From a virus: DNA of 38,531 nt. Location of the stretch: the IMG/VR virus record IMGVR_UViG_3300047311_000293, positions 1 through 38,531 of that record; one strand, written 5' to 3'. Position numbers and translations under genes: made by a program. Shown piece by piece: positions 1-38,531 of the stretch (positions are counted from its first letter, which is position 1; each line of letters begins with the position of its first letter). The notes below the pieces were generated by a model. The model ran no database searches. It saw nothing but the letters and a program-made list of their open reading frames with translations, and was not told the DNA's origin.

Positions 1-483
1 CTCGGGGGAATGATCGGAGTCCACGAACACCATGTCGAACACACGGTTGGTCAGGGTGGTTAATCCGCCAGGAGTCTGCATCTCGATGAACTCGAAGTAG
101 GGAGCAATCTCTGGCTGGGCGAAGAACGCCCGATCATGAGCGGGACGGCATTCCATGCAGGTGAGCCTGGCACCCGGCTTACCCACGATGGAGCGCAAGA
201 TGTGCAAGGCGCTGAAGCCGGTGCAGGTGCCAAGCTCCAAGATTCTCCTGGAGTCGGTCAGGGTGGATATAGCCTCTATGGTTTCACTGGTTTCAGGCGG
301 GGTGATGAACCGTGGCTCGAACAGCGATTTAATCTTATCAGTGATCAGCTTAATGACAGCCGCCTGCTCGTGCCGCCTGACCCATTCTGGCTGGCGTTCT
401 GAGTAGGGGTTAGGCGTGACACCCACCCCATACGGAACAGCGCCATTATTAGTGATGACCTTGGTGATGGCGTCGTGGTCCAT
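1..483 (-). CDS. Class I SAM-dependent methyltransferase, C-terminus cut by window edge
   Basis: The frame starts at ATG 483-481, directly after the scaffold stop (TAA then ATG), and stays open to base 1, giving 161 residues. It shows a Rossmann motif I, RILELGTCTGFSALH, about residue 90, and an acidic strand FDMVFVDSDHSPE near the window edge. Both are typical of the Methyltransferase_24/macrocin-O-methyltransferase type, where the D-x-D-H segment helps bind metal or SAM. A long N-terminal lead (residues 1-75) is mostly helical. The gene is the most downstream visible member of the late operon, so it may modify a virion protein, a glycan or a peptide; the substrate cannot be read from sequence. 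The family is fairly clear; the role is unknown. Confidence 0.8.
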   Translation of the reverse strand, partial: MDHDAITKVITNNGAVPYGVGVTPNPYSERQPEWVRRHEQAAVIKLITDKIKSLFEPRFITPPETSETIEAISTLTDSRRILELGTCTGFSALHILRSIVGKPGARLTCMECRPAHDRAFFAQPEIAPYFEFIEMQTPGGLTTLTNRVFDMVFVDSDHSPE

Positions 484-1731
484 TTACTGTTTCAGGAAGC
501 CTTCCTTCATCGCACCCTTCACCACGGCATCCACGAAGCTCTCGTTGCTGTCGTAGTCGCTGGCCTTGGAGCCTTCACCGGAACGCACCACTGGTTCAGA
601 GCCCTGCAACTCAGCCAGGCGAGCCTTGAGTTTGGCCGACATGGTTCGCTGCATGATGAACAGGTCCCGGTAATTGGGCAGTGCCACCGCCATCATCGCC
701 AGTTCCGCCATGGCTTCCGGGGTCGGCCCCTTGCCGAAGATGGCCTTGGCCCGTTCCACCCGCTCGCGCACCCCGGCGTTCCACTGCTCGTTGTTCGGAA
801 TCTCGCGGAACATTTCCAGCCCGCCTTCATTGGGATCAGCACTGAGCTTCTTGTGGGTCTGGTTCCAGGCATTGGTCATGGCTTCATTGGTGACGGCAGC
901 CTGTTTCTGCTGGTTCTCCTCCTGGACCATCCTAACCTTGTCCCACTCAGCGGAAGCATTGGCTATCTTGCCTTCTCTTTCACGCACGGTGGCGTTAAGT
1001 GAACCCAACGCAGCCAGGAAATCAGCCTTCTCGGCGTCTCCCAGGTCGGCTGAGATTTCATTGATGGCTTCCCGGCGATGTTTGGAATCCGGCGCACGCA
1101 ACACGGGCTCCAGTTCGGCGAACTTGTCCGATGGCAGGACGCCCTTAATGACGTTGATGTTCTCAGTAATCTTGGCGTCGTAGAAAGACCTGAACGCAGG
1201 GTGGTCCGCCAACCGCTGCTTCATCACAATCTCGTCCAGCTCCTTGTTCTGTTTACGTAGCTTCTCCATCTCCTCCACAGCTACGGGAGGTGGGGCGCTC
1301 TTGAGTGTGGCCAACTCCTTCTCCAGAGTTTCAGCCCGGATGGCTTTCTGTTCGGCATCGAACGCCCGTTTGGCAATCTCGCGGAATCGGTCGGACGCCT
1401 TCGCGCTCATCCCCTTGGTCTGCTCTTTGACCATGGCCTCGTGCTCGGCCAGTTTCTCCGCTTCCGTCTTGGGCTTGGGCGGCTCCTCTTTGGGCTTGAA
1501 CAGCTCAGGCGGAAGGTCGTCCTCCAAGTCCTCACCCTCTGGTGGCTTAGGCGGGGCTGGCTGACCGGAAGGCGGGGCAGGTGGGGCCTTGCCTAAATCC
1601 TTGGCCACGGCGGCTTCGAACTCGTCGTCCAGTGCCTTGTCCAGCACGAGCCCTTGCTCCTTGGTGGCGGCAAGAGTTTTGGCGGCTATCTCTTTGGCCA
1701 ACGGTGTTGATTCTACTGCTTCTTCTGGCAT
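484..1731 (-). CDS. Probable capsid scaffolding protein
   Basis: 415 residues, acidic and highly charged. A Pro/Glu-rich disordered stretch lies about residues 49-92 (APPAPPSGQPAPPKPPEGED), followed by long predicted coiled coils about 95-175 and 225-290, and a short C-terminal helical segment. This composition, and the position downstream of the portal where the major capsid gene would follow, fits a podovirus-type scaffold, which helps the shell assemble and is then lost. The ATG is preceded by a purine-rich GGAAGGGAAG, and the previous gene's stop is 1 nt upstream (TAATATG). The call rests on composition and gene order, not on a diagnostic motif. Confidence 0.65.
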   Translation of the reverse strand: MPEEAVESTPLAKEIAAKTLAATKEQGLVLDKALDDEFEAAVAKDLGKAPPAPPSGQPAPPKPPEGEDLEDDLPPELFKPKEEPPKPKTEAEKLAEHEAMVKEQTKGMSAKASDRFREIAKRAFDAEQKAIRAETLEKELATLKSAPPPVAVEEMEKLRKQNKELDEIVMKQRLADHPAFRSFYDAKITENINVIKGVLPSDKFAELEPVLRAPDSKHRREAINEISADLGDAEKADFLAALGSLNATVREREGKIANASAEWDKVRMVQEENQQKQAAVTNEAMTNAWNQTHKKLSADPNEGGLEMFREIPNNEQWNAGVRERVERAKAIFGKGPTPEAMAELAMMAVALPNYRDLFIMQRTMSAKLKARLAELQGSEPVVRSGEGSKASDYDSNESFVDAVVKGAMKEGFLKQ

Positions 1732-1732
1732 A

Positions 1733-2020
1733 TTACTTCCCTTCCTTTTCTTCTTCCTTCACTCCCCAGTCAGCCACGATGTCCTCAGGCTTCTTAGGCA
1801 GGGGCTCACGCATGGACTTAAGCGCAGTCAACGCGCCCTTCCAGCCGTAAATCAGGCCAATCTCGTACATGGCCCCAGCACCATCACGGATTAGCTTCGG
1901 GTTGTTTGATGGGTCATCCTGCTCCAGGACGGCCAGCATGTGCTGCATGGCGGGCTGCTCCAGCACTACTGCGGCCAGGGCGAGCATGTCCCCGTTTTTA
2001 CGCCATTCCTGTAAGTTCAC
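1733..2020 (-). CDS. Small late-operon protein of unknown function (95 aa)
   Basis: I place the start at GTG 2020-2018: it overlaps the TGA of the upstream zinc-ribbon ORF (GTGA) and has a GGAGG exactly 5 nt upstream. A longer start at 2056 is possible but would overlap the zinc-ribbon gene heavily. The protein has an amphipathic helical core (MLALAAVVLEQPAMQHML), a central segment ending YEIGLIYGWKGAL, and a Lys/Glu-rich tail (GVKEEEKEGK). It sits just before the scaffold gene with translational coupling, so a role in head assembly is plausible. No family is recognised. Confidence 0.7.
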   Translation of the reverse strand: MNLQEWRKNGDMLALAAVVLEQPAMQHMLAVLEQDDPSNNPKLIRDGAGAMYEIGLIYGWKGALTALKSMREPLPKKPEDIVADWGVKEEEKEGK

Positions 2021-2130
2021 ACGCGCCTCCAGTTTCGGGTTTTGCACTTCGGGCACAGGCGGGGTTTACCGGGTTTGCGCGGCCACCATGTCCAACGACA
2101 CTTGCCGCACTTGAGCTTCTTTAAGGTCAC
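2017..2130 (-). CDS. 37-residue zinc-ribbon protein
   Basis: A short frame starting at GTG 2130-2128 encodes two CxxC knuckles, CGKC and CPKC, separated by a basic stretch WTWWPRKPGKPRL and ending TRNWRRV. The C-x2-C ... W-x-PR ... P-x-x-CPxC ... W layout is that of compact rubredoxin-like zinc ribbons in small nucleic-acid or protein-binding proteins. It fills the otherwise empty gap between the ATP-grasp stop and the 95-aa gene, and its stop overlaps the next start by GTGA, which argues for real translation. No strong Shine-Dalgarno is visible before it (AGCAGGT). Function unknown. Confidence 0.75.
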   Translation of the reverse strand: MTLKKLKCGKCRWTWWPRKPGKPRLCPKCKTRNWRRV

Positions 2131-2166
2131 ACCTGCTCTTATGCGAGCGGGCGCATTTCCGTCAAA

Positions 2167-3432
2167 CTAAAACTCAAGTCCCATCTCTTTCATGTGCTCA
2201 ATCTCCTCCAAGCCCTTATCGATGGACTCCATCTGGCAGTCCACGTAGTAGCCCTGCACCTGCCCGGCATTCTCCTTGGCCATCTCGATGGCGTCGTCCA
2301 GTGAATCCCCCATCCCGATGACCGCGCCAATCTCGGGCAGCCCCACCTCCTGCGGCACGCAGTAGTCCACCCCATCGATGCGGGTGTGGTTGCGTAGCTT
2401 CACGAAGGGCCGAATCTTCTCGGGAAACTTAATGGCCTGCCAGCCGTGGTCCGCCCAGGGGGAGTGAATCATGATTTCGCAGCCATACTCGGCCACCGGC
2501 ACGGGCTCCACCACCTCACCGTCCGCCCCCTCCCACATAATCTCGGCCCAGTTCTCGAACATCTCACAGTACAGCTCAGAGGGCGGGGAAGCAGCGCGGC
2601 AGCAGGGGTCAATCAGGAATGGCTTCTTGTCCTTGCCGTAGCGAATCTCCGAACTGAAGAACCCACGGTACTGGTAGTTCTTGAAGATGGGCGCGAGCGC
2701 ATCGTTCACCTGCAACGCAGGCGTGGGCATGTCCTCGTATTTGCGCACCCTCCCCAACGCTCCCAGGTCTTTGACTTCGATGCAAAGCATGGCGACGGGC
2801 GGGAAGTTGCCGTCAATGGTGAAACCATCGTAACCAATCTCCACCCGGTCGGGCAGGTCGTCCTCCACCACGAACTGGACGATCTTGGACTTGGCTCCCA
2901 GCTTGTGCTCCAGCTCTGCCACCTTCGGCTCGGACAGGTCGAACGTCTCGCTCTTGAACGTCTCGAAGTCGCCACGCATGGAGCTAATCTTTACCCATAC
3001 GTCATTGTGCTCCTTTAGGTATTTCTTCAGGTCTTCAGTGCCGGTGATTTCCTCATAGCCCCCTACGGGCAGTCCCAGCTTCTTGAGCAGCCTCTTAGTC
3101 TTGGCCCGGTTCAACTCCAGGTCATCGCCATACCTGGAACCCCACACCCGCTTACCCATATCCACCAGTTGCTCCTGCACGTCGGCGAAGTACACATCGG
3201 GGAACACCCACAAGTCCACCGAGTCCACGTACTCCCACATGTTCTTGATGCGGGTGATTCCCGGAATGCCATCACCCAGGATGAGGTAGTTACTCTTGGG
3301 GAACGCATCCACCCAGGGGGTAAAGTAGAGCACCTTGCCGAACGTCTCGGTGAGCTTCTCGGCCCAGAGCACGAACAGGCCATTATCCACCACGCAAACA
3401 GTCTTCTTGCTCAGGTCAGTCTTCGTCGTCAT
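2167..3432 (-). CDS. ATP-grasp fold ligase in the head gene cluster
   Basis: 421 residues. After an N-terminal Rossmann-like part (about 1-95), the ATP-grasp fold is visible: a linker helix region RAKTKRLLKKLGLPV (109-123), the nucleotide-lysine strand VWVKIS (K148), an acidic strand DRVEIGYDGF (E198), and the metal-binding strands SSEIRYG (E262) and LIDPCCRAASPPSEL (D275, R279). ATP-grasp enzymes form C-N or C-O bonds through acyl-phosphate intermediates. The usual E-x-N metal motif is replaced by D-P-C-C-R. The layout is nearer to GAR-synthetase or carboxylate-amine ligases than to RimK. It lies between portal and scaffold, an unexpected place for a metabolic enzyme, so a virion protein or peptide may be the substrate (inference). 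Its start overlaps the acidic ORF at 3416-3529. Confidence 0.82.
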   Translation of the reverse strand: MTTKTDLSKKTVCVVDNGLFVLWAEKLTETFGKVLYFTPWVDAFPKSNYLILGDGIPGITRIKNMWEYVDSVDLWVFPDVYFADVQEQLVDMGKRVWGSRYGDDLELNRAKTKRLLKKLGLPVGGYEEITGTEDLKKYLKEHNDVWVKISSMRGDFETFKSETFDLSEPKVAELEHKLGAKSKIVQFVVEDDLPDRVEIGYDGFTIDGNFPPVAMLCIEVKDLGALGRVRKYEDMPTPALQVNDALAPIFKNYQYRGFFSSEIRYGKDKKPFLIDPCCRAASPPSELYCEMFENWAEIMWEGADGEVVEPVPVAEYGCEIMIHSPWADHGWQAIKFPEKIRPFVKLRNHTRIDGVDYCVPQEVGLPEIGAVIGMGDSLDDAIEMAKENAGQVQGYYVDCQMESIDKGLEEIEHMKEMGLEF

Positions 3433-3529
3433 CGAATGTGTCGTATTTATCGCTCTTGAACCACTCGTCGGTCTTGATGTCGGACGCCCACTCCATGCGG
3501 TCGTCGTCAGATGGTACGGGGCAGTCCAT
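3416..3529 (-). CDS. 37-residue acidic ORF linking portal and ATP-grasp genes
   Basis: ATG 3529-3527 overlaps the portal stop (TAATG) and the frame ends at TGA 3416-3418, overlapping the ATP-grasp start by 17 nt. The sequence runs MDCPVPSDDDRMEW and ends DKYDTFDDDED: about a third of residues are Asp/Glu, with a few Lys, Ser and Thr. Overlaps at both ends match the tight spacing of this operon and suggest it is translated. It might be a small head protein, a DNA mimic, or a peptide substrate of the adjacent ATP-grasp enzyme, as with acidic graspetide precursors; this last idea is inference only. A second ATG (residue 12) is available. Confidence 0.6.
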   Translation of the reverse strand: MDCPVPSDDDRMEWASDIKTDEWFKSDKYDTFDDDED

Positions 3530-5841
3530 TATTCGCTGAAGGCTGAGTATCGTTTACGGCGCAAGTCAGCCGCCGTTTTCGCGTCGGCCAGGACCATGCC
3601 CTGCTGGGTCTTGCCCGCCGTTAGGGCCATGGATTGATCGTGTTTCTCCTGCTTCTGCCGCATAGCCTCGTTGGTCTTCTCGCGGGAGAGCTGGATCTTC
3701 GATTCCGTCTCGGCCTGCTTCAACTGCATCGAGTTCATCACCTGGTCCTGTTGTTGTTTGGCCTGCTGCTGCTGTTGGATATGCTGCTGAATCTGGCCCT
3801 GGAGTTTGTCGGCAATGCCACCCAGTTGCTTGAGCTGGCCTTCGACCATGGTGGCAATCTGCTTGTGCATCGGGTCCTTCTTAATCTCGGCCAAGTGTTG
3901 GGCGGTGTGAGCACCAGCCCCGTGAAGGAACGTCAGGACATGAGCTGGGTCGCCACCCTGCTTGAGTGAATTCACCGCATCCGAAGCAGCCTTCAGGTGG
4001 ACGGCGGCATGGACCACCGAGTTCTGGGTCTTGGTGATCATGACTGGGCTGCCGATGGAGATTGCGGCGTTTTCCAGGGTGGCGGTAGCTTGGTCGTTCT
4101 CCAGGTTTGGCGTCAGGCTGCTCTTGGGGTTCCAGCGACCCACGTTCTCACTGCCCGCCATGACGGAGATGGCGCTATCCAGCCAGTTCTGCTTGCCCGC
4201 TTCGTTCATCATCGGGACGAGCGTGGAAGTCTCCTGGATGGTTTGCTGGCGCATGAATAGGGAACCATTGCCCATGTTGCGCGTAGCCCGGACCCAGAGC
4301 GGCTTCAAGAGGCATTTAGCGGGCACCCCAGCTTCCTGGCACTTGCGCTGGAACTCCAGAGCCATGGAAGCGGGACCCCCGTTGTCATCGAACTGGTTTG
4401 GGTCAGCAGCCCTGCGGTACACCTCCTCGAAGATGCAATCCATCTGGGTGTTGAAACGGTTCACGGCACCCTTGCCCAGCATGGCTTCCTTGCTGGCGTC
4501 GAAGCTCACCTGCCGGGCGGTGGGCGGGTTACCCTGCTCACGGCTCATCGGGCGGCGATACTGGCCAGTGTTGCTCTCCAGTTTGTTGGAGAGCGACTGC
4601 TCGATGGCCAGTCCTTCCTCCATGCGGCCCGCGATACCCCACTGGGTAATCTCCAGGTTGGGCGGCAGCACGGAGAGCGGACCCAGTTGCATGATGGCCA
4701 TGGCTTCCTCGGCCCGGGCGGTGGTGGGCCGGGTGAGCACACTCATGTTGATGAAGGCATTGTCCACGATGGCGCAGTTGAGCCGGTTCTTGATTTCGAT
4801 GAACGGGTTCAACTTGATGGCCAGGCCCTTGATGGAATGCCAGGTGCCATCGCCAATGTCGTAGAAGACAGTGCCCACCACCTGGCGGAAACTATCGAAG
4901 CGTCCGATCTTCTTGTAGATGAACCGAACCCCATCCTGGCCCGTTGTCTCGTCCACCCACTTGCCGTCCTTGGCCGGGTAACGCTCCTCCACGATCAAGT
5001 GGCTCACCCTGCCATCGAACTCCTTCACGAACATATGGGCGCACTTGATGATGGAGGACTTCACCGTCTGGTAAAGGTCGTGGTTGCGCAGCTCCTTTTG
5101 CAACAGCTCGTAGTCCACGCGGGCGTTGTCGGTGTCGTACTCGGGCAGGGCGCGGTTGATGGCGTCCAGGGTGGCTTTGATGTCCCAGCCCACCGCCCGG
5201 GCAGTTTCCGTATTACGAATATGCCCGTAGAGTTCATGCACCGTCATCGACTCACGCACCACTAACAGCTCCAGTTGGTCTGGGTCCGAAGGCGTCTGGT
5301 CGGGCACCAGGATGCGGGTGTGCGGGATGGCCCGGTACTGCCAGTTGGTTCGGTTGGGCCACATGACGAAGCCCTTCCCGAAGCCCACCATGTCGTTAAT
5401 CATCTGCTGGGTGTTCCAGTCAAAGCCCGCCCACGATTTGAGCAAGTCATCGAAGTGCTGGGTGACGACACGGGAATACCTGGCCTTCTTGTCCTGGTCT
5501 GGCTCATCCACCTCAATCTTGCAGTAGGTGTCGGCCTCGGCGAATAGATCGTAGAAGGGCTGGCAGGCGGAGTTGAGGATAGCCTCGCCCTCTCGGAAGT
5601 TGACGTTGGTGCGGTAGGTCTGGCCCTGGCGGCGAAGCTCGTCATGGCTGTAGGGGGCGTTGCCGTCCAACATGCCCTTGGTCCTGGCATCCACCCGTGA
5701 GCGTTCCTGGTTGGCATAGATGAGCAGCCACACCATTTGCCCGGCCTTGTTGGGGTCGGAGAGCCGTTCCTCGGGCACCACGCCAGTCAGCGACGGTTTA
5801 GCCAACTGCATGGCGTCGATTTCTGCGGGAAGGTCTAGCAT
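3529..5841 (-). CDS. Portal protein
   Basis: 770 residues, a length usual for podovirus portals. The N-terminal half has the mixed alpha/beta pattern of portal wings (NVNFREGEAILNSACQPFYD, VGFGKGFVMWPNR, IPHTRILVPD). The middle holds a long helical crown-stem region (NRLNCAIVDNAFINMSVLTR), and the C-terminus has a Gln-rich coiled coil (IQQHIQQQQQAKQQQDQ) as in many barrel-type portals. The portal forms the dodecameric DNA entry ring at one capsid vertex and binds the terminase. The order terminase, Cys-rich protein, portal, scaffold supports the call. Its start overlaps the upstream stop as TAATG, indicating coupling. Confidence 0.88.
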   Translation of the reverse strand: MLDLPAEIDAMQLAKPSLTGVVPEERLSDPNKAGQMVWLLIYANQERSRVDARTKGMLDGNAPYSHDELRRQGQTYRTNVNFREGEAILNSACQPFYDLFAEADTYCKIEVDEPDQDKKARYSRVVTQHFDDLLKSWAGFDWNTQQMINDMVGFGKGFVMWPNRTNWQYRAIPHTRILVPDQTPSDPDQLELLVVRESMTVHELYGHIRNTETARAVGWDIKATLDAINRALPEYDTDNARVDYELLQKELRNHDLYQTVKSSIIKCAHMFVKEFDGRVSHLIVEERYPAKDGKWVDETTGQDGVRFIYKKIGRFDSFRQVVGTVFYDIGDGTWHSIKGLAIKLNPFIEIKNRLNCAIVDNAFINMSVLTRPTTARAEEAMAIMQLGPLSVLPPNLEITQWGIAGRMEEGLAIEQSLSNKLESNTGQYRRPMSREQGNPPTARQVSFDASKEAMLGKGAVNRFNTQMDCIFEEVYRRAADPNQFDDNGGPASMALEFQRKCQEAGVPAKCLLKPLWVRATRNMGNGSLFMRQQTIQETSTLVPMMNEAGKQNWLDSAISVMAGSENVGRWNPKSSLTPNLENDQATATLENAAISIGSPVMITKTQNSVVHAAVHLKAASDAVNSLKQGGDPAHVLTFLHGAGAHTAQHLAEIKKDPMHKQIATMVEGQLKQLGGIADKLQGQIQQHIQQQQQAKQQQDQVMNSMQLKQAETESKIQLSREKTNEAMRQKQEKHDQSMALTAGKTQQGMVLADAKTAADLRRKRYSAFSE

Positions 5842-6449
5842 TAGTTCTTTCTACACCAGCACCACTGGGGCAGGCCAGCCAGTGTTTCCGGGGTCATGTG
5901 TTGTTGAAGCAGGTCCAGTGGAATCCAAACCTTGGCCTTGAGCGAACAGCCGCACGCCGCGCAGACGCCCAGCATGGAGTCGGCGTTAACTTCCTCCCCG
6001 CCCACGACGGAGTTGACCACCTGGCGGATGGTGTTCATGGAGCAGGTAGTGCAAGAGGAAGTAGGCTGGTTAGCGGGACAGGATGCACAGATATTAGCAC
6101 GAGTGTTGGCTTCCTCCCGAGTAACTTTTTGCCTACCTCCTATAAGGAATTTCCCCAGGACGACGGTCGCGGCCAGGACATCGGTCAGGTTGAGTTGATG
6201 ATAAGTGAAGGCCGGTTCGGTCTGGTGATTGCACGTTCCTGGCGGCATGCCCGTGCAAAGCTGGTCTTCCACGATCTGGTCCATCTCACTGGAGATGGGA
6301 AGGTTGTTGGCGGTGCGGTGGCGGGTGACGGCACTGACCAACTCGTGGTAGGACGCAGCACTGACCCAGGTCTGGGTTTCCCGGTTTAGATATTTGAACC
6401 CGCCTGGAGGCACCGTACCGCGATCAATCAGCTTAAGCATACGGACCAT
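5841..6449 (-). CDS. Cysteine-rich metal-binding protein between terminase and portal
   Basis: About 202 residues if started at MVRMLKLIDRG (ATG 6449-6447) or 199 from the next ATG (6440). The frame is open further upstream, but that would overlap the terminase by 86 nt. It carries four cysteine clusters: CASCP, CTTC, a CAACGC, and a terminal WCWCRKN. The segment MLGVCAACGCSLKAKVWIPL looks like a second zinc or iron-sulfur knuckle. An N-terminal alpha/beta part contains RQKVTREEANTRANIC leading into the first knuckle. The family is familiar as an unnamed phage protein beside terminase/portal genes. A role in packaging or head completion is likely only from position. Confidence 0.75.
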   Translation of the reverse strand: MVRMLKLIDRGTVPPGGFKYLNRETQTWVSAASYHELVSAVTRHRTANNLPISSEMDQIVEDQLCTGMPPGTCNHQTEPAFTYHQLNLTDVLAATVVLGKFLIGGRQKVTREEANTRANICASCPANQPTSSCTTCSMNTIRQVVNSVVGGEEVNADSMLGVCAACGCSLKAKVWIPLDLLQQHMTPETLAGLPQWCWCRKN

Positions 6450-8211
6450 CCGAGTACTGCATGTCAGATTCGTAGATGGAATGGGCCTTATCCGCAAGCT
6501 GTTTCCAGTTGGACACACCCCTGGACTGGCCGGTGGAGATGCCCCCAGCCAATGCCCCGAAGCGGGTCCGGCACAAGTCGAGCATGACGAAGGCGCAATC
6601 GGCGATGTCGGGAGAAAAGCTGATGCGCTTCTTCATGTCCTTCTTGGTTTCCACCCGGACGCGCAAGCCTTCCGCCCCCTTCACCGTGTCGTACTTGCGG
6701 GCCTTCATCTCCCTGGCCATGTCGTCGGTCACGCCTTTGATCTGCCCATACTTCATGAACTCCCGGCCCACCCACCACAACTCCGACACCCTGCGGTCAT
6801 ACTTGTCGCAGGAGAGCGTGGGGTCGGTGGCACTGACCTGAAGCTGGCTGGCCTTGCCTGAGAAGTTAATCCCGGCCACCCGGTCGTTCCACTCCTCGTG
6901 GATAATGGAGAGCAGGACAGCCCCGGCCCCCGTGGAATCCAGGCCGCAATTCTCCGGCGAAACTGCACGCTTAATGCAGTTGTCTCGGAACAGCCGGGCA
7001 ATCTGGTAGTCACGAGGCACCTTCACGCTAGCGTTATCGTGCAAGGGGATCACCTCGTCGTATTGCAGCACCCAGATCCCCTTACTGTCCTTGCCCCAGC
7101 GACCGAAGATTTGAATGGCCCTGTCGCCGTCGTTGGTGAAGGCGGGGTCCAGGGCAGAGACAGGGGTAGGCTCAAACATCCAGGTGACCTGGTCCATGGC
7201 GTTCCCGGCAATCATGTCGGCGTCGGAGTAGATGACGTTCTCCCAGCCGATGGGGGAAGGGAACGAACGGCACATGCGCCAGAAGCCAGCCGAGTTCTCT
7301 CCGAAGTTGTTCCGGTGCTCCTTTAGGTGGCGGGAGTTGTAGCAGGGGTACTCATTCTCCTTGCTGCGGCCTTCGAGAATGTTGGGCGACTTCAACCCAT
7401 CAAAGCGGATGCAGTAGCCCTTCTCGGTTTCCCACTCCAGGCTATCCTCGGTGATTTCCTTGTAGCCACCCTTGGGCCGGACAAACACACCAAGGGGGTC
7501 ATAGATGCTGTTGAAGTTGCCGATGCCCACCATTTGGAACGTGGCCCCCTCGCCCACCTGCACGGTGAGGTTGGAGTAAGCCGCCTCCATCAGAGCCTCG
7601 GAGAGTTCGGGCAGCTCATCGGCGATGAGGAAGACGTGCTTGTTCTTCATGCCGATCAGTTTGCCGATGGCTTCCTTCTCCTTCTTCTTCTCGCCTGCGA
7701 TCAAGGCAATGCCGGATTTGTCGTTGTTAGCTTCACCCGTGTTCTCGTCGATGGTGCCAATCATGCCCACCGAATCCTTGAGCTTGCCGGGCAGCTTCAC
7801 CACTGAAGCCTGGAAGTAGGCGGTGGCCGATCCCCAGATGCGCTTGCGGGAATCCTTGAGCGAGGTGGAGGTAAGGAGCACCAGGCTGTTCACTGGATCA
7901 CAAAGCCAGTTAATGATGCCCCAGACAGCGGCGGCATCGGTCTTGCCAGAGGAGGCGCAACCCACCACACCCAGGTATTGGCGCTTGCACAGTTCGTGGA
8001 TCATCTTCTCGGCCCAGGGATGACGCAGGAAGGGCTTGGTGCTCTTGGGTGGCCAGAGCAGGCTGGCAATGTTCCAGAAGTAGTTCTCCCGACCAATGCC
8101 ACCCACGGCAGCGGGCGGATCGAGGCGGAAGGCGATCATCTCCACCTCCAGCTCATTAAGCTGCATAGGGTGCTGGATGCCGTAGGGATAGCGATAGAGT
8201 TTTTCAGCCAT
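6433..8211 (-). CDS. terL: Terminase large subunit (packaging ATPase-nuclease)
   Basis: 592 residues. The N-terminal ATPase has Walker A GCASSGKT (84-91) and Walker B VFLIADE (193-199) ending in the catalytic glutamate. The RNase H-like nuclease half shows ALDPAF (D355), CGLDSTGAG (D425) and an acidic SPDIADCAFVMLDL near residue 545, the usual metal-binding carboxylates. TerL cuts concatemeric DNA and pumps it into the prohead through the portal. It starts the left late block and is divergent from the plus-strand SLOG gene. No Shine-Dalgarno is visible before ATG 8211 (TTTATTTTTATGG); an internal Met at residue 16 is an alternative start. Confidence 0.94.
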   Translation of the reverse strand: MAEKLYRYPYGIQHPMQLNELEVEMIAFRLDPPAAVGGIGRENYFWNIASLLWPPKSTKPFLRHPWAEKMIHELCKRQYLGVVGCASSGKTDAAAVWGIINWLCDPVNSLVLLTSTSLKDSRKRIWGSATAYFQASVVKLPGKLKDSVGMIGTIDENTGEANNDKSGIALIAGEKKKEKEAIGKLIGMKNKHVFLIADELPELSEALMEAAYSNLTVQVGEGATFQMVGIGNFNSIYDPLGVFVRPKGGYKEITEDSLEWETEKGYCIRFDGLKSPNILEGRSKENEYPCYNSRHLKEHRNNFGENSAGFWRMCRSFPSPIGWENVIYSDADMIAGNAMDQVTWMFEPTPVSALDPAFTNDGDRAIQIFGRWGKDSKGIWVLQYDEVIPLHDNASVKVPRDYQIARLFRDNCIKRAVSPENCGLDSTGAGAVLLSIIHEEWNDRVAGINFSGKASQLQVSATDPTLSCDKYDRRVSELWWVGREFMKYGQIKGVTDDMAREMKARKYDTVKGAEGLRVRVETKKDMKKRISFSPDIADCAFVMLDLCRTRFGALAGGISTGQSRGVSNWKQLADKAHSIYESDMQYSDGPYA

Positions 8212-8339
8212 AAAAATAAATCTTGCGCATATTCACCAGGCTGCTTACATAGCCACCATGAACTGCAACATACTCTTGCGAGCATGGCAGAGACACCTGA
8301 AGCTGACAAAGCTGTACGAGCGGCAACATTCGTCCAAAC

Positions 8340-8681
8340 ATGAGAACGATCATCGCCGGAAGCCGGGACATCTGGGTTCGCGCCGAAGTGTGGAAGGCCA
8401 TCGAAGCGTGCGGCCACGACATCACTGAGGTGGTCTGCGGGGAAGCCCGTGGGGTAGATGCCCTGGGCAAAGCCTGGGCCTTTGAGAATGGCGTTCCCGT
8501 GAAGTCCTTCCCGGCCAACTGGGACAAATACGGCAAGGCGGCTGGAGCCATCCGCAATGAGGCCATGGTAGCCTACGCCCAAGCGGCTATCGTCATCTGG
8601 GATGGGGCTTCGCCGGGGTCGGCGGACATGATTCGGCGGGCCGAGAGGGCTAACCTGAAGCTACACATCCACCGGGTGTGA
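8340..8681 (+). CDS. SLOG-family (DUF2493/YspA-like) nucleotide-binding protein
   Basis: 113 residues that match the whole YspA-type SLOG domain: MRTIIAGSRDI at the N-terminus, CGEARGVDALGKAWA (the G-x-G-x-D loop), FPANWDKYGKAAGAIRNEAM, and a C-terminal WDGASPGSADMIRRAE. SLOG domains bind nucleotides or nucleotide-derived signals. Small free-standing copies are frequent in phages, with no settled function. The gene begins the plus-strand accessory block, divergent from terL, with a 128-bp gap in between. The length is normal for the family. Confidence 0.9.
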   Translation: MRTIIAGSRDIWVRAEVWKAIEACGHDITEVVCGEARGVDALGKAWAFENGVPVKSFPANWDKYGKAAGAIRNEAMVAYAQAAIVIWDGASPGSADMIRRAERANLKLHIHRV

Positions 8682-9134
8682 AAAAAACTATTGACGAGTG
8701 TGGGCTGTATGGCCTATTCGTCTCGTCCGTCAGAGATGCCTGATTGGAAACAGGTGCGGATGAAGATTTCTGAACGGTCTAGCAACTTCGGCTTTTCCGC
8801 TCAGGGGCCTCGAAAGAGGCATTCTCCTCCGCATTGAGATTTCCAACCTGAGCGGGATCTTTTTTCCCTTTGTCTCCGATGGTTTGCCTAATCGGCGGGC
8901 TACGTCCTCAGAGCTGACGACCCGGAAACCTGGCAGCGGGCCAGGGGTGAGACAGACCTGGACAGCAGTGGCAGAAGAACCTGCCAGCCACTCAGTCAAC
9001 CCGAGGTGGCCGAAAGCTGAACCGGGAGGGTGCCCTGCGACGCTTGGCTCCAAAAGTGCAGAAGGCAAATCTGAGCTGGCCCTGGTAAAACAGGGTAAAA
9101 GCTCTGCTTTCACCAAAAGTGCAGTTGTTCGTAC
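8682..9134 (+). ncRNA. 453-bp noncoding stretch rich in hairpins, candidate structured RNA
   Basis: No convincing gene is seen here. The stretch opens with a TTGACG (8691-8696) that could be a -35 box, though the -10 match is weak. Perfect short stems follow: GCCTC-GAAA-GAGGC with a GNRA loop (8807-8820), CCAGG...CCTGG (8941-8961), TGGCAG-AAGAAC-CTGCCA (8969-8986) and CCCTG-GTAAAA-CAGGG (9080-9095). The 12-mer CCAAAAGTGCAG occurs twice (9050-9061, 9113-9124). An HNH nuclease gene starts directly after. A structured RNA, an intron remnant or an untranslated leader are all possible; strand and ends are guesses. Confidence 0.35.
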
Positions 9135-9620
9135 ATGCTTAATGCTGACATGAAGAAGAACGGGGACAGCGAATACCAGGATGTTAGATGGCAAAAGCGG
9201 CGTCTTGAAATTCTCCGGGCTCACAACTGGACATGCCATCTCTGCGAGACTAAAGCCACCGATGCCATGCTCCATGTTCATCACTTGCGCTACCAAAGGG
9301 GCACACCAGTATGGGAGACGGACAATTTCAACCTCACAGTGCTCTGCAAATCCTGCCATGAAAGGGTTACCGATTTGAAGACCAGGCTGGGGGCTAATCT
9401 ACATTCCAGGAGAGTTTTCGAGATGATGCGAGCTGTGGCGAATCTCATTGAGGATGACATAGCCGGAAATGGAGAAAATCTTGGCCCCGGAACCGATGCC
9501 TTGTTCTGTATTAGAGTCACGGCTGAAACAATGGCCAATTTGGTTGTAATAGCTGGACGAGGTATAGTCGCGGAAGAACTATTATCCGAAACCTTGAACA
9601 AGGATCAAAATAAGCATTGA
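9135..9620 (+). CDS. HNH endonuclease
   Basis: 161 residues. The HNH/Zn module is clear: CHLC (C34, C37), HVHHLRY (H49-H50), FNLTVLCKSCHE (C71, C74, H75). This is the McrA-like layout, where the first histidine acts as base and the last residues bind metal. The C-terminal half (about 85-161) is helical and unassigned. A second Met at residue 6 is an equally likely start. It is isolated from the chained genes downstream and follows the hairpin-rich region, which fits a mobile or homing-type nuclease. A role in packaging is less likely since it is far from the terminase and on the other strand. Confidence 0.88.
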   Translation: MLNADMKKNGDSEYQDVRWQKRRLEILRAHNWTCHLCETKATDAMLHVHHLRYQRGTPVWETDNFNLTVLCKSCHERVTDLKTRLGANLHSRRVFEMMRAVANLIEDDIAGNGENLGPGTDALFCIRVTAETMANLVVIAGRGIVAEELLSETLNKDQNKH

Positions 9621-9657
9621 CCACCAACCCGGTTACTGATTAACTGGACACACGAGC

Positions 9658-10053
9658 ATGGATGGCAACGAGAAATTCAGGCGACCCGACATGGCGGAGG
9701 TGGCCCTGCACGCGGCCAAGAGCGGGTTGCCCGATAGCGAGGCCCAGAAGTTCTGGTTGTTCTACCAGAGCAAGGGGTGGAAGGTGGGCAAGAGCCCGAT
9801 GAAGAACTGGCACTGTGCCATGGCGGGGTGGAAGATTCGGTGGGAGGAGAAACGGGTGTCAGATCCCCTCAAGCCCACCAGTTCCGAGACTTTCGTGCGC
9901 AACCAGGAGTTGCAACGGGTGATGGAGAAGATGAAGGCCATCAAGCACAGCTACTCCGAGCACCAGGAATGGACCGACCCGGACATAGCCCGGTTCCGCG
10001 AACTCAAGGCCCGCAAGCTGGAGTTGATGAAGCTCCTCGGGTTACAGGCATGA
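9658..10053 (+). CDS. Phage replication-type protein (RepO/DnaD-like C-terminal motif)
   Basis: 131 residues. The segment AQKFWLFYQSKGWKVGKSPMKNWHCAMAGW (quoted here as FWLFYQSKGWKVGK followed by PMKNW) is the W-rich motif found at the C-terminus of many phage replication-initiation or helicase-loader proteins, where FY-x-x-K-G-W-x-V-G-K-x-P-M-x-x-W is typical. Here it lies near the N-terminus (residues 32-58) and is followed by a charged helical tail. The usual N-terminal winged-helix part is missing, so this may be a reduced form. Its stop overlaps the next start by ATGA. Replication is the best guess; no enzymatic residues are visible. Confidence 0.6.
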   Translation: MDGNEKFRRPDMAEVALHAAKSGLPDSEAQKFWLFYQSKGWKVGKSPMKNWHCAMAGWKIRWEEKRVSDPLKPTSSETFVRNQELQRVMEKMKAIKHSYSEHQEWTDPDIARFRELKARKLELMKLLGLQA

Positions 10054-10802
10054 TTTCGACTGCAACAAAAACCAAACCAATGAAAACAGCAAAACTACCA
10101 AGCACCCGACCCTCTAATGGCAAACCCGGCAAACTGATAGAAAAGAATGTGGACATTAAATTGCCTGGGCTCAACGTCAGGACCACCAAGATCAGGCTGG
10201 TATCCACTTCCGGCCTTATCGTCCTGCGATTCTCCGAAAAAGCTCAGGGCAAGATGCTGGCAAAGCACACCGGGGAAGCCAGTGCCGGTCAGGAAGACAA
10301 GGATCCAGTGGCCTTGTTCAAAGATGCCGCCTACAAGGATGAGGAAGGATTTTTATTTCCGAGCGTGTGCTTCAAAGCAGCCTGCGTGTCCTGCGCCAAC
10401 GACGTGGAGCAGAAGCAGACGGAAATGCGTAGGGCCTTCCATGTCACTGGCGACGTGAGTCCTGAGTTTGCTCGCATCCAGGCTCCGCCGATCACCACCT
10501 CACTAACCGAATGGGACCAGAAGTATCTGGCTGACCTGAAATGGGAACATGCTCATGGCTGTTCGATGCGAATGGACCCAGTGCGCAATGCCAACGGCGG
10601 AGCAGATCTGAGATTCAGGGCTTTTTTCCCGACCTGGGCGGTGGATCTACTGGTGGAATATAACGCCAACATGATCTCCCTGGAGCAACTGACGCAGCTC
10701 TTTGTCGTAGCCGGGTTCGGCAATGGGGTGGGTGAATGGCGGGTGGGAGCCAAGCAGAGCAAGACCGGCACATTCGGTCGGTGGAAGGTTCATGGAATGT
10801 AA
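10050..10802 (+). CDS. Conserved phage protein with glycine-rich C-terminal loop, function unknown
   Basis: Start at ATG 10050, overlapping the previous stop (ATGA), gives 250 residues. After a basic, disordered N-terminus (1-40) come beta-rich segments: LIVLRFSEKAQGKML, FLFPSVCFKAACVSCAN, AFHVTGDV, DLRFRAFFPTWAVDLLVEYN, and an ending GFGNGVGEWRVG ... GTFGRWKV. This series matches a protein family known from many siphophage early regions, with no assigned role. The G-x-G-x-G-x-W loop and a predicted ferredoxin-like repeat recall RAMP/Cas7-type RNA-binding folds, but that is a visual analogy only. It ends immediately before the pentanucleotide repeat tract. Confidence 0.7.
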   Translation: MISTATKTKPMKTAKLPSTRPSNGKPGKLIEKNVDIKLPGLNVRTTKIRLVSTSGLIVLRFSEKAQGKMLAKHTGEASAGQEDKDPVALFKDAAYKDEEGFLFPSVCFKAACVSCANDVEQKQTEMRRAFHVTGDVSPEFARIQAPPITTSLTEWDQKYLADLKWEHAHGCSMRMDPVRNANGGADLRFRAFFPTWAVDLLVEYNANMISLEQLTQLFVVAGFGNGVGEWRVGAKQSKTGTFGRWKVHGM

Positions 10803-10816
10803 TCAGCTTTTGTAAG

Positions 10817-11136
10817 TGCAACGCAAAGCACGGCAAAGCAGAGCACCGCAACGTAGCGGCAGAAAAGCAGTGCAGCGCATGGTAGAGCAGTGCAGAGCAG
10901 CATAGCGCACAGCAAAGCAGAGCACAGCATCGCAGCGCATCGCGGTGCAAAGCATAGTATCGCACAGCAATGCATCGGCAGAAACGCACGGCAGAGCATC
11001 ATAACGCACAGTATAGCAACGCACGGCATAGCATTGGCAGAAAAGCATTGTAGAGCACGGTTAAGCACCGCAATGAAGCGCAGGGCAAAGCAACGGCAGA
11101 AAAGCAGGGCAGTGCAGTGCAGAGCATTGTAGAGCA
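10817..11136. repeat. Degenerate pentanucleotide (NNGCA) repeat tract with 59-bp superrepeat
   Basis: For 320 bp the DNA is built almost only of 5-mers of the form NNGCA (AAGCA, GAGCA, CCGCA, ACGCA). A resetting block GGCAGAAA occurs at 10858, 10977, 11036 and 11095. The spacings are 119, 59 and 59 bp, so there is a 59-bp higher-order unit, with one degenerate copy near 10917. The tract lies exactly between two genes and ends at the ATG of the next one (11137). The reverse strand is free of stops in long frames and would read as Cys/Ala/Leu-rich, an artefact of the 5-bp period. A binding array, origin or recombination site is possible. Confidence 0.9.
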
Positions 11137-11631
11137 ATGGAAAGTAACGAAATGAAAATGACCGTCGAAAATTATTCGAATAGAAACGGTGGGGCCATGG
11201 ACCCGGAAGTGGTTAAGGAAATCCATCGGATTGAACGCAAGCATACTGGCATGTCAGCGGCTCCGGCTGTCGTGGACGCAGCCAGACCGGAAACATCACG
11301 TCTGCATAGGTATTTTGAATGGAACAACGACAAAGCGGGCGAGTCTTACAGGGTATGGCAAGCTCGCCAGCTTATCGCCACTGTCCATGTCACCTACATA
11401 AACGACAGGAAGCCAATTACGGTCAGGGCGTTCGTCAACGTGATCAGGACCAATGGCAACGGTGACAGAGAACGTGGCTACATGGGTATTGCCAAAGTGT
11501 TGTCCAAATCAGATCTAAGAGAGCAAATGTTGGCCACGGCTCTGGCGGAGGTGAATCGGTGGCGGGAGCGATATGCTAGCCTGACCGAACTGGCTGACAT
11601 TTTCGATGCCATCGACAAAATCAACGAATAA
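11137..11631 (+). CDS. Conserved phage hypothetical protein (164 aa)
   Basis: The core SRLHRYFEWNNDKAGESYRVWQARQLIATV is typical of a phage protein often found near replication genes, and it is followed by a beta segment RAFVNVIRTNG and a C-terminal helical part ending LADIFDAIDKINE. I know the pattern from phage genomes but not a function. The first ATG (11137) lies right at the end of the repeat tract; a later Met (residue 21, AMDPEVVKEIHRIE) is an alternative start that would leave the leader clear of the tract. It begins the series of tightly packed small genes. Confidence 0.75.
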   Translation: MESNEMKMTVENYSNRNGGAMDPEVVKEIHRIERKHTGMSAAPAVVDAARPETSRLHRYFEWNNDKAGESYRVWQARQLIATVHVTYINDRKPITVRAFVNVIRTNGNGDRERGYMGIAKVLSKSDLREQMLATALAEVNRWRERYASLTELADIFDAIDKINE

Positions 11632-11636
11632 CCGTA

Positions 11637-11747
11637 ATGAAACGAATCGACTGGGATGTCCTGTCCTGTATCGGCACCTGCGTCCTGGCCATCGGAGCCG
11701 CCGCCGTCACCCTCATGTGGCTAATCCGCCAGTTCGCCAACCTATGA
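11637..11747 (+). CDS. 36-residue single-pass membrane protein
   Basis: ATG 11637 to TGA 11747 encodes a 36-residue peptide with a basic start (MKRIDWD) and one hydrophobic segment CIGTCVLAIGAAAVTLMWLI, ending RQFANL. It fits between the 164-aa gene (5-nt gap) and the next gene, overlapping that start by ATGA. The overlap and the clear transmembrane helix support translation. It could be a small inner-membrane accessory protein; a holin is possible but nothing specific shows it. Confidence 0.65.
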   Translation: MKRIDWDVLSCIGTCVLAIGAAAVTLMWLIRQFANL

Positions 11748-11965
11748 GCACACTTAAAAGCGCAGAGGAGTGGGAGCGCGAGCAGTTCGAGATGATCCCG
11801 GACAACTGCCCTCCCGGCCTATTCGCCCAGATGGCAAGAGCCATCCAAGCCGACGCTCTGCGTCATGCGGCGGAGTTGGTGAAAAACACTCCGCGACCTT
11901 TCTTCCGAGATGCTGCTGTAGAACGCATCGAAACTGAAGCCAAGAAACTGGAGGCAAAAGCGTGA
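11744..11965 (+). CDS. Small helical hypothetical protein (73 aa)
   Basis: ATG 11744 overlaps the previous stop and lies in an AACCTATGAGC context shared with several early genes. The product starts MSTLKSAEEWEREQFEMIPDN and ends RIETEAKKLEAKA: mostly helical, acidic then basic. The middle AQMARAIQADALRHAAELV resembles small phage proteins that carry an IQADAxxHAA helix, of unknown role. The stop overlaps the next GTG start (GTGA). Confidence 0.7.
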   Translation: MSTLKSAEEWEREQFEMIPDNCPPGLFAQMARAIQADALRHAAELVKNTPRPFFRDAAVERIETEAKKLEAKA

Positions 11966-12066
11966 GCCCTCCTTGCGATGGAACAACCATCGGTGACGCC
12001 CTTTGTGCCTTCGCCTTCTTCGGTTTCCTGGCCTGGGTTGCGTGGCTGAAATGGGGGAAACGATGA
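11962..12066 (+). CDS. 34-residue membrane peptide
   Basis: GTG 11962 (overlapping the previous TGA as GTGA) to TGA 12066 (overlapping the next ATG as ATGA). The sequence has a hydrophobic stretch ALCAFAFFGFLAWVAWL and a basic end KWGKR, one membrane pass with the C-terminus probably inside. Both junctions are the 4-nt overlaps of the chain, which is the main reason to accept so short a frame. Confidence 0.6.
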   Translation: MSPPCDGTTIGDALCAFAFFGFLAWVAWLKWGKR

Positions 12067-12287
12067 CCACGCTCGAACAACGATGCCGGAGGCTGGTGAA
12101 GAAGTGGCTAAAAATGGCAGGCGACTGGAGATTGAATGAAATGTGCGGACTTGCTCGCAAGAATTGCTCCGCTGAACTCCTCGCCATCCTCCCCAAGCGC
12201 AAGGCCAAGAAACCGCGTGAGGAAATCCGTTATGGAGGCACACCGCCAGCACTTCGGCGCAAGGCCAAGAAAGGAGCTAAGCGATGA
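12063..12287 (+). CDS. Small basic protein (74 aa)
   Basis: ATG 12063 is chosen because it overlaps the preceding stop (ATGA); the frame is open upstream but would cover the small membrane gene. The product starts MTTLEQRCRRLVKKWLKMAGDW and has a very basic C-terminus with two copies of RKAKK. These come from a 16-bp direct DNA repeat GCGCAAGGCCAAGAAA at 12197-12212 and 12257-12272. The charge suggests nucleic-acid binding. No family recognised. Confidence 0.65.
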   Translation: MTTLEQRCRRLVKKWLKMAGDWRLNEMCGLARKNCSAELLAILPKRKAKKPREEIRYGGTPPALRRKAKKGAKR

Positions 12288-12658
12288 GTGAGCCAACCGG
12301 ATGGGCGATAGACGCGGCGAGACGAGCAGTGAATTGTCTTCCTGTCGTCGATACTCTTGCGTGCGGCGTAATCATCCAAGAAGCCATCGACCAAGCCTGC
12401 GCCCAGAAGGACCGGGAGATTGCTGCTGTTAGAAAAGCCTTCGACGACTATCGCAATGCACACGGCGAGAACATGGCGCAATATCCGAAAGCATTAGAGC
12501 GCCTCGCCGCCATGAGCGCGATTCTGGAGAAGGTGGAGCACGTAGCACTAAGAGCAATCCCACCTGATAGTGATAGCCTACACTGGGATGGAATTACACC
12601 AGGTTGTCACCCAGACTGCCCCGCCTGCCAATACGAGGCCATGAAAGCGAAGAAATGA
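12284..12658 (+). CDS. Phage hypothetical protein with C-terminal Cys/His cluster (124 aa)
   Basis: It starts by ATGA overlap. The N-terminal part (WAIDAARRAVNCLPVVDTLACGVIIQEAIDQAC) resembles the IASAIDDA helical proteins common in phage accessory regions, followed by a helical linker and a C-terminal GCHPDCPACQYEA, a compact Cys/His cluster that could bind zinc. Function is not known. The stop overlaps the next ATG. Confidence 0.7.
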   Translation: MSEPTGWAIDAARRAVNCLPVVDTLACGVIIQEAIDQACAQKDREIAAVRKAFDDYRNAHGENMAQYPKALERLAAMSAILEKVEHVALRAIPPDSDSLHWDGITPGCHPDCPACQYEAMKAKK

Positions 12659-12861
12659 GCGAATACGTTAGCGATGTCGTAGTGTTTAACCGGGTGCTGA
12701 ATAGCAACGAGGTGGCCATGATTGAACAATATCTGGATGCCCAGAACGCAAAGCGGGATTTGTTGCTGAACATCTCCTGTTGGTGCTTTTACGCCGCGCT
12801 CGTTCTTCTCTTGGCTTCGGTGTTGTTCCATCTCCTGGCCAGGAATTATTCACCCAGATAA
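12655..12861 (+). CDS. 68-residue membrane protein with LamG-like N-terminal segment
   Basis: ATG 12655 overlaps the previous stop. Residues 5-30 (VSDVVVFNRVLNSNEVAMIEQ then YLDAQ) look like the last strand and helix of a LamG/concanavalin-like jelly roll, where the form is Y-NRxLS-xxEixxLxxYL. The rest of such a domain is absent. A membrane helix CWCFYAALVLLLASVLFHLL follows. It may be a remnant of a bigger cell-surface protein or a coincidental likeness. Confidence 0.65.
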   Translation: MSEYVSDVVVFNRVLNSNEVAMIEQYLDAQNAKRDLLLNISCWCFYAALVLLLASVLFHLLARNYSPR

Positions 12862-12867
12862 CTAACC

Positions 12868-13209
12868 ATGCCCTCCTGGAGCCCGGCCCAATATGCACAG
12901 TTTCTCGATCGTCATGCCGGGGTACGTGCCCCTTACCCGCAACCAGCTAAAGGGGACGCACTGGTCAGTGCTGCACCGCGAAAAGGCAAGAGCAGCCCAA
13001 GAACTCCGCGCTGCATTATCCGCTTTACCATCTACGCAGTTCGACCAGCCGATTGGGACGGGTACCACATCAAGGAGCTTCAGGACTGCCTGGTCAAATC
13101 TGGCCTCTTGGATGGAGATGAATGGGATATTCTGGAAGGCCAAGTCACCAGTGAAAAGGTTCACACGAAAGCCGAAGAAAAAACCGTCATCGAAGTGATC
13201 TGCCCATGA
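12868..13209 (+). pseudogene. RusA-like Holliday-junction resolvase split between two frames
   Basis: The frame from ATG 12868 ends in a RusA-like core: IIRFTIYAVRPADWDGYHIKE (D-x-D catalytic type), then LVKSGLLDGDEWDILEG and a final strand EKTVIEVI. The expected N-terminal part is not in that frame but in the frame starting at ATG 12893: SIVMPGYVPLTRNQLKG, HWSVLHREKARAAQELRAAL. A -1 shift near 12950-13020 would join them. An A_AAG_GGG heptamer in the right frame lies at 12949-12955, but slipping there would lose the HW helix, so a deletion or sequencing error is equally likely. The stop overlaps the next gene (ATGA). The usual DWDN is DWDG here. Confidence 0.6.
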
Positions 13210-13490
13210 AAACGATCAAGTGCCCCCACTGTGGCCGTGACCACGCCCTCTACTGGTATCTACGGGAAAAGGACAAGTCCATCCGCTACACCTGTGACCG
13301 GGTGGAACGCAATAGTGAGCATCGCCTGGACGGTCGGCCTGAGATGCACCGGGTGACCGACCGCTGTGAGCTGCACCATGACGACATGAAGCGGCTCACC
13401 CCCGCCGATCTGGCCAGCCTGCCGGTCGTGGCCACCAGTGCCTACCGCAAAACCAGCATGGAGGAATCCCAGTGCAAGCTGCCGATCTGA
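13206..13490 (+). CDS. Zinc-finger protein (94 aa)
   Basis: It starts MKTIKCPHCGRDHALYWYL and has a second knuckle around YTCDRVERNSEH and TDRCELHH; the CPHC pair with the later Cys/His residues gives a likely zinc ribbon. Its start overlaps the resolvase stop by ATGA. The C-terminal 35 residues are not conserved-looking. A role as an accessory nucleic-acid binding protein is plausible. The start of the next gene lies inside its 3' end. Confidence 0.7.
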   Translation: MKTIKCPHCGRDHALYWYLREKDKSIRYTCDRVERNSEHRLDGRPEMHRVTDRCELHHDDMKRLTPADLASLPVVATSAYRKTSMEESQCKLPI

Positions 13491-13654
13491 AACTGGAAAA
13501 GCTTGACGAACACATCACCAGGCTGCTTATTAGGCGCAACCGGATGGAGGACCAGAAGGTGGTCCTGGAAAAAGCCCTGCTGGCCCTGGACGCCAGACTG
13601 AAGGGGCTCTATGCCAAACGCACAATAACACTTAATTTTACGTTGGATTTATGA
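13472..13654 (+). CDS. Short coiled-coil protein (60 aa)
   Basis: GTG start at 13472, overlapping the previous gene by 19 nt. The protein is one long amphipathic helix (LEKLDEHITRLLIRRNRMED, VVLEKALLALDARLKGLYAKR) with heptad spacing of Leu, so a coiled coil is likely. Its stop overlaps the homing-nuclease ATG by ATGA. No function known. Confidence 0.6.
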   Translation: MQAADLKLEKLDEHITRLLIRRNRMEDQKVVLEKALLALDARLKGLYAKRTITLNFTLDL

Positions 13655-14166
13655 GAACACCGTCCGGGAATCCTTGGAAATTTTGGGGTAATGTGCTCTT
13701 TCCCGAGGACAAATCAAACTGTTGGTTGTGGGCGAAGTGTAAAAACCAGGCGGGCTATGGCCGTGTTTCAGTTGGTAACTCAACAATGAAGCTGGCCCAC
13801 AGGGTGGCTTGGGAAATTATCAACTGCCGAAAAATTCCAGATGGTATCCATGTTCTCCATAGGTGTGACAATCCTCCATGTGTTAACCCAAATCACCTTT
13901 TCCTGGGAACGCAATACGACAACATGATCGATATGCGTCGCAAGGGCAGGGGAACAATGGGTGACACCCACCCCAGGTCAAAGCTGACAAGAGAGGAGGG
14001 CGACAAGATAAGAAAACTGCGGGCCGATGGAGCATGCTACGAATCCCTATGCATTAACTTTGGAATCTCACGGGTCACACTGTGGCGAATACTGGAGGGA
14101 GTTAAATTTCCATCGGATTCTTATAAAAGTCAGGTCCAAAAATACAAATCACGGAAGACACTATGA
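13651..14166 (+). CDS. HNH homing endonuclease with C-terminal DNA-binding HTH
   Basis: 171 residues. The N-terminal HNH_3-type module reads CWLWAKCKNQAGYGRVSV, AHRVAWEI, GIHVLHRCDNPPCVNPNHLF (H70, C72, C77, N79, H82), followed by GTQYDNMIDMRRKGRG, all standard for T4/SPO1-type free-standing homing nucleases. A C-terminal helix-turn-helix KLTREEGDKIRKLRADG and FGISRVTLWRILEG fits the NUMOD/AP2-linked DNA-recognition part. Codon use is richer in A/T than its neighbours, in line with recent insertion. It still keeps ATGA overlaps at both ends, so it is well integrated in the chain. Confidence 0.92.
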   Translation: MRTPSGNPWKFWGNVLFPEDKSNCWLWAKCKNQAGYGRVSVGNSTMKLAHRVAWEIINCRKIPDGIHVLHRCDNPPCVNPNHLFLGTQYDNMIDMRRKGRGTMGDTHPRSKLTREEGDKIRKLRADGACYESLCINFGISRVTLWRILEGVKFPSDSYKSQVQKYKSRKTL

Positions 14167-14453
14167 CCCTGGAAGAATACCAACAGAAGATGACCGAGTT
14201 GGGCATTGAACGCTACAGCTTTGAATCCGATGCCCGCTTCCCAGCCGATCCGCAATCCGTGGTGGCCTGCTACCGGGCGGGAACCGAAGCCGCCATCAAC
14301 TACAAGCTCACCAGCAGAATCACTCCACCCTTCGAGGATCTGTCCCACATGAACCCGCCCAAGAAGGGGCACCCCTGGTTGACGCCAGAACGCAAGAAGG
14401 AATGGATCGCCAAACGTAAGGCGACGATTGCCAGGAAGGCGGGTGGGAAATGA
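14163..14453 (+). CDS. Hypothetical protein (96 aa)
   Basis: It starts by ATGA overlap: MTLEEYQQKMTELGIERYSF. The N-terminal helix and a central ACYRAGTEAAINYKL are followed by a basic C-terminus WLTPERKKEWIAKRKATIARK that may bind DNA or RNA. No family is recognised. Confidence 0.65.
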   Translation: MTLEEYQQKMTELGIERYSFESDARFPADPQSVVACYRAGTEAAINYKLTSRITPPFEDLSHMNPPKKGHPWLTPERKKEWIAKRKATIARKAGGK

Positions 14454-14677
14454 ATGTGGATAAGGTTCTGATCGTCCTGGGTGTTCTCTCCGGCCTTTGC
14501 TCCTTCTGGATTGGCTACAACATTGGATGCATCCGGGAAGACGGAAGATGGCTCCGGCAGGCTAAGAAAAAACAGGAGTGGTGGGACGGGGGTGGCATTG
14601 GGATTCATCCAGATTGGGAGGAGATGAAGCCAATGGAAGATCCAAAACAGGACTGGTGGAGGACGGAAACCGAATGA
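14450..14677 (+). CDS. Small N-terminally anchored membrane protein (75 aa)
   Basis: The first 28 residues (VLIVLGVLSGLCSFWIGYNI) form one membrane helix. A charged Trp-rich tail with QEWWDGGG and DWWRTETE follows. ATGA overlaps lie on both sides. It could be a spanin-like or superinfection-related peptide, but there is no lipobox or other specific sign. Confidence 0.65.
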   Translation: MNVDKVLIVLGVLSGLCSFWIGYNIGCIREDGRWLRQAKKKQEWWDGGGIGIHPDWEEMKPMEDPKQDWWRTETE

Positions 14678-14880
14678 AGCCTGAACTTCGCATCGGCCTG
14701 GAGTTGGAGCCAGTCAGGACCAGGGCGACTCGTTGCGGCTGGTGCAAGCGGTTCCGGGCCGATAACGGGCACTGGTTCAGTGTCAGTGCCGGTGGGCTAT
14801 TGGACTACATCGAGAGCTGGGTGATTGAGCACGGGAAGTGTGAGGACTGCGCCAGAGCAGAGGAGGAGGGCCTGATATGA
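14674..14880 (+). CDS. Zinc-ribbon protein (68 aa)
   Basis: The start at ATG 14674 overlaps the previous stop. Two CxxC knuckles, CGWCKRFR (about residues 18-25) and CEDC (near 59-62), frame a short beta region NGHWFSVSAGG. This is the layout of two-knuckle zinc ribbons in which CxxCKxxRDxxGxW is common. The stop overlaps the next start by ATGA. Confidence 0.7.
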   Translation: MKPELRIGLELEPVRTRATRCGWCKRFRADNGHWFSVSAGGLLDYIESWVIEHGKCEDCARAEEEGLI

Positions 14881-15191
14881 AATGCTTGCTTGAACTACTC
14901 ACCCGCTGGTTCCATGCTTGGAAACTGGAAAAAATCCAGGCTAAAAAACATCAAATCACCAAAGAACAAATCACCAAACTTATGGCCGGACTCGCTGAAC
15001 TCACCGCCGCTATCACGGACAACACCACCGCTGTCACCTCTGTGGCGGCTGCCATTGACAACGCCGTCGCCAAGGGGATTGGTGGGGGTACGCCACCGCC
15101 TGACCTGCAACCCGCCGTGGATGCAATCGCTGCCAACACCACGGCGCTCAATAGTGCGAAGGACAAACTGGTCGCGGCGACCCCAGTGTAG
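14877..15191 (+). CDS. Ala/Thr-rich helical protein (104 aa)
   Basis: A basic amphipathic start (LLTRWFHAWKLEKIQAKK) leads into a long helix with regularly spaced Ala/Thr (LMAGLAELTAAITDNTTAVT), a Gly/Pro break (GIGGGTPPPD), and a second helical repeat of the same type (AVDAIAANTTALNSAKDKL). The two halves look like a short internal duplication (AxxDNTTAV versus AxxANTTAL). Coiled coil likely. It starts by ATGA overlap. A role in the lysis region is conceivable since membrane genes follow. Confidence 0.65.
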   Translation: MKCLLELLTRWFHAWKLEKIQAKKHQITKEQITKLMAGLAELTAAITDNTTAVTSVAAAIDNAVAKGIGGGTPPPDLQPAVDAIAANTTALNSAKDKLVAATPV

Positions 15192-15193
15192 CC

Positions 15194-15553
15194 ATGGAAA
15201 CCAAAGACCCCATTGAGAGGCCCGCCGCCAAGGCTTCTCCTCTACCTCCGCTGCTCTTGGGCACCCGGCTCAAGGCTCTCTGGGATTGGCTGCCGGTCAA
15301 TCGCCATGTGCTCTCGGTGCTGTTGGGTGGGCTGGTCGGGTCGGGTGCTGCCGTGGCGGTTCGTCCCCATCACACCTTCGTGGGCCTGCCGTCCAACTCT
15401 TTGGTTCGCCAGTCGATGCTGCCGGTGATGATCGATGGCTGCCAGTATTGGATGCTGACGATGGGGGAGCCGACCAATGCCAACTGGACGGCCAGCCTGA
15501 CTCATTCAGGCACCTGCACCAACTGGATGGCGCACAAGTCCTACATGCAGTGA
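15194..15553 (+). CDS. Membrane protein, possible lysis-region gene (119 aa)
   Basis: It starts 2 nt after the previous stop. A Pro-rich N-terminus is followed by one clear membrane segment, VLSVLLGGLVGSGAAVAV (about 40-57), then a Cys-containing outer domain with DGCQYWMLTMGEPTNANW and GTCTNWMAHK. The N-in/C-out layout is predicted. The C-terminal domain resembles small phage proteins that carry DGxxYI motifs. I cannot tell if it is a holin. Confidence 0.6.
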   Translation: METKDPIERPAAKASPLPPLLLGTRLKALWDWLPVNRHVLSVLLGGLVGSGAAVAVRPHHTFVGLPSNSLVRQSMLPVMIDGCQYWMLTMGEPTNANWTASLTHSGTCTNWMAHKSYMQ

Positions 15554-15815
15554 ACTTTTGCCAGCCTGTGTATCCCGGTTACTGTTCTTCTTCCTCCTCT
15601 AAACAGCCACCGGATAGCACATGTGGTATGCAGGCTGGCTTTTTATGCGGGTCAAACAGGAGAGGCGAGCTGATCGCTCGATACTCACTGGGAGAGTTGC
15701 AATAGGCTCTCCCCCGCGCCAGATTTATGACGGGCAATGGGGTTAGGTCCTGGGAAACCCACAGAATCCCACTCTTAATCCAGGGTGGCTGACGGCCACT
15801 CCCCGTCCCCAATTT
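15554..15815. other. Noncoding stretch with a strong hairpin
   Basis: No gene is convincing in these 262 bases. A perfect 7-bp stem GGGAGAG/CTCTCCC with a 10-nt loop lies at 15690-15713 and a 5-bp stem CGAGC/GCTCG just before it (15666-15680). There is no T-run after the main hairpin on the plus strand, so an intrinsic terminator is not supported; a processing or leader structure is possible. I found no tRNA. Confidence 0.5.
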
Positions 15816-16142
15816 ATGTCGCAAGCCTGGCACCTGGACGACCCCGACATTGACCCCTACGTGCTTCGGGTGGCCAATTTCGCCCATGACCAGGCCCTGG
15901 CTCGGGCTGGCATTGACCCCGCTGTCCACATTCGCAGTGGGTGGACGGGCAAGATGGGCACGACGGGGCCGCTCACGGACAAGAAGATCGCCAAGTATCA
16001 GGCCCTGGGCTATTACTCGGAGGAATTCCGGGAAGCCCGCCGCAAGCTGGCCTCGATTCGCAAGGCCAAGCGGCAGGGTAATGCCAAGCGGCAGGGTAAT
16101 TTTACCCAGATTGGCGACCGGCTGATCTACAGCCCGCTATGA
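15816..16142 (+). CDS. Hypothetical protein (108 aa)
   Basis: It starts MSQAWHLDDPDIDPYVLRV after the noncoding stretch, without an evident Shine-Dalgarno (CCCCAATTTATG). The N-terminal half is acidic, the C-terminal half basic, with a perfect duplicated hexapeptide AKRQGN-AKRQGN. The end GDRLIYSPL overlaps the next ATG (ATGA). No function is recognised. Confidence 0.65.
   Translation: MSQAWHLDDPDIDPYVLRVANFAHDQALARAGIDPAVHIRSGWTGKMGTTGPLTDKKIAKYQALGYYSEEFREARRKLASIRKAKRQGNAKRQGNFTQIGDRLIYSPL
16065..16100 (+). repeat. Perfect 18-bp tandem duplication in frame
   Basis: The 18-mer GCCAAGCGGCAGGGTAAT occurs twice head to tail, adding six residues (AKRQGN) to the 108-aa protein without breaking its frame. 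No mismatch between the copies, so the duplication is likely recent. Confidence 0.95.
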
Positions 16143-16345
16143 ACCGCCGCGATTTTCTCTCCGCCCTGAGCCTGTTTGTCATTGCTCCAAAGTTGCCCGT
16201 CCCTGCCACTCCAGCCATTATCGATGCCTCCAGCCCTGACGTGGATTTTGATGCATCGCAGTATGAAGGGGAATGGCATTGGATTACGACCGAAACTCCC
16301 CCACCGGGTATGCGCCAGGGGGATTGCTATGTACGATTCCCATGA
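16139..16345 (+). CDS. Small protein with Tat-type signal peptide (68 aa)
   Basis: The N-terminus MNRRDFLSALSLFVIAPKL has the twin-arginine motif (RRDFL) and a short hydrophobic core, then a Pro-rich spacer and a possible cleavage site. The mature part includes YEGEWHWITTETPPPGMRQGD. Twin-arginine signals direct folded proteins across the inner membrane. ATGA overlaps are at both ends. The cargo role is unknown. Confidence 0.65.
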   Translation: MNRRDFLSALSLFVIAPKLPVPATPAIIDASSPDVDFDASQYEGEWHWITTETPPPGMRQGDCYVRFP

Positions 16346-16743
16346 TTCCACTCGCCTTAGCCCGAGCCCTACCCGTCATCGCTCTGTTTGAACTGGTACG
16401 CTTCTTCTTCCCGGCCCCCTTCGTCATGCCGGTGCATCTGGCCCACCGGGAGGTGTGGGTGACCAATGTGGTGGTAAAGTGGCACACCAATGAGATCGAG
16501 CAGGTATTCTCCAGGACCATTCTCCCAACTCCGCCCCAAGCCATCTTCACCCACCCCATCGGCATCCCGGAAGGCCGCTACCAGACCAACCTGATGATAT
16601 GGGCCGACATGACCAACACAGCCCTCCGCGATTCCGTTGCTTCTGTCCCCAATACCATCTTCATCAGGCAGCCCATGTGGACCAATGGCATCGTCATCCG
16701 CCGTGGCGACACCATCACCAATGTCTATAGCTGGGAGAACTGA
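16342..16743 (+). CDS. Secreted or membrane-anchored protein (133 aa)
   Basis: The ATG at 16342 overlaps the previous stop and starts a hydrophobic N-terminus (MIPLALARALPVIALFELV) that serves as signal or anchor. The rest is beta-rich with many Thr/Asn residues (VWVTNVVVKWHTNEIEQVF, GIVIRRGDTITNVYSWEN). It is the last plus-strand gene before the convergent GIY-YIG gene. Export beside the Tat protein suggests a shared envelope function. Confidence 0.65.
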   Translation: MIPLALARALPVIALFELVRFFFPAPFVMPVHLAHREVWVTNVVVKWHTNEIEQVFSRTILPTPPQAIFTHPIGIPEGRYQTNLMIWADMTNTALRDSVASVPNTIFIRQPMWTNGIVIRRGDTITNVYSWEN

Positions 16744-16750
16744 GCATGCA

Positions 16751-16987
16751 TTACCTGGGCAGCATGTTCTTGTTATGAGTCGCTTCTCCCTTCGCCCTGT
16801 ACTCTGCGATTAGCTCCCGCTCATCCTTCAGCCCAAGACTTCCAGTCTCTCGCAGCACCTTGAACTGCTGGCCGGGAAACCTCCGCTTGTGTGCATATTC
16901 CCGGCGTATCAACCGACAAGTGTGCCCAACGTACAGGCATTTCCCGCCTTCAAAGATCCCATAGATGAACATTCTCTCAGAAGTCAT
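16751..16987 (-). CDS. GIY-YIG family nuclease (78 aa)
   Basis: The frame from ATG 16987 (MTSERMF) holds the GIY-YIG signature: IYGIFEGGKCLYVGHT, then LIRREYAHKRR (the catalytic Arg) and ELIAEYRAKGEATHNKN with the metal-binding Glu. The length covers the complete minimal domain with no DNA-binding extension. It could be a small free-standing homing nuclease or a repair-type UvrC-like enzyme. It lies 8 nt from the convergent end of the plus-strand block, at the border of the minus-strand island. An in-frame start further upstream (17065) is less likely. Confidence 0.85.
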   Translation of the reverse strand: MTSERMFIYGIFEGGKCLYVGHTCRLIRREYAHKRRFPGQQFKVLRETGSLGLKDERELIAEYRAKGEATHNKNMLPR

Positions 16988-17325
16988 GCTTCCACTCTGA
17001 CCATTCCTTGGATAGTTGCAATCCCCGAGCATACCCTGTACGCATGCTCGAATTCCAGGTGTCAAAAACCACCCACATTTATTTTCACCTATCCCCCAAG
17101 CCCTTACACGAATTAGCCACTCTTTTCCCTTGCCAAATACGCCCCGAAACTCTCCCCTAGTACCCCTCTCCCCGTATGCTGTAGCACGTTGATCATGCTA
17201 CGCTCTGTCCCTGCCAGAGCACATGGCCCTTGCACGCTGTAGCTGCATGGCTCTTGAACCTGCTTAGTGTAGTAGCTACCCGAATTTTCCTCATACCACC
17301 CCTACGCTTTCAACCATGCCACCCG
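16988..17325. other. Intergenic region with short inverted repeats
   Basis: No gene is seen in this 338-bp AT/C-rich stretch between the GIY-YIG start and the end of the HTH gene. It contains an imperfect palindrome GTAGCACG...CATGCTAC around 17187-17207, another CGCTGTAGCTGCATGG near 17235, and the motif GCTTAGTGT at 17262-17270. That motif also occurs in the 22.0-kb regulatory array. It could hold the promoter and operator of the GIY-YIG gene. Confidence 0.4.
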
Positions 17326-17835
17326 TCAAAGGGGGGAAGGGCTCTCTGGGGCCTCTGGGCTGAGGGTTAAAGCATGCTTAGTGTCCAAGCCAAGCGGCTC
17401 AGTGTTGGGCAATGCCTGCACGGTGGCGAGGTTGAGCACGCCAATGCGAACGCTTGCCTTGCTGCCGTCGTCGTTGCCCCAACCGAACACGGTCTTGGCA
17501 TTGCGCACGAGTGGCTCTAGCTCGCTCTGGATGCGTGTCGCATGCTTGAAGCCTCGTGGACGTGGTATGGATTGCGCCGTCTCTACTATGCTGCGTCCCA
17601 ATGCCTTGCGCGTGTCTGCCGAGTAGCCTGCCAGGACGTGATCGATAGTCTTCTCTACTACCCGAACCGAGTCTGCTTCTATGGCGTCGCGTAGTTGTGA
17701 CCATTGCCCCCGCACTGCACGTTGCCGAACGGCGTCCGGGTTTGCGCCTATCCGCTTGGCAATGGCGTGGTGTGGCAATCCCTGTGCGAATAGGGTTTGC
17801 GCGAGTAACCAATCAGGGGCAGGACGTTCGGCCAT
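17326..17835 (-). CDS. HTH protein, possible small terminase subunit or regulator (169 aa)
   Basis: I take ATG 17835 (AGCCTATG context) over an upstream TTG. Residues 10-48 form a helix-turn-helix: WLLAQTLFAQGLPHHAIAKR, IGANPDAVRQRAVRGQW. A central helical part (ADTRKALGRSIVETAQSIPRP) and a segment VFGWGNDDGSKASVRIGVLN follow, then a disordered Pro/Ser tail. N-terminal HTH plus helical middle is the build of small terminases, and the W-ending recognition helix is common there, but the gene is 9 kb from terL. A TTGACA lies 33-38 nt upstream, so it may be transcribed separately from the amidoligase operon. Confidence 0.65.
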   Translation of the reverse strand: MAERPAPDWLLAQTLFAQGLPHHAIAKRIGANPDAVRQRAVRGQWSQLRDAIEADSVRVVEKTIDHVLAGYSADTRKALGRSIVETAQSIPRPRGFKHATRIQSELEPLVRNAKTVFGWGNDDGSKASVRIGVLNLATVQALPNTEPLGLDTKHALTLSPEAPESPSPL

Positions 17836-17843
17836 AGGCTCGC

Positions 17844-17873
17844 AGGCTAGTCCTGTCTGGCGGGGGGTGTCAA
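17844..17873 (-). promoter_or_regulatory. Candidate promoter for the HTH gene
   Basis: On the minus strand a perfect -35 TTGACA (17873-17868) is followed, 18 nt later, by a poor -10 TAGCCT (17849-17844). Transcription would begin about 2 nt before ATG 17835, giving a nearly leaderless message. The weak -10 keeps confidence low. Confidence 0.3.
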
Positions 17874-17955
17874 GGTAGCGGGCAGGCAATCAAAGTCGCT
17901 CTGCGGGCAACGTGGGGACTTGTGAGTGTTTGCTTACTTGCGTAACCCGTTGGGA

Positions 17956-17991
17956 AAAGGAAAAGCCCCGGAAGCTTGGGGCAACCGGGGC
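17956..17991 (-). terminator. Intrinsic terminator of the amidoligase operon
   Basis: Read on the minus strand: GCCCCGG, a 13-nt loop, CCGGGGC, then CTTTTCCTTTT. The 7-bp G/C stem at 17965-17991 followed by a T-rich tail fits a rho-independent terminator. It lies downstream of the 218-aa gene (ends 18091) and upstream of the HTH gene, so it separates the two. Confidence 0.65.
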
Positions 17992-18018
17992 GGGTTGGGG
18001 TTGGGTGCGGGGTGCGGG

Positions 18019-18075
18019 TTACATAGGTTTAGAAAGAGAAGTCCCCGGGAGCATGCAACAGCCACACTCCCGGGG
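18019..18075 (-). promoter_or_regulatory. Strong hairpin followed by a start-stop element (AAACCTATGTAA)
   Basis: On the minus strand a perfect 9-bp stem CCCCGGGAG/CTCCCGGGG with a 15-nt loop (18043-18075) precedes ATG TAA (18024-18019). The ATG has exactly the AAACCTATG context of real early genes but is followed immediately by a stop. It lies between the 218-aa gene and the terminator. It may be a ribosome-trapping start-stop element or the fossil of a deleted gene. Confidence 0.4.
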
Positions 18076-18090
18076 GTGTTTGGTTAACGG

Positions 18091-18747
18091 TCAACCCCGG
18101 GTTGGCGTGCTGACAACCTCCGCCGTCTCAGGCATGCGAGGATTCTTCTCGCAAAGTTCCTTCGTTGGAATGTTCAACAGAGCCTGCCCGAGCGTGAACA
18201 GATTTTGTTCACTTGACTCTACACACGCCAGAAACGCGGCCGCCTCATCCGCCGTAGCCGGGCGAACGTCCGAACGGGCAATGTAGTTGCCCCCGTACGG
18301 CTCAAGGACCGTCGAAGTAACCTGTGCTTCCTCCTGTGCCGTTTCCGGGGTTGGCGCAAGGCGAATAAAGTTGCCCCCGCGGTTTAGACTCAGGACAACT
18401 TGCCCGTTCTGGCAATGGTGGCCGGCACTGTTGCCCGTGACAACCCCAAGGCGCAACCGTCCCAAACGATCAACCCGTTCGGCGTAACGGTTGTCTACCA
18501 TCTTACGGGGGATCTTCCGCCCCGTGACAAGCTGCGCAAACTTGCGAGCTTTGTCCGTATGGCAACCGAACGGTTGACCGCGCAGGAAGTCCGCAATCTC
18601 GGCAATGTCCGGGACGGCGGGGGCAGACGTAGTTTCTGCCGCTGGACTAGCAGCAGCAGCAGCAATCGCTTCTGCCCGTTTCACTTCCCTACCGTGTTTC
18701 TCGCGCACCATTGCGATCACGAATTTGGCTAACTCTTGGATCTTCAT
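18091..18747 (-). CDS. Unknown partner gene in the amidoligase operon (218 aa)
   Basis: The start at ATG 18747 (MKIQELAKF, preceded by AACCACAAATG) is preferred; 18792 is also open. The N-terminal helix is basic, residues 30-55 are Ala-rich and disordered, then comes a region DFLRGQPFGCHTDKARKFAQ. Two similar segments follow, GGNFIRLAPTPETAQ and GGNYIARSDVRPATADEAA, each with GGN-[FY]-I, which suggests a duplicated motif. It ends with TPTRG. It is not recognised. Tight linkage with the amidotransferase and amidoligase makes it a candidate substrate, carrier or accessory of that pathway. It is the last gene before the terminator. Confidence 0.7.
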   Translation of the reverse strand: MKIQELAKFVIAMVREKHGREVKRAEAIAAAAASPAAETTSAPAVPDIAEIADFLRGQPFGCHTDKARKFAQLVTGRKIPRKMVDNRYAERVDRLGRLRLGVVTGNSAGHHCQNGQVVLSLNRGGNFIRLAPTPETAQEEAQVTSTVLEPYGGNYIARSDVRPATADEAAAFLACVESSEQNLFTLGQALLNIPTKELCEKNPRMPETAEVVSTPTRG

Positions 18748-18818
18748 TTGTGGTTTGTTTTTGGTTACTTGCTCGCCGGGGGTTGGCGTCATGCCAACTT
18801 ACCCGGGAGCAAAAGTGT

Positions 18819-19952
18819 TTAGTCGATGTATCCGAAATGTTCCCGGACTTGCGCTTCTAGCGTTTCCTCCGCCGTTGGCGGGGTGTGGTTCACGCCTAAG
18901 ACTTGCGCCGTAGTGGCTTTAGGACGGTAGTCGCTAGGCTGTGCCCCCGTGGTAATGAGTCCAGAGGAATTGGGGGTGCGCTCGCAACCAACCTTTGAGC
19001 TTTCGCAATTGCCTTGCGCTGAGTCCGCTTTCGGGGAGTCCGAATCCGAACGGGGGGTTGGCGGTTGACTCGCCCCGCTTGCCCCGCCCGCGAAAAAACC
19101 CGCTTCCCCTTTGCCGTTTCCGTTGCCATTGGCGTGTCCGGTTTCCGTCCCATAGGCGCGATCGTATTGGCGGTTATACGTCTGCCCCGTATTGGTTCCA
19201 AATCCAAGCCATTCTTCGTCATGGAACATGATTCCCGTGCGGTCGAAGAACATGAGCCGGGTTGGAACCTTGATCGGACACGTCGCAAGGCTAATCCCTG
19301 CTTCCTTGGCAACGTCCACTAGATCCTCCGGCCTAGTGGCGAAGATCCAGCCTTCGCCCCGTGCGCGACGCGAGCAGAATAGTTGCGCATTGTCCTGCCC
19401 GATTACCGTAACCCCATCCTGGCTGTTGGTGAGCACTACCGCACCGAACCCGCCCCAATGGGACACGGCGTCATGCCAAGCGCCAGTCCCCCGGGTGAGC
19501 CACCGTAAATACTGTTCGCTATCGCAACCGTGCGGGGTATCGGGGGCAGGACCGTTGCCTTTCCAGTGGACTACGCCATTGTGCGCAAGGAAGTAGTCCC
19601 CCGCCTTTTCCCCCGTTTCAACCGTGTCCCGGAAGGGATGGACGTTGCCAAGGCAGACACGGTTTGTGGACGTTCGGCCATGCGCGATCAATACCGTGGA
19701 CGTTGCTGGGAGTTTGCCAACCTCAGAGGACTCCGATTGCAGAAACGGGGGCAGAAGTGAATCCTGCCCGATACCGTAAAACTTTTCAGGATCCGCGTAA
19801 CGGCACCAAGCTAGATCCTCAGGACCGGAACCAACAGAAACAAAGCCGTAGCCGTCCCGTTGCCCGAAACGGTATTTGCTGTTAATGGCAACGACTGCCT
19901 TTGCCTGAGTTTGCCGGTTTAATCGGCCAGTAATCACATAGAGTTTACACAT
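18819..19952 (-). CDS. Class II glutamine amidotransferase (Ntn hydrolase)
   Basis: 377 residues. MCKLYVITG puts the nucleophile Cys at position 2, exposed after Met removal. The other class II markers are present: HGRTSTN (91-97), AHNGVV (123-128) and CDSEQYLRWL (143-152). The domain hydrolyses glutamine and passes ammonia to a partner. No synthetase or isomerase domain is fused: after residue 250 comes a Gly/Asn-rich, then Ser/Pro-rich, tail (GNGNGKGEAGFFAGGASGAS) and a C-terminal helix. An amidoligase next door would be the natural partner, a pairing predicted for several phage and bacterial operons by comparative studies of amidoligases. Start context AAACCTATG. Some members act as peptidases rather than ammonia donors. 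Confidence 0.93.
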   Translation of the reverse strand: MCKLYVITGRLNRQTQAKAVVAINSKYRFGQRDGYGFVSVGSGPEDLAWCRYADPEKFYGIGQDSLLPPFLQSESSEVGKLPATSTVLIAHGRTSTNRVCLGNVHPFRDTVETGEKAGDYFLAHNGVVHWKGNGPAPDTPHGCDSEQYLRWLTRGTGAWHDAVSHWGGFGAVVLTNSQDGVTVIGQDNAQLFCSRRARGEGWIFATRPEDLVDVAKEAGISLATCPIKVPTRLMFFDRTGIMFHDEEWLGFGTNTGQTYNRQYDRAYGTETGHANGNGNGKGEAGFFAGGASGASQPPTPRSDSDSPKADSAQGNCESSKVGCERTPNSSGLITTGAQPSDYRPKATTAQVLGVNHTPPTAEETLEAQVREHFGYID

Positions 19953-19974
19953 AGGTTTTTGGTTTGGTTAACGG

Positions 19975-21144
19975 TTAGAAAACGTTGTCAGCGGTGCAAT
20001 TAGTTGCGTAGGGGTTGTAAGTGTTGGCACGGCGTCGAATGCTAGGACCGCGCCGGGTTGGACGTGTAGGTAACGGCCTAGGACCGGGGGGAACGATACC
20101 GGGGGCAAGTGGGACGGGAGAAGACCATACCCCGGGTTCGTCCACATCGTCCAACAGATCGTCCCGTTCGAGTGTGGCCAAGGCGCGATCTTTGAACCCG
20201 TGCGGATAAAGCTGCCCGTGCCACTTCAACACCCATTCACCAAGCTTAGTCGGCATAAACCCGGCAAGATCGCGTAGTGTCTTGGGGGTGTGATCGGTAA
20301 TGGCGCAAAAGTTCGTGAGCCATTGGCAGACAAGTCCCCATTTTTCTATTGTCTTGGTGTCGATGGATCCGCCTTGGCAACGGTATTCAATCGTCCCGTG
20401 TTTGCTGAACGATTGCCAATTAGCGGCGCAATATCTATCTGCCCAATTGGGTGTTAGCGGTCCGTTGTTTAACCATCGGCAATAAGAGCAGGTGTGGCGA
20501 TCAACTGGCACAAGAGCCCGCAAGAGATGGTAGCACGCGACAATGTTTTGATACGCAACCTCAGGGGTAGGTAAGTGTCTAACGTCCACGTGAACATGTA
20601 GCCCACACCTTTCCGTAACGTGTCCACGTATGGGAAGGGAGCGCAACCCGGCAAGAATTCCCTTTTCGTCCTGCCAGCTAATACGGCGGACTTCCACCCC
20701 GTCCGAACCTATGGAACCATCCCTGCCAACCCTAGTCAGCGGATTAGGGGGCAACGCTTCAATCTCCTCTCGGTTGCGGGGGTAGTACTCGATTTCAATT
20801 CCCAAGAGTTTGCCGGTAAGCCATGGGATACGTTTAGGATCTTGGTTTTTAACCTCCGCCCGCATTCCTTCCCGCCGTCCCGTGATCCGCGTTTCGTTGC
20901 GTATCGTTCGGCAATCGTTCGCGGAATACATCCGTAAGCATCGGTCCGGGACGGGGTGTCGCAATTGCTCGGCAAGGAGTGTTTGGCTTGCCCGCATGGG
21001 TGCGCCGTGGACGGGCAATACAATAGAGCGCAAAAGATCGATCTTCTCCTTGCGCTCCTTGGGCTTGTCCCGGGGGGTTAATGTCAACCGTTCGTCCATA
21101 GACTTGCGGTAGTCCTCGAAAGTACTGACAACACGGTAATTCAT
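19975..21144 (-). CDS. Amidoligase (COOH-NH2 ligase, glutamine-synthetase-like fold)
   Basis: 389 residues. The amidoligase_2 motifs are all visible: GIEIEYYP (115-122; metal-binding Glu pair), RDGSIGSDGVEVR (141-153), CGLHVHVD (180-187) and TIEYRCQGGSIDTKTIEKW (251-269, with the ATP-contacting Arg and the GS pair). Such enzymes join a carboxylate to an amine using ATP. The basic N-terminal 105 residues contain two Cys (CLRMYSANDC) and the C-terminus is Pro/Arg-rich. The gene begins by ATGA overlap with the 106-aa gene and lies 22 nt before the amidotransferase, so the three are cotranscribed. The substrate is unknown; modified peptides, cell-surface polymers or nucleotides are all possible. 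Confidence 0.93.
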   Translation of the reverse strand: MNYRVVSTFEDYRKSMDERLTLTPRDKPKERKEKIDLLRSIVLPVHGAPMRASQTLLAEQLRHPVPDRCLRMYSANDCRTIRNETRITGRREGMRAEVKNQDPKRIPWLTGKLLGIEIEYYPRNREEIEALPPNPLTRVGRDGSIGSDGVEVRRISWQDEKGILAGLRSLPIRGHVTERCGLHVHVDVRHLPTPEVAYQNIVACYHLLRALVPVDRHTCSYCRWLNNGPLTPNWADRYCAANWQSFSKHGTIEYRCQGGSIDTKTIEKWGLVCQWLTNFCAITDHTPKTLRDLAGFMPTKLGEWVLKWHGQLYPHGFKDRALATLERDDLLDDVDEPGVWSSPVPLAPGIVPPGPRPLPTRPTRRGPSIRRRANTYNPYATNCTADNVF

Positions 21145-21461
21145 ACGGCGAAAGATTGATCAATGGTTTCCGGGGTTGCGGGTTGATCGGGGGTTGCGGG
21201 CAACACAAGCTTGCGCCAACAGTGAACAAAACCCCATTGATCAACGAATGCTTCGAAAGCGCCGTCTTTTTGCCAGGATAGGTTAGCCCGGAACCATCCC
21301 CCGGGGTGTAGGTAGAACAGTGGGAAGCCTAGCATTATGGCAAAGCCAAAGCGCCGATCTTCGGGCAGGCAGTCTAGGGCGGGGGGTATTTGCCAGCGTC
21401 CGTTGGCGTAGTCGGGTTTCTGGAAACGGCTTTGTGAGCCATCCGGGAGTTTTGGATTCAT
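21141..21461 (-). CDS. First gene of the amidoligase operon, unknown (106 aa)
   Basis: ATG 21461 (MNPKLPDGS) is taken as start since it has the conserved AAAACCTATG context; the frame is open to 21587. The protein is beta-rich and aromatic: GRWQIPPALDCLPEDRRFGF, FPLFYLHPGGWFRANLSW, FVDQWGFVHCWRKLVLP. It ends with a short Pro/Thr stretch. No family is recognised. Its stop overlaps the amidoligase start as ATGA, indicating translational coupling and a close functional link. Confidence 0.7.
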   Translation of the reverse strand: MNPKLPDGSQSRFQKPDYANGRWQIPPALDCLPEDRRFGFAIMLGFPLFYLHPGGWFRANLSWQKDGAFEAFVDQWGFVHCWRKLVLPATPDQPATPETIDQSFAV

Positions 21462-21587
21462 AGGTTTTTGGTTATGGTTTGCTATTTCGGCAATGCGCCG
21501 TGGTGTTACTATCGCCAGTAACCCGCTTAGTGTGAAGTCTTTTCTTCGAATTTCTTCAGGCGGGGGAAAACGGGCAAAAACCGGCAA

Positions 21588-22171
21588 GAATTACCTAGCT
21601 GTTAAACGCTCTAGGATTCGATATAGCGCGCCGCACCCCCCGCCCGCCCCTACGATAAGGGGGTAGTATTGGCTTTCTTAGCTAACACTAAGCGGATTAG
21701 AGAGTTAACCTATGGTGAGTGTTTGCTAACCCGGACAAATCAGAATGGCCTATAAGTCGAAATGTAACGCTAAAGTAAACAACCCCGCTATATACTATAC
21801 GTCCACGGTTTCCCGGGTTGGGTGAATACACCCAATTACCCCTTGCGCTCCCGGGCGGGGTTGCTAGACTTTGCGCCGTGTTAGCTTGCCCGTATCCCCA
21901 ACCTCAGGAGAGGCTTTCAGACTCCCCGGGTTGCTTCGCGTTTCCCGCCCCGTGTTCCCCCGTTGGACGGCTTTGAACCGTTGGCGGGGTGTGGCGGGGC
22001 GGGGTGGCTTAGTGTGGGACGGACACTAACAGGCTTAGTGTATTGTTTACACTATGCCGGCGGCTTGGCTGGGGTTGGAAATCGTGGCGGAGCGCAGGGG
22101 CCAGGGGCCAACCACCGATCTAGCCACTCGTTTTGGTTATGCGGATTTTGGGTCCGCCAGAGGCAGGAACT
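21588..22171. other. 584-bp noncoding control region
   Basis: No gene is visible between the amidoligase operon and the small basic gene. Contents: motif GCTTAGTGT in several copies (21525-21533 just inside the flanking frame, 21685-21693 reversed, 22007, 22033), an AACCTATG with a five-codon frame MVSVC (21712-21729), an AT-rich CTATATACTATAC about 21788-21800 that could hold a -10 box, G/C palindromes CCCGGG at three places, and the inverted-repeat array at 22007-22054. The region most likely holds the operon promoter (minus strand) and its operators. Confidence 0.55.
22007..22054. promoter_or_regulatory. Two adjacent operator-like inverted repeats (TTAGTGT half-sites)
   Basis: Site 1: TTAGTGT (22009-22015), 7-nt spacer, ACACTAA (22023-22029). 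Site 2: TAGTGTA (22036-22042), 5-nt spacer, TACACTA (22048-22054). Arms are perfect. The centres are 26 bp apart, about 2.5 helical turns. The shared core suggests a dimeric repressor binding twice. Candidate binders in this window are the HTH protein (17326-17835) and the small basic protein (22172-22399). Confidence 0.65.
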
Positions 22172-22399
22172 TTAGGCCGGTTGCTTTTTGTGGGCTCTGT
22201 AGGGCCAGCGTTTTTGCCGGGCCTTGGCTAAATTCTCACTGGATGCCTGGCTTTTCCTCTTGGTGATGGTGTGGCCACCTTTCTTGCCGTTACGGGAAGC
22301 CCACTGTCTGACTTCTTTGGGGACGCGAGATTTCATAAAGTGCTTGCCAGAATAAGCTGGTTGGTGTTGGGTGTCAACCGTGCGCTCCCGTCCGCTCAT
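22172..22399 (-). CDS. Small basic protein, possible DNA binder (75 aa)
   Basis: The start at 22399 has the AAACCTATGAGC context seen in other early genes, which is the strongest reason to accept it. The protein is very basic: VPKEVRQWASRNGKKGGHTI, TKRKSQASSENLAKARQKRW, resembling short phage proteins with an ASRxGKKGG / LAKAR pattern. The 5' leader can form a 6-bp hairpin CGCCGG/CCGGCG (22408-22428) ending 7 nt before the AAACCTATG. It reads away from the promoter at 22.47 kb. Confidence 0.6.
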   Translation of the reverse strand: MSGRERTVDTQHQPAYSGKHFMKSRVPKEVRQWASRNGKKGGHTITKRKSQASSENLAKARQKRWPYRAHKKQPA

Positions 22400-22468
22400 A
22401 GGTTTGTCGCCGGGGTTGAAATCCGGCGCTTTTCAGGGCGGGGGCGCATTTCCCTTTAAAATTCCTTG

Positions 22469-22496
22469 TTGACATTATCACTGAGCCGATTATTGT
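22469..22496 (+). promoter_or_regulatory. Early promoter for the plus-strand recombination genes
   Basis: TTGACA (22469-22474, perfect -35), 16-nt spacer, TATTGT (22491-22496, 4 of 6 for -10). Predicted start about base 22503. This leaves either a leaderless ATG at 22504 or a 52-nt leader to the better ATG at 22555. The sequence in between is A/C-rich (AACC repeats). Confidence 0.6.
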
Positions 22497-22554
22497 CGGC
22501 GTCATGAATGCAAATGGCATCATCGAACAAACCGAAAACCAAACATCAAAACCT

Positions 22555-22971
22555 ATGAGCGTATTCAAAACCCATGCTTCCCACTGGCACACTCAGCGCG
22601 AGCTGATCCAAAAGACCGTGGACGACTTTGTGGCCAAGTTTCCCAAGGCCCAGAAGGTGGCTTGGAAGATGGTCCTGCGGACTAATTCCGACTTGCGCGA
22701 GCAACTGGGATTCACTAATCCCCTGGAGCGGAAGCAACTGGCCAACTTTAGCTACTGGTTGCGCCGCAACATCTCCAACTACCCGCAAAAGCTGACCCGA
22801 GCCTACAGGGGCCGCAAGGACCGCAAGCCCACTGTGCGCAGGCTGAGCAAGGACGAGTCCTTTAACTACGTGGCTCCAGTAGTCGATTACACGGAACCGG
22901 CCAAGGGTTCCAGGAAGTGGGCCTTGGAGGATTGCAACTTCTGCCCCGTGTGCGGTAAGCCTCAGCATTAA
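22555..22971 (+). CDS. Early protein with C-terminal zinc knuckle (138 aa)
   Basis: The start MSVFKTHASHW at 22555 carries the AAAACCTATG context; an in-frame ATG at 22504 would add 17 residues and be leaderless. The protein is helical and basic (VAKFPKAQKVAWKMVLR, FSYWLRRNISNYPQKLTRAY), with a C-terminal CNFCPVCGKPQH that probably binds zinc. It is the first gene of the early operon. It may be a DNA-binding or regulatory protein; no family is recognised. Confidence 0.75.
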   Translation: MSVFKTHASHWHTQRELIQKTVDDFVAKFPKAQKVAWKMVLRTNSDLREQLGFTNPLERKQLANFSYWLRRNISNYPQKLTRAYRGRKDRKPTVRRLSKDESFNYVAPVVDYTEPAKGSRKWALEDCNFCPVCGKPQH

Positions 22972-22978
22972 TCAACCT

Positions 22979-23809
22979 ATGAGCATCACCACCAAGATTG
23001 AAACCGTGACGCCAGACGACGCCGTTAAGTGGCTCGACTTGCGCAATTCCAAGCAACGCAGTTACCGCAAGAACTACGCCCGCACTCTGGCCGATCAGAT
23101 TCTGCGCAAGAACTGGCGGGTCAATGGCGAGTCCATCAAGTTCAGTGACGAAGGCCACTTGTTGGACGGCCAGCACCGCTTGCATGCGATCTATCTGGCC
23201 AAGCAACCCATCCAGACGATGGTTATCCGGGGGTTGCCCGAGGAAGTGTTTGACTCCCTGGACATGGGCAAGAAACGCACCGTGGCAGACATTCTCACCA
23301 TGAACGGGGAGGCGCACGGGACGGACTTGGCCGCCGCCATCAACCTGGTGTGCGGTATGGGGCCAGTGATACGCAGGGAAGCCCCAGCCATTAAGATGGT
23401 GACATTCCACGTCTCAGCCATCGATGCTGAAGCGTTCTTGCAACACTACCCCAAGATCCGGGTGAGTGCGGAAGTAGCCAGCCGCTACTACAGCAAGATG
23501 ATCCGGCCTTCAACGGTGGCTGGGCTCCACTACATCTTTGGCCAAACGGAACTGGCCACGGAGTTTGCCAAGGGCATGCTGGACGGGTTTTCACCCACGG
23601 GCCGCAGTTCTCAGGCTCTCCACATCTTCCGGGAGGCGATGATTGCCAATCGGCTGAGCCATGCCAAGATGCGCCGTCATGCGGTTTGCGCCATGGCCAT
23701 CAAAGCCTACAACTCGGCCTATGCGGGCGAGAAACTCAAGGAACTGGGCTATAACCGGGACGAGGTATTCCCTGTGCCGACCGGGTTCAAACATGTGCCG
23801 ATGCCTTAA
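22979..23809 (+). CDS. ParB/sulfiredoxin-like phage protein (276 aa)
   Basis: Residues 20-95 match the ParB-like N-terminal domain of many phage proteins: YARTLADQILRKNWRVNGES, IKFSDEGHLLDGQHRLHAI (DGQHRL at 63-68), VIRGLPEEVFDSLDMGKKRT. In ParB, this fold binds and hydrolyses CTP; in the phage relatives the activity is unknown. The C-terminal half (HYIFGQTELATEFAKGM...) is helical. It starts with CAACCTATG 7 nt after the previous gene. Typically found beside recombination genes, as here. Confidence 0.88.
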   Translation: MSITTKIETVTPDDAVKWLDLRNSKQRSYRKNYARTLADQILRKNWRVNGESIKFSDEGHLLDGQHRLHAIYLAKQPIQTMVIRGLPEEVFDSLDMGKKRTVADILTMNGEAHGTDLAAAINLVCGMGPVIRREAPAIKMVTFHVSAIDAEAFLQHYPKIRVSAEVASRYYSKMIRPSTVAGLHYIFGQTELATEFAKGMLDGFSPTGRSSQALHIFREAMIANRLSHAKMRRHAVCAMAIKAYNSAYAGEKLKELGYNRDEVFPVPTGFKHVPMP

Positions 23810-23826
23810 CTCAACTGATCAAACCT

Positions 23827-24018
23827 ATGACCAAGAAAGACTACGTTCTGATTGCCCGCGTTCTGAAGCGGGCCAGAGGAAGTGACAACACTTCCGCCCC
23901 ACAAATCCTAGACGCCGTGGCCGAAGACCTTTGTGGGGGACTTGAACTCGACAACCCGGCGTTTAACCGCGAACGGTTCCTGTCTGCTTGCGGTGTCCGC
24001 CAGAAGGAAAAGGTATGA
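23827..24018 (+). CDS. Conserved small phage protein (63 aa)
   Basis: The pattern MTKKDYVLIARVLKRA followed by NPAFNRERFLSACG is widely seen in phage early regions between ParB-like and recombination genes. Function unknown. It starts with AAACCTATG, and its stop overlaps the ERF gene start by ATGA. Confidence 0.85.
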   Translation: MTKKDYVLIARVLKRARGSDNTSAPQILDAVAEDLCGGLELDNPAFNRERFLSACGVRQKEKV

Positions 24019-25241
24019 GCGAAGCATTGACCATTGTGCCCAGTGGCGGCGGGGTGGAGGATCTCCTTCGCCTCGCCGTGGAGCGGGGAGCCACTGTGGA
24101 GACGTTGGAACGGCTCATGGCCATCCGTAGGGAACTGAATGCCGAACGGGCTCGTAACGAGTTCTTCGCGGCCTTAAGCGCCTTCCAGGCGGCGTGTCCC
24201 GTCATCCGCAAGACAAAGCAAGTCTTCGAGCGAAACAGCACGACCAAGGTTCGCTACTGCTACGCCCCGCTGGAAACCATTGTGGAACAGGCGGCTGCCA
24301 TCATTAAGCAGCACGGGTTCTCCTATACGTTCGATAGCCAGATGGAACCGGACGGGGTTATGGCGATCTGCCAGGTTCACCACGTCGCGGGCCACACCGA
24401 ACGATTCACGTTCAAGGCTCCGATCCAGGTGGATGCCTACATGAGTGAACCGCAGAAAGTGGCTGCTGCCATGACGTTTGCGAGCCGTTACGTGTTCAAG
24501 AACGCCTTCGGGATACTCACTGGCGACGACGATACTGATGGGGCAGACCCTACGAGCCCCGTAGAGCCACCGCAGCCAGCCAAGCCGCCACACCCCGCCC
24601 CGAAGCCTGCGAAGGCTCCTAGCACCACCGTGAAGGCCCTGGCCACCCTCCAGGAATGGCTAGAGCGACAGCGGGCTAACCTCTGCGCCAAGCTCGGGGT
24701 GCATGGCAAAGCCGCGCACGAGTACGCCACCAAGATGGCGATCATCCTTCCAAACGAGGAATTGACTGATGGCCAATGCAATAGGTGGTTCCCAAGCGTG
24801 GACTGGGCCAAGGGCATCGAGGAGAACACGGCTGCCGTGCTGGAGGATGGCCGCGCCCATCTGCGGGCATTGCAGGCATTTATGGACGGGGAGAAGATGC
24901 CAGAGCCAGTTACGATGTCTGATCCTGGCGATCCAGCCGGGTGGCATCATCCTTCGCCCGGCACAGTGGCTGACTGTGATTCCCCGGACGCCCCTTGGCG
25001 CTTCTTCCCGATGCCCTTCGGCAAGGAGGCCGGCATTCCACTGGCCAAGATGCCCAAGAACAAGCTGTTTGGCTGGTGGGCTAACTACATCGTGGAGACG
25101 GAATACAACGGCAAGCCTAAGCGCCCAGAGACAATCGCCAAGGACCAAATGTTTCGAGCCATGCTGGACGAAGCCGGGAAACACTACGCCTTCACTAAGC
25201 CAACCGATGGATCTGCTGCCGGAGAGGAGGTAACGCCATGA
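24015..25241 (+). CDS. erf: ERF-family single-strand annealing protein
   Basis: Start ATG 24015 by ATGA overlap, 408 residues. The ERF core covers about 35-170: LNAERARNEFFAALSAFQAA, YCYAPLETIVEQAAAIIKQHG, FSYTFDS, HTERFTFKAPIQVDA, and SEPQKVAAAMTFASRYVFKN followed by GDDDTDG. ERF proteins form rings that anneal complementary single strands in phage recombination. The Pro-rich linker (about 178-200) leads to a C-terminal extension of 200 residues, longer than usual, which ends with a segment MPFGKEAGIPLAKMPKNKL like the DUF3820/exonuclease-associated motif (FGKxxGxxLxxLP). It works with the exonuclease at 26271-27017. Confidence 0.92.
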   Translation: MSEALTIVPSGGGVEDLLRLAVERGATVETLERLMAIRRELNAERARNEFFAALSAFQAACPVIRKTKQVFERNSTTKVRYCYAPLETIVEQAAAIIKQHGFSYTFDSQMEPDGVMAICQVHHVAGHTERFTFKAPIQVDAYMSEPQKVAAAMTFASRYVFKNAFGILTGDDDTDGADPTSPVEPPQPAKPPHPAPKPAKAPSTTVKALATLQEWLERQRANLCAKLGVHGKAAHEYATKMAIILPNEELTDGQCNRWFPSVDWAKGIEENTAAVLEDGRAHLRALQAFMDGEKMPEPVTMSDPGDPAGWHHPSPGTVADCDSPDAPWRFFPMPFGKEAGIPLAKMPKNKLFGWWANYIVETEYNGKPKRPETIAKDQMFRAMLDEAGKHYAFTKPTDGSAAGEEVTP

Positions 25242-26119
25242 AAAAACCACTCAACCTTATTCTCTGGATTCTGTGCTCGATCACTTGGAGCACGGTTGCC
25301 TTACTCTCCTATAACGACCGGCCTTGGTATGCGACCTTTGCCATCATGAGCGCAGCTATATTCTGGACCGTGACTGTGCGCAAATTCACGCGCCTATCGC
25401 TCATAGCTGCCCTGGCGTTTATCTCAACTGCTCAAGCCGCCGAATATCCCGAACAACCCCAACCCATCCTGCCCTACGCAATCGGCGTTGTCGTGATAGT
25501 CGTGGGCGGGGTGGTGACTTACAAGTTCGTGCGGTTCTGCCAGCGCAAGTTCCCCAAGGACCAGCCGCCGAACACGAACGCCCCGCCCGATCAAGTCCAG
25601 CTACCGAACGGGGACACAGCCGCCGCCGCCTGGACCTACGCGGCTCAAGGCTCCTGCTATTGGCCACCGACTGGGTTGTTGTCATCCCCCGGCCCAGGCG
25701 TCTTCGAAATCACCGCCCAGCTCGTGGACCCGGATGGCCAGCACCCACAGCTACGCAGCCAGACCAGCCGATGGCTTGGCCCAGAAGCCACCGAGGATGC
25801 CCCGGCGTTCTTCGCTGAGGTAGCTGCTCTTGGGCTCACCATGAGTTCCACTGGCAATGGTCAATCGTGGAGTGTGAACAACCTGCCAGTCAGCCAGGAG
25901 CAATGCCCGATTGTGCTCTTGGGCGATGAAGCTCATACGGTGGAAGTGCAGGCCACCAACTGCACCTACTCACGGGTGGTGGTGGTCGAGCGCAGTTATG
26001 ACTTGCAGGAGTGGGCACCCGTCGTGCGAACCGTGCTCCAGGCTGGAATGAAGCTGCGCTTCCAGGACGCCACGGAATCGGGCAGCGCATTTTACCGGCT
26101 TAGCCTTAGGAACCTATGA
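25238..26119 (+). CDS. Membrane protein with Verrucomicrobia-like C-terminal domain (293 aa)
   Basis: It starts by ATGA overlap. Hydrophobic segments lie at about 6-24, 30-46 and 52-64 (LIAALAFISTAQAAE, a possible signal cleavage), plus 78-99 (ILPYAIGVVVIVVGGVVTYK). The outer part (110-293) contains SSTGNGQSWSVNNLPVSQ and ends VVVVERSYDLQEWAPVV, then MKLRFQDATESGSAFYRL. The ExSxDLxxWxxV...FxD...FYR pattern is frequent at the end of secreted Verrucomicrobiota proteins. An early phage gene with such a domain may act at the host envelope, for example in exclusion. The host link is inference from this likeness. Confidence 0.75.
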   Translation: MKKPLNLILWILCSITWSTVALLSYNDRPWYATFAIMSAAIFWTVTVRKFTRLSLIAALAFISTAQAAEYPEQPQPILPYAIGVVVIVVGGVVTYKFVRFCQRKFPKDQPPNTNAPPDQVQLPNGDTAAAAWTYAAQGSCYWPPTGLLSSPGPGVFEITAQLVDPDGQHPQLRSQTSRWLGPEATEDAPAFFAEVAALGLTMSSTGNGQSWSVNNLPVSQEQCPIVLLGDEAHTVEVQATNCTYSRVVVVERSYDLQEWAPVVRTVLQAGMKLRFQDATESGSAFYRLSLRNL

Positions 26120-26265
26120 AATGGCTTATTTTCTTACGCTGTCTGTTTCGCGGCCACCGTTGGGAACTTCCAGGAGTAGAAATAACGCATCGTTATCCTC
26201 ACTTCGCCAGTATGCTCTATTGCCCAAAATGCCGCCGTGTTCGCGGGATCTGCTTTCTTGATTAA
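26116..26265 (+). CDS. 49-residue Cys-containing protein
   Basis: ATG 26116 (AACCTATGAA context, overlapping the previous stop as ATGA) to TAA 26265. The N-terminus is MKWLIFLRCLFRGHRWELPG and a single CPKCRRVRGIC may bind metal with the earlier Cys/His. Context and overlap support it although it is short. It fills the gap before the exonuclease gene. Confidence 0.65.
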   Translation: MKWLIFLRCLFRGHRWELPGVEITHRYPHFASMLYCPKCRRVRGICFLD

Positions 26266-26270
26266 AACCT

Positions 26271-27017
26271 ATGGGACACTTCTATCATCCAAAAACCGGA
26301 GCACTCATTGATGGCGATCTACGCGACGCCCGCAAGGTAGGCGCGTTGCCATCCCCCACCACCGTCCTAAGCATGCTCAGTAGCTTCGGCTTGACGGAGT
26401 ACTTTAAGCGCCAGATGTTCGAGGCCACCGCCACTACTGCCCGCCAGCCAGGGTGGGACGACGATACCTATTACGAGGCGGTGAAACGCTTCGCCGATGA
26501 ACATGGCAAAGCTGCCCGGGAACGGGGTGGAGACTTCCACGACCTAATCCAGCAATTCCACTTGAGCACGCTGGGCAGGGCCGCACCGCCCGAAGTTCCG
26601 GCGCACCTTAGCTCCCAATACGATGCCTACTCGTGCTGGTATGAGAGCAACGTGGAGGAATGTCTCATGGTGGAGGAGGCAGTGATCGGGGATGGCTACG
26701 GGGGCAGGGTGGATCTAGTGGCCCTGCTTAAGGATGGCCGCGTTGCCGTTCCCGACGTGAAGACCCAGGACCGCAAGAAACGCGCCGGGTTCAATCACTA
26801 CCTCTCGTGGGCTCTCCAGCTTGGGGCCTACGCTGGCGCGGTGAAGGATTACACGCCCGATTGCCTGATCAGTGTGATTGTGTCCAGCAATGAGCCGGTG
26901 GTGCTGGAAGCCTACGAATGGCCCAAGCCATGGAACTACTACTGGGGCCTGTTCATGGGGGTATTGTCCGTTTACTGTGAGGAGAAGCAGTACTTCCCTT
27001 CCCTACTGTCGCTTTAG
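26271..27017 (+). CDS. PD-(D/E)XK exonuclease of the RecB/Cas4-like type
   Basis: 248 residues from AAAACCTATG. An N-terminal PSPTTVLSMLSSFGL resembles the start of phage RecB-like nucleases (P-S-V-T-x-I). Catalytic residues: GGRVDLVALL (D148), VAVPDVKTQ (D162-x-K164) and the motif ALQLGAYAGA (Q183...Y187) of the RecB family. No cysteine cluster, so no Fe-S. It likely trims DNA ends for ERF-driven annealing. Its 3' end overlaps the convergent 1280-aa gene by 15 nt. Confidence 0.9.
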   Translation: MGHFYHPKTGALIDGDLRDARKVGALPSPTTVLSMLSSFGLTEYFKRQMFEATATTARQPGWDDDTYYEAVKRFADEHGKAARERGGDFHDLIQQFHLSTLGRAAPPEVPAHLSSQYDAYSCWYESNVEECLMVEEAVIGDGYGGRVDLVALLKDGRVAVPDVKTQDRKKRAGFNHYLSWALQLGAYAGAVKDYTPDCLISVIVSSNEPVVLEAYEWPKPWNYYWGLFMGVLSVYCEEKQYFPSLLSL

Positions 27018-30000
27018 CTTCGCCTTAAGCTTGTTCTCCGCTTCCTTGCGGTAGCGCGGTGAAACCTGATCGTCAATCATGCGCTGGCGCACGTAGGCCA
27101 GTTGTTCGTCTCGGGGAAGCTTGCGGGCGTGGGATGCGACGGAGTTTAAGTACTCCTCCATCCCCGCCCGGCTGCTGATATGGAATCCAGCCACGATTTC
27201 CGGGACTTCAGTCCTGGCGGGCTCGGTCTTGAATCCAAGCGAGCCGGTAATCTGGCGTTGAACCTGGCCCGGGTAGCTCGTGCCCTTAATGGGGCCGGAG
27301 AGTGGCAAGGGGGTAGGAGCAACACTCCACGCCGCCGCCTTCACCCGCTCCCAGGTGCCGTAGAGCTTTTGGCCGGAGTAATCCCGCCCCGTGCGCAGGA
27401 CTTCCTCGGCCCTGGTCAGTGGGCTGAACTTGTTCTCCACGATCTGGCCCACCGCTCCCAGGATGCTGTCCTTGCGGGCGTCGTAGCGCATGATGTCGTG
27501 GGTGATTTCGGCCACCACAGAGAAGGGGCTAATGAAGAACCCGGGAGTCTTGCCGGTCACGTCCGGGATCCAGGCGTCTAGCTTGTGGTCCTTCTCTGAG
27601 TTCTGGAAGGTGAACTGATGGCGCGTGGCCAGGTTGAGAAGCTGAGTGGCGACGAAATAGGCCACGAGCCCCTGGCCGGTCCCCTTGGCCAGTGAACCGA
27701 TTGCTCTGCCTCTAGCCACGTCGAATGGTGCCCGGGCAAGCTGACCGGCGCTTTTAACTTCAGTGCGAGCCATACTTTCCACCCATTGCGGGGCCAGGAA
27801 TGTGAGGCGGGCCAGGTCTTGGAAGGTCTTGCTCTTGAACACGCCTTGGCGACCCAGGTTTCCGAAGTAGGCGTTCAAGTCTTTAGCCACTTGCCGGGCC
27901 ACTTGTTGGTCCGTCATGCCGGGGTTCGCCGCCTTGATGCGATCAAATTCGATGATGCCACTTTCCACCATCGCGCCACGAGTGAGCTTGTTGAAGATCC
28001 AGTCGTTGACCTTGCCCAGGAAGGGGACATCCTTCACCACGTCCGCGTAGAGAGCCTCCTGGATTCTACCCACGTTGTAGCCTTCCTTCACGAGCGCATC
28101 GTACTTGGGCCTGCTCTGGGTGGCGTAGTCAGCCATGTCCTGGGTGATTAGCCCCTGCTGGACCGCCTTGCCCAAGTCCTCATCGGAGTATTCCAGGAGT
28201 GTCTTGCCCTTGCGAAAGCCAGCTCCCTTGGTGGCTCCTGGCTTTCCCAGGATGTCCCTTGCCGCATCCCCGAACATCCCCAAGCTACCCGTCAGGAATA
28301 ACTCCTTCTGCATGATACGGCTGGCGTGGAAGGTATCGAAGGCCAGCATACCATGCTTGATCGCGGCTTCCACATTGAGCGCCAGTTTGCCAATCGGAAT
28401 ACCTTTGACTTCGAGTTCACCCAGCCTACTGGCACCCTTGAGCGCCTCGAAGATTCTCTCGTAGCCTTCATGCACAGCCACGCGAACACCGGGGACAATC
28501 TCGTTGGTCGTATAGCCAGCAGGGGCCACTTGGGTTCCCTTGGGCTGGGTAATCAGCTCAGTGACGATGGGCTTGTTACTGGTCGGGTCCACCACGTTGC
28601 GAAGGGCGTTACCCCACTGGATTCGGTTGACCATCCTCATCCCGGCAGCGATACGGCTATTGACCAGGGTGGCCGAGTCCAGAGTCATCGGCGAACGGCC
28701 AGCTTCGATGGCATCCGCGTAGGTGGGAAACGCCCGCTGCTTGGCAAAGGAACTGGAAGGCCCGCCACCTCCACCGCCCCCGATAATGACCGGACGGGTC
28801 TTGCCCATCATCATGTCCATGTCGTGGGCGTGCTTGATGTAGCCCTCGATGTTGTCGGTATCCACCCCGGCAGCACGCTCGAACAACATCTGGTCCTCCA
28901 TCATCTTGCCCACTGCGTCAGCAAAGGGACGGAGGCGATCCTCATTCCTGAGCGCATGCTCGATGGCCTGGGTGGCTTCCAGGTTCTTGCCCGTGGTCTT
29001 TTGCAGGAATTCTATGAGCGTCTGACGCACCGGCTGCAACAGGTTGGACTCCGCGTTCTTGGCTTCGATGATGAAGGTCACCGCCTTTCGGTCCTGCTCA
29101 TCTGGAACCATGAGTCTGACCCGCGTGCCCATGTGGTCGCCCAGAATCTTGGCCGCATTGTCCGCCGCATCCATGTGTGCAGCCATCACGTCCTTGTTGG
29201 GCGAGGTGCGGTAGGCAGTCTTGATGCCTTCCCAGGCTTGCTGGAGCTTCTTGACATACTTAGAGGCTGTGGCGAATCCGGGCGGCACAACCCCTAAGGC
29301 TTGTTCGGGCCGAGTTAGTACTTCTTGCCCTTCTTTGGTTTTCGTTTCAGGTGTCTCACCCCCTTTCTCTACCGCCCCACCGCTGGGTGTCGGCTGTGCT
29401 GGCTGTAACCCCCCTTCGGTTTGTGGCTGAACTCCTTTGCCACCTTCTGGCTTGGGCACTTCCCCTTCGCCTGGGACGGGTTGTGGCTGCAAATCGCCAT
29501 GAACTTCTGTTGCTTTGGTGATACCGCTGGCATTTTGTTCTCCTGGGGTAGGTGGTTGCTCTTGCAACGCTTTGTCGTGGGCCAGCCGCTCATCCATGGT
29601 CATCGGGCTGGCGGCATTGGCCTGCTGGATGCGTTGGTCCAGCTCGCCCAGCTTGGCTTCCATCTGGGAAACCTCGCTCTTGAGGTTGCGGGCATTAACC
29701 TGAAGCTGTGCCGCCACCTTGGGATCTGCTTCCAACCCCATGGCTCGGGCATTGTCGGCCAGGGCTTGACGGGTTTGTACGTACTTGGCGCGAAGTTCCT
29801 CCCGCTCCCCGATGGTCTTGACCACGGTTTCCACGGCAGCCTTGGGCGCACCTAAATCTTCCGGGGTGGGATTGAGCGGGGCGTAGCGTTTCCCAGCCAG
29901 CTCAGCCATGTTCTGGAGCAAGTCCAGGCCACGTTCCCCGGCGTCGTAGCGTTCTGCCAGCCGCTTGGCGATCTGCTGTTCACCCGGTCCATCCACGCTA

Positions 30001-30845
30001 TCCATCAAGTGACGAAGCTCGGCGTCGTTGGCGGGTGCCTTTGGTTCTGCCATCAGCTCCTTGGCACCCTGGGTGGCTTCCACTGCCACTGGCGTCTCAT
30101 CTGCTTTGGGAGGAGCCGCTAACTCCTTGGCCGTCTGTGGGGCCACGCGAAGCAAGTCCTTGGCGGTATGCACGGCACCAGCGGTGACCAGTGCCCCACC
30201 CAGGAATGTTTCAGTGGCAACTCGAAGGGCTGTAGGGGCGTCACCCTTCGCCAGGGCATCTGTGAACGCTTTCTTGGCCTCGGGAAGGTCGCCGATGTAT
30301 TTGCCAGTAAACACACCCATGGCGGTTTTACCAACCACACCACCGCCAAGTGGCAGCAAGGGGAAGGTTTCCGCCACATTAGCCACACCCTGCACGACGG
30401 CTTTGGCTTCTTGGCCATAGACGGGGAACTTCTCGATGGGCGTCTTCTCGATGGCGTAGTTGATGGCACTACGCAGGGGTGGCGGCATCGAGGTAAACTC
30501 CATCGCTTTCTCCACCGCCTCACCAGGACTTCCCTGTGACTGCACGCCCGCTTCCTTCTCTACCTCCGTGGGTCCGAACAGCTTCTTGCCCCATTCAGAC
30601 TGACGGAACGATCGCCACGCCCCGCTGGCATCCAAGCCGGTGGGTGTGAGCTTAACCATGGACTCATCTGGAGCAGAGACACGAGCTTCTCCTGGGTACT
30701 TGTAGCGGGTGTATTCCTCGCGGAAGCCCTGGTCACGGTCCAGGTAGCTCGGATACTTGTCCCCGATAGCCACCGTCAGCTTAGCATCCGGGATGCTGTC
30801 ATACTCAGGGTACTTGGCCCGGATACGTTCGAGCACATCGCTCAT
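27003..30845 (-). CDS. Large internal virion / DNA-ejection-type protein (1280 aa)
   Basis: The N-terminus has the phage motif IRAKYPEYDSIPDAKLTVAI and YPSYLDRD, usual at the start of podovirus internal proteins. A membrane-like helical stretch (about 175-215) follows, then a coiled coil (340-415), a Pro/Glu/Gln-rich linker (about 435-510), and a large helical domain. The latter has a poly-Gly stretch (GGGGGGGPSSSF near 688), AFDTFHASRIMQKELFL and LLNLATRHQFTFQNSEKD, resembling polyvalent-protein domains (LPD38 type). Such proteins sit in the capsid and are ejected with DNA. The call is from size, order and motifs; no enzymatic site is clear. The linker contains a gene in another frame (29369-29533). 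Confidence 0.72.
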   Translation of the reverse strand: MSDVLERIRAKYPEYDSIPDAKLTVAIGDKYPSYLDRDQGFREEYTRYKYPGEARVSAPDESMVKLTPTGLDASGAWRSFRQSEWGKKLFGPTEVEKEAGVQSQGSPGEAVEKAMEFTSMPPPLRSAINYAIEKTPIEKFPVYGQEAKAVVQGVANVAETFPLLPLGGGVVGKTAMGVFTGKYIGDLPEAKKAFTDALAKGDAPTALRVATETFLGGALVTAGAVHTAKDLLRVAPQTAKELAAPPKADETPVAVEATQGAKELMAEPKAPANDAELRHLMDSVDGPGEQQIAKRLAERYDAGERGLDLLQNMAELAGKRYAPLNPTPEDLGAPKAAVETVVKTIGEREELRAKYVQTRQALADNARAMGLEADPKVAAQLQVNARNLKSEVSQMEAKLGELDQRIQQANAASPMTMDERLAHDKALQEQPPTPGEQNASGITKATEVHGDLQPQPVPGEGEVPKPEGGKGVQPQTEGGLQPAQPTPSGGAVEKGGETPETKTKEGQEVLTRPEQALGVVPPGFATASKYVKKLQQAWEGIKTAYRTSPNKDVMAAHMDAADNAAKILGDHMGTRVRLMVPDEQDRKAVTFIIEAKNAESNLLQPVRQTLIEFLQKTTGKNLEATQAIEHALRNEDRLRPFADAVGKMMEDQMLFERAAGVDTDNIEGYIKHAHDMDMMMGKTRPVIIGGGGGGGPSSSFAKQRAFPTYADAIEAGRSPMTLDSATLVNSRIAAGMRMVNRIQWGNALRNVVDPTSNKPIVTELITQPKGTQVAPAGYTTNEIVPGVRVAVHEGYERIFEALKGASRLGELEVKGIPIGKLALNVEAAIKHGMLAFDTFHASRIMQKELFLTGSLGMFGDAARDILGKPGATKGAGFRKGKTLLEYSDEDLGKAVQQGLITQDMADYATQSRPKYDALVKEGYNVGRIQEALYADVVKDVPFLGKVNDWIFNKLTRGAMVESGIIEFDRIKAANPGMTDQQVARQVAKDLNAYFGNLGRQGVFKSKTFQDLARLTFLAPQWVESMARTEVKSAGQLARAPFDVARGRAIGSLAKGTGQGLVAYFVATQLLNLATRHQFTFQNSEKDHKLDAWIPDVTGKTPGFFISPFSVVAEITHDIMRYDARKDSILGAVGQIVENKFSPLTRAEEVLRTGRDYSGQKLYGTWERVKAAAWSVAPTPLPLSGPIKGTSYPGQVQRQITGSLGFKTEPARTEVPEIVAGFHISSRAGMEEYLNSVASHARKLPRDEQLAYVRQRMIDDQVSPRYRKEAENKLKAKLKRQ
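29369..29533 (-). CDS. 54-codon gene nested out of frame inside the 1280-aa gene
   Basis: ATG 29533 is preceded by AGGAG with a 6-nt gap (AGGAGAACAAAATG), the best Shine-Dalgarno in this part. The product begins MPAVSPKQQKFMAICSHNPS and continues with GKCPSQKVAKEFSHKPKGGY. MPAVSxKQQxFMxxxxxxPS...SxxVAKEF is the pattern of a small phage protein family (DUF3008-like). It lies exactly where the host frame is a low-complexity linker, so the real constraint may be on this frame. Either an overprinted gene or a small gene engulfed by read-through/frame change. Confidence 0.7.
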   Translation of the reverse strand: MPAVSPKQQKFMAICSHNPSQAKGKCPSQKVAKEFSHKPKGGYSQHSRHPAVGR

Positions 30846-31798
30846 TTGAACAAGCCCAGCGGGTCTTTGGGATTCGTAATCAAGCCCTCACCAGCGGGTG
30901 GAGGAGTGGCACCAGGGGGCTTAGTGCCATGATACTTCTCGATTAACCCCTGCAACCGGGCCTGGTATTCATCGCTCGAAAGCTTCTTGGCACCAGGCTG
31001 TGGAAACTGGTAAAGGTCGCGCAAGGATTCGAACTCAGACCGATACATGGTAGCTTCCCCGGGAGCCAGCCCACGTTCCAACTGCGCAGCCTTCCTCTCC
31101 AGGAATCTTTCACGGGCCTCGGCGATTCTCTCTGACGTGTCCGCCTTCTGTTGGGCTACGTCCAGCAAGCCGGAAGCGATTTCCAGCTTCCTGGCCTTGA
31201 ATTTGTTGTCCGTCTCGGCCTGGGCTTCCTTGAAGGCTTGCTGGGCCTTTTGGAAATCCGCCGTATTTTGAGTTTTCTCGCCGTAAATGTCCGCCCGCTG
31301 CTGCTTAATCTCCAGCTCATGGAACCTGGCACTGGTGCGGTCTTCCTCCGCCGCCCGCAACCGTTCCTCGCGTTGGTCCACTTCACGGGCTTTCTCGTTG
31401 CGCTGACGGGTTTCTACGAAAGTGTTCTTGTAGATGGTATCTAACTCGTTGTGGTCAATAACGTGTGGATAACGGCCAGCAATGCGCCAGAACTCGGCCT
31501 CGGCCTTCGGATCATCCCATGATTTGGTTTCGGCTACATTTGCCAGATGGGAGTTGATTTCGGCGAACCCAGCCGCTTTCTGGGCATCCGTCACCTGCTT
31601 AGCCAACGCTGCGTCCGCCGCTGCGTGCATGCGGATACTCTCGTTGCGCACCCGCTCCGCCTCGAACATGTTGGCGATACCCTGCTGTTTCTGCTCCGCG
31701 CCAAACCTCATGCCCTGGAGCCACTGGCTGCCGATGGTTGGGTCCTGGCCACCACCCGGTTTGAGCCACCACAAATCGCCTACGCCGAAGTCTGCCAT
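30842..31798 (-). CDS. Coiled-coil virion protein (318 aa)
   Basis: The start MADFGVGDLWWLKPGGGQ (ATG 31798) is 1 nt from the upstream stop; a longer frame would overlap that gene. Residues 35-270 are almost wholly charged helix (EKAREVDQREERLRAAEEDR, KFKARKLEIASGLLDVAQQK). The end is Pro-rich. ATGA overlap with the 1280-aa gene. It is likely an internal core protein companion of the large protein, as podovirus core proteins come in sets. Confidence 0.7.
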   Translation of the reverse strand: MADFGVGDLWWLKPGGGQDPTIGSQWLQGMRFGAEQKQQGIANMFEAERVRNESIRMHAAADAALAKQVTDAQKAAGFAEINSHLANVAETKSWDDPKAEAEFWRIAGRYPHVIDHNELDTIYKNTFVETRQRNEKAREVDQREERLRAAEEDRTSARFHELEIKQQRADIYGEKTQNTADFQKAQQAFKEAQAETDNKFKARKLEIASGLLDVAQQKADTSERIAEARERFLERKAAQLERGLAPGEATMYRSEFESLRDLYQFPQPGAKKLSSDEYQARLQGLIEKYHGTKPPGATPPPAGEGLITNPKDPLGLFK

Positions 31799-31799
31799 A

Positions 31800-32591
31800 C
31801 TATTGTGGTCCTTCCTGGAAGAAGGCCGGTGAATAGCCTCCACCTGAGCCAGGGTTCATGGTCTGCTTGAAGTTGCCCGATTCACTAGCCCAGCCAGCCG
31901 CCGCTCCGCCACCCCCTCCACCGCCACCCCCGCCGCCACCCATGGCACCGCCAGCGTAGGCTGAGAGGACACTGCGCCCGATGGATTCCACGTTGTTGGC
32001 CAGAGTAATCAGAGCCGCACGCCAGCCGCTGGGGATGGATTTGATCTGGTTGTTCAGCCAGTCCCGCTGCCATTGGAACTGCGCTTCCGCCTCGCGCACA
32101 CCTACCCGTTGCGTCGGGCTGATGAACAGGCTGCCGTAGTTGAACGTGGGGGTGCGAGACGCCGCCGCCGCCATCCAGCTCTGGGCCGCGCTTAGCCCCT
32201 GCTGGGACAGTTGCAGGCTAGTCAGGCCAAGGTTGCGCACCGCATCGAACTCGCCGAACTGACTGCCACTGGTGCCCAGAGCCACACCGCGCTCCGCCGC
32301 TGTGCGTTCCAGTTGGGCCTTCACGTCTGGTGGAAGCTGCCCCCGTTCCAGGGCCGTGATGTTCTGGGTGCCCTGGTCGCGCAACTGGGTGAACCCTGGC
32401 GTGGACTGTTCCAGGGCCTTGTTCATGTCCTCGATGGACATCTGGTTGAACTTCTCGGCCAGTGGTTGAATCTGGGGCAACAGCTTGGTCCAATCGGCGG
32501 CGGCTTCGGATTCAATGCCACCGAAATCCACCGGCTTAAACTGTGGAACCTTCGGTTTCTTCGTCAGCAGAGCTTGGAGCATCGAAGCCAT
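31800..32591 (-). CDS. Virion protein with 12-glycine stretch (263 aa)
   Basis: ATG 32591 (MASMLQALLTKKP) chosen; the upstream part would overlap the preceding gene. Features: an acidic helical region (DMNKALEQSTPGFTQLRDQG), AERGVALGTSGSQFGEF, WLNNQIKSIPSGWRAALI, and a C-terminal run of Gly followed by AAAGWASESG. The small-residue tail and the helix-rich middle recall internal virion or core proteins of podoviruses. The Gly run is a flexible linker. Confidence 0.68.
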   Translation of the reverse strand: MASMLQALLTKKPKVPQFKPVDFGGIESEAAADWTKLLPQIQPLAEKFNQMSIEDMNKALEQSTPGFTQLRDQGTQNITALERGQLPPDVKAQLERTAAERGVALGTSGSQFGEFDAVRNLGLTSLQLSQQGLSAAQSWMAAAASRTPTFNYGSLFISPTQRVGVREAEAQFQWQRDWLNNQIKSIPSGWRAALITLANNVESIGRSVLSAYAGGAMGGGGGGGGGGGGAAAGWASESGNFKQTMNPGSGGGYSPAFFQEGPQ

Positions 32592-32593
32592 AA

Positions 32594-33598
32594 TCAGATG
32601 TAGTTGACTATCCCGCCTCCCCACACTTCCCCACCCACCATTCGAATGGGCACTACGACGCCATCGCCCTGGGTATGGTGGAGTTGTTTGTCCAGGCAGT
32701 TGTTGGCCATTTGCCAGTAAGCCGTGGCATCGGCAATCATGTTGTTCTCCTCCTTGCGGATAGCCTGGCAGGCCAGCCGGATGGCTTCCAGGTGCGGAAT
32801 AATGAGAACGCTGTTGTCGTTGAAGGCCGGTATGAACCGCAACTTGGCCCGCACGATCACCCGCTTGGAGGAGCAGGACCCACCCGTGGTCGTGCCCTGG
32901 TTGGACAACCCCACCACCAGGCTGCGTCGGTAGGCCGGGATTTCCTCATCGGGCTCGTAGTAGGCCAATGGCAAGATGGTGCTGTCGGAAATCTTGAAGG
33001 CGTACACCCGCACCTGTCGCAAGGTCTGGGGCTTCTTGACGAAGTACCAGCCATTGGGCAGCACTTCCTTGGTTGAATAGACGTAGTTGCCCGCAGGAGG
33101 CAGGTTTAAGAACTCGCCTTCCTCCAGTGTCCCGCCCACGGTCGAGTACACCTTGTTGGCGTTGCTGTCGTAGTAGCGGATGAGGATCTGGGCACCCGCC
33201 GCCTCGTTGCCATCGCACCATATCGCCAGCTTGTATCCGGTCGTGGTGATGTCATCGAAGGCGATTGACTGGCCACGGTCAATCAGGGTGGCGGCTGGGG
33301 CGTTGTCGCTTTCACTGGCGAAGGAAGGGCCGGAATCCAGGAACTCAAACCACTCGTTGCGGATGATGAGCGGAAGGTCGCAGGCATTGGCAGCCTCGAT
33401 GGTTTCAATCTCGCGGGGCCAAGTCAGGCACCCGTTGTTCACGCAGATGGAATAGGTGACCACCGTATCCTTCCACTTGCCCTCGTAAAGTAATCTCTCA
33501 CAGGCACGGTTCACGTAGCCCATGACACGCGAATCGCTCGCGTTCATGTTAAGCACCTGGGCGATGGTCGCTTTGGCTTGTCCGAAGGTCTGGCGCAT
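32594..33598 (-). CDS. Head-tail connector-type virion protein (334 aa)
   Basis: The sequence has VMGYVNRACERLLYEGKWKD, NGCLTWPREIETIEAANAC, LIIRNEWFEFLDSG, LIDRGQSIAFDDI and a beta-rich centre, then a C-terminal helical region AIRLACQAIRKEENN. This series belongs to an unnamed virion protein family of freshwater/marine phages, usually in the connector/tail neighbourhood. The N-terminal helices with INxACxRLLxxGKW are reminiscent of adaptor (gp6-like) proteins. Its start overlaps the upstream stop as TAATG. Confidence 0.7.
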   Translation of the reverse strand: MRQTFGQAKATIAQVLNMNASDSRVMGYVNRACERLLYEGKWKDTVVTYSICVNNGCLTWPREIETIEAANACDLPLIIRNEWFEFLDSGPSFASESDNAPAATLIDRGQSIAFDDITTTGYKLAIWCDGNEAAGAQILIRYYDSNANKVYSTVGGTLEEGEFLNLPPAGNYVYSTKEVLPNGWYFVKKPQTLRQVRVYAFKISDSTILPLAYYEPDEEIPAYRRSLVVGLSNQGTTTGGSCSSKRVIVRAKLRFIPAFNDNSVLIIPHLEAIRLACQAIRKEENNMIADATAYWQMANNCLDKQLHHTQGDGVVVPIRMVGGEVWGGGIVNYI

Positions 33599-34284
33599 TA
33601 CGCAATCCTCCGTCTCATCGTGCGAGCTGTCCTGCGGATGAACAGGATGGCATGCACCGGGTGGATGACGTTGAACGGAGTGCTGTCTCCGGTATCCTCT
33701 GTGTCGTGGTCGTGCGGGTTGCCTGGGTCTGGTTCATTCAGGATATCACCGCCATCCCCGCCCGTGGCTCCAGAGCTGAAGCTCTTGATCACATGATGGT
33801 GAGTGGCAAGCTCCGTCGCTAGTTGCAAATGCTTTTCCTCACCCAGATCGTCGCCCACATTGATGATCGTGCCACTTGGCAGTGTGCCTGGGTGGATAGG
33901 AGAGCGAGCCGCCATGGCTGTCACGAGTTCCCAGAAGGGTCCGGTGATGTTGGTCACTCCGGCTGTTTCTCCGCCATCGAATGCATCTACGTTGGCCGGG
34001 TCGCCCTCCCACATGGTCACCAGCCCGGTAGGTAGTGGATGCTTCTGCACCCAGAATCCGTTGTAGAACACCCACACCCCGTCATCCGTGCCATCGGGGT
34101 TGGTTCGTACCCATGGCTTAGTCCTGTCCGATGGAGCCGGAGTGGTGCTGCCGAAGTTGAGTTCGTTGCCGCTAAAGATGGCCCGCAGGAAAGACGCCAG
34201 CACCGGGTAATCCGCCTGAGGTGTGCTGTAGCACAACCCTGGCGGGATGGTTAGGGCCATTATTGGAAGCTGGGTGTCAGCCAT
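33598..34284 (-). CDS. Tail-collar/fibre-like structural protein (228 aa)
   Basis: The N-terminal part has PWVRTNPDGTDDGVWVFYNG and FWVQKHPLPTGLVTMWEGDP, the latter like the start of tail-collar domains (x-G-x-V-x-x-W-x-G). The C-terminal half has a His-rich segment (ATHHHVIKSFSSG) and PHDHDTEDTG, then a basic helix near the end. His/Asp-rich segments in fibre tips may bind metal. The role as fibre or collar is inferred. Confidence 0.62.
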   Translation of the reverse strand: MADTQLPIMALTIPPGLCYSTPQADYPVLASFLRAIFSGNELNFGSTTPAPSDRTKPWVRTNPDGTDDGVWVFYNGFWVQKHPLPTGLVTMWEGDPANVDAFDGGETAGVTNITGPFWELVTAMAARSPIHPGTLPSGTIINVGDDLGEEKHLQLATELATHHHVIKSFSSGATGGDGGDILNEPDPGNPHDHDTEDTGDSTPFNVIHPVHAILFIRRTARTMRRRIA

Positions 34285-34302
34285 AATGCGAGAGTATTGG
34301 GT

Positions 34303-34482
34303 TTAGTCAGGAACACAAGTCACACCGTTCCAGTGGTAGCCGACAGGGCAGTTTGGATTCGGCTGTCCGATGTCATGCAGGGTATCCACCGCCCCACCCG
34401 CATCGGAGGCTGTCTGGGAGCGATAGATGAACGGGTCATCCGGGCAACAGGTGATGGTTTCGCAGGTAACAGTATCGCTCAT
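34303..34482 (-). CDS. 59-residue cysteine-rich late protein
   Basis: ATG 34482-34480 overlaps the 649-aa gene stop (ATGA) and the frame ends at TAA 34303. Sequence parts: TCETITCCPDDPFIYRSQ at the start, and NPNCPVGYHWNGVTCVPD at the end. The CPxGxxWNGxxCVP ending is that of small Cys-rich binding modules of extracellular proteins, likely disulfide-bonded. It fills the only gap between two virion genes, so it is probably a virion or fibre accessory. Confidence 0.75.
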   Translation of the reverse strand: MSDTVTCETITCCPDDPFIYRSQTASDAGGAVDTLHDIGQPNPNCPVGYHWNGVTCVPD

Positions 34483-36428
34483 ACGACAGTCGGGCTTACT
34501 TCCTCCTCTATTTCAATGGCTTTGCAACGCAGCTTGCGTAGCTCGCAGTAGCCTTCTCCCTCCAGGCTGATCTGGAACTCGTAACCAATCCGCATCGGCT
34601 TGTTGTCGTTGGGGTCTTCGGCGTCCAACGGCTGGCCGAAGGGAATGCGGGTCTTGTAGCCTGGCCGGAAGGTGGGTGCGATGTTGCAGGCCACAGTGTG
34701 ACACTCCCGGTAGTTGGCGCAGACTGATTCAGCCCTCCAGTTGTTCCAGCAGGGATACTCATCTGGCCGATATTTGGCAGTCAGGTCCACCTGCCCCACC
34801 ACATTGTCCACCCACAGGTCTAACCCTTCCAGCCGCTTAGCTTCCATCGCACTGGAGAAGGAGATGTTCCGGCTGATGAACCGCCACTTAATCCGGCCAT
34901 CCACGCCGTCGAACTTGTTGTCCTTGGTGATTTCCCACAGCTCGTTGTTTGCCGCCGCACCCCGCACCGCAGCAAAGGCCCGCTCCCTACGCCCGAACTT
35001 CACCTTGAACAACCACAGCACGTCAATCCCAGTCCAGACACCATCGTAGGCGGGTGGAGATTTCTGGCCCATCCGGCTGATGGTATGGAAGTCCAGGGCG
35101 ATGATCCCCTTGAACAATGCGCCTTCGTTGGTCGGCCTGGCCTCACTGGTCATGAGCAGCCGGTTGTCGAACAGGATGCCAGAGGTGTAGAGCAGCAGGT
35201 CTGCGTCGTCGTCCCGGATGATGTTGGTCACCTCTGAGGAGATGGGCACATTACCCCAGCTCCCGAACTCGCGCATCGCGTAGTAGAAGCTGCGCATGCC
35301 GTCCAAGGCCCTATAAAAGATGTCTCCGTTTGTAGTGGGCAGGGTGGAGTAGAACCCAGCCGATCCGTTGCTGACCAGGGACTGGGTGACAATCGGGTTG
35401 GTGATGATGGCCCAGAGCGCACGGATGGTCGGAGCGTTGACTGAGAGGATCGTCGTTTCCGTCATTACCAAGAGCGGTCCCTGGCCGGTGCTCGTATCCA
35501 GGCTGGTCATGAAGGTCATCGCCCGGATGGTTCCGAAGGCGGAGAAGCTGCCACCACCGTTCAAGAACGTGTTCTCCGTGAAGTGCAGGATGGAATCGGT
35601 GAAGTCGTAAGCTGCCGTGCCGCTGTCCCTGGAGCGCACGATATCTCCGGCCACAAACGCATCGGCCACGAATCCATGGATGGCAAGCCAGAGCCTTCCA
35701 ATGCCATACGCCATCACTGTTCCCACCGGCATATCCTGCGAGCGCCAGGAGGTGGCACCGTCGAAGATGAACGGCTGGGAGAGCCCGTCCTGGGCGATCA
35801 GGAACTGTTCAGCCTGGATCATCCAACAGATACCCTGCTTGTCGGAGTTGGGTTGCAGGTACACCACGGCAGCTCCAGACGCAATCACACCCGCTGGAGT
35901 GTCATCTACGTTGGTGGCCGTGATGCTGTTGGCCGTCTTGGCGGTGACGTTGTAGTGCTTGGAGTTGATGACCACTGGGTAACCCACCAGGATGCGGTCA
36001 GCGTCGGACACCATGACCGTCACGGACGAACCCACCGCAGGCACGGTGAAGTTGGTGGTTGTAACCGTGGAGAGGGTGGTGGTGATTTCCTGCACCTTGC
36101 CGCCGTTGAAGATGTCGATTGCGAAGAAGCGCCCACCGACAGACCACACAGCGAAACCCATCCTGCCCTTAGGCTGGTAGCCTATCGCGCCTTGGACGGG
36201 CTTGTTCGTAAACCACTGCTTAATCTCATCGGTGGGAAATGAAAACGGTAGCTGAACAAACCCCGGTCGCGGTCGTAGGTTTCCACCTCGAACGGTACAG
36301 TTCCAAAGCTCAGCCGATTGCGTTTGCGCAAGGAGACTGGGGTCGTTTCCAGAGTCTTGCCCTCCGATGAAACTGACATACCCATCGACTTGTGTTTTTG
36401 CATCTGTCTGCACAGGATTAGAACCCAA
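34479..36428 (-). CDS. Tail hub / nozzle-like virion protein (649 aa)
   Basis: A mostly beta protein with repeated strand patterns (GFAVWSVGGRFFAIDIFNGG, QAEQFLIAQDGLSQPFIFDG, GRLWLAIHGFVADAFVAGD) that suggests a propeller, as in podovirus nozzle proteins. The C-terminal part has a Cys cluster (CWNNWRAESVCANYREC) and ends in RKLRCKAIEIEEEV. The start codon at 36428 is TTG; a GTG five codons later is an alternative. It overlaps the 585-aa fibre gene by 11 nt. Confidence 0.68.
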   Translation of the reverse strand: MGSNPVQTDAKTQVDGYVSFIGGQDSGNDPSLLAQTQSAELWNCTVRGGNLRPRPGFVQLPFSFPTDEIKQWFTNKPVQGAIGYQPKGRMGFAVWSVGGRFFAIDIFNGGKVQEITTTLSTVTTTNFTVPAVGSSVTVMVSDADRILVGYPVVINSKHYNVTAKTANSITATNVDDTPAGVIASGAAVVYLQPNSDKQGICWMIQAEQFLIAQDGLSQPFIFDGATSWRSQDMPVGTVMAYGIGRLWLAIHGFVADAFVAGDIVRSRDSGTAAYDFTDSILHFTENTFLNGGGSFSAFGTIRAMTFMTSLDTSTGQGPLLVMTETTILSVNAPTIRALWAIITNPIVTQSLVSNGSAGFYSTLPTTNGDIFYRALDGMRSFYYAMREFGSWGNVPISSEVTNIIRDDDADLLLYTSGILFDNRLLMTSEARPTNEGALFKGIIALDFHTISRMGQKSPPAYDGVWTGIDVLWLFKVKFGRRERAFAAVRGAAANNELWEITKDNKFDGVDGRIKWRFISRNISFSSAMEAKRLEGLDLWVDNVVGQVDLTAKYRPDEYPCWNNWRAESVCANYRECHTVACNIAPTFRPGYKTRIPFGQPLDAEDPNDNKPMRIGYEFQISLEGEGYCELRKLRCKAIEIEEEVSPTVV

Positions 36429-38175
36429 CCTCCACTAAAGCCACCGTCGCAACCCACCGTATGTTGGTGGCAATGATTCCAGTGCAAGTTATGATCATCG
36501 CGTTGTTCGGATCGTCCGCTGCGACCACCACAGGAGTGGCTGGCAATCCAATCCCGTCGAAGATTTCCGTAGTCGTCACATTCGGAGCGGTAACCGCTCC
36601 AGCGTTGTTCTGGATTGCGCCTTCGGATTTGTAGATGGACGTAAGCCCGGCAGAAGACCTGACCACCATGGTCATCTGATACATCCAGGAGGTGTTGCTG
36701 GGAATCACCAGACGCAAGGCGGACCCGTTCAGGAAGACTTCGGTAGGCGTTGCATCCGTAGTGGCATTACGCATGACCACACGGCTGAATTGAGCGTCCC
36801 CGTTGGATGCAAATCGACCCGAAGCGTTGGCAGACTGGCCAAACTTGTCCGCAACCGCCTGGATTCCTCCCCGCACGGACGAATAATCCCCGCTGGCCAA
36901 GTTGCCCTGGCCACCAGAAACGGTCGCATCCGTGCCGCTGCATGTGTTCCCGCCGCCTCCACCAATCGTAGCCTCATTTCCACTGGCCACATTGCCATCT
37001 CCACCGCCCACTGTGGCTTGCGTGTTGGTGGCCTGGTTTGCGTTTCCTCCACCAATCGTGGATTCCTGGCCAGTAGCCAGATTGCCCTGACCGCCTCCGA
37101 TAGTGGGACGGTTGTTCGTGGTGGCATTATTGGTTTCCCCACCTGCTATGGTGGCCCCACGCGAACTGGCTATGTTGGTTGAACCGCCGCCCACGCGAGC
37201 AAAAGTGCCCGTTGCCTGATTGCTTCCACCCGCACCCACAGAGGAATCCTGTCCACTGGCCACGTTGTCATGACCACCGGCCACGGAAGAACGCAAAGCA
37301 TTGGCTGTGTTATTTGAGCCGCCTCCAATGTTGGATTCCTGGCCGCTTGCCACCATCGCCACGTTCGACCGCACAACTTGCAGGTCCACCGAATCGGTGC
37401 CTCGGGCGTTTCCTGCGGAGGCATCAAGCACAATCGCACCGATGTTGGCCGCACCGGGTTCGGCTATGGCAGCCTTGGATGCTTCGAGAGGAATCGGAAG
37501 GCCAACATTGCTCGTCAGCCTCGGGATGCGGCGATTGGCCACGTTAGCATCACCCGTGACGGGGATGTCCTTCTGCCACTTCATGCCAGTAGCCTGAGTG
37601 GCATCTGCTGAGACAATGGACCCATCAGCACCCACCGCCAGAGCCACTATATCGGTGCCGTTCCCGGCCAGGATGTTGCCCTTGGTGTTGCCAATGCCGA
37701 TCTTCGGGTTGGGATAGGTGCCCTTCAGGTCGCCTCCAGCCGCCCCGGAAGGAGTGCCGGTAGGACCCTGCAACCCGCCTGGAACAATCTTGCTCGTGGC
37801 ATTGATGGTTCCGGCTGCGCTATTACCACTGTAGGCGTTGTTCGGTGTGTCCTTGAGGTTTTTGAGGGTGACGCTGGTAGCTCCGCCAATGGCGGTGACT
37901 AGCATGTATCCCTTGACGGTCGTATCAACCCGCGTCACCCAAACGATTTCTCCCACAGCCATCCAGTTGGTGCTGGTGACGATGGCCACCACGCTGGCTA
38001 ACTCCGCTGGCATGGTGAAATCCACAGTCACAGTTCCGAATGCGCTCTCACCACTGGTTCCGTTGGTGCCATTGGTCCCGTTGGTGCCAGCCGGGCCGGG
38101 CACTTGAATCGTGGTCGGAGTGGTGCAAACTGGCGCACAGCACTGGCCAGCGGGAGTGGGTAGTGTGCTAGACAT
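36418..38175 (-). CDS. Tail fibre / adhesin with collagen-like and YadA-like repeats (585 aa)
   Basis: Domain order: Cys-containing start (GQCCAPVC), a collagen-like stretch GPAGTNGTNGTNGTSG (about 27-42), a beta region, the fibre motif GGDLKGTYPNPKI, then about eleven 14-15-residue repeats of the form ATVGGGxxNxAxG (about 283-450), the head-like beta-roll of trimeric adhesins. A C-terminal globular part (PTEVFLNGSALRLVIPSN...) resembles phage-fibre receptor-binding or autochaperone tips. It presumably recognises the host surface. Start context GACCTATG. The repeats make it prone to recombination. Confidence 0.85.
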   Translation of the reverse strand: MSSTLPTPAGQCCAPVCTTPTTIQVPGPAGTNGTNGTNGTSGESAFGTVTVDFTMPAELASVVAIVTSTNWMAVGEIVWVTRVDTTVKGYMLVTAIGGATSVTLKNLKDTPNNAYSGNSAAGTINATSKIVPGGLQGPTGTPSGAAGGDLKGTYPNPKIGIGNTKGNILAGNGTDIVALAVGADGSIVSADATQATGMKWQKDIPVTGDANVANRRIPRLTSNVGLPIPLEASKAAIAEPGAANIGAIVLDASAGNARGTDSVDLQVVRSNVAMVASGQESNIGGGSNNTANALRSSVAGGHDNVASGQDSSVGAGGSNQATGTFARVGGGSTNIASSRGATIAGGETNNATTNNRPTIGGGQGNLATGQESTIGGGNANQATNTQATVGGGDGNVASGNEATIGGGGGNTCSGTDATVSGGQGNLASGDYSSVRGGIQAVADKFGQSANASGRFASNGDAQFSRVVMRNATTDATPTEVFLNGSALRLVIPSNTSWMYQMTMVVRSSAGLTSIYKSEGAIQNNAGAVTAPNVTTTEIFDGIGLPATPVVVAADDPNNAMIITCTGIIATNIRWVATVALVEVGF

Positions 38176-38178
38176 AGG

Positions 38179-38531
38179 TCAGGTCTTTAATCGGAGGATG
38201 CAATTCTTGCAGATGTCGAGCAGGGCCACGCCTTGGCGCAGAGCCGCCCGCACATCCCGGAAACGGCTTCCGTTCCAGATGTCCAGGAGCGATTTCTCCC
38301 GGATGTTTCCGAACTTGTTCTGGTGAAAGTAATCACAGCAGCAGAGTAGCACATCCCCATTGCGGTCGATGGTGATAGCCCCCTCAGGTGCCCGGCAGGT
38401 CTTCACCTTGAACTCCTTCTCCACCTTGACCAGTCCGGCCCGGTTCCACAGGCCCACCTTCTTCTGCACCTCCATGATGTCCGTGATGGTGATGTAGTTT
38501 GGCCACTTGCGATAGAGAGAGTTCAACCTGG
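38179..38531 (-). CDS. Radical SAM enzyme, SPASM-like C-terminal part only
   Basis: The frame is open to the window end, so the N-terminal radical-SAM core with its CxxxCxxC is not visible. What is seen is a SPASM-like tail: TCRAPEGAITIDRNGDVLLC, CCDYFHQNKFGNIREKSLLD, IWNGSRFRDVR and DICKNC. These cysteines bind an extra Fe-S cluster. Enzymes of this build often modify peptides or sugars. Its stop lies 3 nt before the fibre ATG, so it is in the same late operon. A TTG at 38526 is not a likely start. Confidence 0.8.
   Translation of the reverse strand, partial: RLNSLYRKWPNYITITDIMEVQKKVGLWNRAGLVKVEKEFKVKTCRAPEGAITIDRNGDVLLCCCDYFHQNKFGNIREKSLLDIWNGSRFRDVRAALRQGVALLDICKNCILRLKT

Follow-up and report, generated by a model that had tools for sequence, protein, structure and literature searches.

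Four genes are closely packed on the minus strand of the IMG/VR viral record IMGVR_UViG_3300047311_000293, a record classed as linear, the whole of which (38,531 bases) forms the window analysed here. They encode, in order, a 106-aa orphan protein, a predicted amidoligase of 389 aa, a predicted class II glutamine amidotransferase (GATase) of 377 aa and a 218-aa orphan protein, and the list of open reading frames bears out all four as an earlier note on this DNA had described them (Table 1). The 106-aa and amidoligase genes overlap by ATGA, end to start, the GATase gene follows after a gap of 22 nt and the 218-aa gene after a further 71 nt, or 26 nt if its start is placed at 18792; an upstream TTG start would lengthen the first product of the operon to 148 aa.

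Table 1. Features of the operon and its flank, with positions in the window
Feature	Position	Strand	Basis
Leader AACCAAAAAC, 106-aa gene	21464..21473	-	Exact motif
106-aa orphan gene, first of operon	21141..21461	-	ORF; leader AACCAAAAACCT directly before ATG
Amidoligase_2 (COOH-NH2 ligase) gene, 389 aa (predicted)	19975..21144	-	PF12224 match
Leader AACCAAAAAC, GATase gene	19955..19964	-	Exact motif
Class II (Ntn-type) GATase gene, 377 aa (predicted)	18819..19952	-	GlmS profile, active site, predicted fold
Strong RNA hairpin in the gap from GATase to 218-aa gene, no U tract	about 18768..18813	-	MFE -28.8 kcal/mol, z -5.9, 0/200 shuffles
Leader AACCAAAAAC, 218-aa gene	18757..18766	-	Exact motif
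218-aa orphan gene, last of operon	18091..18747	-	ORF; leader AACCAAAAAC before ATG at 18747
Terminator-like hairpin after operon, then ACTTCTCTTT	18043..18075	-	13-bp stem, weak T tract, z -3.6
Flanking HTH gene, possibly terminase-small-like	17326..17889	-	Weak PHROG matches

Leaders, hairpins and composition of the operon

The exact leader AACCAAAAAC has three copies in the whole record, one ahead of each of three genes (106-aa, GATase and 218-aa) and 2 or 9 bases from the ATG. The leader supports our choice of start codons, but related A/C-rich leaders of the form '...AAACCTATG' precede a few other genes of the same phage, so it is not private to the operon. These A/C-rich leaders lack an obvious Shine–Dalgarno sequence, as do the leaders of related GATases, and may reflect a host that makes little use of Shine–Dalgarno pairing.

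An intrinsic terminator had been proposed at the end of the operon. The hairpin itself is present (Table 1), but its T tract is weak and the region holds no excess of terminator-like sites (6 versus 8.9 in shuffled sequences). The stronger hairpin between the GATase and 218-aa genes contains GCTCCCGGG, which recurs in the terminator-like hairpin and in two other places, and a comparison of positions 16500-22600 with Rfam gave no match. Nor could we substantiate a control region belonging to the operon, as five promoter-like sites were found where 3.3 were expected and none of these stands out. The proposal that the operon is set off by its composition holds for third codon positions, where GC3 is low in all four genes (0.56-0.62 versus 0.63-0.82 in 15 main structural and replication genes), but not for overall GC, which at 0.55-0.58 does not stand apart (comparison range 0.475-0.62). 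Two small accessory genes have a similarly low GC3 (0.51 and 0.59).

The predicted amidoligase and glutamine amidotransferase

The 389-aa protein matches PF12224 (Amidoligase_2) with 32.9 bits against a curated Pfam cut-off of 22, and the same family was matched by all 12 of the aligned amidoligase relatives. The motifs GIEIE, DGS, CGLHVH and TIEYR are present together with R216 and R237. Across the 12 sequences, D142, S144, C180-G, H183-V-H185, R216, R237, T251, E253 and R255 are invariant and E117 nearly so. A sequence search of the PDB yielded no match for this protein. The retention of the ligase-core residues and the above-threshold domain match agree with the earlier assignment, and the 389-aa protein belongs on this basis to the Amidoligase_2 enzymes.

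The 377-aa protein consists of a domain of about 260 aa and a low-complexity C-terminal tail. By itself it scored 15.1 bits against Pfam GATase_6, below the cut-off of 27, which is a curated threshold rather than a defining biochemical feature; nine of the 13 aligned members matched this family. The motifs C2, H91xR93, N103xHP, H124-N-G and D144 are all invariant in 38 homologues, and C2, R93, N125-G126 and D144 align to the GlmS site. A profile built from the 38 sequences matched GlmS at 2e-15, followed by PurF and asparagine synthetase (AsnB), and EgtC weakly at about 8e-4. An AF2 model of the protein (pLDDT 90.7) has the GlmS glutaminase 1xff as its best PDB match (E 7.3e-9, probability 1.00, TMq 0.55), with PurF also among the top matches, while the closest viral GATase matches in BFVD were Gn_AT_II or CW02-type proteins and not the protein of phage Vid5. 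The invariant residues, the alignment to GlmS and the predicted fold thus uphold the assignment as a class II glutamine amidotransferase with Cys2 and a full set of motifs.

Conservation of the amidoligase–GATase pair across phages

No usable locus came from scanning IMG/VR with the four proteins singly, and the loci compared here were obtained by profile scans. A GATase gene lies directly downstream of the amidoligase gene (-60 to 200 nt) in 47 of 129 amidoligase loci, and this adjacency rises to 54 loci when the interval is widened to -200 to 300. A same-strand GATase is absent from the locus in 70 of the 129, and the many amidoligases without such a neighbour indicate that ammonia is not always the amine used. 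In the clade closest to our sequence (18 distinct contigs) the GATase follows the amidoligase in every locus long enough to tell, with a score of 17/17 for the newly fetched loci, some of which are contigs fetched a second time. Distances between amidoligases correlate with those between GATases (r 0.73, 35 dereplicated pairs), a value matched by none of 2000 permutations, and the same pair is found in the UFV-P2 and OM43 phages. This recurrent adjacency and parallel divergence strengthen the partnership of amidoligase and glutaminase that had been suggested from the operon itself. Of the four genes, the middle two alone form what is, by these comparisons, a conserved unit.

The closest relatives of the pair, from uncultured phages (L009-L013 and L164-L180), are about 32-39% identical in the best segment of the amidoligase and 28-34% in the GATase. 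They share the gene order, the short gaps and an A/C-rich leader before the GATase gene with the operon described here but differ in having no 106-aa or 218-aa gene and, in those loci that extend far enough, in that the pair is divergently oriented beside terminase genes. Separately, in about 17 of the 54 loci (including L009-L013, L017, L019, L020, L022, L032 and L036-L038) a gene for the small terminase subunit lies within three genes of the pair, and these subunits represent two or more families; the pattern may have arisen through shared ancestry of these phages.

The 106-aa and 218-aa orphan genes

For the 106-aa protein there was no relative, and for the 218-aa protein no convincing relative, in Pfam, PHROGs, NCBIfam, PADLOC, phage records or IMG/VR. 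Neither gene occurs beside another amidoligase–GATase pair in the 132 loci of our first collection or the 18 loci of the closest clade, and nothing convincing turned up in 18 records of phages related by terminase; the scans of these collections used exact 8-residue patterns and are of correspondingly limited sensitivity. In codon scoring the annotated frame of both orphans was the best of six, with a model that discriminates poorly even for the amidoligase. An AF2 model of the 218-aa protein, made without homologues, reached a pLDDT of 42 and was not used. PbeC was considered as an identity for this protein following a weak partial PADLOC match (0.0097), and was rejected as a likely chance match.

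The duplicated GGN-[FY]-I segments that had been described in the 218-aa protein do not survive scrutiny, as the sole stretch shared between them is of five residues and the best self-alignment was equalled or bettered by 16 of 200 shuffles. With the repeat within chance, and with no relatives and no occurrence of either gene beside other pairs, the role of substrate or carrier assigned to one or other of these proteins loses its footing. In a peptide tag or RiPP-like system with a dedicated substrate, such a protein would be expected to stay with the ligase, and neither orphan does. The earlier note had itself reasoned that unknowns never co-occurring with an amidoligase would speak against a single system, and this is largely what we see for the two partners, but not for the enzyme pair. 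By these sequence comparisons, the two orphans have the look of accessory genes particular to this lineage rather than conserved parts of the amidoligase module, and they may still matter to this phage.

Genomic setting and acquisition of the cassette

Contig L153 overlaps the record with 99.7% identity over 7,147 bases and runs on past its left end, which indicates that the record covers part, not all, of the genome of a tailed phage. ORFs resembling portal and terminase genes were assigned from relatives and position; the relatives of the terminase are limited to uncultured viral contigs (26-53%) and one near-identical contig, with Vibrio phages matching weakly. In the most complete syntenic relative, G008, other small genes, none of them for an amidoligase or GATase, fill the interval between a gene similar to the HTH gene flanking our operon and a homologue of the Erf gene downstream of it. 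Likewise, no amidoligase or GATase was present in the relatives found through the terminase, many of whose records are partial. The low GC3 and the absence of the cassette from the corresponding interval of G008, the one syntenic relative from which the boundary is drawn, point to acquisition and are in keeping with the earlier description of these genes as cassette-like. The four-gene cassette thus looks acquired.

Positions 1-9579 of the near-identical contig L153 extend the phage leftwards. By eye, they hold the methyltransferase gene that is cut at the left end of the record, two ORFs resembling glycosyltransferases, one resembling a capsid gene and one resembling a fibre gene. At the other end of the record, a 116-aa ORF (38179-38529, minus strand, 5'-open) has a strong SPASM domain (PF13186, 9.7e-17), adjoins a tail-fibre-like gene and represents the C-terminal part of a radical SAM/SPASM protein truncated where the record stops. 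Together, the genes of L153 and the SPASM gene suggest decoration of the virion surface. Within the structural module, a 421-aa ORF (2167-3432, minus strand) appears ATP-grasp-like by eye and has a weak match to PurD (NCBIfam 0.0013, PDB 0.14); its sole relative found is in the near-identical contig, and a comparison with tf_24 gave no significant similarity.

Discussion

Phage amidoligase modules have been described since 2009 (Iyer et al. 2009; Hardies et al. 2013; both cited through PMC5498523 and PMC10580990), and podovirus 'peptidoglycan modification' cassettes are carried by phiEco32, 7-11, RIO-1, PSA-HP1, tf, LUZ24, PaP3 and CW02. The operon resembles these cassettes in having an Amidoligase_2 gene immediately followed by a class II GATase gene on the same strand, in an early or accessory region and not among the structural genes. 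Phage tf provides a close parallel, as tf_21 (amidoligase) and tf_22 (GATase) are both matched by our profiles and the pair has a small unknown gene on either side; the products of those genes, tf_20 and tf_23, are unrelated in sequence to the 106-aa and 218-aa proteins that occupy the same positions here. In contrast to the full cassettes of the RIO-1, phiEco32 and LUZ24 type, a profile seeded on phage gamma-glutamyl cyclotransferases (GGCT) found none in this incomplete record, and the operon has orphans as neighbours in place of a RimK-like ATP-grasp protein and a second COOH-NH2 ligase. The chemistry of the pair could therefore be different or simpler. Among Arthrobacter cluster AL phages (Kovu, LiSara), the amidoligase is followed by a GATase in Kovu, as here, with a GGCT gene directly upstream, unlike here. 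On sequence grounds, the pair belongs to a known phage module and the two extra genes beside it are the part without a counterpart in the collections searched.

Class II GATases free ammonia from glutamine, and ATP-dependent ligases of the amidoligase type join a carboxylate to an amine. When the two are found together, glutamine-dependent amidation is the simplest reading, and the pair probably draws ammonia from glutamine for transfer to an acid group of some kind in the host cell. In such a pathway, the class II glutaminase, with Cys2 exposed on removal of Met1, would hydrolyse glutamine and supply ammonia, and the amidoligase would spend ATP on activating a carboxylate and join that ammonia to it as an amide. 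Similar in principle are MurT/GatD and the AsnB/LtsA-type enzymes, in which a glutaminase feeds ammonia to the ATP-dependent amidation of a cell-wall carboxylate; MurT/GatD pairs a Mur ligase with a GATase of class I and is not homologous to the amidoligase of this record. By analogy, the acceptor would most likely be a host cell-envelope peptide or another host metabolite, and the host surface may be altered against superinfection, as proposed for the phiEco32, LUZ24, tf and RIO-1 phages. The passage of ammonia from one protein to the other, the nature of the acceptor and the gain for the phage are what we infer here. Alteration of the host surface, which the earlier note listed as an alternative, is the published interpretation of such modules, put forward in the form of a hypothesis that host peptidoglycan is modified against superinfection (PMC5498523; PMC10580990). 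The literature cited names no substrate for any phage member, and the cell-wall role has the standing of a hypothesis there too. On balance we lean slightly towards an acquired amidoligase–glutaminase cassette performing ammonia-dependent amidation, with a host envelope peptide or other metabolite as the most likely acceptor.

The main biochemical rival is a gamma-glutamyl add-and-remove cycle, in which the amidoligase would couple an amine to a gamma-glutamyl group, or to some other amino acid, and the class II Ntn enzyme would act as a hydrolase of gamma-glutamyl amides. Precedents exist in EgtA/EgtC of ergothioneine synthesis and in the ligase and BtrG of butirosin synthesis, and EgtC is an enzyme that hydrolyses gamma-glutamyl amides and feeds no ammonia. 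An Ntn site with R93 and D144 would fit any gamma-glutamyl group, the GATase profile does detect EgtC, and phage amidoligases repeatedly have a gamma-glutamyl cyclotransferase as neighbour; however, EgtC ranks far behind GlmS and PurF in both profile and fold and the present record yielded no cyclotransferase, so that we regard this cycle as unlikely while taking it seriously. Modification of a nucleotide or DNA base, with the pair amidating a modified-base precursor of the phage DNA, draws on the BFVD match to Pantoea phage Vid5, where a class II GATase is fused to 7-cyano-7-deazaguanine synthase. The closest viral amidotransferases are nevertheless of other types, as described above, and the record proteins that were scanned (a subset of the ORFs) included no base-modification, queuosine-type or thymidylate-synthase-like match, which makes this reading very improbable.

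The remaining alternatives give the orphans a part in the system. The earlier note favoured an amidated or isopeptide tag or product made by the enzymes, for which the 218-aa or 106-aa protein would serve as substrate or carrier. Membership of a single operon, an exact leader before three of the four genes and low GC3 in all of them are consistent with this, but the orphans accompany no other amidoligase–GATase pair and appear in no collection searched, the GGN repeat is within chance and the enzymes are kept elsewhere as a unit of two genes on their own; we consider such a tag improbable. An anti-phage or anti-host, toxin-like cassette, with the orphans as effectors that the enzymes modify or activate, would suit the accessory position, the composition and the small size of the orphan genes. 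Yet the PADLOC defence models matched none of the other three proteins and the 218-aa protein just through the partial PbeC match already dismissed, and no known effector domain was found, so the idea of an anti-phage cassette receives no convincing backing and a toxin-like function is likewise highly improbable. Least probable of all, in our judgement, is that the 218-aa (or 106-aa) protein serves as a dedicated, phage-specific acceptor that the pair amidates or couples; if true, this would be the first module of its kind in phages to come with a genetically linked protein substrate.

Amidoligase–glutaminase pairs are widespread in phages, and in the literature their role is still a hypothesis. 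Our survey suggests that the transmissible core of these modules is exactly two genes, which remain neighbours in many lineages of phages and have diverged in parallel. A two-gene core narrows experiments to the reconstitution of two proteins, and the two orphan neighbours drop out as necessary parts.
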